Assembly: GCF_030864355.1 (NCBI RefSeq)
Contig: NC_083395.1
Coordinates: 2,046,001-2,110,000, forward strand
DNA: 64,000 bases
Direction: 5' to 3'
Source: Cutaneotrichosporon cavernicola
Taxonomy: Eukaryota > Basidiomycota > Tremellomycetes > Trichosporonales > Trichosporonaceae
The position numbers were made by a program, and so were the translations under genes. This document shows, piece by piece, positions 1 to 64,000 of the stretch; the stretch's first letter is position 1, and each line of letters starts with the position of its first letter. The notes below the pieces were generated by a model. The model made no database searches, was not told the DNA's origin, and worked only from the letters and a program-made list of their open reading frames with translations.

Positions 1-2
1 CG

Positions 3-1949
3 ATGCTTACACGCCGCCTCGCCGGGCCCTCGCGTGCCTCCTTGATGCGACAGCTGGCCTCTGCCGCTGTCGCGGAGGCACCACCACCAGCACACGCTGC
101 TCGCGAGCATCGCCAGCTGGCCGAAGCCAGCCGCCTCCGTCCCCTCCCCCCCGACCAGCTCTCCAGCCAGATGAACGCGCTTGTCAACAGCGCCAAGGAG
201 CGAGGAACTAATCGAGCACGCGCAGACGTCTACGAGAGTTATACGTCGCTGTCACCACTGGAGCGCGCGTCACTCTCTCCCGAAAACATGCGAGCGATCC
301 TGCGCGCCATCGTCCCTCGGCACGACGCTGGATGGCGCGCGGTGCAGCGCTCCTCTCCACGCAAGCGCAAGGCGATGAACGACACGCTCGCCGACACGTG
401 GGGCCGCAAACTGCGAACCGTGATTGCCGAGATGGTCCAGCGCGACATTGACACCCGCGCCGACTGGCATTTTATCCTCCAGACGTTACTCAAGGTCGGC
501 GCGGTCAGCGCCGTCGAGTCGATTTGGCAGGTGCTGCCGGCCAAGCTGCGAAAGGACCGCGAGTTTGCCGAGCTCCGCTTGGGGACTGTGTCGCGGTGGG
601 CGAAGAATGCTCGCGACGCCTTCGTCGCCCCTCTACCGGACGAGCTGGACACGGCATACCGAGCATTCTGGGACGCGTTTACTGTGTTCCAGGACCCGAG
701 TGTCAAGACTGTTCCCATCACACACCGGATCCTGTGTGTGGCGAGCGCCGACCTCGCAGCGCTCATGCACCGCGTTGGGCAGCGGAGCTTGGAGACCGCA
801 CGGATCGAGGACGCATTTGAGGCGCTCCACCGCATCCTCCGCGTGGTGTTGGAGAAGGGGTACGGCGTCGATATTGATGCCATTCCGAGCTCGGCGGACC
901 GATTGGCCGAGACACCTGGCCAGTTCCGCGCCATGCCTCCCGTTGTCCTTAACGCCGTCCTCGACCACCTCAGTGTGTCCGGGAGGAACGCGCACCAGCT
1001 GTTCGCGGCGTTTGACGTGCTCACGTCCGAAACACCAGTACCCAACAAACGGGCTTTTGAAGAAGAAGAGGACGATGACGTGCCGAACCTCGCGAACGCA
1101 ACGGCCCAGGCCGAGAGCGATCCCGACCGCACCAACTGGTGGGGCCGCAAGATGAACAGGGCCGCGTACTTTGAGTCGGCGCCTGCACCTTCTGGGGAAC
1201 CCACGCCGTCTCATGCATCCGATCCCATCTCATCCACTTCACCACCTGACTTCCAGACAATTCGCTCCGTATCCGACTACCTCCCGAAGCCGGTGTGGCC
1301 TCTGCAAGTCGTCGCCGACGCTTCGAAACCCGCGGCCAAAGAACGCTACGACGCGGACACGGTAGTGCTCCTCCTGAGGGCTGCGCGCAGGGAGGACGAG
1401 TGGGGCCTCCTCCAGCGCATCCTGGAAGTAAGCGTGGCAGACGCCTTGGCAACCGACTCGGCATGGCTCTCGGTGTACCTGGCCACCCCTCCAGCGGAGA
1501 GGATCAACCTGCCTCGGCCAGGGAGGATATCGCCCGAATGGTTCGCCAGCGCCCTAGCGGAATACACCCAGGCGTATGACCGGCATGCACAGCGCACCGT
1601 GTCACTCCTCGAGAAGGTAGTGGCTTGGACGGCACAGAAGATCGAGGTGGTGACCGCCTCCGAGACACCGCACTGCGAGTTCAAGGTCGTGGAAGGGGGG
1701 GAGCACGAGCGCATTGTCCTCGCCCCACCAGATGTGTCGCCAAAGGAACTGCGATTCATGCGCAACAAGCGCTCCTTCCTTGCCCACACCTACCTCGCAC
1801 GACTGTACCGCGACCTCGACGAGTTTGCAAAGTACCTCCCTCGCGCGGCATTCCAGGCCGAGCGCCGGAAGGGGTGGAAGGCATCGGCGAGGGAACGCAA
1901 GGGAGCAACGGAGCTGGAGAGGGAAGAGGAGCCTCCCAACTGGGGTTAG
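3..1949 (+). CDS. Unknown helical protein with mitochondrial-type N-terminus
   Basis: A single uninterrupted 648-codon frame. The first ~40 residues are rich in Arg, Ala and Ser with no acidic residues before about residue 26 (it begins MLTRRLAGPSRASLMRQLAS), as in a mitochondrial targeting peptide. The rest looks largely alpha-helical, with segments such as WHFILQTLLKVGAVSAVESI that resemble helical-hairpin (PPR/TPR-like) repeats. An acidic stretch (EEEEDDDVPN) and a Ser/Pro-rich linker sit around residues 350-420, and the tail is Lys/Arg/Glu-rich. I do not recognise a named family. A role in mitochondrial gene expression is only an inference from these features. The window begins 2 bases before the ATG, so an upstream exon or start cannot be excluded. 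Confidence 0.6.
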   Translation: MLTRRLAGPSRASLMRQLASAAVAEAPPPAHAAREHRQLAEASRLRPLPPDQLSSQMNALVNSAKERGTNRARADVYESYTSLSPLERASLSPENMRAILRAIVPRHDAGWRAVQRSSPRKRKAMNDTLADTWGRKLRTVIAEMVQRDIDTRADWHFILQTLLKVGAVSAVESIWQVLPAKLRKDREFAELRLGTVSRWAKNARDAFVAPLPDELDTAYRAFWDAFTVFQDPSVKTVPITHRILCVASADLAALMHRVGQRSLETARIEDAFEALHRILRVVLEKGYGVDIDAIPSSADRLAETPGQFRAMPPVVLNAVLDHLSVSGRNAHQLFAAFDVLTSETPVPNKRAFEEEEDDDVPNLANATAQAESDPDRTNWWGRKMNRAAYFESAPAPSGEPTPSHASDPISSTSPPDFQTIRSVSDYLPKPVWPLQVVADASKPAAKERYDADTVVLLLRAARREDEWGLLQRILEVSVADALATDSAWLSVYLATPPAERINLPRPGRISPEWFASALAEYTQAYDRHAQRTVSLLEKVVAWTAQKIEVVTASETPHCEFKVVEGGEHERIVLAPPDVSPKELRFMRNKRSFLAHTYLARLYRDLDEFAKYLPRAAFQAERRKGWKASARERKGATELEREEEPPNWG

Positions 1950-2109
1950 AGGATGAATAGATGCATTGCATCTTGTACTACTATGCAAGGTTACATTACA
2001 ATCAACGCAGGAGGGAGGGCACGAGGATAGGCGGAGAACGAGGCACCTTGAATTAAATAGCCGGCATACCCGCTCGGATGGCGGCAAAAACAAACGCGTC
2101 GAGATCGGA

Positions 2110-3269
2110 ATGAATCTCTCATCAGCAACATCCTCCACACCTCCACCTACGATGGACGCCGACTCACCCTTCACCCTCCGCCCTCTCCGCGACTTTGAAG
2201 ACGAGACCCTACAACTCGCAGACCTCTCCTTAGCGGACGAGACCTTTGACGGGGACGCACACCCGCTAGGTCTTCCCCCTCCATCGATGGCGTCGTCCTC
2301 ACGCGCCCCATACCGGCCACAAGATTCAAGCCTGACAGCGAGCCTCGCCCAAGACGACAGCGCTAGATCAAGTACGAGATCAAGTGCGAGATCGAGTGCT
2401 CGCTCATCCCCGACTCCCGGACCGCGACCTGATCATGAAGAGGGGGGAAACGATGCCGCGCGCGACGAGCAACTCCGCGGGTCGCTTTCCGATCTGCGGC
2501 GCATCAACGGCGTCATGGACGGATTTCTTAATGCCCTTGAAGCGGTAAAGGGGCATAACCAGGTGCGTGAGATTGAGTATTGGACTGACTCCAGCGCCTA
2601 GAGGAGAAGGTCAAGCAGAGTCGACGGTTGCTCGACGATTATGTCGGCCTCATGAGCCAGACGCACCATACCAAGCAGCTGCTGTTGAATCCCAAGTGGA
2701 CGGGGATGCACGATGTGGGTGTTTCTTTCCTCCCTTTTCCTTCTCCCCTTTCTTCCTTCTCCTTGTCGTCTGTTCTCCCTTGCCGTCTTTCTCCCTTCCT
2801 TGCTCTCTCTCTCTCTTTCCATCCGCCCCTCTCCCACCCTTCTACCTCATCATATATCTGCCATCTCATTGTCAAGCTGTTTGTACCCGATCTCAGCTGA
2901 CATCAGGACGTAGCCGCTATCCAGGAAGCTGACGAACGCCGCATTGCCTCCCTCCAGGCTGAGGAGGACGCGCGACTCGCAGCCGAGCAAGCACTCGCCG
3001 AGGCCGAGGCGGAGAAGGAGCGCGAGCGCGAGCGAGAAAGGGAACGTGAACGGGTGCGCGAAGCAGCGCGTGGACGGGGACGGGGACGCGGCTTCGGCGC
3101 CAGCTCTGGGTTTGGGACGCGGCGGCCGGCTGCGTCTGCGTCTGGGACTGGGACTGCTGGGAGGGGTACGGGGATCCCGTCGCGGAGTCGGCCCACGAGC
3201 GCTGCTGGCGGGCGCGTGGCGCGGTACGACCATGTACAGAGTAGTGGGTATGGTGCGCGGCCACGGTAG
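2110..3269 (+). CDS. DUO1: DASH/Dam1 complex subunit Duo1
   Basis: Subunit of the DASH ring that couples kinetochores to microtubule plus ends. Three exons: 2110-2562, 2595-2714 and 2907-3269 (311 aa). The conserved Duo1 core is split across exons 1 and 2: LRRINGVMDGFLNALEAV, then a helix with LLDDYVGLMSQTHHTKQLL, then the family signature NPKWTGMHD. N-terminal to it is a Ser/Arg-rich disordered region containing short ARSS/TRSS repeats. C-terminal to it are an Ala/Glu/Arg coiled coil (IQEADERRIASLQAEEDARL onward) and an RGRGRG-type basic tail. Intron 1 is only 32 nt; intron 2 (192 nt) is strongly pyrimidine-rich. The start at 2110 is the first ATG in frame after an upstream stretch without protein-like character; an ATG at 2152 (MDADSPF) is an alternative. 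The call rests on the core motif. Confidence 0.82.
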
Positions 3270-3322
3270 AGATAGAGTATGACTACATGGCGTGATGTAC
3301 ACTTGTTCTATATACAACATGG

Positions 3323-5122
3323 CTACTGCTGCACACACGTGTCGCGCACCTCGCGCCCCAGTTTGGAGTACCGGAAGCGCCGGAGACCATCGAGCAGTTC
3401 CCTGTCCTCGTCGGTGAGCTCGGGCTCGGCGTCGAGGGCAATGTTGACTCCGATACCGCTGCGGCGCTTAGACGGCTCGTCGGGTTCGGGGTTGAGTAGC
3501 GCAAGCTTGCGCTTGAGTATGGACGTCAACGGGTGCGCAGGGTCAGAAGGTGCAGGCACTGGCGTCAGCTGCCAAAGAAAACACTCAAGCCGAATTGATC
3601 GGAGACTCACCGCTCGCAAGCGCAAAAGGGAACATGTCGGCAGCCTTGACTCCCCGCCCCTTCTCGACGCCCTCGCGCCGTTCCAGTCCGCGAATAACGA
3701 ATCGTCCATCCTCATCCACTGCCGGCTCGCACTTCGGAAACGTCATGCGTGCAAGTGCAATAAGTTCGACGGGATTGAGCATGCGCGGCGGCACGCGTTC
3801 ATCCGAGTCGTCAGGCTCGTCGGGTTGTGAGTGCTCGTTGTGCTCGGTGTGCTCAGCGTGCTCACCGCGCTGAGCGTGCTCGGCGTGCTCGGCATCTTGC
3901 AGGAACATGTCCCCCTCCATACCCATGTTGGCCTCAAAGTCCTTGAGTTCGGCGTGCTCGACGCCGAGCTCGCTGAGATCCACCTCGCCTTCTACCGGGT
4001 CCACCTCGCTTTGGTTGACTTGGTCGACCTGGATTTGGTCCACCTGTTCGTGGTTCACCTGTTCGTGGCCGACCTGGTCAACCTGTTCGGCTTGGTCCAC
4101 TTGATCCACCTCCTCCTCAGCCACAGGGAGGAGAGAGGAGAAGCGCGCCGCATAAGCGGTGTACAGCTCTGTTTGGGTAAGTGAGGGCCCGACGCCTTCA
4201 CCTTGGTGCTGGTAATTGCTGAGGAGCCTGGTGTCAGCTGCCGCCAGACAAGAGCAGCTGCTACATTCAGGTTACCTGGATTGCAGCTGGTCTGCGCGTC
4301 CCCACCATCCGGCTCGACCTTTTCGCCACTTACCAAGTCGTCCCCCGCAACGGCTCAACCATGGCATCAACCCCGCGATCCCACTCAGCCTCGATAACGG
4401 CCCCATCCTTATCCCTAAGCCCACGAAGTACGTAATCGCCATCATCGCGCGCCATCTCACACCCGGGGAAGGTAGAGCATGCGAGCTGTATCAACTCCTG
4501 TCCGCCGAGGAGCGGGGCCGAGGTGGAGTACGGATCAAAGCGCGACTTGTAGGCGTTGTACAGGGTTAGTTGGGAGACGGAGACCGAGGGTGGTCCGGGA
4601 CGGTACGTGACTTGGAGCCTGGGGTTAGGTTGGGGTAGGGGGAGGGAGGGAGGGAGGGAGGGAGGGGGGGAGGGAGCGGGGAAGGGGAAGACAACGAGAA
4701 GAGAACAAGTGTTGAACGTACCAGCTACTAGCCCTTCCCGGCTCCTCCATCCCCTCCAAGTCACTCAGTCCGCGCAACTTGTTCCTCCTCTGCCTGAAAT
4801 ACTCCCTAATCTTATTCCACGGCCTCCCGGTCCTCTCGGCCAATATCTCCAGCTCGCGCTTGCTCGGGTTCGGATTCCGGGCATAAAACTCGCGGAGGAC
4901 CATGAGTTGTTGTGCATTACTCAACGGCGAGTCTGGGGCTTGTCTGTGCGGCGGGCCGAAGGGGAACGCCTGTCGGGCGCGCGCGTACGCAGGTGGTGGA
5001 GGAGGACCATGGCCCGGCTGGGGAGGGTAGTCGTCCTGCGCGGCTACGGCTGCTGCCACGGCCTCGACGGCAGCTTGGTTTTCTAGCTCGCGGGTCAAGT
5101 CCATCTGCGGGGAGTAGGACAT
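3323..5122 (-). CDS. Homeodomain protein with two RFX-like winged-helix repeats (candidate MAT regulator)
   Basis: Four exons on the minus strand: 5122-4722, 4618-4334, 4227-3611, 3558-3323; phases close to give 512 aa. A Pro/Ala-rich N-terminus leads to a homeodomain at about residues 62-118, whose recognition helix reads WNKIREYFRQRRNKLRG. By alignment position 48 is Tyr (normally Trp), 50 is Arg and 51 is Gln (normally invariant Asn), so it is non-canonical. Two related repeats follow. Repeat 1 (about 149-200) reads SQLTLYNAYKSRF then GGQELIQLACSTFPGCE then DYVLRGL. Repeat 2 starts SLTQTELYTAYAARF (about 245-260) and resumes at NPVELIALARMTFPKCE (about 379-395) after an insertion of about 110 residues rich in VDQ and EHAEH. 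The LYxxY...FGKLV-like...FP...RYxLRGL pattern resembles RFX-type winged helices; this is inference. No partner homeodomain gene lies beside it. It may be the MAT homeodomain factor (SXI-type) given STE3 and pheromone 24 kb away, but identity with SXI1 or SXI2 is not shown. Confidence 0.7.
4254..4289. repeat. Palindromic repeat element, copy 1
   Basis: A 36-bp sequence flanked by GCAGCTG at both ends, with near-complementary inner arms around a TTA centre (ATTCAGG...CCTGGAT). It matches 33 of 36 bases with a second copy at 22273-22308. This copy lies inside intron 2 of the homeodomain gene (4228-4333). Two such copies in unrelated non-coding positions suggest a dispersed hairpin element, for example a MITE remnant, or a structured RNA element; its nature is not known. 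Confidence 0.6.
4643..4682 (+). repeat. G-rich GGGA tandem tract in homeodomain gene intron 1
   Basis: The plus strand carries a run of GGGA units followed by longer G tracts, lying wholly within the 103-nt intron 1 (4619-4721) of the minus-strand homeodomain gene. In the transcript this is a C-rich, pyrimidine-rich stretch upstream of the acceptor. The G-rich strand meets the usual pattern for a four-stranded (G-quadruplex) structure. Confidence 0.6.
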
Positions 5123-5408
5123 TGTGTCAAAGTGGACCACTGATGTGGAGGTTGGAGATGTGAAGAATACAGGAAGAAAAACGGGGTAACAATTGGTCAA
5201 GGTGGAGGAGAGAAGTTCTGCCCCACTCTGTTTGGGTTTCAAACCACAAATCAAAGTACACTACTGGAAGCTGGAAGCTGCAACGAACAGCATCAATGCA
5301 AAGTCCAACCCGCTCCGCGATGCATAGAGCAACAAGTACAATACATTGCAACAAGCTACGTTGCCTTCTACCAAACTACCAAACTATGCAAAATGCTAAT
5401 TGATACTA

Positions 5409-8400
5409 CTATAAAGTGCGCGTGCGGCGGAGACGGCTGGCCTCACCCTCACGCGCAAACGCAGCCAGAGTTGCCATCGCAGCGTCATGCAACCGACGCG
5501 CGTACCCAAGGACCGCGTGGGCGCCGGTCAGGTCGAGGTTGACCAATGCCGTATCGTCACCCACGGCCGCGTCCAGCGTCGCGAGGAGGCGGTGCTGGGC
5601 AGTCAGGCGCTCGACCTCCTCCTCGTCCTCCTCGTCCTCATTGGCAGAGGCGGGGCCTGGAATACGTGCAAGAGCAGGGCGGGTCGGGGTGGGAGCATCC
5701 TGGAAGGCCGACGGGATCGCTTCAGAACGGTCGAGCGCGTCCAAGAAGGCAGAAGGGCCGTCCTCGAGGACAGAGGGCGCATCCTGGAACGCAGAGGGAA
5801 TGGCCTCGCTGCGGTCCGCAGGCTCCTCAAGGTCGAGCTGTCCGGCGAGGTCCTTGACCACAGTAGAGAAGCCGACGTCGGAAGGTGTCTCGTCGACCTC
5901 GATCTGCTCCTCCTGTTCGAGCTCCGGCTCGAGCTGCTCCTCTGGGGCGTCGACCTCAATCGGCTCGCCGACGGCCGCAACGTCGGCGATGGGCTGGTCG
6001 CCCTCGGCAGGCTCCTCGGCGGGCTCCTCCTCGATCGGCTCCCCGACTTGGGTTTTAGGCTCCCCCACCTCTGGAGTTTCCTCGATCGACCGAGGCTCAG
6101 CACTGGTCGTCCTGGACACCGTCTGCCGCCGCTCACGGCGGAGCGAGCGCGCATCCTTGGCCTCGGTTTTTGGGTTCGGAGCAGATGCAGTCGTGCGTAG
6201 GCGCTTGGGACGGCGGTTGGCGGATTCCTCGACTATGCTCTCCGACTCGCGCTTGCGGCGGGCCGATGAGCGTGTGGAGCGCTGTGACTGGCCCTTCTCC
6301 GGCTGGGCGGCGGCGGGCTGGGAGGCTGGCTCAGCTGACCGGAGCCTGGTGACTGGCTCAGGAAGAGCGGGCCGGACTCCCAGTTGAGGCTCGGGCTCCT
6401 CGGCTATAGTGGGCTCAACACTTGGGGTCTTGCGTGAGTGTGTGGGCCGCACCTCAGCTGCGAGCGACTGGTTCGCAACGCGGCGGGAGCGTCTGCGCGG
6501 TTCAGACTGCGACTCGACCTGCGACTCGGGCTCCGAGTTGACCTGTGTCGGCTCGAGCGAAGGCGTCGACTGCTTGCTCTGCGAGCGCCTCATCACGCGG
6601 GCTGCGGGTGTCGGCTTGCGTGCTGGTGGCTCGACGGACTCGACGTCCATCTCGGCGGGAGAAGGCTCGTCCGTCACAACTGGCGCCGACAGGACGACCT
6701 CAGGCTGGACGGGCTCCTTGCGCAACTCGTCCACAATGTCGCCCTGGCTCGCTGACTCGTCGTACGTGTTGTTCCCGACATGTTCCTCGTTGATCGACTC
6801 GTATGTGTTGTTTCCAGGCTCGTCCTCGTCAACGTCCGTGTCCTCCAGCTCATAGCTGGCGGGCACGTGCTCGGCGAAGAACGAGCCAATGCTTGGCACG
6901 CGGCGCAGGAGCTTGCCGAAAATCGACTCGGGCCGATTCGCGTCGCGCGACTGGCGTGGGGGAGTCGGCTCGTCCTCGATGTCCGTGCCGAAAATGACCG
7001 TGTCGTTGCCTACGCCGGGGCTTGAGGCGCGCGAGCGCGCAGCTTTCGACCGAGTGCGTCTGCGACTCGTCTTCGTGCTCTTGGCGCGCTTCTTGGGGCC
7101 GAAGACGTCTGTCGACCCGGCCGAAGACGGCGACGAGTCAATGAGCACCTCGGGTTTCCGCTTGAGCTGCGGCTGCGACTGCGAGACGTCGGCGTCGTAG
7201 TCGGTGTGAGAGTCGGTCGACGGGTTCGCAGGCGTCGGACGCGGGCTTTCAGCTTCGTCGAGGGACAGGTCGACAGCCTCATCCGCTTCCTCCTCGTATT
7301 CGCCGCGGCTGTTCTGCGTCTCTGGTACGATGTCTTCGGAGTCCTGGGTGACAGCTGGCTCGGCGATCTGCGGCTGGACAGATCCAGCGAACGGGAAGCG
7401 GTCGCTGGCACACGACTGTGACTCGTCAGAGTACAGACCCTCGACAATGATGAGACCCGGCACGGCGGTAAGGACGTCCTGGAGGAATCCCGCGACGTCG
7501 TCCGAGTACTCGAGGCGGCCCGCAGGCTGGAACGACCGCCGCCAGAAGTCCTGGAACGCAGTGGGGACGGCAGCACTGCGAGCGCACGAGAGACGTGGAG
7601 CATAAATGTCGATAAGGCTGTTCATCGTAGCGCTCGAGGCAGGCATGCTGCCGCTCTCGATGGCGAGGGTGATCGCGCTCAGGATGGCGATGTACAACCC
7701 ATCGAGCTCGTGGACAAGGTCACCACCGGCGGCCTTCTCCTCGTCCTTCATCCACATGACGAGCGACGTGCGAAGAGGCTCCAGGACGTCGGGCACAGCG
7801 TTGGCCGGGAGCGCGCGGAAGACGTCTGAGACGGTGTTGACAAGACGAGCGACTGCACCCGGCTCGGCAGCGGGGTATGATGCGTCTAGCACAGACGAGA
7901 TGAAACTGAGGAAGTCGACGGGGACATAGTTCTCGTTAATGCTGAAGTGCGACGCGTGGTAGTGCTCAGTAGGCACCAACGAGACCTTGGACGACGCGAC
8001 CGCGAGGCAGTGCAGCATGGTCGGCGAGGCCAGGCGACGCTTTGTCTCGACATAGTCACCCGACACAGCTGCAAAGTCCTCCAAGTGGGCGGCGAGTGTC
8101 TCGAGGACGCCAAAGTTCGAGCCAACGCGCTTGGCGCGGAAGCGCAAGACAGTAGTCTCAAGAAGCGAGTCCCACGCAGCGAGATCCTCGTCGGCTGGGG
8201 TATTGTACCAGACCGAGTCGGAGCTCTCGCTGCGGAACGGGCACGAGAGGAGACTAACCAACAAGTCGCCGGTGTAGTTGGTCTTGGCCGCCGTGTCCGC
8301 AGGCTGCAGGTCAACCGCGCCGATCCATGCAAGGGCTGGTGTTAGCTTGGGCTCGCTGGGTCAGGGTTTAGCTCACAGAGTGTACGCCAGACGTCGAAAT

Positions 8401-11400
8401 GCAGGCGCTCGTGGTTCTCGAAGATCCACGGCATCGCGTTGGCGACATGTCCCAGCATACGTGTGTTCTGCCTAGACCCGATCCGGAGGAGCCACGAGAC
8501 GAGCTCCCTGAACCGCTCGCGCGTCTTGTCGTCCATAGTCTGCGTCAAGTGCTTGGAGCGGAGGATGTGCTTGAGGACATGTCCCGCCACTGTGGGGTTG
8601 CCGAAAGCCTCGTCTTCCTCCAGGGTGCGGGACTGAGTGGGAGACTCGATCTGCACTGTGCCGAGCGCACGCTCACCGAGGACCTCCTCGGCTACGCGGA
8701 TGAGGTGCATGACCACGCCGAGGCGGATCGCCGAGGGGCTCAGCGTCGAATGGCCATCCTCGTTGAGCAAGCAGATGGGCATGTACTCCACGGGATCGCG
8801 GTCAAAGATTTCGAGGAGCGTCTTCGTGACAGCATACAGGCCAATCTTGAAGAGCGGCGTCGCCGCACCTTCTGGGACATGGGTGATTGACATGGCACAG
8901 AGGAGGTTGGTCCACACATGCGACAACGTCTGAGGGAGGAGCACAATGCCGTCGACGTTGCACACCCATTCGACGGAGCTGAGGTTGTTGATGCCGCCAA
9001 TGCCATCGAACGCGTCAACAAATAGGGTAAGAAGCTTGCCTAGTCTCTTGGCGACCCAGAGCTTGCCCCATGCCGGGATCTCGGAGGGTTTAATGCGGTC
9101 GCCCTCGAACGCGCGGATCAGCTCTTGCACGAGTGTCGGGTCCGTTGCCTCCAAGTGGACGACGTCGCCATTAAAGTACCGCCACGAGAGGAGTCGGTCG
9201 ATAGACCTCTGAGGAGTGGGGGTGGGAGGTTCAGCAGTGACGGCCTCTAGGATCGACCACGCCTGGTTCTTGAGCGGGTCGACGCCGCAAATCGGGAATG
9301 ATTGCTTCAAGATGGGCAAGAGAATAAGCTCGAATGTCCTGTCCAGCCGCGGCAGGCGAAGTTCCTCGGGCGTGAGATCGGGCGCGACGCCGTCAGAGGA
9401 CGGTAACCCCGAGAGCCGCGAGACTTCCTTGGCGGTCGGGTCCTCGTGGTCGAGCGCGAGCGTGCTGTATGCGTAGACGATGGCCGGTGCGATCGAACCG
9501 GCTGAGACCATGTACGCCGTCTTGCGCGGCTTCTCGGCTCGCTTCCACGTCCAACGCTTTTCGTTGCGGAACTCGGGAAACTCGACGAGCGCGCGCGCGA
9601 AATTGTCGACGTTGAGGGCCTCCTGCACAGCCGTCCTGAAGGGAAACATGATCCTGTTAACGCGAGCGGTGACATCCTGCCCCGACGACGCGATGAAGGG
9701 GTTGAACGAGCGTACCATGCGGCCGTCGGAAATGGAACAAGAGGATCCAGCAAGCAGGTAGGCGTGGATGGCGTGCTGCCATGCAGTGCAGGCAAGAACG
9801 GGACGGACCGAGTTGGTTGACGGCTGTAGCGAGCGCTGTTGTCAGTTCGGAAACGCCAATGAGTAACTCACGTCCATGATGTGGTCCATGTGGAGGACAA
9901 ATGGGGATGAGTTGTACGACGAACCCAGTAGAGTTGCGACAGCTGCCCAGGTCGAGCAGGCCCAGGCAACATCCTCGGGCTTGCCGACTAACGACCTGAA
10001 CGCCGCCTCAAGTGAGCTCCATTCAGAGCGCATCTGCTGGCCCTTATCCGACCTGGTGTCGTTGAAACGCTTTGGTGAGAACTTGGCCATGGTCTTGAAG
10101 AAGTTGATCGTGTGCTGCTCGCTCTTGCGGACCAGGTTCCGCATGTCCTCCCACTCCAACGTGGCGTGGTCATCGCATTCGAACCGCACTGCCAACTCGG
10201 CGTCGGCAAGTAGCTGGTAGCGGGCCTTGACGAAGGCTGAGACAGCGCCCGAGGCCAGGCGGCGCATCTCTATGTCCGTCGCAGACACGGCGCGCAGCGA
10301 GGTGGCCAGGTAGCGCTGGTATCCAGGGACCATGATCTCCGGGTAGTAGCGGAGGAGGGAAGAGAGAGCGTGGAAAGCCTCGCGCTTGACCATTGTTGAG
10401 TCCTTGAAGGCGAAAGGAGGACCGCCGTTGCCGAGCGTGTTCCAGGCGCTGTCGAGCGCGTCGAGGATCTTGTCCTGGACCTGCGCGACCCAACGAGATG
10501 GAAATCTGAGGTGTGCCATTACTGAGAGCGCTAACGAGTATGTGCGCTTCGGAATGGGCGTCGGCAGCACTGGTGTCTTTGGGATCATGATGACCTGCTC
10601 GAGCAGCTGGATGAGGTCGGCCTCGGAGAACGCACTGAAGAGGCGTGGGGAGCTGAACAGGGCCGCGAGGAATCTGAGAGCCGCTGCACCAACACTAGAC
10701 GCCTCGCGGCGGTACCGAATCTCGGCCTCGGAATAACCCCTCCTTGATGGCGTGTTGGATGGCGAAGGGGGAAGTCGTGCTGTCGCTGGCCTGGTTTCTG
10801 GCTGCAGACCGCGGAACGGTGTCGACGATTGCGAGTGCTCAGACTGTGGAACCTTGCCCATTAGACGGCTGAGGTCACGCGTCATGGCGCGGACGAGGGC
10901 CGGCGCCTCATCCGAGATGGGCTCGGCGACCGTGTCCAGGTGCAGCTGCGTATCCTCGGTCACCGGACCAATGCTGTACAACACCTCGCGCATCTTGGCG
11001 GTGAGGGTGCAGTACGCCTCTTCGAGGGTGAGGAGGTCCTCGGCGCCTTCAAGGATGACGCTGACGAGAGATGTGGGGTGCATGCACTCGATCTCCTCCG
11101 ACTCCTCGTCACTCCCGTCGCCGCCCGGCGCGTCAGCCCCGCCTGCGCTATCGTCCGAGCCAGGAACATCGTCGTCGCTGGGCAGCTTGCCCGCGACACC
11201 GTCCTCTGCTGTGTCGCAGAGCTGAGCGAGGGAGCCTCCGCGCGCCATGCCTTTTGGATGGTTTCCGACGACGAGCCTCCTAGCTGGTTCGCGATTGGCC
11301 CACGAGCCCTCGCGCACAGTTCGCGCCACGCGAATGGACGACGGGTCGCTGGCTTTGAGGATGGGCCGTCGTGGACCCGATGGTGATGACGCGCGGTCGC

Positions 11401-11782
11401 TGGATGGGAGAGGTGAGCTAGTGGCTGGTGAGTATGAGCGAATTGATGGTGGTGGGGCTGTCTCAGGGACAATGGGCGAGTCCTTAGCAAACTCTTTGGT
11501 CTGGTTCTGCGTCGCGAAAGCAACACTTCTCCGCCTTTCCGTACCAGTACCAGCTGGAAGTGTTAGTGGAACAAGTATGAGACGGCGATTCCCGTCGATT
11601 CGCATTCGCGACTCACGGACGACCTTGGTCGCGTGTAATGGCCGCGTCGAACTGGCGGTGGAGGGCGTGGTGAAGGCTGACGCCGCGTACTTTGACGTGA
11701 TGGGTGTTCTTGTCACGGAGGGTGAGGTCTTCGAGCTGACGAAGGGTGCCGCGGATGGTCGTGACGAGGGGATGGCTGGCAT
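5409..11782 (-). CDS. RIF1: Rif1, telomere and replication-timing regulator
   Basis: Four exons, 11782-11617, 11553-9872, 9835-8377 and 8335-5409, giving 2077 aa with exact phase closure. The N-terminus is disordered and contains a PP1-docking pair: RSVAF (about 64-68, RVxF type) and PILK (about 119-122, SILK-like), as known for Rif1, which recruits PP1 to oppose Dbf4-dependent kinase. An acidic Asp/Glu/Gly stretch follows. Then comes a long helical (HEAT/ARM-like) region covering exons 2-3 and the start of exon 4, including FLAALFSSPRLFSAFSEADL and VLACTAWQHAIHAYLL, and finally a long disordered, Ser/Pro/Glu-rich C-terminal half with basic patches such as KRAKSTKTSRRRTRSKAAR. Intron 1 (63 nt) is a multiple of three without stops, so it could also be read through. 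The Rif1 call comes from overall architecture plus the docking motifs; no search was run. Confidence 0.7.
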
Positions 11783-12257
11783 GTTGTGAAGACGGAGAGG
11801 AGGGTGGGGGATAGTAGCGCGGTCCAGTGGCCTGGTTGGCCAAAATCAAGACTGGAGAGATGACGCGTTTGGAGGGTGTTGCACGGCGTTGGAGTGGTGA
11901 GGAGTGAGAGAGAGAGAGAGAGACAATGGTATGCTAGTGGACCAATGGTGATGATAGCGAGGAAAGAGAAGATGAGAGAGGAAGGTGATGATGGTGATTT
12001 TGGTTTGGATGTTTAGAGTGGGATTGAATGAAATGGTTTGGAGGGAATTGAAGCAAAAGGTCAGACGCGTCCTAATGACAATGTATCATTCAGGGTAAAT
12101 AAGACGGCTGGTCACAGGGCCACAGGGCCACAGGGATGCTCACTGTACAAACCCACGCGTCGTAATGTTGGTTAATCAGGCACAATAATACCCAAAGTCA
12201 AATGACAAAGTACTAAATCGCATATGCAATAACAAACAAAAGAGAGAATACTGTACA
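11783..12257. other. Gene-free interval upstream of RIF1 and downstream of the F-box gene
   Basis: It should contain the RIF1 promoter and the 3' end of the F-box gene. It holds a GA-rich stretch near 11906-11925 and three tandem copies of a CACAGGGCC-like unit at about 12113-12135. No coding signal or RNA gene was seen. Confidence 0.5.
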
Positions 12258-13558
12258 TTAATTCCACTCTTCAGATGGGATATCCACACTCGTTCCTTGA
12301 CCATCCTGGTTCCGGACCAACATTGGCGACAGGTGATGCGGCTCGTCGGAGAGTGTGACCTCACCATCTTCAACCGTCCAGTTCCAGCGCTTATACCCTT
12401 TGAGTTGGCCGTAGTCCAGATCCACCACCTGGATCCACCACCATCCGCGACGGAGTGTAGGACACGCCTCGATGAGTCTCTCTGCTGCCCTGGTGGCCCC
12501 CTCACACCACACCGGACCATCCTCCAAGTCCGCCAGGGAGCGATCAAATGCCGCAGGGGAGAGACAGAGATCGAGCTCCTCGAGATCAAAGGCGCTGAGC
12601 GCGGTGAGGAACTCCTCTGTAACCTCCCCCATTCCATTCATAGACCCGACAACGGGTGGCACATCGCCCAAGTTGTCCACGACGGCCACCTTGCGGCTCG
12701 CTCCGTAGGGCGCAACGTGTAGCTCCCTCAGCAACCTACACGGCCTCAGGGCGTGGAGTATCGCCGTCAATTGCCAGTCGTCTGGAACCTTCAAATGAAG
12801 GGTGCGTAGGGCCGATAAATGGTAGACAAGAGGGATGAGAATGAGGGGGGTTGAGTACAACCACATGACGCTCGCACGAAGAGAGGTGAGCGTACACCAG
12901 GACGCGAGGACGCGCGTGAGCCCCAGAGCACAGACCCTACATTTGAGGGCTACGCTGAGGGTGGATATCGAGAGGCTGGGGTTGTGGGGCAGTGTGAGGG
13001 CAAAGGCGCGTATCATTCCCAGACCATACGAGTCATGTACGCAGAAGGGGCTGTGCGCAATGTCGAGTGTGGTGAGGTTCGGGCAGCGAAAGAGCAAGGT
13101 GGTGAAGTCGTCGAAACGTGATTGCGCGGTCGGAAAATTGAGGTCGTCCTGGCGTCGGTCCGATGATGGGAGAGTGATGCGTCTGGCATGAATAGGTGTT
13201 GTCTAGCGGGGTTGGGATGAGGGAAGGCAGAAGCAGTACAGACTCCGACTAACTTGGCCCGCTCCAACACGCCCGCCGGCGCCTGAGCCCAGCACCTAAG
13301 CTCGGCGCCCACGTTGAAGCCATTCTTGATGCGCGGACTGAGATCGGGAGGAGGAAGGGCGTCGCGGGCGTGCCGGCAGGTCGAGCGGAGAGCGCGTATG
13401 TCCGCATTGCTCAGTAGCGGCTGCGGACCATTGAGCCAGTGCACCCCTAGCGCCCAGGTAGGGGGTGCGAGGAAATCGGCGACGTGCAAGAGTACGTCGG
13501 GGTTGAGGTCTGTGAAGGATTTGGGCTTTGACATCGGGCCTAAGTCATTGTGCGACAA
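12258..13558 (-). CDS. F-box protein with leucine-rich C-terminal region
   Basis: Likely substrate adaptor of an SCF ubiquitin ligase. Two exons, 13558-13254 and 13182-12258 (409 aa); the 71-nt intron is the only splice that joins the F-box frame to the leucine-rich frame. The F-box spans about residues 14-65: SFTDLNPDVLLHVADFL, then NADIRALRSTCRHARDAL. The second exon carries irregular leucine-rich stretches typical of F-box/LRR proteins, such as LLFRCPNLTTLDIAHSPF, VYHLSALRTLHLKVPDD and LSAFDLEELDLCLSPAAF. Two in-frame ATGs (13558 and 13534) are possible starts. The substrate is unknown. Confidence 0.65.
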
Positions 13559-13880
13559 GTGGAACAGTTGAGAAGCGGTTAGTCACATATTCATAGGGTC
13601 ATGCTTGTTTGCACCACCACATTAACTGTGACATCATATCATCCTGATAACCTGGTAGTCACAACCAACCGCCACGTGCAGCCACCGCATATATCCCTCG
13701 CCCAACACTTGCGCGTCCACTCCACCCTACTGCAAGATCAACAACATTGCAAAACATGCCCGTGTATGGGATTAGAGCTAGACGGACTAGGCAATAAATC
13801 GAAATGGATGTCTAGAGCGGCGCAAACAGTCTGCTCAGAGATCAAGATGCCCCTGTCAACGCCGGAGTTGGACCGTCCAG

Positions 13881-14851
13881 CTAAAAGTCCCCGCCAAAAT
13901 CACCAAAATCTCCGCCGCCGCCCCCGAAATCGCCTGCTCCATCCTGATACCCATCGGCATAGGAGCCGTCGTTCTGGTGTGTTAGCAGCGCTCGTCAACG
14001 AGAGAGGGCGTTGGAGGGGTTGGGGAGATGTGATGGTGACAAGTGCGGCCCAGTGTACCACCTGTGGTGGAGGCGTGTGAGGAAGTGGGAAACACGGATG
14101 TTTGCAGCACGCTTCTAGGTACTCACGTCCGACATAGCATTGCCGAGCATCATGCCGCCAAGAAGACCGGCGCCCGCGCCGAGGGCCATGCCACCACCAG
14201 CACCTGGAGGTTAGCGCCGTTGCTTCAATCGAGCGCTTTGATTACGCGACACTCACCCATGCCAGGCCTACGGCGCCCGCCCTGCATCATCATGGGCTGC
14301 TGACCGTACATGCCTTGCTGCGGGTATCCGCCGTACATCGGCTGCTGGCCGTAACCCATGGGCTGGGCGTAGCCCGGCGGCGGCGGAGTGCCGTAGCCGC
14401 CTGGGAATCCCTGCTGCTGGCCAGATGACTTGCCAGTGAGCTTGGAGAGGAAGCTACGCTTCTCCTGCTGCGGCGGCGGAGTCTGCTGGTACGGCTGCTG
14501 GTACTGCTGCTGCTGTGCATACTGCTGTTGCTGGTCGTAGGGGATTTGCTGCGAAGACTGGCCATACTCGCTCTTCTCCGCGTTGTAGGATGACTTTTCG
14601 TTCTGGCTTGGAGGCGGGCCGGATGGGGAGGCGAACTCGTGAGGAGGTGGTTTGTCGTCCGCCGGGTGCGCCCACTGGGACTGCGGTCCGCCAGGGGCCT
14701 TTGTGTTGACGTAGAACCAAGTACCGTACTGGGTGTTGAGCCTGGCTGTTAGCTCTGTCATGGATGGCGAGATGGTGGGCAGTGACCCGCTGGTGACGTA
14801 CTGGGTTACCCAGCCGTCTGGGAGGGGTCGAGTGTCTGGGTTTGAGGACAT
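13881..14851 (-). CDS. WW-domain protein, Wwm1-like
   Basis: Four exons, 14851-14802, 14741-14257, 14203-14127, 13973-13881 (234 aa). The WW domain (about residues 9-43) is interrupted by the first intron. Once spliced it has W14, the aromatic block TWFYVNT and W40 at the same spacing as the yeast metacaspase-interacting protein Wwm1, as I recall it (GWKAVFDDEYQTWYYV). The middle is a Gln/Tyr/Pro/Gly-rich low-complexity region (repeats of QQQYQQ and PMYGGYPQQGM). The C-terminus has a Gly/Met/Leu-rich hydrophobic segment (GAGAGLLGGMMLGNAMSD) and an Asp/Gly/Phe tail ending GGGGDFGDFGGDF. The spacing match makes a Wwm1-type call reasonable; metacaspase binding is known for the yeast protein only. 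Confidence 0.7.
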
Positions 14852-15181
14852 GTTTGAGTGTTCTTTGGTGATAAAGTTATGGGGGTAAGTGATGGAGAGA
14901 TTGCAAGATGAGAGATGAGGGGGTGGGAATACCAAACTGTGGTTGGGTAGTGGGGGAGCGCTTGGAGTGACTCCGATTCCGCAGTCGTTACATTAACAGT
15001 TGCCACCAATGCCTCAGCCCACCTGGCGGCCAACTCCGCTGATGGCTTAACCCTTTCCAGCTAGCTCAGTCCAATCGGCTGAAGCGACATTGTACGCTCT
15101 CGACAGGCGTTGCACGTCGAAGCGAATCAACGCAGGCGCCGAGAAATGCTATGCTATGCACACCCGTTATATAATACAACG

Positions 15182-15796
15182 TCAGTCGTCGCGCCAGGCG
15201 ACCTCGCCGCGTGACCACCTCTCAGCCCAAATATTGCGCTTGTGGTATGTCTTACGCGCGGCCTTGAACTCGGCGATGAACGCGTCGAGCGCAGCATCGC
15301 GTCCACTCTCGCCCGCCGCAGGTGAGTCCGTGCGGCCCTCGATGAACGTCGTGGCAATCTTCTCGCTGTCGTCGTCCTGCGCGGTGAGGCTGTGCTTCAG
15401 GCGCATATGCAGGAACGATGGCCGTTGCCGCTGCTGTCAGCTCGGCGTCGCGGAAACGCACTTGGTACAGGTTGGCCTGGGTCTTCTCAAGCTCGGCCCA
15501 ATGCGCCTTGAGGGCCTCGGCGTGTGAGTAAGACTGCGCCGTTGCGTCCCGAAGAGCGATGAGCTCGTCGCGCAGCGCGAGGTTTTGTTCTGCCATCAGA
15601 AGGGGATAAGTGGGCACGTACGTGCTAGCTCAACATTCTCACGGCCCAGCTGCTCGACCTCCCCAACGAGCTCCTGGACTTCTGGGAGCGAGTAGAGGAA
15701 TGCCTCGGTGAGTTCCGGGGAGGAGAGGAGGTCCTTGAGGAAAGATGGAGGGTAAGCGGCGAGGGAGGGGAACTGTGCGAGGAGCGGGGTTGACAT
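15182..15796 (-). CDS. VPS37: ESCRT-I subunit Vps37 (Mod(r) domain)
   Basis: Part of the ESCRT-I complex that sorts ubiquitinated cargo into multivesicular endosomes. Three exons, 15796-15622, 15589-15462, 15430-15182 (183 aa); the first intron is 32 nt and the second 31 nt. The whole protein is a Mod(r)-type helical hairpin: LLSSPELTEAFLYSLPEVQE, then a coiled coil (VGEVEQLGRENVELAQQNLA), then SHAEALKAHWAELEKTQANL, then PSFLHMRLKHSLTAQDDDSE and a C-terminal helix with FIAEFKAARKTYHKRNIWAE. The order and length suit Vps37. It is divergently transcribed from the lipase gene, with 381 bp between the starts. Confidence 0.78.
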
Positions 15797-16177
15797 GGCC
15801 GCGTGCAGGGAACTGTGCGCGCGCAGAAGTGGAAGAGAGAGAGAGGGAGAGAGCAGTTGTAATTGTTGATGGTGGTTACAATAAGGCTGCGCGGACAAAG
15901 GGTGGGTATGGTGACGACATTGGATAGGATATGAATCAACTGGCCGCCTAAGTGGCGAATGAGGGAAGGTGCTCGTTTACTGATCGCGCCTCTTAAGGTA
16001 CCATTACAATGAAGAAGCCACCATTAACCCTCTTTACAACCAACATCTGAACCCCACAACGCATCGCATCTCTCATTTCTGCATCTCTCACTCTCTCTTC
16101 ATCTGTTCAAACTCGACTACCTTGCATATCGCATCAATCTGTCTCTTCCCTCAAATGCCCCAGCAATAGACGATACC
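15797..16177. promoter_or_regulatory. Shared divergent promoter region of VPS37 and the lipase gene
   Basis: A 381-bp non-coding interval between two divergent start codons. It has a GA-rich tract at about 15831-15855 and a CT-rich tract (about 16070-16105) shortly upstream of the lipase start. No defined element could be assigned. Confidence 0.5.
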
Positions 16178-18742
16178 ATGGGCCCCATAGACGACATTCC
16201 AGAGGGCGTCGACCCGACGCTCTGGACCTACAATCACATCAACGAAGAGTAAGCTTTGGATTGTGGCTCAACTTACACAGGCATCTCGCTGCGTTCGAGC
16301 ATGCACTGTCGCTCCAGGACACCGCACCGACCGAGGGCGACGCTTCACCCGCGATACTAAAGTCGCCACCACTGACTCCCCACGACGCACCGGAATGGTC
16401 CCAAGGGGTGGAGAAGCTGACGGCGACGTCGGACTTTGCGGTGGGTGTCCCAAGCTTCACTCCAGTGATCGACTAACGCCCCAGCCGATCCATTCGCGCG
16501 TGCGGAAGTAGGTCTCCGCTTAGAACCTCAAACTGCTGCTGCTGCTAACTAAAGGCGCCGATCAGTCGGGCAACAGAGCCTCGGGCTCACATACCACCTC
16601 ATCCGATGGCCTCTTCTCGTGCGTGCGCAGCTGATCGCGCTGACGACAGATGTTCTTTTTCCTCATCATCTGGCTCGAGTTCAGCGCCTACGTTCTCACC
16701 CGCCAAGTGGTGAATGTGTTCGAGTGGCTGTTCGCGTGGCGCGGCATCAAGCGCGTGCTCAAACGGCAGCTGCGCAAATCTAAATCGTATGAGGAGTGGC
16801 GCAAGACGGCCAAGGAGCTCGACGACAACCTTGGCTTCGACGACTGGAAGGAGACAGACAATGACGGGTACTTTGACGCGAGCCTTGTCCGGCGTGTCCG
16901 TGCGACGCTCTACAAACTCCGCGTCGCCAAGGACACAAGGGCCCTCATGGACGCGTTAAGTATCTGTGTCCGTCCGAACTTTGCCGGTACCGAGAGCGCA
17001 CGGATGTACTCGGAGACGTTCTACGGCACCAAGACGCTCGTTGAGGCGCACGTCAAGGAAGTGGCTGCCGGCCTCGACTTTGTCCGCACCTCGTCCAGCG
17101 TGACGCTTGAGGAGAAGCGCGCATTCTTCCGCCGCCTCAACAAGAATTACGGGACCTCAGCACTGTGCCTGAGTGGCGGCGCGTCGTTCGGGTACTACCA
17201 CTTTGGCGTAGCGCGCGCCCTCCTCGACCACGGCCTGCTCCCGCGCATCATCACGGGAACGTCTGCTGGCGGCCTGATCGCTGCCCTGGTGTGCACCTAC
17301 ACCGACTCGGAGCTCAAGCAGCTTATTCGGCCCGAACTTGCGGACAAAATCACCGCTCTCGAGGACCCGTTCTCCGTCTGGATCCGCCGATGGATGCAGA
17401 CGGGCGCCCGCTTCTCCGCCCTCGAGTGGGCGCGGAAGGTGAACTAGCGGAACCTGATCGAAGCTGACGCAAGGCCATGTACTTCACTCGCGGTTCTCTC
17501 ACGTTCAAGGAGGCATATGAGCGCACTGGTCGTGCCCTCAACGTCTCAGTCGTGCCTGCTGACCGCCACTCGCCCACCATCCTGCTCAACCATCTCACAG
17601 CGCCAAATTGCGTCATCTGGTCCGCGATTATTGCCTCCGCTGCTGTACCAGGCATCCTCAACCCCGTCGTGCTCATGGCTAAGGACCGTGACGGCTCGGT
17701 GAGGCCGCACAACCTCGGCGGTTCGCGGTTCAAGGACGGGAGCCTGCGCGAGGATATCCCGCTTAGTTCCCTACACACACAGTTCAACTGCAACTTCTCA
17801 ATCGTCTCGCAGACAAATCCCCACATCCATTTGTTCTTCTTCGCACCGCGTGGCGCCGTTGGGCGGCCTGTGGCGCACCGCAAGGGCCGCGGGTGGCGAG
17901 GCGGCTTCATCCTCAGTGCGCTCGAGTCGTACATCAAGCTTGATCTCTCCAAACACTTCAAGGTCATCCGCGACTTGGACCTTCTCCCGCAGCTCCTCCA
18001 GAGTGACTGGAGTGGTGTCTTCCTGCAGCGCTTTTTCGGCGACCTCAACCTCATCCCCAAGAGCCGCCTCCTTGACTGGTTGCACATCCTCGACGACCCG
18101 GACCGCAAGGGCCTGGAGCGCATGATTCTCGTCGGACAGCGTGCTACTTGGCCGACGGTCCACATGGTGCACAACCGTGCCAAGATCGAGAACGCGATCT
18201 ACCGCGGGCGCGCCGAGGTGCGCATGGCTCTGGCACGTGAACGGCCAAGCGCGGCGCCAACGGGTACGATGCCGATCGAGTCGGACGCGGACACAGCAAT
18301 CGCACTTCGTGCGCGTCGTGCCGACGGGCAGGGGAGTGGGAGCGGCCGTCGGAGACGTCCCGACCGCCTGCAGATCCCTCGCAACCTGAATGTCACGGAT
18401 GTGCAGGCCGTCACCTCTTCGAACGAGCTCCTCCGCTCAAACACTGCGCCGTCGTTCGGCGACACGTTCCGCCAAATGCGCAGCTCACCACTCGCCGCGT
18501 TCGGGCTCAAGAACCGTTCCCGGTCACGGCGCAGCCTCTCAGCCTGGCTCGGCGGAGGATCCGATTCGAGCCTTTCGGACGATGAAGTCGACCTCGGCAC
18601 TCCCGAGTGGCGCGCGGACGCCGCTGCGGCCGGGAATGGCTTAAACGGCGACGACGTCTTTCTCGACTCGGGCGAGGTAAGCGCAGCCATGCCCGACTCT
18701 GCAGCCGATCCATCGCAGGATGGGAGCGCATCGGATCCATAA
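16178..18742 (+). CDS. Patatin-type triacylglycerol lipase (Tgl3/4/5 family)
   Basis: Lipid-droplet triacylglycerol lipase. Six exons: 16178-16248, 16281-16440, 16485-16507, 16555-16618, 16650-17438, 17474-18742 (791 aa). A hydrophobic helix (MFFFLIIWLEFSAYVLT) begins exon 5. It is followed by the conserved DUF3336 region (residues about 140-255, including FYGTKTLVEAHVKEV) and the patatin core: oxyanion-type LSGGASFGYYH, nucleophile motif GTSAGG (Ser about 311), and catalytic Asp in FKDGSLREDIPL (about 457), completing a Ser-Asp dyad. The C-terminal ~200 residues are disordered and Ser/Arg/Asp-rich. Intron 4 (16619-16649) is 31 nt and exon 3 is only 23 nt. Which of Tgl3, Tgl4 or Tgl5 is closest cannot be decided by eye. 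Confidence 0.88.
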
Positions 18743-18781
18743 GCATTTCAACGAATCATAAGCCACTGCATGTATCTATCA

Positions 18782-20015
18782 TTACAAGTCGGGGTTGTTC
18801 TCGAGGGCCTCGAGACGTGCGATCTGCGCGTCGCGCCGCGCCGTACGCCAGCGCGAGAGCTGTGCGTCCTCGTGCGGCCGGAAACCAAAGATCTTGGGGT
18901 CATACCGCTCGGCCTTGAGTGCCGCCTTGGCAGTAGAGATGGCCCCCACGCCTGCAGGCTCGCGGCGCAGGTCAGAGCGGTCGCTCACGCTCGGCTGACC
19001 CTTGCTGGGGATCATCTGGGGATAATTCATGAACAGCATGTGTGGGAAGGTTGTGCCAAAGTACGCGCCGTCGATGCTGCCGTGCCTGTTGCTCTTGGGC
19101 GAGTAAATGTCCTCGCAGCGGGGGCAGTAAAGCTTGACGGGCTTCTGGAATGGAATGTCGGTCAGGCCAACAGGAAGGAGGGGCTGCGAGTAGCAGTAGA
19201 CACGGGGGCAGCGGCCAAAGTCGGCCTTACGGTACTTGTCGAGCTGGAGTTAGCGGGTTCGAGGACGGAGGGAGGGTAACCGTGGTGGAAGCACGATGTC
19301 AAAACGGCTGGCAAACGCAGGCGAAGCAAGAGCGGCACGGCGCATCTCGACCGGCGAAGAGTCTGCCGCAGTGGGTAGGCTTGGGATCTTGGGGGAGAAG
19401 ACAATGCCAAGACTGGCACGCACATCACCTCTATCCACCCAACCTTCCAAGCGTCCATCACCTCGCGACTTCTTCACTTCGCTTCCCAAGCCCCAATCCG
19501 AACTCACCATCTTTTGAAGCCCGCGGGTGGTGATCACGTAGCGCGCGTGGATGAGGCCATACAGGAATCTCGCCGACGACTCGACCGTGTCGCGCGTCTC
19601 TTCGTCGAGGTCGCCATCGTCTGGCGTCAGGGGGGGTTTCCTGGAGCGCCTCTACATTCTAGGGTCGTCCTCTACTCCCCGGGAGTCCCATACAAATGAG
19701 AACAGAAAGAGACGAGAGGTGGAAGGTGGAGGAAGGCGTGAAAGCGCGACTAACCTAGCGTGTCGGTGATCAAGTCCAGTGCGCGCTGGTACTCGCTCAC
19801 GACCTCCCCGTTAAGTCCCGTAAGGTTGAACCGGTCTAGGATGTAGTCCTCGTCGACCTCTGCGAAGTATTCCTACCATCAGTTCTGTTCATGTTTGGTC
19901 CGCACATTCCCCTTGGTCGAGAGGAACCAGCTGATCCACCTATCCGTCAGCAACATCATGGGACATCTTACGAGTTGGCGTAATCGCTGTCGGTGCCCGT
20001 TGAGAGGTCGTCCAT
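18782..20015 (-). CDS. CKB1: Casein kinase 2 regulatory (beta) subunit
   Basis: Regulatory subunit that dimerises and docks the CK2 catalytic subunits. Five exons, 20015-19972, 19939-19906, 19872-19755, 19620-19508, 19243-18782 (256 aa). The N-terminal helical domain shows [31 protein letters not shown] and an acidic loop (DDGDLDEE). [33 protein letters not shown] and the zinc-ribbon cysteine pairs follow (CPRVYC and [10 protein letters not shown]), then the signature [17 protein letters not shown]. The tail has the family's [11 protein letters not shown]. Intron 4 is 264 nt, long for this region and open in frame for most of its length. The start lies 166 bp from the divergent VPS33 start. 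Confidence 0.93.
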
Positions 20016-20181
20016 GATATATCTCGCAAGAGGATGGATGTAAGATCAAGATCGAGTTGAGAGTTGCAAGTTGAGAGGATTGCCGATTGTTCCCCAAGCC
20101 ACGCGTGCCTGAGATTTGGTGGCCATGTCCAGCCTGGCCAGCGCATTCCGCCATCCCACCATCCACCATCTCTAAACCACC

Positions 20182-22261
20182 ATGTCCGTAGCTGGTCCCT
20201 CGCGACCTCCAACTCAGGTTACGGCCCCATCGACGTCGGGCGACTCGGAGTCTATCGTTCCTCCTCGTGTTGGGCCTGATGTGGCTGTCCTGCGCGAGCT
20301 GGGGAAGCAGGCGCTCGTCGAGGCCCTCAATGAGGTAGGTCGTTTGTGTTGTGGGGCTGACGGCAGGTGCAAGGTACCAAGACGCTTGTGTTGGATTCGG
20401 CGTTAGCGGGGCCGCTTGGCCTCGTAACGGACGTTGCGAGCTTGAAGGTGGGTCGGTCGTTCTGCGGTGTGTCCTCGCTAGTCGCGAGATGTGCCAATCG
20501 CCAGCCGTCACCGACGTCTGGCCTCATGGGCACTCTAGCCCACTCCGCTCCTCCTCGTCAACAAAGCTGACACCAGCACCACGGCGTCGACAAGATGTTC
20601 TGGCTCGAGCCCGGCCCGCTCAACGTCTCGACCCGCAATGTGGTATGGCTCTGCCGCCCGAAGCGCGCACACATGCGCATCATCGCCGAGCAGGTCCGCG
20701 CCGCCCCCGGCCTCGTCTATACAGTCCTCCTCGTTCCCCGCGTCACCGAGCTGTGCCGGAGAGTACTGGAAGATGAAGGCGTCGTCGGCGACATAACCCT
20801 GGCCGAGTTCAAGCTTGAGCTCATTCCGATCGAGAACGACGTACTGAGCCTCGAGCTCGATGACGTTGCGCGCGATATCTTCCTCCGCGGAGACGACACG
20901 CCTATCTACTACTCGGCCCTCGCGCTTGGTACGCTGCAACGCGCGTTCGGGAGCATCCCACGAGTTCTGGCCAAAGGTGATGCGGCGCAGAAACTCGCCG
21001 CCCTGCTGAACCGGCATAAGCCTGACGTGCCGCCCAGCGAGCACATCGACAGCTTGATCATCATCGATCGCGCCGTCGACTGGGTCACGCCCATGTGTAC
21101 CCAGCTCACTTATGAGGGCATGCTCGACGAGTTTATCGGCATCCACCACGCTCACATGGAGGTCGACCCCAAGCTGCTTGATCCCAACGCCAGCGCCGGC
21201 AAGAAGAGGAAGCACCACCTCTCCTCGGCGGATAGGCTCTTTGGCGATCTGCGCGATCTCAACTTTGCGGTTGTGGGGAGCAGGCTCAGCAAGCTCGCAC
21301 GCCGCCTCGAGACCGACTACGGCGGCGCCAAGAACCTCAAGAGCGTCACCCAGATGCGCGACTTTGTCGGCAAGCTTGGCGGGCTCAAGAGTGAGCAGGA
21401 GAGTCTGCGCCTGCGTGAGTGTCTCTAACGCTTATCGATCAAGTCAAGCATTGGTGTCCCTCCCGTTGCAAGCTGACTCCAGACACCAGCCTTGCGGAGC
21501 AGCTCATGCCCCTTACCCAAACGGACGAGTTCAACAAGACGCTCGAGGCACAGCAGAACCTCGTGGCGGGGTTCGACCCAGCCGCACAGCTTGTGATCAT
21601 CGAGGACCTGCTTGCGCAAGAAGCGAGCATGCCAGCCGTCCTTCGCAGCGCAGTGCTCATGTCCTTAACTGCGGGCGGTATCCGTCCAAAGCCTCTCGAG
21701 GCGTTCAAGCGCGACTTCCTCCAGACGTACGGTTACCACCACCTGCCCCTCCTCGTATCTCTGCAAGAGTTAGGCCTGCTTGTGCGCGCTCCCTCGCCCG
21801 CCCAGCCGCCTCTCTCTGTCCGCAAGTCGCTTCGCCTGGTCGTAGACGACGTCGACGACGCCAACCCCAAAGACATCTCGTACGCGTATTCCGGGTACGC
21901 GCCGGCGAGTATCCGCCTCGTGCAGGCGGCTTCTCAGCGCAGTGGGTTGAGCGGCGACAAGGCCGACGTGGTGCGCATGGAGGGCCGGCGGCCCATCACG
22001 GGCTTCCGCGGGCTCGAGGACGCCGTCGCAGCCCTCCCTGGTGCAAGCTCGGACTCTGGGCCGGTTGGCCGTCACGCGGCCGGGACGACGCTCGTCTTCT
22101 TCCTTGGCGGTTGCACGTATGCCGAGATTAGTGCGCTGCGCTTCATGAGCAGCCAGGGTGGGCGGCAGTTTATGGTCGCGACAACGGGTATGGTTAATGG
22201 CACGACGCTGCTCAAGAGCTTTGGCGATGCGGATCCGGTGCCGCTAGAGCAGCAGCGATAG
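20182..22261 (+). CDS. VPS33: Vps33, Sec1/Munc18 protein of HOPS/CORVET
   Basis: SM-family protein that binds SNAREs within the HOPS and CORVET tethering complexes for vacuole fusion. Four exons, 20182-20334, 20367-20447, 20577-21414, 21483-22261 (616 aa). Vps33-type features: KMFWLEPGPLNVSTRNVVWL, CRPKRAHMRIIAEQV, the SM signature DSLIIIDRAVDWVTPMCTQL with TYEGMLDEFIG, and the domain-3b block DISYAYSGYAPASIRLVQAA. It ends with the conserved LVFFLGGCTYAEISALRFMS and FMVATTGMVNGTTLLKS. Intron 1 is 32 nt. It converges with GCP4, leaving about 105 bp between the stops. Confidence 0.9.
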
Positions 22262-22272
22262 TGATAGCAAGC

Positions 22273-22308
22273 GCAGCTGCTACATTCAGGTTACCCGAAT
22301 GGCAGCTG
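22273..22308. repeat. Palindromic repeat element, copy 2
   Basis: Second copy of the 36-bp element seen at 4254-4289, beginning 12 bp after the VPS33 stop codon. The outer arms are GCAGCTGC on both sides, and the inner arms read ATTCAGG and CCCGAAT around TTA, so a hairpin can form. It sits in the short interval between the convergent VPS33 and GCP4 genes. Confidence 0.6.
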
Positions 22309-22366
22309 CGATTGAGCAGAACTAGACTAGTTGTACATATGAATACACTTAGAGCTGTCCGGCATC

Positions 22367-24667
22367 CTAATCCAACCCCACCAACACGCTGCCCACTCGT
22401 CCTTCCTGCCAAGCTGTGAGGACACCATTGAAGTCGAGGCGGAGGAGGAGCTGTTCAACGTGTCGGCCAGCCACCTCACCCTCGTCAAGGCGGCTCTTGC
22501 TCATAAGCCCAACGCGGCGGCTCAGACTCGCCCTCGAAATACTTGCGCGAGTGGACACCGAGCCCGTGGCACTCGCGCTGCCGCTCATGCTCGTGTCGGC
22601 GACAGGCGGCGGAGCCTGCGACTCGAGCAGGAGGCGGAAGAGGTCCGCGACAATGTCGTGGAGTGTCTGGAGTGAGCTGAGTCTTCGGGGCACAGCTCAA
22701 CGTGCAAATCCAACTTACATCGTTGACCTCGTCGACCACCTTTGCACGCTCGCCGACCACGTCCCCCTCGTCGTCGGACAGCAGTTCGGGGAGCACATCC
22801 CCGCCCCACCGCTCAACGAGTCCGCAGAAACCCTTACACGTGTCGAGAATATCCCTCACCAACAACGCGCTCTCGCGGTCCGCTATCAGCAGCCCCTCAC
22901 GCAGGAACGCCAGGTGTCGCGCATGCATTTGTCTGAGGTCAGCGCCGTCTCCTCTGTACCCACCGCAATGTCAAGAAGTCGAGATACGCCGTGCCACGAC
23001 CCGGAGTCCCGCCGTCCCCCAACGTGTCGAGGAGACGACGGTGCTGTGTCCCGACAATGTCCGCCATGAAGTGCCCGAGGAGCTGGTCGAGGACGAATAA
23101 CATCCCCCTCACGAGTCCCCAAGACGAGCGGGCGAGCGCACTTCGTCGTGCCTGCTCCTCGGCGTCGGCGCCACCTTCGTGAGTGCCCGTGTACAGTCTC
23201 CGCCTCCTCTGTGCGTGACTTAGAGCCGTCCAGACGTCCAGAACACGGGCGTGGGCGTCACGCAACGCGAGGAGGTACGCATGCATCTCACCGTATGCTG
23301 CGAGGGCCGGCGGCGTCATGAAGAGGTTGAGCGGCCACGAGACGGTGGCTGTGAGATGGATCGGGGCGCCGAGGAGGGCCGGAGCAAAGAGGCCGCGCAC
23401 ATCTTCCGACTTTGGTGGGATGAGGAGCGAGGAGGGTTTTAATGGGCCCTGTGGCATCGTCCAGTGCAGCGCCTCGAGACCCTTGTCGCGCTCGACGTCC
23501 GTCCCGACTGAGGCGCGGAGGAGCGCCAGGTCCAAGTCGTGCTGGCGGATGACGGAAGACGAGCTCGTGGGGTTGGCGGTCACGAGGCGGTCGTGTCGCA
23601 GGCGAGCGATTTCGCGGATCACGTTGAGGGCAAAGTCGGCATCGCGCGTGAGGAAGTAGTTTGCGCTGATGTCAGCGAAGGAGACGACAGGCAGCTATTC
23701 GGCAATTGGTCAGTTGCCGCACTCACAATCCTTCAATGGCATCGGCGACTTGCTTGCCAGTGAGGATGTGCGTCCACAGCCACTCGCCGACGTCGGCACG
23801 CACACACTGCAGCGCCTTGTTTAGCCCGCCAGGGTCAGAGGCCATGACACGCTGTCGTGCGGGCTCGGTGACGGCGCGCGGGAGGGCACGACCCTCGCGT
23901 TTGAGCGTAGCGGCGACCCTCCCCACATAAAGGATGCTCTCGCGCGCGCTTCCGCCAACGCTGGTGGGAAGGAGGTCCGGGTTGAGACGGTACAGCCTGT
24001 GGGGTGGATCTGCTCCTGCGTCGAGGCCAAGGGCTGGTGCGGCAGGAGAAGAGGACTCTGGTGCGAGCCCATCAAGGAGGAAGACGCAGAGGTGGGAGAG
24101 GAATAGGCGCCACACGGCGCCGAGGAGGGCGGTGTATATCCTCCGCAAGGTCGTGTGGCCTGAAGAGGAAAGGGTAGAGAGGTGGGAGAGGAGCTCGCCT
24201 GGCGTTGGGGGGAGGGAATGGATGAGAGCGGTGAGTGAGGCGAGTGGGGCGTGCCACTCGTCAAAAGTGGCTAAGAGAAGTGAGAGGGGGACGTAGGCGC
24301 CAGAGTCGGAGGGCTGGACCACCGCGTTGTCACGCGCGAGGATACGCGCCTCTGTCTCCACCAGGAGGTCGATGTACTCGTCCAGCACGCCACACACCGC
24401 ACCAGCCAGGACAGCGGTGTATTGTCCAACCCCGGCTTCGTGTGGTTCACCTGGTCGGGGTTTGTGGAGAACCGCGCCGCGCGCCGCGCCTTGGGTGCTG
24501 TGAGCCCAGTCGCGTACTGTGCGGTAGTCACCCGCGAGACGGCCGAGGGTGGCCAGCGTCGCTACCTCGCCGGGGTGGAGGTGTTCGGCGAGGGCGGGGG
24601 CCACGCCTAACGGCGTGATAAGGGAGGAGGGGTAGCCGCCGAGGACGAGGAGGACCTCTGCGAGCAT
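22367..24667 (-). CDS. Gamma-tubulin complex component GCP4 (Spc97/Spc98 family)
   Basis: Component of the gamma-tubulin ring complex that nucleates microtubules. Four exons, 24667-23727, 23665-22964, 22932-22719, 22666-22367 (718 aa). The N-terminus follows the GCP4 pattern MxxELLLxLxGYPxxxF (here MLAEVLLVLGGYPSSLITPL), with FLHPxE represented by HLHPGEVATLATLGRLAGDY. Further family blocks are VGRVAATL, FANYFLTRDADFALNVIREI, the beta-strand block LTATVSWPLNLFMTPPALAA and LRQMHARHLAFLREGLLI. The last helices are TLHDIVADLFRLLLE and the tail. At 718 aa it fits GCP4 (about 670 aa) better than GCP2/3. Intron 1 required choosing the distal acceptor (CTGACATCAG) to keep the frame. Confidence 0.8.
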
Positions 24668-25474
24668 GGTGAATGTCAGACGCGTCTTTGTTGTTGCAGA
24701 TCACAGATAGGATGGGTTCAGGAACGTAATTGCCACGCGACCTTGAGGTACAGATCCTGAACCGGACAGTTTTGATTGTGGCGCTGGGATAGACGTTGGG
24801 AGAACCCAACTGCTTGTCTCGAAGCTGCTAGACATCGGAATCTCTCAAACACCAGTTAGTATCGTGAGAGAGGTAACGTGATATTATTAGTGGATATGTT
24901 AGACCTGGGTGGGGATGTGTGGTGACGATGTCTAGCTCGGTAAATGCGGCACTTGGTTGGTTCACCTACCTTCATCTCCTCGCTGGGCTTACCGCATCTC
25001 GATCAAGACATTTCTTCCCCTTCGAGCTCGATCCCTCCTATATGGGGACAGCTTCCACATGCTCGGGGATACTTGAAGTGTTTAGCTTGAGGAAGGGGTA
25101 GCGTTGCTGACATATGTCAGTTGACATGGCCCACCCCAGCAAGACTAATCCGACAACCCAAATCCTATGCATATGTTCTACCAAGATTATTCAACTATAC
25201 CACTTGGATATTCCCATAGAAATATCAAAACCCATTGCAGACTTGCATGGTGAGAGATATGGACGACTGCTTGACCCAGGTGGCTCAGTAATCAAACCTA
25301 ATAACATTAATCAAACCTAATAACATTACAACCTAGTTCAAATGACCACGTGGGTAATAAGCGGGAGTAAACATTCGACGCGCGTCATGCAATGTTGCAG
25401 TGAGTACAAAGTCAACCCCACACAGCTCTTGCTCATCTTCCCATCTCATGCCTCCCTCCAGAACACCAGACGGA
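24668..25474. promoter_or_regulatory. Divergent promoter interval between GCP4 and UBP6
   Basis: About 0.8 kb without coding signal. It includes a short direct repeat of a TCAAACCTAATAACATTA unit at about 25293-25328 and an AT-richer composition than the flanking genes. No RNA gene or mobile element was recognised. Confidence 0.5.
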
Positions 25475-27402
25475 ATGAACGGTGAGCTGTGAGCGGCTGC
25501 TATTAGCTGACATCAGTCACGATCAAGCACGCGGGCAAGTCGTATCCCGTCGACGTCGACGTCGCCGCGCCAGCGACCGCCTTCAAGCAGTCGATCTACC
25601 AGCTCACCGGCGTCCCGACTGGTACGTCTACCGACAAGGAAGGAGCCCACTAACCTCAGACCGCATGAAAGTCATGATCAAGGGTATCCTCAAGGACGAC
25701 GCCGACATGTCCAAGCTCGGCCTCAAGCCTGTAGGTTAACCGCACTTGAACCAGCTAACGGACAGGGCCAGGTCATTACCGTGTGTACCTAAGCGAACTG
25801 TGGCAGAACTAATGCCAGGTCGTCGGCACTGCCGGCCCACTGCCTGAGGCGCCGCAGCAGACTGTCGTCTTCAGTGTGTATTTGCGTGAGCCCGCTGACG
25901 TACAGTTGAGGACATGGACGACTCAGATCTCGCCCTTATGGTGAGTACCTCCTACTTCACGGGCCCCAGCTAACCGCAGACCCGCTCCCCACCAGGCCTC
26001 GTCAACCTCGGCAACACTTGCTACCTTAATTCGACCCTCCAGGCTCTGCGCGCGGTGCCGCAGCTTCAGACTGCGCTAGAAAAGTGAGCTCCCCAGGCTG
26101 TTACCTCCCACTGATCCCAGCTTCTCAAGCAGCAGCGGACCAGAGAGCCGGCTTACGATGTCGGTCAAGAACCTGTACTCGGGCATGGCGCAGACAACCG
26201 AGCCGGTCACTCCTTTCGCTTTGATCTCCAATCTCCGCACCCTGGCGCCTCAATTTGCCGAGCAGGACCAGCGGGGTGGCTTTGCTCAGCAGGGTGGGTG
26301 GTGGGGGTAGCATCGCTGATGGCAGACGCGGACGAGGCGTGGACGCAGGTGGTGTCGGCGCTCCGCTCATCGCTCCCCGGCCAGAACGCACAGGGGTCGT
26401 TCGTCGACGACTGGATGTCGATTGAGCTCACGAAGACGCTTTCGACACCAGAGGCGCCGGACGAGGCCCCATCGACGTCCACAGAGAAGGCACTCAAGCT
26501 GTCGTGCAACATCTCGATCAACACCAACTTCTTGATGTCCGGTATCATGGACGTGAGCTCGGGGCAAGCGACTCAATGCTGACAGAAAGAGCCTTGATGA
26601 GCAGATCGAGAAGAACAGTACGTCTTTGGGCCGCTCGGTTATGTACAACCAGAAGACGCGCATCTCGAGACTCCCTGGCTACCTCGTCGTGCACCTCGTG
26701 CGCTTCTACTGGCGCCGCGACATCCAGTGAGCTGAGAACATTGGAGCCAGAGGCTGACCTCCAGAAAGAAGGCGAAGATCATGCGCAAGGTCAAGTTCCC
26801 GCTCCAGCTGGACGCTCTCGACATCGCCACGGACGAGCTTCGGGAAAAGCTCGGCCCCGTCAACGCAGAAGTGAAGCAGGTGCTCAATGAGCGGGATGAC
26901 CGAGCCAAGGTTGCCAAGCGCGCAAAGGCCAAGAACGCCCCCGCCGACGAGAAGACAGAGGATCAGCACCGCGAGGAGGAGCACAAAAAGGTCGCCGAGC
27001 TCATCGAGAAGGCTGGAGTTGCACCGGGCACGAGTTCGTCGGGCATGTACGAGCTGTGTGGTGAGTCGATGGCCAAGGACGGGTGCTGACGAGCAGCCAT
27101 GGTTACGCACAAGGGTGCGTCGGCCGACTCGGGACACTACATCGGCTGGGCGCGCAAGGAGGGCGGGTTCGTGCCGTCTGGCGAAGAGGAGTGGTACAAG
27201 TTCGACGGTGAGTAAGAAGGAGGTTGCCAGATTGCGAGTAAGGAGAGGCTGACGCCAGACGACAAGGTTTCGGAAGTGACGGCGGACAAGATCACGTCAA
27301 TGGACGGTGGCGGCGAGGATTCGGTCGCATACATCCTCCTCTACCGGTACGTCTTGCTGTTAATCTCGGACTCGACTGACTCGCAGCTCTGTCGACATCT
27401 AG
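25475..27402 (+). CDS. UBP6: Proteasome-associated deubiquitinase Ubp6/USP14
   Basis: Trims ubiquitin from substrates at the 26S proteasome. Fourteen exons: 25475-25481, 25517-25621, 25660-25730, 25766-25780, 25819-25873, 25906-25940, 25980-26083, 26121-26293, 26326-26552, 26590-26726, 26765-27060, 27097-27207, 27259-27346, 27387-27402 (479 aa). The N-terminal ubiquitin-like domain (about 1-75, VTIKHAGKSYPVDVDVAAPA) docks the proteasome. The USP domain has the Cys box GLVNLGNTCYLNSTLQAL (Cys about 110), DEQIEKNSTSLGRSVMYNQK, LPGYLVVHLVRFYWRR and the His box HKGASADSGHYIGWA (His about 422). It ends YILLYRSVDI. The first coding exon is just 7 nt and exon 4 only 15 nt. An in-frame ATG at 25448 would add nine residues; 25475 has the better purine context. 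Confidence 0.9.
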
Positions 27403-28818
27403 AAAGTCTAGACACGATTCGGCTGCATCCCTTCCCCATCGTTCCGTTCTGTACCCAGCAGCCTTATGCATACGCTTCATGACAATGGTTTGTGCCGTGT
27501 AGCTGCACGTGGGCATGTAGTGAGTGAGGTACGATGTTACTAGGATGAGCCTATGGGGTGTGAGTGAGACTGTTAGGCGGATGGATGTGGAGGCCAAGAG
27601 GTGGTCTGGGTCCACGAAACCCCCCAGACGCTACTGATGGGTGCCGAGCCACTTTTACTTCCACTTCCACGTCGACATCCTCGACAACATTGTGTTGAAC
27701 GAGGAACGATTTCGATGGGTACACTTGACTGTACCGGCCTCGTACGGCTGTGGTTGCTGACGCCGAGTTGTACCTACCTGTGCGTTAATCGGGTGCGAGA
27801 CTGTCGGGCGAGAGACAGGTCGGGGTCAACAGAAGCACCTTGTATTCACATTCCGTTACCATCTTTAAACCTGTGTAACCCTACCAACTTTTGAACACGT
27901 GAACACCCCAGACTGGTGGCGGCTGCAAAAGTGACAGTACGATATGGTCACTATGGTCCGAGCTCGTTTTTCAGTGGCGTGTGTGGGGTTTGCTTACACC
28001 CTCACGGAGACGGATTTCGAACGCCGCCGCCACTGCACGGTGACGAGACACTGAAATGGCTGATTCCTTTTGGAATGGAATCAAACTGGTCAGATCGGGT
28101 GGTGCCTGAACAATCTGCCACTCCACACAAGCCACACAAGCCACACAAAGCAAAGCGGCATGTCGACTTGGCTGATCGTTCAGTTTCCCTTTTCTTTTGT
28201 CAATGAGATCGGTACTTGAGTACTTGAGTGACATGGTGAGATGAACAGCTGGCCCGATACCCTTACCCCAGGTGGATGCGCGCCACCACCTCCCTCAAAC
28301 TGACCGGAGCGGGCGGCTCGGAGGTATCGTGAGTCCTGTTCACCGGGTTGGATTGGGCATCTCGGCGGTGGCGTATCGCATCCCCCCACACAGAGGACCG
28401 CAACCCATGGCTTTGGACATATCCCGCCATCACTATACACCCTCGTACGAGCCGATGTGGGCGCGATCATCCACATACCGTCCAAGACAATGGACGCATG
28501 GGGCACATCACCCAAGTCCGAAGGGAGAGGGAGCAGGGAGCCAAGGGGGGCTGTGGTGGTCACACTCCCCTCAATCTGACCGAACCGCGCGGGGCGGGGC
28601 AGACATACTCAGCCATTGTTCATTCGAGTCAAGTTCTTGGATGCATGGACGTGTTGGGTTGCAAAGTCTGCGATTTTGACGGTACAGTGGAGCCCGATTT
28701 CGCATATAAGCACAACCAGGAGACGCTCTTTAGACCCATCAACAACATCAACTCCTCTTCACAACAGCTCCTCCAGCCTACCCAACCAACCCACCCAACC
28801 CAACCAACCAACCCAACA
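27403..28818. promoter_or_regulatory. 1.4 kb gene-free region upstream of the pheromone gene
   Basis: No convincing gene. It contains short tandem units (ACACAAGCC-type at 28124-28150), an ACAAAG motif at 28145-28150, a TATA-like CATATAAG at 28703-28710 (about 110 bp before the pheromone ATG) and a CCAAC-rich leader (28776-28818). Reading frames across it show no family-like protein. It is the likely regulatory region of the pheromone gene. Confidence 0.5.
28703..28710 (+). promoter_or_regulatory. TATA-like element of the pheromone gene
   Basis: CATATAAG lies about 110 bp upstream of the pheromone start, in otherwise GC-rich DNA. Position and sequence suit a TATA box for a strongly inducible small gene; this is inference only. 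Confidence 0.4.
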
Positions 28819-28911
28819 ATGTCGGCCTTCACCACCGTTTTCGAGCAGCCCAAGAACTACGAGTCGGACGACAACTGGTACCCCCCAGCCCTCTGGTGCA
28901 CCATCGCCTAA
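28819..28911 (+). CDS. Lipopeptide mating pheromone precursor (CAAX)
   Basis: A 30-residue frame that begins MSAFTTVF and ends NWYPPALWCTIA. The final four residues CTIA form a CAAX box, predicting farnesylation of Cys27, removal of the last three residues and carboxyl methylation. The N-terminus closely resembles tremellomycete pheromone precursors, which as I recall start MDAFTAIF in Cryptococcus. Polar residues (about 9-19, EQPKNYESDDN) precede the likely mature C-terminal peptide. A TATA-like box lies upstream and a probable 40-nt intron follows the stop directly. The STE3 receptor gene is 0.5 kb away, tail-to-tail. Small size makes chance occurrence possible in principle. The combination of start motif, CAAX end and receptor neighbour makes the call strong. 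Confidence 0.88.
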   Translation: MSAFTTVFEQPKNYESDDNWYPPALWCTIA

Positions 28912-28951
28912 GTAAGCAACGCAAAACTCAGTTGTCCAAGCTAATTGACAG
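28912..28951 (+). other. Probable 3'-UTR intron of the pheromone gene
   Basis: Immediately after the TAA stop comes GTAAGC. A CTAAT branch-like sequence and a GACAG acceptor follow 40 nt later, the same layout as the coding introns in this window. A transcript would show whether it is spliced. Confidence 0.5.
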
Positions 28952-29417
28952 GCGATCCGCTCACGTGCGCGACCTTCGACGGTCCCCATCGTTCCAATAC
29001 ATTAGTCGCAACGATGCATATATTTAGTCTCTAAACTCCACCTTCTTTCTGCTTCTTGGGTCCTGATATAATTCAGTCATTGAGCCTGGGCTGCCCATTA
29101 GGTCGTAGCGGTAGCATTCATGAAGAATGTCTCGAGCGCGAAGGGAACAGGTGTATGGTTACCCGTCCTTAATCGCCTTCCCTTGATGCTCAGAGGAATT
29201 GCTCCTTCGGGCATTCCCCACTGGTGTTGAATGCCCAACCACCGCGGAAATGTCGACGCACTTGAAAGGGATGAGGGGCCACACTGACGGAGAACGCAGG
29301 TTCCCTGATTATACTGGGGACAATCATCTGCATATATGAACAGTTACGAAGTATGTACGAAGGCATTTATTATAGAAGTAATCTCAGCATCTCAGGTTAC
29401 CAGAACCGAGATCCATC
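28952..29417. other. Interval between convergent pheromone and receptor genes
   Basis: About 470 bp without coding signal, AT-richer than its surroundings. It should hold the two 3' ends. No repeat or RNA gene was recognised. Confidence 0.5.
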
Positions 29418-30614
29418 TCAAACAACCGAGTGCTCCACGGTCACGGCAATGCGAGTTCCACTAGGACAATTCTCTGACAATCTCTCGTCTTTGGCGCCGC
29501 ATCCGCTAACACGACGTTCCTCCTCCCACGCAGGCCCCGTGAGAGTCACAATTGTGGATCCCAGCATCGGGATTTCCACTGTCCTCCTTGTTAGCTCAGC
29601 TTTCATCTCAAACTCACTCTCTGTGCCTCACGTTGACGACGCGCTTGACAAACCGCCACACGTTTAGGTACTGGCCCACAGCGTCTTCACCGAAGCTGAA
29701 GAAGGCGAACACACTCATTGCGTATAGCACAGAGAGGTAGAAGGGCACATCTAGTGTTGTGGCCCCGTTGAAGAACTCTTCAGGGAACTGGGAAACGAGA
29801 CCAAAGTTGCTGTGGGTGCGGTCCCAGCTTGCGGTCGGCTGGAGTTCGCCTGGGTGGCCGACCAGCAGGAAGAGAATGTTGAAGACCGTGGCGAACATCA
29901 ATAGGATGCTATCTGTGACCGCGAGTCCCAGCAGGCGAAGGTAGACACCAGTTGTGAGGCCAGATCCAGAGAGGATTGAGCGAAACTGTGCGCGACGAAC
30001 AAAGAACCAGTGAATGGAGAGAGCTGCTGTCAGTTGGGGACCCGGGTGTTTGCCTCACAGGCGTAAAAGAGAGAGGCACAGGCAATGAGGGTGGGGAGGA
30101 TGAATCGAATTACCAGTGTTGGCCAGGAGCTAACGGAGGGGATCATTGGACCCCACGTCTCCGCGATGTCGTAGCGATGGCCTTGTACTGTGTAATTGAC
30201 GGGCAACATGATGAGAGGGCAGACCACACACAGAAAGAGCTCCTCGGCATAGCGGTACCGCTTCCGCGGTTGATCCAGCACAAGGTTGCGTTTTGGTGAT
30301 GCGACAGAGGCCAAGCGCCTCATCTGAGCAAGAGAGCAAAGCGGGACGGTATACAACAAGAGCATGTGGACACGAGCGCCTGTCGGTAAGATTAGCCCAT
30401 TCGCAGACTTACTGATGTCGCTCCAGATGGGAGCGCTGTCGACGAAGTTGTCGGCCCACACCAAGGTGTTGACCAGAGTCACGAAGTGGGTTAACCACAG
30501 CCAGCCGATGAGACAAACGAGGGGAGCATTGCGAGCCCTCCAGTGCCAGGGAGCTGGGATAAGAAGAAGCACGAGGCAAACAGAGCTCCAAAAAGGATAC
30601 TCGGGACGGCGCAT
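29418..30614 (-). CDS. STE3: STE3-type pheromone receptor (seven-TM GPCR)
   Basis: Plasma-membrane receptor for the lipopeptide pheromone of the opposite mating type. Four exons, 30614-30413, 30379-30059, 30026-29618, 29586-29418 (366 aa). It opens with TM1 (YPFWSSVCLVLLLIPAPWHW), then TM2 and the Ste3 hallmark NTLVWADNFVDSAPIWSDIS. Next come PLCSLAQMRRLASVAS (the canonical pattern is LCINRRL), a charged loop RKRYRYAEELFLCVVCPLIM and TM5 ending LACASLFYASALSIHWFFVR-like residues. RRAQFRSILSGSGLTTGVYL follows, then TM6, TM7 (SVLYAMSVFAFFSFGEDA) and a cytoplasmic tail. The tail after RHRE depends on the last splice (29587-29617). Without it the protein would end at 29614. The start is 216 bp from the end of REI1. 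Confidence 0.9.
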
Positions 30615-30724
30615 GGTGAGTTGGGCAATGTAGAGTAATATGCAGTGGGGGAAATGAGGACAGCGAGTGAGAAGGGGTTTCAATAGGGGACTATGGGGTG
30701 TTGCCACCTTTATGCACCACAGGA

Positions 30725-30730
30725 ACAAAG
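30725..30730 (+). promoter_or_regulatory. ACAAAG element upstream of STE3
   Basis: ACAAAG followed by AGGA, about 110 bp upstream of the STE3 start on the opposite strand. ACAAAG is the core of the HMG-box pheromone response element known from Ustilago (Prf1) and used by tremellomycete Mat2-type factors. The functional link here is inference. Confidence 0.35.
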
Positions 30731-30816
30731 AGGACTCTCTCGAGACGGAGCAGGGTGTAATGTATATTACATAAGAGTATCTGAAAGCTGAGCCTTGAGG
30801 GCACATGCAGCACGCG

Positions 30817-30822
30817 CTTTGT
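30817..30822 (-). promoter_or_regulatory. Second ACAAAG element upstream of STE3
   Basis: CTTTGT on the plus strand, that is ACAAAG in the STE3 sense, about 205 bp upstream of the STE3 ATG and just beyond the REI1 stop. With the copy at 30725 this makes two cores within the 216-bp gap. Confidence 0.35.
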
Positions 30823-30829
30823 TCTCTGG

Positions 30830-32262
30830 CTACTGAACTGCCCAGTTAGTAACATTACCATGAAGGGCGTGAACGTACGGAGGGGGTCCCTGAAGTCTGC
30901 GAGTAAGCTTCGCAACACGGAGAATAGAATCAACTTACGCTTTTGGCTGTTGTGGCGGAAGCCGATCTTGGTGCGGAAGTGCTCCCTTGCCTTCTGGTCC
31001 TTGAAAGACTTGCCCTGCTTCTTCGCCCAGTTAGCCTCCCCGGCGTTGCGCGCTTTGACCACATCGAGGCCGCGCCCAAAGGCACCATGGCCACCAGCCA
31101 CCGGAACCAAAGCAGCGCTCGGATCTGCGAGACGCTGACGAACGGCAGCGACCTTCGCGCGAACAGGATCGTCCGAGTCCATTGGCGCACCGCGCAGTCG
31201 CTGAGCGTAATACACCTTGAGGGAGCGATGACCAAGAACACGACCCGACGGTAGCACCAAGGACAGACCATCACCTGCAATGCGTGGCACCTGTGGTCAA
31301 CTGCGTGCGTTATTATCCACATACCTCCACGCCAAACGCATCATCGCCTCCATCCTCGTCAACATCTTCCCACTCAGACTGGTCCGACGCGAGGCCGCCC
31401 CCGAAATCGTAGAAATCAGCCAGCTCGACACGATCTTCCTCAGTTTCGTAAGCGATCTTGCAGTGGGCCTTGTCGATCATGTGCTTGCGGACGGCGGCGA
31501 GACTGCTAAATTCCTTTCCGCCATTCGGGCAGAACAAGCACAAGTTTCCAATTGCCACCTTCTCACCAAGATACGCAAGCAGTCCGCTCAGGTCAATAAG
31601 AAGGTCGCGGTCGGGGACGAAGAAACTATGCGCTCGTGACATGTGCTCCAGGTTGCTCTGGGCATCTGTGGACCGATGGTTGCAGAACAGACAGTCGTTT
31701 GGGTTGATGCGCCGCCGCGATGCTGCGATACGAGCCTCGATGTCGCTGTCGGCGTCGGCTTCGGCATCCGAATCCACATCGTTGTCCAAATCGCTGTCGA
31801 CGCCTTCGCCAGACATCACCTCCGCGCCACTGCTTGGCCACATGGCTACGTCGCCCTCGTGGTTCCCCTCGTGACCAACATTGTCCAGCAGGGGTGCTGC
31901 CGACGGGCCTTGGTCGGCTTGGTGTAAAGTGTCGCGTGCCAGACTAGCCTCGCGATCCCGGTGCTTCTTGGACAGGACGTGAGAGCGGAATGAGTTCTCA
32001 GACGAGAATGCCTTGCTAATACATCAGCTCTGCGGTTCCCATGTTCTCACTTGCAAGACGAGCAAAACATGCCCCTTGGGTCTGGCCGCACAGCGTTTTG
32101 CTCACGGCGCTCGATGACCTTTTCATTGAAGGCCTGAGCGGCGACAGGAGGAAGGTTCGCCACTCGACGCTTCATGTTGTAGCGATGCCAGTCAGTCCCG
32201 AAATGGGAACGCTGTTCTTCAGCGGTCTCGAAAGCGATTCGGCATGATATGCAGGTGAACAT
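30830..32262 (-). CDS. REI1: Rei1, cytoplasmic 60S maturation zinc-finger protein
   Basis: Probes the polypeptide exit tunnel and releases Arx1/Alb1 from pre-60S ribosomes. Five exons, 32262-32051, 32015-31325, 31290-30939, 30896-30879, 30837-30830 (426 aa). It has four C2H2-type fingers: the N-terminal FTCISCRIAFETAEEQRSHF, a second beginning MFCSSCNKAFSSENSFRSHV, then CLFCNHRSTDAQSNLEHMSR with AHSFFVPDRDLLIDLSGLLA, and LCLFCPNGGKEFSSLAAVRK. An acidic stretch follows. The C-terminus has LVLPSGRVLGHRSLKVYYAQ, ARNAGEANWAKKQ, FRTKIGFRHNSQK. The last two mini-exons (18 and 8 nt) are needed to give the conserved ending HFRDPLLQ. Divergent from DBP10 with 265 bp between. Confidence 0.93.
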
Positions 32263-32527
32263 GGTGGGCTAGAGGGATTGCGATGTAAGAGAGTAATGAA
32301 AATCAAGTATTGATGAGAAAGAGAATGAAGATGAAGAGTTGAGTTGTGAGCCGAGTCAGTTGAAGCTTCACTAATTCTGAATTGGAAACTGATGAGAAAG
32401 CAAAATCACGTGATTCAATATTTGGTTGGCCACTCCTCCACCTCCACTTTGGGGGTTCTCGAAATCTTCGCTGCTTTATCTGTATCTGCCTCCCCTCTTT
32501 CTCACTTCTCTCCCCCCTCACTCCACA

Positions 32528-34982
32528 ATGTCAACACACGACTTCAGAGCTGATTGGATCACTGGCAAAGACAATGCTCCTTCGTCCGATAATCCCAAGA
32601 AGACAAAGTCTTCGGGCGGAACGTGGGCCACGCTCGGTAAGTGATGCATTTTGCAACCAAACTGCACTCGCTCAACTATGAAGGAGTCTCCCAGCCACTC
32701 GCCCGCGCCCTCAATCTTCGGGGTTTCAAGAACCCCACCCCGATCCAGCGGGCCGCTCTTCCTCCAGCCATGGCCAACCCTTCCAAAGATGTTCTCGGGA
32801 TGGCACGCACTGGCTCGGGGAAAACGCTGGCTTACTTGATTCCCCTCATCCAGTCGCTTGGAGGAGCTCGCAAGGAATCCTCAGGCATTCGATCCTTAAT
32901 CCTGTGTCCCAGCCGTGAACTTGCCGTCCAAGTCCTCAAAGTCGGCAAAGACTTGTCGAGAAGCTTGGCCGGGGCCAACAAAGGCGCCCAACCATTGAAA
33001 TGGAGCATCATCATGGGCGGCGAGTCGCTTGATGCCCAGTTTGAGGCAATGTCTGCGAACCCTGATATGTAAGTCGATTGTCGTGCAGAGAGTAATTGAT
33101 CCCAGCGTCATCGCTACTCCTGGTCGCTTGCTCCATCTGGCTGTTGAGATGGACCTCGACCTGCGGCAAGTGCAGGTGGTGGTTTACGATGAAGCTGATC
33201 AGTGAGCGCTTGCCGCTGTATGGTTCTGACTTTAGCTTGTTCGAGATGGGGTTCGAGGTGCAACTGCGCGAGATTCTGCATCGCCTGCCGACGACGCGAC
33301 ACAACTTGCTGTTCTCGGCGACACTTCCAACGACGCTCGCAGAGTTCGCCAAAGCCGGCTTGAACAATCCGGCATTCATCCGGCTGGACACTGAGCATCG
33401 GATTAGCCCCGACCTCGAACTTGCTTTCCTTTCGGTCAAGCCGGACGAGAAAGAGGCGGCACTCCTCGTACTCTTGCGCGAAGTCATCCACATCCCCGTC
33501 GCCAGTACTGCCACGGACGACAGCCCTCGCGCCATCATCTTTGCGTCTACAAAACATCATGTTGAGTATATCTCGACTCTACTCAAAGCGGCGAACTACC
33601 GGACTTCCTACATCTATGGTTCCCTGGACCAAGTTGCTCGCCAGCAGCAACTTCGCCACTTCCGCGACGGGAAGTCGGAGGTACTCGTTGTCACCGACGT
33701 CGCAGCCCGAGGGCTTGACATCCCCGCGATGGGCCACGTCATCAATTTCGACTTCCCGTCGGGAGTGAGGGTCTTTGTGCATCGGGTTGGCCGCACGGCG
33801 CGTGCTGGACAAAAGGGTCACGCCTGGAGCTTGGTCACCCGCGATGACCTGCCATACTTACATGACCTAGAAACCTTCCTGGAGCGTCCCATCGTCTCCG
33901 ACGCAGGCGCTTTCGGTACAGTTCCTCGAGACAGCCTCGAGGCAACTTTGGAGTACATCCTCCACAACTTGGAGACGTCTGAATCCCAACTTGAATCATT
34001 GCGGAGCGTCATGAAGCGTGGTCAGGCAATGTTCGAACGATCCCGGAACAAGGCGAGTCGTGAGGGTTATCGCGCTCTCAAAGCTGGCAAGGAGAGTCGG
34101 AATACGACCCGTACACATTCGGCTTTCCTATCCCTCGAAGAAGAGAACGGGGGGGAAGAAAAGAGGGCGACACTCCTCGCCGCGATCCAATCTTACAACC
34201 CTCACGAGACGATCTTCGAGGTGGGAGCGCGTGGTGGCCAACAAGCAACGGCAGTGGTGATGAAGCAGCGCCGACAGGCGTTGGCTCGGAGTCGGGCGCG
34301 CAGGCAACAACCTCTCGCCTCTGAAGGGGGAGTTGATCTGGGGTTTGATCCAGCCGACACTGATGGCGACGTGAGTGCTATTGCAACACCAAGCCTTGAT
34401 GCCTTGACACTGACAAGCAGATTCACGTTACGAAACCCACCAAGTCTTACCGTGATCCCAACTTCTTCTTGCCCCATGAGAATGTTGAGACAAACCGATC
34501 CAAAGGGTGAGACTTCTTGGTGATGTGTGCGTCCCGGACTAACATAACAGCTACTCCCTCTCCGAAGGGACCTCATTCGCGGAGCAGGCCCGGTCTGCGA
34601 CGATGGATCTGAATGCCGACGATGCAGACCCGCAACGTGCTCAAAAAGCGAGCCAGCTCAAGTGGGACAAGAAGCGGAAGCGGTTCGTCAAGGACACCCC
34701 TGGCGAGGACAACAAGAAGATGATCAGGGGCGAGAGTGGCGCACTGCTTCCCGCCACATTCAAGAGCGGCCGCTTCGCTGAATGGAAGAAGACTGCACAC
34801 CGACTCTCAGGCCAGCGCACTGGGCCGCAGTCTCAAAACTCGGCTGGCCTCGCGAACGCTGAAACCATTCTCAAGGGCCGGCGTGAGAAGGAGAAGGTGA
34901 GTAGTAGCCACACCAATTGCAATGCTAACCGATTTAGCGCCAGCAGAAGAATGGTCGCATTTCCAAAAAGCGTCGGTTGTAG
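32528..34982 (+). CDS. DBP10: DEAD-box RNA helicase Dbp10 (60S biogenesis)
   Basis: Nucleolar helicase in pre-60S assembly. Seven exons, 32528-32636, 32684-33068, 33106-33201, 33236-34370, 34421-34506, 34551-34896, 34938-34982 (733 aa). Helicase motifs are in order: Q-motif region [17 protein letters not shown], Walker [43 protein letters not shown] box VVYDEADHLFEMGF, SAT ([19 protein letters not shown]), then [20 protein letters not shown] and [16 protein letters not shown]. The C-terminal DBP10CT region reads [20 protein letters not shown], then [20 protein letters not shown] and [17 protein letters not shown]. The end is basic ([10 protein letters not shown]). The C-terminal domain is what separates Dbp10 from other DEAD-box proteins. 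Confidence 0.92.
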
Positions 34983-35178
34983 TGGCTGTACAAGAGTGAA
35001 TGAGACTGGTGATTCTTCTGGCTGCAGGCTGTCACGATCAAAGAAACATGAACGAAGAAACATGCAACGCGGTGTCTATTGAATGAATAGCGGGGAAGTC
35101 CGGCTTTAGCGTTGTGGCGCACGGTTGTTTATCTCGAGGGACTACTGGCGATGGAGCTTTGAGACACATTATTTTATC

Positions 35179-35892
35179 ATGGCCATCGACTACTCCAGTC
35201 AGAGCTATTGGCGCGTCCGCCTCTCGAAGGAGAAGGACCAAGGTTTCGAATGGCTCGTCCCTTCCTCCGACGTCTTGTCCACCATCTCCCAGGTTGTCGG
35301 CGACTTGAAATCGACAACTACTCGAATCTCAATCCTCCATTTTGGATGTGGCTCCTCTTCACTTGGCATTGAACTCCAAAGGCATCTCGGTGACCGGGTT
35401 GCAGTCTCAGACGCCGACTACGCCAGTTCAAGCTTGCATTCGCGCGAACCGACCCCCAACTTGTCCGACACGCCTTGGTCCCTTCAAGTTCCTCTTCACG
35501 AGATTGATGTCCTTGACCTGAATTCGTTGAGATCCATCACGCCGGCTGATGGATGGGACGTCCTCGTCGACAAGTCTACAGCGGATGCGATCTCATGTCA
35601 CCCCCCGTTACCCAGCTCATCACCGTCGAATCAAGAGTCTGGAGCAGACCAAGTTGACGCGCTCGACGTCCTTTGCAACAACCTCAGCGCTGTAGCCTCT
35701 CAACATTGCCGATGGGTCAGCGTCTCGTACTCTCCCAGGAGGTTCGACTTCCTGGCACATCGCCCAGACGGAAGGTGGCGAGTGGTCGCCAAAATTCCCG
35801 CGAGGTTGCAGCCGACAACGAGCACCAAGGACGGGCATGTCGTCCATCAACCAGTGACTGGGACATGGGTCTGGGTTCTGGAGCACAGGTAG
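35179..35892 (+). CDS. Class I SAM-dependent methyltransferase, METTL13/EFM-like
   Basis: An intronless frame of 237 aa counted from the ATG at 35179 (MAIDYSSQSYWRVRLSKEKD). The upstream ATG at 35125 adds 18 unlikely residues. The N-terminal YWxxRxxxEKxxxFEWL pattern and motif I ISILHFGCGSSSLGIELQRH match small protein-lysine methyltransferases of the METTL13/CSKMT type. An acidic residue after motif I (VAVSDADYASSSL) and the post-motif block DVLVDKSTADAI agree with this. The substrate is unknown; elongation factors and citrate synthase are targets of relatives. Its stop lies 31 bp from the stop of the convergent LisH/WD40 gene, so the transcripts probably overlap. Confidence 0.7.
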   Translation: MAIDYSSQSYWRVRLSKEKDQGFEWLVPSSDVLSTISQVVGDLKSTTTRISILHFGCGSSSLGIELQRHLGDRVAVSDADYASSSLHSREPTPNLSDTPWSLQVPLHEIDVLDLNSLRSITPADGWDVLVDKSTADAISCHPPLPSSSPSNQESGADQVDALDVLCNNLSAVASQHCRWVSVSYSPRRFDFLAHRPDGRWRVVAKIPARLQPTTSTKDGHVVHQPVTGTWVWVLEHR

Positions 35893-35923
35893 CTTTTCAT
35901 ACCAAGAAGCAGTTTGAGGATAA

Positions 35924-38333
35924 CTACAGGAGCGATCCCACATAGGCGGTCATGAGGGACTTGTTGTGGAGCCCAACAGCCAGCTGTTGGCCGTCGTGTC
36001 GCCAAGCCATTGTCATCTTCAGTTAGTTGTCAAATCAGATCGAATCCTACCATCATCGGCCGGTCACGGGTACTTTGTCGCTCCAGTTCCTCTTCGACTT
36101 CATACTCCTTGAGGACTTCGCCAGTCTGGGGTAAGTTAAGATACGAACATCGTCCGAAACATACCACTACGTCCCAGAGAATGGCCTTGCCATTCCATCC
36201 GCCTCCCGCGAGCACACCCCCGGGGCGAGTCAAGCTTGAGGTTGGTGAGAACGCGATTGAGCCAGTGCCATGTTCAAGGCCAGCCAGAGCGTGGAGACAT
36301 TCACCTGAGCTCGCATCGAACAATTTGACCGTTGAGTCTTGGCCACCCCTAGCGTTAACGAGTTCGAAAACGAGAGCTCACGCTGCGATGATCATTCGGC
36401 CATCTTTACACGTAGGGCCCCATTCGACCGTATTCATGCGCTTGTTGTCGGTGCTGCTGTTGACCACTTGGAGGCGATTGACGCAGTATTCGGATCCTGG
36501 CAACACCGTCATTTGGAAAAACTCGTCCGTCGACGGCTCCTTCTCTCGGGGCTGCTTACTCGGCGAGAGCGAACGGCTTACTGTGCCACGGTCCGCTGGG
36601 TAATGTGGAAGCTTCCAGATCATGATGGATCCATCGTCCGAGACAGACGCAAGTAGGCGTTGTTGGTCACCCTCGCCAGGACGAGCTGGCGACCACTTGA
36701 CCCTTGTTACATCATCTGAGTGGCCTTTGAGGGTGAATCGTGGGCGACGGTCATTGGATCGATAGATGAAGATTGTGTGGTCGTTACCGCCGGACGCAAA
36801 GACATCGTCATCGAGCCAGTCGACATCGTTCACTTCCTTGGTGTGTGACTCGAAGCTCAGTTGCTTGGGTGACTGCAAATCAAAGTTGAGAAGGAACAGG
36901 CAAACTGTGAAGTCGTCCTTGGCGGCCAATAACGAGTTGCCCGAGGGGTTAAATTTGAGAGAATTGATGGTCCCGCGTCCGTAGCTTAGAATGCCTTGCA
37001 ATTGTCCAGAGGGGGTGAAAAGGCGACCGACACCATCGGACGCTTGTCGTCAGCATCTTACCATCCACACGCGTACCTGTCACAAACACTGTCCCATCGG
37101 GATGCCACGCCAGTGCAGTGACGGCCTTCTTCGAACTATCAATCGCCTTGTGGCTGATAGACGTGGGCTTCTGCTGCAATTGGAGGGCGTGGCTGGATGA
37201 ATCCGCGGCCTCCATGAAATGCCACCGCCGAGCAGTTCCATCATTGCTACCGGTCACCAGCACCTCCTTGTCCTTAGGATTCCAGGCGAGGCATGTGACC
37301 TGCGGATGAGGAACTCGCCTGAAAAAAGTCACCTACAGCATCGCGATGCTCCGTCCAGGAGCTTCCCTCGCTTGCAGCAAGGCCCAGGATGCCACTGGAT
37401 TTAGAGCCTCTTGATGCGAGCTTCGGGTCCTTGACATCCTCCGCCTTCGATTTCCTACGATCGTCATCGCGGATCCTTTTGGATGCGGGGGTCGTAATCC
37501 CCGTTTCGCCGGAAGGGATGCTTGCATCCGTTAGTCCATGTCGAGGGCTAGCGGTTCGGCCACTTCGCGAAAGGTCTGCCGCCTTGGCAGTCACCGTGGC
37601 ATCACTGGCACTCTTCCTCTTGCCCTTGCCTATAGCAAGTGGGGATGGTACGTCCATGTCACGAGACGGAGGAGGGGAGTTACCACCATGGTCAGCAGCA
37701 GGAGGTTCTTGTATCTGACGGACTGGAAAGGTGTCTGGACGTCTGGGGGGTGGCGAGGACGACACCCCTGGAACAGACAATTCACCCTCAGGCGAGCAAG
37801 TGTGTGGGACGAGGAGCTGAAACCGGGAGTTACAGGCTGGCATAAACGCGTCCTATAAAGTTAGCGCACAAAGCTGCGATTATGGCCTTGCAGGACATAC
37901 AGGTTCAGTCGTAGTGTGGCGCTCGATCTCTTCCCATCGCAAGGCCTTCCACAGCTTGCGAATCAACTCTCCGCGAGCGATCTTGTCCTGAGGAGCACCG
38001 AAAGTTTCTGACGCTGACCCCCGGGTAGCACCGTTGGTGCGGCTGCTACCAAAGGTGTTGGAAGCAGATCGTTGGGAGGGGGGGACAGGGTACCCAGGGT
38101 TGAACTGTTGGAACAGAGCAGTCGAAGGAAGCGCCGACTCGGATAGGAGAGTGAAAGCCGTGTGCTTGAAGTTGGACTCGAGCAAATACTGGAGTGGTTT
38201 CAGCACATCGAGATGTTGCAGAGCGCGCAATCATACTGACGAGGTAGATGAGAATGTTGATCTCCTCGCTTGTGAGGTGAACATTACCAGGCCCCGCCAA
38301 CTGCCCAATGGCAGGTCCGTTTTCGGGGGCCAT
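35924..38333 (-). CDS. LisH/WD40 corepressor protein, TBL1/Sif2-like
   Basis: Probable subunit of the Set3/SMRT-type histone deacetylase complex. Eight exons, 38333-38241, 38188-37901, 37852-37337, 37299-37077, 37042-36382, 36348-36165, 36125-36051, 36016-35924 (710 aa). The LisH motif is split by intron 1 and reads LTSEEINILIYL then YLLESNFKHTAFTLLSES. A KLWKALRWEEIERH helix and a disordered Ser/Pro/Lys linker lead to WD40 blades: VTCLAWNPKDKEVLVTGSND, VTALAWHPDGTVFVTASDG, INSLKFNPSGNSLLAAKDDF, VNDVDWLDDDVFASGGNDHT, VTRVKWSPA...SDDGSIMIW, a short blade with TVKLFDASSGECLHAL, and MAWRHDGQQLAVGLHNKSLM. This is the Tbl1/Sif2 layout. The last exon is inferred from the WD-like sequence and a good branch/acceptor. 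Confidence 0.8.
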
Positions 38334-39071
38334 GTAGAGTTATGAGGTGATAAACAGTCGCGATGGCCGAAGTGGTAGGAGGCAATCGGTATTGGGGAAA
38401 GGATATGTGAGGAGTTGAGGAAGGAGGGCCCAAGGAAGGACGACTAGACGAAGGAGGGATGGATGGATGAGTGGTTGGGGATGAGGACGAGGATACGGAT
38501 GAGGAAGGAAGCGCACAATCGTACGAGGGCACAGTTAAAGGAGGGTCGGGAGGAGTGGGAAGTGGATGGTGGTAATGATGATAATGATGGTGATGTTGAT
38601 GTTGATGGTTACGGTGATCTGGTGATGATGGGGAGTTGGCAAGCTGGTGGAGGTTAGTTCGGTCTAGATATCTAGCTTGGTGGCCAAATGCCAACTGCTG
38701 CTTACAGTAACGGCCACAATTGTTTATCGCCGTCATGCCGCCGCAGCTGCCACAGCCGCCACAACCACCACACATTCAACTTGTTGACCGCGTGGTTGAA
38801 GCGTGGCTACCCTGGCCATGCAAGCCCTGCATTTCCAGCATCCCCTCTGCACGCGTCTCTTGATGCCACCAGGACCCGGTTGGAACGTTGGAACACGACG
38901 TGAGATCTTGTCACAACTACTTGAACAACTCGCTCACACATCACATCACACATCCCATCGTCATTTCACCACTCCTCACAGCCCTCCCGTGAAGCTCATC
39001 GGTCAACCCTATTTCTCTCTGCCCGCGCCCCCCCTCCTCCTCCTGCCGCTCCCCGTCATCCAAGCCTCATC
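38334..39071. promoter_or_regulatory. Divergent promoter interval, LisH/WD40 gene and TMEM115
   Basis: About 740 bp without a supported gene. It includes a degenerate GATGGTGATG-type repeat around 38565-38625 and CACATCACA-type repeats near 38935-38960. A minus-strand frame over 38284-38775 is His/Ser/Pro low-complexity sequence, not a gene. Confidence 0.5.
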
Positions 39072-40310
39072 ATGCCGCCAATTTCCTTCCTCCCTTTCCT
39101 ACAAACTGTGCCATGGGGCACACGCGTCTTAACCGCGCTCCTCATCTTTGCCTCCCTCACGCAGTTCGTCCTTTCCTCGATCGTTCGTGAAAACTCGTCC
39201 GTCTTGCCCTCATATGGACACGAACTACCCTGGCTGGTACTGGTCCCAAAGACGAGTTGGAAGTTTCCATGGACCCTCCTCACATCTGGCTTCGTCGAGC
39301 TGAATCTCATCGAGGTGAGCAAACACAACTCCGACAATCCCATCACCATCGGTCCTACTTGCTGACATGGTCTGCAGCTCGTCTTCTCTCTTGTCACGGT
39401 CCCTCTGGCATGTCGTTATCTGGAACGACTCTGGGGCATCCGAGAGCTCGCTCGATTCACATGCGTGGTCATCGTGGCGTCCAACATCATTGCGTTTGGG
39501 TTTGCCTGGATCCTCTACATCGTTCTCGGCTCTGATGCGGTCATGTAAGTTGCAGCTACTGCAGGGATCGACTGACAGTATAGCGCAGGCTTGCCGTTCC
39601 ATGGCCTGTCTGCTCTTCAGTCAGGCATTCTGGTGGCGTTTACGCAGATCATCCCAGAGCACCAGATTCAGCTTTTCGGTGTTCTGAAAGCGCGAGTCAA
39701 GGTGAGTGTGGGGTTTCATGACATGTTAGCGTCGCGCTCATACTAACGCCTTAGACCATCCCTGGCGTCTTCCTTCTCGTCTCCAACGTACTCGTTGTGA
39801 TCCTTGGACCGTCTCCATACATCCTGATCCAGTTCGGCTTCTTTGTCGCTTGGGTGTACCTACGCTTCTTCAAGCTGTCAGAGAACGGCGAGTATCGAGG
39901 TGACAGGAGCGAGACGTTCGCTTTCCAGTACTGGTTCCCTCCTATTGTTCGGTGAGCACAAAATTCGTATATGCGAGGATGAAGCTTACCACCTCAGGCC
40001 CTACATTGTCGTCGTTTCCAATCATGTGTTTCACCTCGCGGTGAAGATGCGACTGGTTCAGCCTTGGGAGGACACGATGGGCACGCCCTACGCTGTGCTC
40101 CCTGGTCCAGGCGGCGCCAGGGCGGAGGCCGAGCGCCGACGGTCAGTGCCTCATTCTGCGACATCTAACTGATTCTCCAGTGAGCTGGCCTTGAGGGCTC
40201 TTGATGCTCGTTTGGCCACTTCGTCGCCGGCGCCACCGGCTCCACCTACGACAACGCAAACCCCGGGCACCACCACCGAACCCGCACCCGAAGGTTCTAA
40301 CACTCAGTAG
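39072..40310 (+). CDS. Golgi rhomboid-like membrane protein, TMEM115 family (DUF1751)
   Basis: Predicted multi-pass Golgi protein of the TMEM115/DUF1751 family, related to inactive rhomboids and linked to retrograde transport in animals. Six exons, 39072-39314, 39378-39544, 39584-39701, 39755-39951, 39998-40141, 40181-40310 (332 aa). Family hallmarks are FPWTLLTSGFVELNLIELVF, then TVPLACRYLERLWGIRELAR (pattern GRYLEPxWGxxEL) and GLPFHGLSALQSGILVAFTQ, ending in YLRFFKLSENGEYRGDRSET with FAFQYWFPPIVRPYI. At least five hydrophobic segments are evident. The C-terminal tail is Pro/Thr-rich and presumably cytosolic. Confidence 0.85.
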
Positions 40311-40489
40311 TTGGCAGGTGGAAGCCTCGGGTTCGAACCCTTACGTTGACTGGAGGAGATGAACTTTATTCAACATGAGACGCTTTACCATCGTGACAAG
40401 TCTAATCTATTCATCAAAGTCCATCGGTTACGGGTCAATGTTCTGCATACTGGGAAGAGAGAGCGGTAGATAAGTGTGGTTGACAAGTC

Positions 40490-42693
40490 CTAACATGTCT
40501 CCAGCAGACTGTTCTTCTGTATTGTCAGCGGGTTCGCAATGGCAAACTTACAGGGAAGTTGTAGCCGGCTTGGCTGAAAAGCGTGATGTTCGGGTTGTTG
40601 TACGGCTCGGGATGAGAGTTGATGTACGCCGCTGTGGGGTGGTCCTCAGGGTCGCAACCAAGATAACCGTAGTCGGGGATCTGGTACACACGTACGTAGT
40701 CGATGAGCATGTAAGCTGGCCACTGGAGGTTCTGGAAGTCGACCTGCTGGAAGCCGTTTGACATGCCAAAGTTGATGATCTGAACATTAGCTTATTCACA
40801 GCTGCAGGTTGCTGCGACCACCATAGGCTCACCAAGTACATGGGTTCCTGCGTGATGGGCCGCTGGCTGACACCCGAGAGCGGGTTCGGTCCTGTGGACT
40901 TGGCCTCCATGGTCCACGACTTCTCGTTGCCAGACACCCAGGTAACGTATCCCTTGCTCTCGTCATTCTTGTCGGCGAACACCTCGACACCTGCAGAGTC
41001 AGAGCGATTCGTCAACAATCACCCACCGTAGATGTTGAAATCACCATTGGTGCCAGTGTAAACGCTGTTTTCCACATACACCAAACCTGAGACGGCCTGC
41101 TGATAGACACCGCCCAGGTATGAGTTCCACATGGTGATGTCTGTGGCCCAAATGGTCGCACCCGCTGAAGAGTTGTCGAACTGGTAATCGGCGTCGAACG
41201 GAGCGACCTGCGCAGATTGCGACATCTGACCCCTTCTCCTCGACGTGTCGATTTGGCCCTAAAGTCAGCAAGGACATGGCTGTCTTAACGCACCTCAATA
41301 ACGTCAATCTCTGGCGCTCCCCGCCCTACACCAACATTGGGCCCGGGGTGATCCTCGCCCTTGCATGTGCACGAGGAAAGACGTTGACCCGGAAGGCTGA
41401 TGTGGTTAGCGTACAGAAGCCAGGCTAGCAACTCACAAGGACAACGGATCACCGTCTGACGTCGTCATGCCACCAGGAGGCGTGGTCTGTCCAGAACCAG
41501 CCGGCCAAGTCTGGTTAGGCAGGGTGCCAACGTCGCAAGCGGTGTACGTGTACGGCCAAAGACCGTCGGTAGTGCCGCCGTAACCAGCCCGGCCTAGGTT
41601 ACCAAGAGTCCATACACCGGGCCAGAAGCCACCAATACGATTGTTGCCGGGGAGGGACACGGAGATTTCGAAGTAGTAGCTCCACTGGAAACACATCTGG
41701 TTCCACGACTGCAACATACCGGACTTGAACTGGAGGTCGTTGATGGGCTCCTGCGTCATGGTGATCCGGAGGTTCCCACCCTCCGTGGTAATCGCAGAGG
41801 GGTGGTACCATTCCAGGTCCCTGACAGTCAGTAGCAGCCTAGCGCATGTGTGTGTCATTGCCGAATACTTACACAGTGGGCCAGTAATGCAAATCGCTTC
41901 CGGTCAGTCTTGGAACAACAAAACGAGGGTCAACTTACACTCCAGTCCAGAATGGATCATCGCCAGGGTAGAATGTCCGACCTTCCTTGTTAAACTCGTC
42001 CGAGAAGACGAGGTCGTAACCCTTCCCGTCGTAGCCCACGCGACTGTGAGCCGCCAGAGGCGTGTCTGGGTCGATGAGGCTTGGAAACCCAGGGATCAAC
42101 GGGACTTGGCCAGTGGCATTCGTGCCCCCGAGGTTGAACGCGCCGTTGTTAGTTTGGTGGCGGTCCGTGTAGGTGGTGATAATCGGGTACCCAGCGAAGA
42201 GAGTGATGAGGCAAAGTAGAAGGAGGACAAGGCACCCAATGTTCACGATACCACGCAGAGTGAAGATTGAGCCGCCGCGATCATTCTGTTGCCGTGTCAG
42301 CCAAGGTTCGCTTCCAGTCGCGGGACACACCTTGCGGTCACGCTTGGGGTCTGGGTTGTGGAGATAGTCGTCAGCCTCGGGGTCGTTCCAGCCCCATCCG
42401 TCGCTGGCACTTGATGCTGCTCCACCACGGGTACCGTGGGTAGATGTCGACCTGGGAGCCGACAACCGCGAACCAGACGACAAACGCGAACCAGCAGAGC
42501 CTCCGAGCAAAGATGCAGTTGAGGGGACAGGGTCAGTCGAAGCTGCTGGCCCGTAGCGTCTCGAGGATCGCTGCTACAGTCAGCACGGGATCCTGCCGCC
42601 AGAAAGACTGGCGTAACATACCTGGCTGTAGTCGAGGTTGGGACTACGAGTGCCCGGTGGCAAGAGCGCACTTTGGTCTCCAGAGGCCGACAT
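40490..42693 (-). CDS. KRE6: Kre6/Skn1-type beta-1,6-glucan synthesis protein (GH16-like)
   Basis: Type II membrane glycosidase-like protein needed for cell-wall beta-1,6-glucan. Ten exons, 42693-42622, 42570-42331, 42285-41939, 41896-41873, 41820-41437, 41396-41294, 41258-41027, 40990-40833, 40779-40552, 40516-40490 (604 aa). The cytosolic N-terminus is Ser/Gly/Arg-rich, followed by a TM segment (about 117-138, [20 protein letters not shown]). The luminal domain has [60 protein letters not shown] and the GH16 catalytic signature GAPEIDVIE (Glu about 385 and 390). The protein ends [14 protein letters not shown] as in the family. Exon 4 is a 24-nt microexon encoding part of LHYWPT. Skn1 is equally possible; the two are paralogues in yeast. 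Confidence 0.92.
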
Positions 42694-45358
42694 TGTGTCG
42701 GAGATGGTCAACTGGCTAGTTGCACACGACGCCGAAGGGGTGTTGTGCAACGACTCTGGCCTTGGACACGAAGTTTCGAAAGCGATGTCTCAAAACTCAA
42801 ACGGCAACGTGACTCAAAGTGGACGCCAATTACTATTGTGGGAGAGTGGAGAGCGCACAGAGGTTTGATTGTGGTTCAAACCGCTGCAAGTGCTGGGAAC
42901 GAGGTTGACAGAGGTTGATCAAGGCAGTGTGATGCAGTGCCTTGTATGAGTCGTACGCAGCTGTCCGTGGCAAGGCAAGTCGTGCTGTGTGTGTGTGTAT
43001 AAGTTGGAGTGGTGATGGCGGAGGAGGTAGGGAAAGGGCGAGAGGAGGTTGGGGTTGGTGTTCGAGCGAGGTGATGTTTCGGAAGTGGATAGGGATCTCA
43101 AGTAGAAGGCGGATTGGATAGAAGAACAGAGGATAAGAGTCTAAGAGTTAAGAGACGAGGTGTGGATGACCTGGATGGGAGGATTGAGGATTGAGAGGAG
43201 ATGAGAATCGGGAGTAGGGTTGAATGTGTTGGTTGTTAGGTGTTGAGTTGATGATCAAAGGAGCCTGCGTGACAGAGTGAGGAGGGCCAGGAAGAGGGCA
43301 GTCAGGCAAGGATGACGACTAGTCTACTACGCAAAAGCAGAGGGAAGGAAGGGTGAGAGGCAAGAAGAGAGGACAGGAGGAGAGAGGAGAGAGGAGAGAG
43401 GTGAGAGGAGGGAATGAGGGGGGGGAAGGAGCGAGGAACGAAGGAGCGAGGTAGGGAGAGGTGAGGTGTGCGTGCTGGTTGGTGTGTTGGGTCAACAGGG
43501 TTAGGGGTGTACGGGTGTCGTACTAGGGGCGGTGCAACTCTCTGGCCTCTCAAACTCCAGCGCTGGATATACCGTACTGTTACACGCGCCAAACTCCCCT
43601 ACACCAGTAATCCAACCTTCAAACTGCTATTGTTTCCAACCTAATCAAATTGCCAATCAAAGGGTGTCAGCCAATTCTTATTGATTTATTGAGCGACTGC
43701 GTATTTACCATCTCGAAAGGCTTTTGAAACGTACGGCTCAAAGAGACTTGTAAGCCAAAGCACTTTCCCTGCTTGATGCATGCTAGTTGCCAGCTGCCCA
43801 GTTTGCAACTACCGCCTTGGCAGGGACTCTAATATACTGTAGTTCCGGATTGTAGAGTAGGCCAGTAAGGTACAGTAAGCATGAAACTTGGCACAACATG
43901 TCAAAGGTTTACTCCCCTCGACCCCAGCTTTCCGTTCTGTAGGGCTTTGTTTGAGAAGTCTCCTATCACTTAGCCGCCAATTAGCCAGTTGTATTCTAAA
44001 TCTGTTCCAAAATTAATTTTCATGTTATTTTCCTTTGATGTACTTGATAGCATTGATACCTTGATATAGCTTGATACTTGATGTCGAGAATACTAAGTGA
44101 AAACGTGGCTGGCAAGGGTTGTGGGGATGGACATTGGCCCAGTTTGAGGGGTCTACTGGGAGTGGTGCGAGTATGGCTTCAGAGGTGCAGAGCTTAAGAT
44201 CGAGAGAAAAGGAGATGCACTCGTCCGCCATGGCTGAAGCATGTGATCTTCATGCCAGTATTACCCTGTATATGGCCCTGCATGCCCTGTTACAGTCCCC
44301 CCGTACCCTTTTCCTCCGAATCCTCCCGTGATCCAGTGGCCGGTGGCCAGTGGCCGCTCCCTCTTGTTAGCTGCTGCGCTGTTATGCTGCGTAGCATCAG
44401 CTGTACGGGTGTAACTGTAGGTATATTATTCAAGCTGCACAGGCCGTTCCCCAATTGCCCTTAGAAGTCTCAGGGCTTCAGGATTGAGGGTCATCCAAGC
44501 ATCCAGGGTGGTCATTCCTACTAGCCATTATACTGTAGGTATCACTCCGTTGGATTATGGATTGCCACGTTGCCAGCTGATTGCTTGCATGTGAATATGT
44601 GAATGAATGTGACTGTCTCTCATACTGTGAATAAACAACACGATGATTAGCCCTAAACTTCCCATGTCCCTTTTACTAACCAACTGCAGCATACGGCCGG
44701 GGGGGGGGGGGGGGGGGTAATTGCTGAGTTAGGTTTACAATCCTTTAGAGTAGATGGTAATATGCTTGCTTGAGTCTCGTGAGAACCCAAGACCACACCT
44801 GCTCGTCACCGAATTCACGAACGAGCTTGGCGACTGGTCCGCACATTCTGCACATGATGCGTTCCCATTGCAAGTCATCTAATGGTCTGCGGATCTGCAG
44901 TTCGGCTCCAGGCTGGGTTTACCGTCGTGTAGGGCCTGCAATCACCAGGACAAAGCTGTGTAACAGTGCAGTGGGCATGGGGATTTATTAACCCCACCGA
45001 GTAATGTATTCCAGCCCCGACGCAACGTCGCAAGCTGCAAGGGCTGCACAGTGAGTGGTGTTGGCATAGTTTGCCAATACCCTCTCCTGCCATGAATTCC
45101 AATTCTCCAAGTCGTTGACAGTGTGCATCTGTTCCGTGGTCGCACTTGTTCCGCGAAAGAGGTCTAAGTATGCTTAACGTATCTATTTTTCAACATTACT
45201 ATTCGATTAATCCTATATTCACGTGGTCCCAACACGCGTCGTCCAGCCATGCCAGCCATGTCAGCGAACGTCGTCATTATTGTTAACGGTAGACGACCTC
45301 AGGCTGCCTTCAAGTGTCCATCATCTCGTTTCCTCAATCCAACCTCCAAGCCCACGTC
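42694..45358. promoter_or_regulatory. 2.7 kb gene-free interval, divergent KRE6 and RPN6
   Basis: The longest non-coding stretch in the window. It holds a GA-rich purine tract (about 43369-43440), a run of 19 G residues (44699-44717) and AT-rich DNA around 43600-44100. I saw no protein-like frame, tRNA, rRNA or transposon signal. It presumably contains two promoters and could hide a non-coding RNA. Confidence 0.5.
44699..44717 (+). repeat. Poly-G homopolymer of 19 bases
   Basis: An uninterrupted run of 19 G in the middle of the gene-free interval. Such length is prone to sequencing and assembly error, so the exact count is uncertain. Confidence 0.8.
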
Positions 45359-47045
45359 ATGACCATCCAGACTCAAGGCTTGAGCACTGCGCGCCAGTTG
45401 GAGCAGGCCAACGGGCTCCGGCAGTCCGACCCAGCTGCAGCAGAGGCGGGTTATCGCTCGGTGCTGTCCAAGCAGACCAGTGAGTGATGAGATCTTGCTT
45501 GGCTTACCTCCACAGCCGATGAGCAGGAGCTCAAGGACCAAGAGACAGCTCTCCTCAAACTGGGATCGCTGTATCGTGACGGGAAGTAAGTCGTACGGCG
45601 TTGTTGTCTGCTGACCGCCAGGAAGATGAACGAACTTGCGCAACTGGTCGTTGACTCGCGTGGATACATGTCCACAGTGGCCAAGGCCAAGACGGCAAAG
45701 CTCAGTGAGTCGGCCATGCCTATGAATATTTCTCCTCGCTGACACGTACCTTTCAGTCCGTGCTCTGATCGACCTCTTCCCTCCTTCCTCACGCGAGCTC
45801 CAAATGCAGGTCACGAGTGAGAACATCGAGTGGGCCAGGAAGGAGAAGCGCGTCTTCCTGCGTCAGAGTCTTGAAATCAAGCTTGTTGCTCTGTGAGTCT
45901 TGAGGACTGCGGTTACTGACTCTTTCTCCAGCCACATCGATGCGCAGAATTATCGCCAGGCGCTTACCATGACTGAGGAGTTGCTCAAGGAGCTCAAGCA
46001 GCTTGACGACAAGATCATTCTCACAGAGGTTTTCCTTCTGGAATCGCGTGCCGCCCATGCCATCCAGAACCTTCCTCGCTCAAAGGTACGTGATGAGCAC
46101 CCTGGCACCTTGTTGACAAGACCAGGCCGCCCTGACTTCGGCGCGCACGACTGCCAATTCGATCTACTGTCCTCCTATCCTGCAGGCGCAACTTGACTTG
46201 CAGGCGGGCGCTCTTAATGCGGACGACAAGGACTATAAGACTGGGTACTCGTACTTCTTCGAAGCGTTCGAGGGTTTCATTCAGGTTGACGAGAACGACC
46301 CAAGGGCACTCAGCTCTCTCAAGTACATGTTGCTCTGCAAGATTATGATGGGACTGGTGAGTTATTTATCCCAGATTCTCCTGACTTTTTCAGCCCGACG
46401 ACGTCACGGCGCTTCTGACTATGAAGTCGGCGGCACGTTTTGCTGGCAAGGACCTGGATGCTATGAAGGCAGTGGCTCGTGCTCAAACGGAGCGGAGTCT
46501 GGAGATGTTCAAGACGACTCTCCAGGACTACCAAGATCGTGAGCAAAGGAGACTCGTTATCCACGATTGACGCATATCAGAACTCCACAAGGACCCCCTC
46601 ATCCGGTCCCATCTTTCTGCGCTGTATGACACGCTCTTGGAGCAGAACCTCCTTCGTGTCATTGAGCCGTACTCGTCAGTCGAGCTGTCGTGGATCGCGC
46701 ACGAAGTTGGTCAAGGGCGCGATGTCGTTGAGGAAAAGTAAGTGCAGTCTTGTGACCCTGTTAGGCTGATAGCCAGGTTGAGCCAGATGATCCTCGACCA
46801 GGTATTCTTTGGCGTCTTGAACGAGAAGGCTGGGACTCTGGAAGTCTTTGGGGAAATGCAGTCTGAAGTGAGTCCATTTGAAATGTGGGCGTCGAATGTG
46901 CTAACGAGCAGGGTCTGCTCAGCGGAGCGTACGACACGATGAAGCAGATGGGGAGCGTTATCCAAGCCCTCTATGAGAAGGTAAGGCTTGACAGGCTTTT
47001 GATCCCATGTGCAAGGCTAATGTTCAGGCGACGAGCTTATCCTAG
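45359..47045 (+). CDS. RPN6: 26S proteasome lid subunit Rpn6 (PCI)
   Basis: Lid subunit that braces the 19S particle against the 20S core. Eleven exons: 45359-45479, 45516-45585, 45622-45704, 45757-45892, 45932-46085, 46126-46356, 46394-46538, 46581-46737, 46777-46867, 46912-46980, 47028-47045 (424 aa). The helical repeats include [100 protein letters not shown] and [12 protein letters not shown]. The PCI domain follows, with [20 protein letters not shown], then [20 protein letters not shown] and [20 protein letters not shown]. The length equals the family norm (about 420-435 aa). Confidence 0.94.
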
Positions 47046-47417
47046 ACGACAAGGAGCGATTGTGGTTCAGTAGGTGACTGGCGATGTGGTACATTCCTCT
47101 GTAGATGAGACGACGATGACAACCTGGTATGGGGGCTACTGTCGGTGCTGCATCTATCTGCATGGGACTGGAAGATGTCGCCACGTGGGTTTGGTTCCAG
47201 TGCAGGATGAGCAAATGACAACGAGGTTGCAAGGATGGGGCTCCATGATACCAAGGTTCCAAGGTTGTGCTCTGCGCTTTGACATTCCTCCTCTTACCAC
47301 TCCAACTCGTCAGCGACTGACGACTCTTTCATCTGCTCACACCAATCACCATCTTTTCTATACGTGTCTCTCTTCAAACGCTCCTATTTGCCTTTTATCC
47401 ATCAACACCAATACACC
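47046..47417. promoter_or_regulatory. Interval between RPN6 and ATG7
   Basis: About 370 bp between genes on the same strand. The last ~120 bp are C/T-rich and end in a CACCAAT-like leader before the ATG7 start. Nothing else was recognised. Confidence 0.45.
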
Positions 47418-49869
47418 ATGACAACGCTACAATTTCAGCCATTGCAGTCCCAGCCAACGCCAGAGTTCTGGGCATCTCTGACTGCCCTCAAGCTCGACAA
47501 GCTTGGGCTGGACGACTCCGTTCTGCCCATCCACGCGATTGTCGATGAGGGTCGTCAAATCTCCACTCCTGGGTCTCACCACCAGACGAAAAACGCCCAG
47601 GATCATAGCCTGCAGCACTATGTTCATGGTGGTGTTCTGCTGTCGGCAACTGCCTTTGAGGAGCTAAATGTCACGACGTGAGATAGGTCTGCCGCCATCC
47701 TATCGCTCACTGACACCAGGGCAAACCAACACTCCATGGTCTTCAAAGGCGAGTTCAAAAACTTCAACACACTCGAGGAGTTTCGTTCTCCGCAAGCCAA
47801 AAAAGCGCTATTTGACTCGATGGTGGCGCGAGTGGGTGTTTCATTGGGGAGCCTGCTGGTGGATTACTCACACGTAGATGATCGAGTCGTTTACAACCGA
47901 TCAGCCCATCTTGAACAGCTTCCTCATGTTTGCATTTGCCGACCTCAAAAAGTACAGCTATCACTATCGCTTTGCATTCCCGGCGCTGGTCTCCAAACCT
48001 GCCTGGCTAGTCGAGGGCGGGTTTAGGCAGGCCGAGAGAATGGTATTTGCTGCGTAGAGTCCTCCTGGCTAATGTGCAGGATGTTGATGAAGTTCGCGCG
48101 CTCGTGGCTCATGATTCCGACTTCTCAGTCAAGAATTTGGATGCGTTTATCGTGAAGGGTACTCCAGGGCAGCGTCAACTTGCGCCCATCACACAAGCCA
48201 AAGCTTTCTTTGACGGCATTCCTGATAAAGAGGTACGGTGCGCGTTCTGCCGTGTCGCTGACTCGCCAGAGAATGGTCGTCTTCCATGACCCGTCAGCTC
48301 TTCCCAACAACCCGGGATGGCCGTTGCGCAACGCCCTCTACTTCTTACAAGTGCACCAGGGCATTTCCGCCGTCAACGTCCTCTGTCTCCGTCAAGGCGA
48401 AGCCAGTCTCGTGGGAAGCGTGTCGACTGCCGATTCTGGTGACCCGCACGCCAAGCCACAGGCAGTTGGATGGGAGCGCGACCATAACGGGGCCTTGGCG
48501 AGCAAACGAGCAGACCTTGGAGCCTCTCTTGACCCAGCTCGGTGAGATCACCAGATAATCCGAAAAGCTGATAGCAGTCTCGCCGAGCAGGCCGTCGATT
48601 TAAACCTGAAGCTGATGCGCTGGCGAATTATGCCGGAACTCGATCTGGACAAGGTGGCATCAACACGGTGTCTGCTCTTAGGGGCGGGTACACTGGGATG
48701 TTACGTCGCGCGCGCCCTCATGGTAAGCGTGATCTCAGCACTCCTGTCATCCGAGGGCTTACTTGAAGGGATGGGGCATTAGAACAATCACATTTGTCGA
48801 CTCGGCCCGAGTGTCATTCTCCAACCCTGTGCGACAGCCCCTGTTTCGATTTGAGGACTGTCTTGATGGAGGCAAGCCTAAGGCTGCATGTGCTGCGGGG
48901 CGGCTGAGGGAGATCTTTCCTTCGATGGTAGGTTTTCGTCGTTCGGTCCGCTCCAGCTTTTAACGCCAGAATGCTATAGGACACTCGTTCACGATTCCCA
49001 TGCCTGGGCACCCAGTTGGTGACAGAGAGACGGCTCATGATGCCAAGGACAGTGTAGAGCTCTTGGAGCGTCTCATCTCTGAGCATGACGTCGTTTTCCT
49101 CCTGATGGACTCTCGGGAGTCCCGCTGGCTGCCGACGTTGATCGCCGCGAGCCAGGGCAAACTCGTCATCAATGCTGCTCTCGGCTTCGATAGCTACCTT
49201 GTGATGCGTCACGGTGTTGGGGCGTTCGAGAGCCACTCGAAACGTTTGGGCTGCTATTTTTGCAACGACATCGTCGCGCCGGTGGACGTAAGGATCTTGT
49301 GCAGCACCGATGCTGACTATACCCAGTCCTTGACGGACCGCACTCTGGATCAAATGTGTACAGTCACTCGCCCCGGCATTGCGCCTATCGCTGCGGCGTC
49401 AGCTGTCGAGTTACTTGCGGCCGTCATTCAGCATCCTCTTGGGTGAGTAACGCCAATGCAGACTTACTACGATCATGCTCCTGACGATTGCTAACGATCA
49501 GGCGAGGTGCCCCCGCCGAGCGGCCGGGCAATGTTATCTCGGAAACTCAACCGGGCTCTCCCCTTGGACCAGTGCCTCATCAGCTCCGGGGTGCTCTCCG
49601 CCAATGGAACACATCTATTGTGGAAGGTTATGCGTTCGAGCGCTGCACGGCTTGCAGCGAGAAGGTGAGCAGTTCTGAGACTATGTGCTAAGGGAATCTA
49701 GGTAGTTGCAGCCTATCAGGACGGTGGAGTTGAGTTCCTCTACAGAGTGTTTAACGAACAAGGCTTGCTAGAAAAGGTAACTGGGCTGGACAAGCTGTAC
49801 GAGGAGGCGGAGGCGGCACTGGACAGTGTCGACTGGGAAGAAGGAAGTGATACTTCGACTTCGTTGTAG
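47418..49869 (+). CDS. ATG7: Atg7, E1-like enzyme of autophagy
   Basis: Activates Atg8 and Atg12 and hands them to Atg3 and Atg10. Eleven exons: 47418-47677, 47720-47831, 47878-48042, 48080-48232, 48270-48541, 48578-48722, 48769-48927, 48970-49287, 49327-49442, 49502-49664, 49702-49869 (676 aa). The N-terminal domain has [17 protein letters not shown] and [20 protein letters not shown]. Next are [13 protein letters not shown] and [20 protein letters not shown]. The E1 fold has [20 protein letters not shown] (nucleotide loop about 356-361), [20 protein letters not shown] and the catalytic Cys in [13 protein letters not shown] (about 539). The C-terminus has [20 protein letters not shown] with a zinc-site CxxC. 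Intron 8 (42 nt) is a multiple of three without stops; its removal restores [10 protein letters not shown]. Confidence 0.94.
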
Positions 49870-50088
49870 GATGAGTGTGGGGAGGCAGTGGTATGCGTTA
49901 CGTAATGTTTTGTACAGTTTGATCCCGTCTCTGCGTTTCATGTAAACAAAGCCAGGCGCGTCCAGTTTGAGTTGATGCATTCCCATTCCCATCAACTCGC
50001 CACCTCCCATTCTCATCGTCACCATCACGATACACTCGACGCTCAATCGCTCGCTCTACAACCGCAACCCTTTAGCTCCCCACACTCC

Positions 50089-52396
50089 ATGTATTCACGG
50101 CGGCGAACGTTGACTTCAACCGGCCCTGCTGGTAACACGGCCATGCCTGCAAACCCCGCCGCCCTGCCAACTTCAATAAGGAAGCCTCCTGTTCGAAGCA
50201 GCGGGCTGCCGCGTGCATCCATGGCGTCGCATCCGTATGCTCCTCTCGCTCGTTTGTCGAGTGCCGTGGGCGACGGCCCCAATCAAAAGCGACGGAGCAT
50301 GATGCCCCCAAGCCGTCCGGCCGATGGCTTTCTTTCGGCGAGCGCGAACCGCAGCGACGGAGCTTCGAATGGCAAAACGCCTCAGCCGGGACGTGCCCTT
50401 ACTAGGTATGTGGTCATTTTATAATCCAGTTGACGCTCAGTACTCGTCGATCGTCTGCTTTTGGCCCGACTGGTGGGCGTCAATCAACCCTCGCGCCCTC
50501 GTACGGATCCCACACGTTCAAGGATCCCCGCCCAGTCAAGGTCCCCACTTTTACCAGCCAGTGCAAAGAGAACATTGCAGGGTACCTGGCCAGTTGTCGG
50601 GCACAGTTATCATTGAGCGCAAATTGGCAGGCCTCGCCTACGGCTCGCGAGTTCCAAGATCTCTTCCGCTTCCTCGCTACCGGGCTTGTTGGCCCGAACT
50701 ATCCATGGGGAAAGAGTTTTGAGAAAGACTGCTTGTCCATCTTGCGCGACCTTCACTATCCCGTTCTCGACACCCTCAGCAAGACCGCTGTCACGGCCCC
50801 TGGCAGTCACCAATCTTGGCCTCTCATCCTCGCCATGCTCGACTGGATGGTAGGATTGTGCAAAGTGGGTTTCCAACGGCACCTGTAGTTACTGACGCGT
50901 GTTACAGGCGCAACAGCGTTGGCAAGATCCTGCATCAGTGTCTGATTCCCTTCTCTGCCGGGCAAGTGAACTGTCTCTTCAGCATCCCCAGCTTGAAGAG
51001 CGATTGTTCTGGGACTTTGTTTCCGAAACATACACAGAGTGGTTCGAGAGTGACGTCGAGGAATTTGGACCTGCTCAGCGACTGCTGGAGGAAGCGTACG
51101 GTGAGCGGCAGTGAGTGACGTTTACTGATCGTTCAGAAAAGATTTCGGCGTCATCTGTTGAAGAATGTGACCGGCTGGAGCGTGAGATTGGGGAGAGGGA
51201 AACCGAACTCCGACTCCTCCAAAGTGACGATGTGAGGTTACTGTGCGGTCATTGCTGATGGCCTCTAGTCTCCTATCAAGATGATTGATGAAGAGTATGA
51301 GCGGTTCATGAGCGACAAGCTCAAGTTCGACAACTTTATTGAGAAGCACCGCGAGAAAGTCGACAACCTCAACCATAGGATCGAAGGAGTGGGTGGGGCG
51401 ATAATGGACCTCGGTGAGTGACGGCGCTCTTTTGGTGTTGGGCTAACTCGCAAGTCCAGCGAACTGCCACGACCCGCCAGCATCTTGCCAATGTCGAAGC
51501 CGAGGTTGCTGCGCAGAATTTGTCACCAGATGAGATCAGTCGCATGCAACACGACAAGGTTGCCCTCACACAGCAACTGCAGGACATAGGTAACAAGATC
51601 GCAGAGGCCAAGCGTCTATGTCACGACCAGGAGATGCGCGCAACACATTGTATGGATGAGTGCGACAAACACCTCGATGCCTACGACCGTCTCGGGGGCA
51701 GAATCGGCACGTTGGGGGTCGCCGCCGACCCTTTGCCATCCAGCTTTGTTCGCGTCGACTATTCACTCAACATGCATCTTGGCGCCGAAGATGCTCAAGC
51801 GATTCTGCAGAGTGGGCGCTCAAAACTGGAGACCATTCGGCCTGCCTTGGACAGCTACGCCCAAGGGTCGCGTGGCCAGGTTGACAAGCTTTGTGAAGAG
51901 GAAACAACGCTCGAGCGGAGGCATCAAGACTTGATGGAGAGCGTCGACAACAAGCGCGAGGAGGTAGTTCGGCGGCAGATTCGGTATGACAAGGAACGCA
52001 AGCAGGTCGACGAGCAGAGGGAGGTGAGTTGCCACGCATACCAGCCGAGCAGAAGCTTATGGTCAAAGATGCTCAAGGAGGAGAAGAGTGAGCACGGGAT
52101 GGCCATATCCAATCTTGAAGCGGAAGTCAGGGGGAATGGTTTGCCTCAAGGCGGGGTGGTGCAGGCCAAGGCTCGCCTGGACAGGTCAAAGATGGTGTAA
52201 GTTGGTTTGGCTACGTGGCAATAGTATGGCGGTTAACACAGTGTGCAGGTTCGATAGCTTGCTACAGAAGACTCAGCAGCTCCAGGTACAAGCCCTCACT
52301 GAACTCCTCGGTCACGTCGAGGCCATATCGTCGTGCAAAAGTCGCACTGAGGAGAGTCTCGAGTCGGTGATGCGCTTTGCTGAGCGGCAAGACTGA
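50089..52396 (+). CDS. NDC80: Ndc80/Hec1 outer-kinetochore protein
   Basis: Microtubule-binding subunit of the Ndc80 complex. Seven exons, 50089-50405, 50441-50864, 50908-51100, 51137-51231, 51269-51413, 51455-52196, 52249-52396 (687 aa). The basic disordered N-tail (MYSRRRTLTSTGPAG onward) precedes the calponin-homology domain. That domain shows DPRPVKVPTFTSQCKENIAG, PTAREFQDLFRFLATGLVGP, YPVLDTLSKTAVTAPGSHQS and WPLILAMLDWMVGLCKAQQR. Long coiled coil fills the rest, including MIDEEYERFMSDKLKFDNFI, RTATTRQHLANVEAEVAAQN and LSPDEISRMQHDK, with the end helix LLQKTQQLQVQALTELLGHV. An in-frame ATG at 49975 would add a His-rich 38 residues; the 50089 start resembles other Ndc80 N-tails. A possible extra 45-nt in-frame intron lies at 52024-52068. 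Confidence 0.9.
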
Positions 52397-53699
52397 CGGA
52401 GTTGTGAGGCGTACATGTGATGTTGTTGGCAGAGATTATGTATGTGCGATAGTATGCCAGGGTGGCTTGTACATGAATTACTACTGACGCGTCACTTCAT
52501 CCAATCCCAACCGGCAGCCCTAGCAAGCCCTGAGCACCAACCCTAGGGTTATGATTAATCCTAACCCATATAGAAATATTGTAATGGCGGTAAGTGTAAT
52601 GTTAGCAGACTGTCTGGTGTGTTCTCATGTGCCTCTCCCTGCGCCTGCACCAACGCTCTGCGCAGCACAATGGGCTTGAGCTCGTCTAATATGTGCTACA
52701 GTTCCCAACCTGGTCCTCTCTCACTCACTTTTGGCCACCTCCACAATGAGCTTGTGGTGAAGCTTGGGATCAAGTGTCAGCTGCGGTTTGCCAACATGTG
52801 CAGATACGATGATGTACCCGATGCACTTTGTTGGATAGGCCATTGGGTTAACTGGGTTTTACTGGCAAGGACCAGCGACCGTGGCAACGTGGCAAACGTT
52901 GGGCCATTGAGGCTCACGAGGGCAATGAGCCATGGACCAAAGGCAAAAGCCCTTGGTCACTTTCCTCACTTTTCCCCCCCTTGTCTGTTTAACCTGTAGC
53001 CCTTGGTTAGCTTACGTACTTATGTGTAGTTGTCCAACATCCTACCCCCCCTCCCACCCCACCACCTACCCCACTATCTCCTCACCTCCCCCTGATCCAC
53101 GCTCTCTCCCCCCCCCCTCCCCTATTCCCCCTAGTTTACCCTATTGCTCCGAGCTCCCGCTTGGCCGCGTGGCAATAGTGTTAGACCTGATCAAGAATGC
53201 AAGACTGAGACACGATGGACCATGCCATAACACGCGCTTTACACACGCACGCGCCCATGAACCCAATCCAATCCACTTTCTATCCACTCTAATACTATTC
53301 CTATCCTTCATCTCTTCTCCTTCTCGCTTGTCTTACTCTCTGTTAGCCATTTCTCCACTCGTCCCCCCCCCCCCCTCTCCCTTCTACGCTTCTACCCTTT
53401 CACCCTTCCACCACTCCCTCCCTTCCTCCCTTCCTCTCTATCTCATCCCTCTCAGCCTCGACTATTACGACTCTGCACGGTTCCCCAAGTGCCCAACCAG
53501 CCGCATCTGCCCGTCAACCCCTCCCTCGTCGCGCGTGCTTACTGGCTTCAACAGTCGCTCATCGCTCAACAACCCAGTATCTTGACATTGGTACTGCCGT
53601 CGTTCTACCTCTGTTGTCGTCTTTTGACAACCCTTTTACGACTGCTAACCCTTTCCCGCCTCTCGCTCCTGCAACCAGTTTCCATCGCTCGTTGTCCCA
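52397..53699. promoter_or_regulatory. 1.3 kb gene-free interval upstream of MYO2
   Basis: No supported gene. The second half (about 52970-53480) is strongly pyrimidine-rich, with several C homopolymers (for example near 53109-53118 and 53366-53376), typical of a long fungal promoter/leader. Direct CCTAAC/AACCCTA-like motifs near 52540-52570 are too few to call telomeric. Confidence 0.5.
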
Positions 53700-56600
53700 A
53701 TGGCGGCGGCGTTAGTGTACGCAAAGGGCACGCGGGTCTGGCTTCCCGACTCAGCCGCAGGCTGGATACCAGGAACTGTCACTGCCGTCTCCCTGCCAGC
53801 AGATAGGGAGCCGTCTTCTGTCGCCACCATTTCGGTGGCCGTCGACGGAGCACCTGCCGATCATGCCGGAGCTACTCAAGACATCAAGTGCACTTTGGCG
53901 GCCCTCCAAGCAGCCTCAGAGCCCAACTCGAGTGTGCTCTCTGCCTCTCCCGCCAACTCTTCCCAAGACGTGCCGCCCCCCTTGCGCAATCCTCCTCTAC
54001 TCGAGAGTTCGGAAGACTTGGCCAGCTTGAGTAACCTCAACGAGCCCAGTGGTGCGTTGTCACTGCATCTGACCCGCTCTAATTCTGATACAACGGTGCT
54101 AACGTGCTAGTGCTACATGCCATCGCGACCCGCTACGAAGCACATCAGCCGTACACTTATTCCGGTATTGTTCTTGTGAGTTGACAGGATGATGTCGGAC
54201 GCTGACATGTGTGCAGGTTGCTCTCAATCCATTCAGTCCAGTTCCACTCTGTGAGCCTTCCCAGTCGGAACGTAGACTGATATGCAGATGGCAACGACAT
54301 TCTTCACGCATACGCTGGAAAGAAGAAGGGCGAACTTGAACCTCATCTGTTCGCTATCGCTGAAGAGGCGCTGGACGACATGCGCAGGGGAAGTGGGGGA
54401 GGCGGCGTGGACCCCACGGGTGCGGGTGACCAAACGATTGTTGTCAGTGGAGAAAGGTAAGCTTTGGTTTGGTTTGTACGGCTGGCTGACGGGCAGCGGA
54501 GCGGGCAAGACAGTGTCCGCCAAATACATTCTCCGTTACTTTGCATCGGTGTACAACCACTCGCGCAACGAGTCGAACGGTGAACGTCGCTGGACCGATG
54601 GCGCAGGCAACGACGAGGAAGGGATGAGTGAGATCGAGCGACAGATCCTTGCGAGCAATCCAATCATGGAAGCGTTTGGCAACGCAAAGACTACCCGCAA
54701 CGACAACAGTTCGCGTTTCGGAAAGTACATTGAGGTGAAGTACCAACTTGAATGTGACTGACTGCGAAACAGGTGTTGTTTGACAAGGAGAACAGGATCG
54801 TTGGAGCTCGCATCCGGACTTACCTTCTGGAGCGATCGCGTCTCGTTTATCAACCGGAGACGGAACGCAACTACCACATCTTTTATCAACTGCTCTCTGG
54901 CGCCCCGTCAAAGGAGCGCAAGGACCTCTCCCTCCCCATGGACCCCCAACAGTTTGCCTACCTTGCAGGAGGAGGTCCGTCGTCATCAACCATCCCTGGC
55001 GTCGACGACAGTAAAGAGTTCCGTGATACTCAGGAGGCCCTCAGCACAGTCGGCATCTCCGTCGAACGTCAGTGGAGCATCTTCAAGGTTCTGGCCGCAC
55101 TTCTTCACCTGGGCAATGTCAACATCACCCAAGCGCGGACCGACGCTGTTCTCTCCGATGACGATGAGTCGCTGATTTTGGCTGCCAACCTTTTGGGATT
55201 GCCAGTCACCGACTTCAAGAAGTGGACGATCAAGAAGCAGCTCGCAACACGAACGGAGTCTGTCACAACCAATCTGACTGCGGCTCAGGCTACTGTTGTG
55301 CGCGATTCGGTTGCCAAGTTTATCTACTCTTGTCTCTTTGACGTACGTCATCTTGTTGGTCATGGCTGGTGTCTAACGTTGCAGTGGCTCGTAAGCGTCA
55401 TCAACGAGAGTCTGGCCGGCGAGAATGGGGCTGGTGCACAGAGGTCGAGCAAGTTCATCGGTGTCTTGGATATCGTGAGTGCTCTCGAACCTTTCGTGCT
55501 GATGTCCAGTATGGCTTTGAGCACTTCAAGAAGAACTCGTTTGAGCAGTTCTGCATCAACTGGGCGAACGAGAAGCTTCAGCAACAGTTCAATGCTCACG
55601 TTTTCAAGGTACTGGTTGAAAGCAGCCGAGGCTAACATCAGCTTGAGCAGGAGGAGTATATGCGAGAGCAGATCAATTGGACTTTTATCGACTTCACGGA
55701 CAACCAAGCTTGCATCGATGTCATCGAGGGCAAGATGGGTGTCCTCGCGCTGCTTGACGAAGAGTCTCGTCTTCCATCGGGGGCGGACGCGTCTTTTGCT
55801 AACAAGCTCCACCAGCAACTCGGCAAGCCAGTGTACAAGGGCGTCTTCAAAAAGCCTCGGTTCAATCAGAATGCCTTCACCATCGCACACTATGCTCATG
55901 ACGTAACGTACGAGGTGGATGGCTTCCTGGAGAAGAATCGCGACACTGTCCCTGACGAGCACCTCACACTCTTGCAGAACGCATCCAACGACTTCCTCCG
56001 GGAGGCAGTCGAACGGTCTTTGGCCGTGGCGAGCACGGCATCAACAGCTCCTGGCGCCAAGTCAGGAGCGAAGCGCAGTGGACCGGCCGCGCGGAAACCT
56101 TCTCTCGGCTCCATTTTCAAGCACTCCCTCATCAGCCTAATGGACACGATCAACAATACCAACGTCCATTACATTCGCTGCATCAAACCGAACGAGTCGA
56201 AGAGGGCGTGGACGTTCGAACCCCAGCAAGTGCTTTCTCAGCTGCGGGCCTGCGGTGTTCTGGAGACTATTCGGATCAGCTGTGCTGGTTATCCCAGTCG
56301 TTGGACATTTGCCGAATTCGCCAATCGGTAAGTTGACGGCTTTACACATCATCTGACATACAGATACTACGTCCTCGTCAACTCGAAGGAGTGGGAAGGC
56401 AACTCGGATGTCAAGGCGTTCTGCCAACTGCTACTGCAGCGGACGTTGCGCGATGAAGACAAGTATCAGATCGGCCTCTCGAAGATCTTCTTCCGCGCTG
56501 GCATGGTCGCCCAACTCGAAGCCTTACGCACGGCCAGGCTGAACGCTCTCGTCACACTCGTCCAGAAGAACGTTCGCCGCCGCATTGCGTACAAGCAATA

Positions 56601-59242
56601 CCAGGATCTTCGAAAGAAGACGATTGCCATTCAAGCCTGGTGGCGTGGTGTCCTCGGTCGGCGACTTGCTGAGGAGACGCGGAAACACGCCGCTGCTGTG
56701 CTCATTCAACGCGCGTCTCGGGCGTACATGCAGCGCCGCTCTTACCAACAGACGAGGCAGGCGGTTGTTATTATTCAGTCCGGTTAGTGACAGGTCTGAT
56801 TCGCTGCTGACTTCCCAGCTGTGCGGGGCTATCAAGCCCGCAAACGCTACCACGAAGGCCGCATTGTGGCCGCGGCCGAGACCCTGCAAAGCCTGTTCCG
56901 TGGACGGTATGTCCATCTGTACAACTTGACACTGACGTTCAGTGCGGCGAGAAAGCGGGCTGCAGAGGAGACGAAGCGTATCATTATTCTCCAGACGCTC
57001 TGGCGCAGGAAGTTGGCTGTTCGTGAGCTCCACGCTTTGAGGGCGGAGGCCAAGTCTGCATCCAAGCTCAAGGAGATTTCCTATCAGCTCGAGAACAAGG
57101 TCGTGGAGCTCACCAAGTCCTTGCAGAAGCGCACTGTCGAGAACAAGAGTCTCAACGTGCGCATCGCAGACCTGGAGAAGGAACTTGCAGTCTGGCACTC
57201 CAAGCACGACGAGAGCCACAACCGCGCACTCGACCTGGAGGCGAAGCTTGCTTTACCCACAGTCCCACAGTCCAAGTTCAACGACATGCTGGGCGCGAAG
57301 AACGATGCCGAGTCTCGTCTGCGCGCCGCCATGAAGCGTGTTACAGAGCAGGAGGAAGACGTCGCCCGCCTCACCAGTCAGCTGGAACGTGCAACGGCAG
57401 AGTTCCACGAGCGACAGGCAGCGATCGACAGCGCAGTGGCGAGACACAACGAAGACGCGGCGACGATGTCGGCTTTGCGGCAAGAGGTAGCGTCGTTGAA
57501 GGAGCAAATCAGCCGTGCCAACGCACTTCACGCTCTTACGAAGGGGTCACGCGAACCTCCCACGTCTCCTACGTTTGACCGTGGTCTCCGTGACTTTGCC
57601 AACGGACTCCATACTGCCGAGCGAGGAAACGGTTCAACACGCCGACGCCAGCGGCGGCACAGCACCACCGGGCACGGCTCGTCAGCCGTTGTCCATTCTG
57701 ATGACGATGGGTTCGACTTCAAGAAATCGACTTCCAACAACCCTCGGGCGGTGTCCGTGATGTATCCGCAGGGTACGGCTCTTCGTGGCCGAGACTCCAA
57801 TGGCCTCCCGACGGTAAACGACTCGACGCCAGATGAGGTCCTTCGTCTTCTTGAGGACGAGGAGGGGCTAGATGATGACGTGCTCCATGGACTCATTGCC
57901 AACCTCAAGATCCCAGCAGCGAGCCTCCACAACCCGCCATTGGCGAAGGAGGTAATCTTCCCTGCGCACCTCATCTCGCTTGTCTCCAACGAGATGTGGA
58001 AGCTTGGAATGATCCCCGAGAGCGAGCGCTTCCTCGCCAACGTCATGCAGAGCATCCAGAGCTACGTCATGGTCAGTTTCGGGCCTCATCTTGTTGAAGC
58101 TGACCGTTAGCAATTCAAGGGCGAGGACGTGATAGTGCCAGGCATTTTCTGGCTCTCCAATGTCCAGGAAATCCTTTCCTTTATCTGCGTCGCCGAGTCG
58201 GACGCGCAGCAAGGTGTTGCCCCAGGCATGGACGAACCGGGCGCGCGGGAGCTGGACTGGGAAGCGTACGAGCGCCTTGTTGGCATTGTCAAGCATGATT
58301 TGGACAGCCTCGAGTACAACATTTACCACACGTGGATGCTCGAGGTCAAGAAGAAGCTTGGCAAGATGGTGATTCCGGCGTTGATCGAGTCGCAGTCTTT
58401 GCCCGGATTCATCACATCGGATGGCAGTGGCAGGATGTTCTCACGCATGATCGGCATGGGCGGCGGCAACAACCAGCCAGCTGCGAGCATGGACGACATT
58501 CTCAATCTCCTCAACAAGGTCTGGAAGTGTCTCAAGAGCTACTACATGGAGGAGAGCGTCATGCAGCAAGTCGTCACGGAGCTGCTCAAGTTGATCGGCA
58601 CCATCGCTTTCAATGACCTCATCATGCGGCGTAACTTTTGCTCATGGAAGCGAGGTACGTCCATTATCGTGATGAAACTGACTAGTGCAGCCATGCAGAT
58701 CCAGTACAACATTACTCGCATCGAAGGTAAGTAGCAGTTGTTGCGTCTTGCTCACCCATCGTAGAGTGGTGCAAGGCCCACGACATGCCCGAAGGGCTCC
58801 TTCAACTCGAGCATCTCATGCAGGCTACAAAGCTGCTGCAGTTGAAGAAGGTGAGTGTGCAGGTGTATTCGATCGGAGTACTCACTGCCCAGGCAACTCT
58901 CGGTGATATCGAGATCCTGTTCGACGTCTGCTGGATTCTCTCGCCGTCTCAGATCCAGAAGCTGATCTCGCAATACCACAATGCCGACTACGAAGCTCCG
59001 ATCTCCCCCGATATCCTCAAGGCGGTAGCTGCTCGCGTTCGCCCAGAGGACAAGAACGACCAGCTACTTTTGCAGACAGAGCAGGACGAGGTTGGGCCGT
59101 ACCAGATCCCACCGCCGCGTGATATTGCTGGCTTAGAGACTTGTACGTGGTCTTAAATACGCACTTGCTGACACTTCTCCTAGATGTCCCCGCCTGGCTC
59201 AACGTTCCCCTCATTCGCCGTCTGGCGACGTTTGTTGCGTAA
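53700..59242 (+). CDS. MYO2: Class V myosin heavy chain Myo2
   Basis: Actin motor for polarised cargo transport. Seventeen exons give 1634 aa: 53700-54051, 54111-54175, 54217-54250, 54288-54456, 54497-54734, 54773-55342, 55385-55474, 55510-55608, 55651-56327, 56364-56782, 56819-56906, 56943-58071, 58111-58654, 58691-58726, 58765-58850, 58893-59142, 59184-59242. Order: N-terminal SH3-like [20 protein letters not shown]; motor start [21 protein letters not shown]-loop GESGAGKT (about 205-212, split by an intron); [19 protein letters not shown] (switch I); [20 protein letters not shown] (switch II); [20 protein letters not shown]; converter; about six IQ motifs; coiled coil; and a cargo-binding DIL domain ([45 protein letters not shown]). 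MYO2 is a MAT-locus gene in Cryptococcus as I recall, which fits the linked receptor and pheromone genes. Confidence 0.95.
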
Positions 59243-59336
59243 TGCCATAGAAACGAGAGTCTCATGTTCCCAATGTACAGATGAAACGAGGCATGAATGA
59301 CCGTCGGAGCTTCAGGCATGAGCCCGAGAACATGAA

Positions 59337-59670
59337 TTACAAGTGGTATCGGTTACTTGGAGTGGACATCATCTCGATGTTCTCATTAGGCGACCGATGG
59401 TCGTGATCCCATACCAGGCCACTATCGTCGTCATAATGGTACTGGTTACGCTGGACACTGTGGAAGCCAGGAGACCCTGCAGTCCGGCTGGGGAAAATGG
59501 CATCCCAGACCTCGGAACGACAAATCTGTTGCCCGATACATGTGGAGAGGAAGCAGTAGATGACAGCCGCCACGCAAACTGTTAGCTAGGCTCTTCAAGA
59601 GGATCCGAATGAAGAGGACGAACCATACGAATATGACGACCACAGAGAAGGCAAACAGAGAGTTGTCCAT
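59337..59670 (-). CDS. Small predicted single-pass membrane protein, unknown
   Basis: Two exons, 59670-59580 and 59476-59337, give 76 aa. The start is MDNSLF, followed by a clear hydrophobic segment (FAFSVVVIFVWFVLFIRILL) and then a polar, His/Asp/Asn-rich tail with HSVQRNQYHYDDDSGLVWDH. The splice uses a weak GTTTGC donor and a TGCAG acceptor, chosen because it joins the membrane segment to the only frame with a protein-like tail. Translation could also begin upstream in the same frame (up to 59895), adding a Ser/Thr-rich extracellular-type region. I do not recognise the family. Confidence in a real gene is moderate and in this exact model low. Confidence 0.4.
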
Positions 59671-60028
59671 TCCTGGACCTTGTGGTGGGTTAGAATTCGC
59701 GTAGGAGCTCGTTACAGAATAGTTTGTCGATATAGTATTCGAGGATACGCGAGGATCAAGGAGAGTCGGTATAGTTGTTAAGAGTTGTAGAGCTAATGCT
59801 TGAGGAGTGCAACTGGCGCAAAGGCGTAAAGACGCACTGGGGCAATGGGGCAATTGGGCACAACAGAAGAAGGTAGGAAACCAGTTGACTGCCACGTGGG
59901 ATCACGTGATTCTCGGTTTGTTGCCGACAACGCAAAAGTTGGTTAACTCCATCACCACCTTGTCATCTTCCCTCGCCTTAAGCCTTCCTTCGCTTGACAC
60001 AACGCACGACGCATCGACATCCATCGCG

Positions 60029-62910
60029 ATGGCTCCTCAAGCTCATCATCATCGACCTACTCTCAAACAGGTGAGTCCACTTCGACATTGGGTCAACCTC
60101 ATTTACTCACTGCTCCCCCAAGTCCAACAAGTCGTTCAAGTCCAAGCATGCCTCTAAAGGTGCGAGGAAGGCCGCTGCTAAAGGTGAGCTGCATCCTCGA
60201 CCCTCATATGGAAGCCTGTTCTCTAACTACGTTTCAGGCAAGACTGCAGCTATTACTGCTCCCAATGCGTCTACTCGCAAAGCGGTCGACGCTGGCTCAA
60301 AGAAGACTCGCCTGAACCAACAGGCTCAAAAGCGAGACGTCAAACAACGTGCGGGCCGGGAGGACGCCAAGTTCTTCTCTATGAGCTCCAATGGAGGTGA
60401 GTGACGACAATGCATTGCGTTTACCAGGACAGGCAAGGTCCCCCGCATTGTCTCCATTGTCCCGCTTCTGCCGTCACTCTCCTGTGAACGTTTGGTTTAC
60501 GACCTGCTGCCGGCTCTCGGCCTCTCCGAGAACGACATTGCTGGGCTTCATTGGGATGGCCACTCGTCTTTCGTTACCATGGCTCCCCGATTCAAGTCGT
60601 CTATCCACTTCAACATCTTGCCCCCGCTCCAAGTCTTCTCCGCCCTCGACGCCGCTCTCGCCAGTGACATTGTCATCCTCCTCCTCAGCAGCGTGGATGA
60701 AGTCCAGCTCGAGGGCGAAGCCGTCTTGAGGTGTCTCCAAGGACAGGCTGGTGGCGTGACCGCTTTCGCTTGTGTTCAGGTATGTTCCTTTCGCTTGATG
60801 ACGTCTAAGATCGCAGTCCCCAGAGTCGACACCACTGGCAGGTGCAACAAAGTCGCTGGTGCACAAGTCGCTCTTATCCTTCTCCCGTTACTTCTTTCCG
60901 TCCGTGAACAAGGTCTTCTCCGCCGATACTGTGAACGACGCGATTCTCCTGGCCCGTGCATTATGCGAAACGCCACCTGCTTTCATTCAACATCCGGACG
61001 GACGGGCATGGTTGGTTGCGGAAGAGGAGCCTATGTGGTTTTCGGCAGAGGACACAGTAAACAACGATCAACAGCAACTCTCTGAGTGCGGGTCGCTCAG
61101 GGTAACTGGCACTGTGCGAGGCGGGCGCCTCAGTGCGAACCGTCTTGTGCATCTACCTGGTTTGGGGGACTTCCAGATCTCCGAGGTGAGATTGGTGATT
61201 TCCTCATGGTCCTGACATGAACAGATCTCGGCAGCACCATCTCTGTCCACGCGCGATGGCTACCCTTCGGCCGTCTGTCTTTCTTCGCCCGGCGATGAGG
61301 CTGATGACTTGACTGCCAACAATGTGCCGGATCTGCTTGCCAACGAGCAGACTTGGCCAACCGAGGAGGAGATGATGGGAGCCCAAGGAACTGAGACAGA
61401 CGACCTCCCCAAGCGTGTGAAGCGTGTGCCTAAAGGTACCAGTGCCTATCAGGCGGCCTGGATCGTCGACGATGACGATGAGGACGATGAGGGCACTGCG
61501 GGCGATGATGCCGAATCTGCCAGCGATATGATGGACACTGAAGCCATGGAATCAGGTATGACATTGGCTTGTCGTGCGTGCTCACCTTCTTCAGACCTGG
61601 ACTCTCCGATCCAAGACGAGACGGAAGAGCTGGAGGAGGTGGAACTTGATGCTCGCAGCGAGGCTCACCAAGAGATGACAGCTGAGGAAGAAGAGGCCGA
61701 GTGAGCAGCCATATTGTTCGATGATGCTCACTCTTAGGTACGAAGCATATCTCCGTGAGCGCGAGTGTGCGCAGCGAGACGACATCAACTTTCCGGATGA
61801 GATCGATACCCCCAGGCACTTGGCTGCCAGTGTGCGCTTCCAACGTTATCGTGGACTGCGTAGCTTCCGCACAAGCCCGTGGGATCCATACGAGAATCTG
61901 CCTCTGGGTTATGGCGAGATCTTCCAGTTCGAGAACTTTGCAGCGACCCAGAAGAGGGTGGAGCGCGAGGCCCGTGAGGAAGGTGTCGAGGTACGTTGTT
62001 CAGCCCGGATTGTGCTGACGATGAGCTCGGCACTCGCGTAACTTTGGTACTCAGCAATGTTCCGCGCAAGGCAATTGCCGGCAGAAGTTATGGATCGCCA
62101 TTTGTTGTCCATGGCCTCCTCCGTCACGAGCACAAGCAGACTGTGCTTCACTTCGTGGTACAGAGAAACACCGAGTACACGGAGCCCGTGCGCGCCAAAG
62201 TAGGTTCAGGAAGCCGTCGGAGCTGACCTCTAGGATCCGCTGGTGTTGTGTGCCGGGCCGCGGCGCTACAACATCAACCCTCTCTTCTCCCAGCATGTTC
62301 GAGGGGGCGGAAGAGGTGTCAATAATGTCCATAAGTCGGAGCGCTATCTCAAGCCCGGATCGACGACTGTTGTGACTACGTATGGCCCAGCCTGCTTTGG
62401 CAAGCTCCCATGTCTCCTGCTCAAGCAAGATTCTCAAAGTGGTACGTTGCCAGCGAACGGTTTTCAATTGACACTTGCAGGTCTTCCTGATTTGGTGGCG
62501 ATGGGCTCGTTCCTTTCGTCTGATCCTACGCGGATTATTGCAAAGCGCATCGTTCTCACAGGGCATCCGTTCAAGGTTCACAAGAAGACAGCGACCATCC
62601 GTTACATGTTCTTCAACCGTGATGATGTCCAGTACTTCCAGTCTGTCGAACTTCACACCAAGTATGGCCGCACTGGACACATCACGGAAGCTCTCGGAAC
62701 CCATGGCTATTTCAAGGCACACTTTGACGGCCCCATCCAGCAGATGGATACTGTCTGCATGAGCCTCTACAAGCGCCAGTTCCCGAAGGTAAGTTGGATT
62801 GTTGTTCATTGGCGCATTCTTTGCTGACGCCACAGTGGTCGACCACGTTCCAGCCGCCTACTGTGACTGCCGTCAAGGAGGATGACAACACGAGCATGGA
62901 GTTAGAGTAA
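60029..62910 (+). CDS. TSR1: Tsr1, 40S ribosome assembly factor
   Basis: GTPase-like (catalytically inactive relative of Bms1) late pre-40S factor. Twelve exons: 60029-60070, 60123-60183, 60238-60396, 60433-60779, 60817-61185, 61225-61555, 61595-61700, 61738-61990, 62026-62199, 62234-62441, 62481-62788, 62836-62910 (810 aa). The N-terminus is basic (APQAHHHRPTLKQSNKSFKS), then KVPRIVSIVPLLPSLSCERL, DIVILLLSSVDEVQLEGEAV and a long acidic linker. The AARP2/C-terminal part includes YRGLRSFRTSPWDPYENLPL, RVTLVLSNVPRKA, GPRRYNINPLFSQH, FLSSDPTRIIAKRIVLTGHP and RYMFFNRDDVQYFQSVELHT. The end has HFDGPIQQMDTVCMSLYKRQ and FPKWSTTFQPP. One intron (61991-62025) uses a GAG acceptor. Confidence 0.93.
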
Positions 62911-63001
62911 TCTCATGCTGGGTTGCGTGCATGTATGTGTATGTGCTTGTACGGCTTTCGCACCGCTTCGTCGAGTGCCAAAGCTTCGTCGCGCCATGTC
63001 C

Positions 63002-64000
63002 TTATCCGCCCATGCTCATGCCCATACCAGGTGGCATAGGCTGCTTTCGGGTCGCGGCAACGGCCTCCAAAGTGGCGTTTGCTTGCTCCAGTGAGATGGG
63101 CGTTCGCGTAGAGGCTGGTTGCGCCGCGATGAACGGGTGGTTGAGCAACGTGGAAGCGGGCGGACGGGCATTGTGATTGATTTCGAAAGTAAGACGGAGG
63201 AAGTCGGTGGCGTCTGGTGAAATATCATTGGGTGTTGCTGGCCGTGCAAGTGACCCGATCTGGAAGTAGTCAGCAACTGGCAATGTCTATACTTTCGCAC
63301 GTCACGTACCCGAAAGATGGCTTGCATCTGTGTCAGATCAGCCCAAGGATGAGTGCCAGTCAACATCTCCACCACGAGACAGCCAACGCTCCAGATGTCG
63401 GCTTTGGAGGTGTAGCTAGTCTGCTTGACAACTTCGGGGGCCATCCAGAATACCGAGCCTTGGAGAGATGGTCGATTCGGCCGCTCCATCAAGCCTTTCG
63501 TCAGCCAGCTGGTCCACTTGCTCACTCACTGCTCTCCATCTTCTTCGAGATGCCAAAGTCTGAAATCTTGATCCCACCCTTATTGTCGACCAATATGTTT
63601 GCACCCTTGATATCGCGGTGTATAATGTTGCGTTCGTGGAGATAGTTGAGACCCGTGAGAATTTGGCGCGAGAAGTTTCGAACAAGTGCCTCCTCAAAGG
63701 CCCCGTAGCTACTCAGCAGAGCGGCCACAGAGCCGCCCGGGACGTACTCCAAGAAAATGTAGAGATTGTTGCCGTCGGTGGCAGAGTCTATGTCATCAGC
63801 GAGAACACAAATTCACATGTAGACATTGGTCGGACGGCTCACCGAGGTACTGGACAATATTCTCGTGCTGAAGCTCCCTCAGGAGCTCTATCTCTCTCTC
63901 CAAGGCTTGTACCGTGCTGCGCTTTTTCTCCTCGTTCCTCGCGTCTCCAGAGGGCAAGTCGACCTGCTTGACGGCCATGAGAAGCCCCGAATGGGCGTCC
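63002..64000 (-). CDS. STE11: Ste11-type MAPKKK, 3' part (5' end outside window)
   Basis: Kinase of the pheromone-response MAPK cascade. Only the C-terminal kinase region is present; the gene continues past the right edge. Visible exons: from 64000 to 63843, 63787-63530, 63494-63310, 63259-63002. Kinase motifs: Lys in [20 protein letters not shown], then [20 protein letters not shown], hinge [20 protein letters not shown], catalytic loop [23 protein letters not shown] in [12 protein letters not shown], activation segment [20 protein letters not shown], and [20 protein letters not shown]. It ends with a Met/Pro/Gly-rich tail. The EYVPGGSV and [13 protein letters not shown] blocks match Ste11/Byr2 rather than PAK-type Ste20. 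STE11 is in the Cryptococcus MAT locus as I recall. Confidence 0.92.

Follow-up and report, generated by a model that had tools for sequence, protein, structure and literature searches.

The closest described systems are the fused mating-type (MAT) loci of the Trichosporonales, found in 24 species, where the homeodomain (HD) and pheromone/receptor (P/R) genes lie ~55 kb apart (PMC6730849). The pheromone genes in that study were found unannotated. Of its alleles, A1 combines STE3alpha with SXI2, and A2 combines STE3a with SXI1. In the rare A1* and A2* alleles the HD genes are swapped, and A2* (STE3a with SXI2) has been reported in Apiotrichum gracile and in the hybrid C. mucoides (PMC6730849). 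STE12 is unlinked to MAT in C. oleaginosum, and in other Cutaneotrichosporon it is located 400–750 kb from MAT or on another scaffold (PMC6730849).

Here we describe the corresponding region of C. cavernicola. The window, the whole stretch of DNA that was analysed, comprises 64 kb (C3:2,046,001-2,110,000) of a genome of 20.2 Mb in 8 contigs, which was searched in addition. It contains a short pheromone precursor gene next to a gene for an STE3 receptor, and this pair is almost certainly the pheromone/receptor core of a fused bipolar mating-type locus in a haploid Cutaneotrichosporon. A locus of this kind is already described, as the fused Trichosporonales MAT of 2019 (PMC6730849). The words 'pheromone' and 'STE3' have no occurrences in the main text of the genome paper (PMC10568926), and a literature search found no paper on mating type in Cutaneotrichosporon cavernicola. 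The coordinates of the features are collected in Table 1.

Table 1. Features of the locus. Positions are those of the window unless preceded by C3, the contig.
Feature	Position	Strand	Basis or remark
TATA-like element TATAA, ~110 bp upstream of the pheromone ATG	28705..28709	+	consensus likeness only
Pheromone precursor gene, 30 codons, CAAX C-terminus CTIA	28819..28911	+	read from sequence
Predicted 40-nt intron, GTAAGC ... GCTAATTGACAG, immediately after the pheromone stop codon	28912..28951	+	sequence pattern
STE3 pheromone receptor gene, 365 aa	29418..30614; exons 30614-30413, 30379-30059, 30023-29618, 29586-29418	-	introns placed by eye
REI1-like gene, C2H2 zinc-finger pre-60S factor, STE3 neighbour	30930..32262, approximate ends	-	PF12756
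DEAD-box helicase gene, probably DBP10	33096..36600, approximate ends	+	PF00271; PF00270 just below cut-off
Myosin heavy-chain gene, MYO2-like	52929..58731, approximate ends	+	PF00063
TSR1-like ribosome-biogenesis gene	60405..61701, approximate ends	+	PF22298
STE11-like MAPKKK gene, 3′ part	62054..64000, extends beyond the window to ~66.7 kb	-	kinase exon; SAM and Byr2-type Ras-binding domains
Low-GC block, window part	28001..64000		GC 0.547 over 28-88 kb
Homeodomain gene, SXI2-like, outside the window	ATG C3:2127850, 3′ end ~2126.65-2126.83 kb	-	ORF reading, splice by eye

RESULTS

The pheromone precursor gene

A short precursor gene with a CAAX end had been claimed in the preliminary description, and the frame is present as described. 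Starting from the ATG at 28819 on the forward strand, it runs for 30 codons to the terminal CTIA and is closed by TAA at 28909-28911; the translation of window 28819-28911 is MSAFTTVFEQPKNYESDDNWYPPALWCTIA. Both its shortness (30 aa) and its CAAX end (CTIA) are those of basidiomycete lipopeptide pheromone precursors. As expected of a pheromone precursor gene it is located beside a receptor gene, STE3, to which it is arranged tail to tail on the opposite strand, with 506 bp from stop codon to stop codon; this bears out the orientation and the spacing of 0.5 kb given previously.

The TATA-like element is followed by a C/A-rich leader. A longer frame at the same locus is open from an upstream ATG at 28498 (137 aa). 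The start of the 30-codon frame is favoured over this one because of the TATA-like site and the lengths of published precursors, that of C. heveanensis having 39 aa (PMC2873909). Directly after the stop codon lies an intron-like element (28912-28951), which may be a 3′ UTR intron of the pheromone gene. By our own pattern there are 45 starts of similar elements in the 128,000 positions of the two strands of the window (0.00035 per base per strand), so that its placement at this point by chance is unlikely.

The receptor gene

The STE3 gene is read on the reverse strand from the ATG at 30614 to the stop codon at 29418, with four exons as spliced by eye. Its introns are short, at 30380-30412 (33 nt), 30024-30058 (35 nt) and 29587-29617 (31 nt). 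The second of these ends with two neighbouring acceptor AGs (CAGCAG, reverse strand). Splicing to the first gives a protein of 366 aa, which was dropped; the second AG (365 aa) was chosen because relatives have YASL or YAAL at this position. The searches for closest proteins and structures used the 366-aa form, and the trees the 365-aa form.

The STE3 protein is covered by the PF02076 profile in two exon pieces, 3-172 and 169-292 of 292, each above the cut-off. The earlier reading of a complete STE3-type receptor is therefore upheld, with 365 aa and profile positions 3-292. The C-terminal tail AVTVEHSVV, reached via the last intron, resembles the tails of other Tremellomycete receptors. The closest proteins are the STE3 of C. 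aff. cavernicola HIS471 (96% identity over 310 residues), that of C. cavernicola HIS631, which is nearly the same except for splicing differences, and that of C. spelunceum, followed by other Tremellomycete STE3s. The public STE3 models in three Cutaneotrichosporon assemblies disagree with the spliced model presented here. Among solved structures no match to STE3 was obtained at E up to 1.

The HMG-core sequence ACAAAG occurs at 28145, 30725, 30817 and, inside STE3, at 29999, from a total of 28 in the window. The sites near the genes are too few for pheromone response elements to be claimed.

The homeodomain gene

An SXI2-like homeodomain gene is located ~52 kb from the pheromone gene, comparable to the distance of about 55 kb that characterizes HD–P/R linkage in the fused loci. 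Its spliced homeodomain ends with WFQNKRNR and matches PF00046 (E 1e-10), with residues 92-140 aligned to profile positions 6-54 and no net insertion; Homeobox_KN (PF05920) falls under its cut-off. HD2 proteins have a classical homeodomain of 60 residues, while the other class is TALE with three extra residues (PMC8305134). The gene as spliced by eye is thus of the HD2 type (SXI2), having a classical homeodomain without net insertion. With three introns the frame ends at ~2126.83 kb, and with a fourth it would end at a stop codon at 2126653. The by-eye splice places a 12-nt exon (VRTW), at C3:2127367-2127378 on the reverse strand, midway through the homeodomain.

The whole-genome homeodomain profiles did not find this gene, probably because its homeodomain is split by introns; the 12-nt exon may be the reason. 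A regular expression for the third helix, applied to 164 kb, found SXI2 and one further match at 112.4 kb, the context of which is by eye unlike a homeodomain. The expression missed another homeodomain at 4772-4915 and the profiles missed SXI2, so a second HD gene could escape both. The homeodomain at 4772-4915 (reverse strand; PF00046 E 5.7e-6, 211-aa frame) was considered as the HD gene of the locus. It was set aside because its position, 24 kb from the pheromone gene in the other direction, is not within the low-GC block, and because the SXI2-like gene occupies the expected place; it is probably an unrelated homeodomain factor.

The low-GC block and its genes

The pheromone and STE3 genes form the left edge of a low-GC block of ~60 kb. 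The GC content from 28 to 88 kb is 0.547, compared with 0.604 for the adjoining 28 kb on the left, 0.575 for a further 40 kb on that side and 0.582 for 36 kb on the right, and a GC content below that of the flanks is a feature of the fused Trichosporonales MAT. Comparably low values occur elsewhere, in two out of ten 10-kb pieces from the genome (0.547 and 0.551), and one 4-kb piece to the left of the window is below the block value (0.523). Low GC alone is therefore unremarkable, and the block is notable only for its extent and location. Among the 2-kb segments of the window the GC skew is strongest (0.234) at 42001-44000, beside an SKN1/KRE6-like gene.

Also in the block are a C2 protein, another kinase and a STE20-like kinase that has a P21-binding domain and a kinase motif. 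Judged by their domains, STE11-, STE20- and MYO2-like genes are thus placed between HD and P/R, as in the fused MAT loci. The names of the block genes (REI1-, DBP10-, MYO2-, TSR1-, STE11- and STE20-like) are likewise assigned by domains and should be read as putative. STE12 is located on contig C1, and hence on a different contig from MAT (C3). DBP10 and REI1 are genes of the P/R locus in Kwoniella (PMC12510652). A fragment of STE3 from Vanrija albida (P0166) carries the name 'pre-60S factor rei1'; this suggests that the adjacency of STE3 and REI1 is conserved, and that it is the source of the wrong name.

The class of the receptor

Sequence comparisons indicate that the C. cavernicola lineage probably carries the recombinant A2* allele, in which STE3a is linked to SXI2. 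In the tree the receptor falls within a 25-row Tremellomycete clade (97/86) together with the STE3 of C. deuterogattii CBS10090, the mating type of which is MATa (PMC3764205), and the STE3 proteins of Kwoniella P/R a2 alleles, taken as carrying STE3a (PMC12510652); Naganishia lies outside. Three topologies parting the receptor from the STE3a rows were rejected (p-AU 0.0055, 0.017 and 0.034), the groups to be constrained having been picked after the first tree was seen. The two STE3 classes are older than the Filobasidiales split (PMC9210288), and the nested position therefore carries information provided that the rows of Agaricomycetes and Rhodotorula, on which the nesting relies, are a valid outgroup; the root as drawn is the midpoint. 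The tree was built from 43 of 184 rows (the window protein and 183 retrieved). The 141 rows omitted, mostly Agaricomycete receptors, were set aside without one-by-one judgement. They include P0002, which is mis-spliced, and models that are incomplete (P0128, C. bacillisporus) or partial (P0141, Kwoniella).

The receptor could instead be an STE3alpha linked to SXI2, that is an ordinary A1 allele, which we regard as doubtful but not far-fetched. SXI2 is the HD gene linked here and STE3alpha with SXI2 is one of the two usual pairings (PMC6730849), the tree had no labelled STE3alpha row, and the nesting depends on the choice of outgroup and on a root drawn at the midpoint. The STE3a of the congener C. 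oleaginosum was absent among the matches listed (11; 66; best 120 of 172). A T. mesenterica protein (P0136) shares a 15-row clade with the window STE3. The T. mesenterica STE3 has been placed nearer the alpha group (PMC2873909). The P0136 protein (locus tag M231) presumably comes from a different strain than the genome used in that work.

Against an A1 allele stand the 25-row clade that unites the receptor with those of MATa CBS10090 and Kwoniella a2, and the rejection of the separating topologies. The receptor is 40–47% identical to labelled STE3a proteins, compared with 35.1% for the two classes of STE3 in Naematelia sinensis (PMC13085929). The level of identity is a weak guide to class, because the two STE3 of C. 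heveanensis are 54% identical (PMC2873909) and some Agaricomycete receptors reach 38% with the window STE3. We retain A2* as the probable allele.

Chance occurrence and copy number

It is very unlikely that the 30 codons form a CAAX frame by chance and that the true pheromone gene is located elsewhere. Frames of this kind do occur. The consensus M-X(15-60)-C-[ILMVST]-[ILMVST]-X-stop, taken from the 2019 Trichosporonales study (PMC6730849), has two matches in the 64-kb window and four in 164 kb including the window, three of them other than the present frame, with three more in 100 kb drawn from other parts of the genome. One of the matches other than the present frame, at 62915 and ending CLLQ, is likewise within the low-GC block, opposite the STE11-like gene. 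However, the frame discussed here is separated from STE3 by 506 bp, is preceded by a TATA-like site and a plausible leader, and is the only one of the seven distinct matches to start M-x-A-F-T. Moreover its CTIA end is similar to those of the C. heveanensis and C. neoformans precursors, CIIA or CVIA (PMC2873909).

Searched in translation at E up to 10, the whole genome gave a single pheromone match and thus no second copy, though a diverged copy could escape. One STE3 gene was detected in the genome by the PF02076 profile, in two exon pieces. Both copy numbers are lower bounds, since the genome searches score best candidates only. That the STE3 is a non-mating receptor paralogue like C. neoformans CPR2 is extremely improbable: STE3-like receptors do occur outside MAT in C. 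neoformans and C. gattii (Cpr2, which serves as outgroup in PMC9210288), but the present one is the sole STE3 detected, adjoins the pheromone gene and is linked to the homeodomain gene and to STE11- and STE20-like genes. The proposal of a P/R mating-type core made in the preliminary description is supported by the single detected STE3 and by the low-GC block with its MYO2-, STE11- and STE20-like genes and the homeodomain gene.

DISCUSSION

The steps of pheromone processing and reception, and of HD pairing, are established for basidiomycetes. By analogy, the cysteine of CTIA in the 30-residue precursor would receive a farnesyl group, and the precursor would be trimmed and methylated. It would then be cleaved before a glutamate, perhaps yielding a mature peptide of 13 residues, ESDDNWYPPALWC. 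This peptide is proposed because tremerogen a-13 begins with a glutamate that is conserved among Cryptococcus pheromones (PMC2873909). The exported pheromone would be bound by the receptor on cells of the opposite mating type. The neighbouring STE3 would sense the pheromone of the partner and signal via a STE20–STE11 cascade, the genes of which lie in this block. Once the cells have fused, the linked homeodomain protein would form a pair with its partner protein from the other parent.

The analysis supplies the MAT core for C. cavernicola, including its short pheromone gene and a model of the spliced STE3. It is only the probable STE3a–SXI2 pairing that may interest specialists. We found no report of an A2* pairing in the C. 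cavernicola lineage in our literature search, which included the main text of the genome paper (PMC10568926). If A2* is correct, the pairing is the same as that of Cryptococcus MATa, and provides a further case of recombination between HD and P/R alleles in a fused locus, with a bearing on the question whether such loci do suppress recombination. If it is also shared by close relatives, A2* would be lineage-wide in a non-hybrid Cutaneotrichosporon and not a one-off. Crossing over beside the HD gene would then have repeatedly reshuffled the mating-type alleles of the Trichosporonales.

The locus closely resembles the fused MAT of the Trichosporonales as described (PMC6730849), with one STE3, a single pheromone gene nearby, an HD gene at a distance of ~50–55 kb with STE11-, STE20- and MYO2-like genes in between, and a lowered GC content in the block. 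STE12 is away from MAT, as in the Cutaneotrichosporon of that study. It differs in that C. cavernicola is not among the 29 isolates tabulated there, and in that the probable combination of STE3a and SXI2 corresponds to the rare A2* and not to the usual A1 or A2 (PMC6730849). The likely STE3a-class receptor and SXI2, with STE11-, STE20- and MYO2-like genes in the block, recall MATa of the pathogenic Cryptococcus. Unlike the latter, where fusion was an independent event (PMC6730849), there is here one detected pheromone gene, STE12 is unlinked, and the block extends over ~60 kb compared with >100 kb. Kwoniella is tetrapolar (PMC6730849) with STE12 in the P/R locus (PMC12510652), whereas in the present genome P/R is linked to HD, and STE12 lies on another contig. 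Yet the core itself is like the Kwoniella P/R locus, a single pheromone gene and STE3 accompanied by REI1 and DBP10 (PMC12510652).
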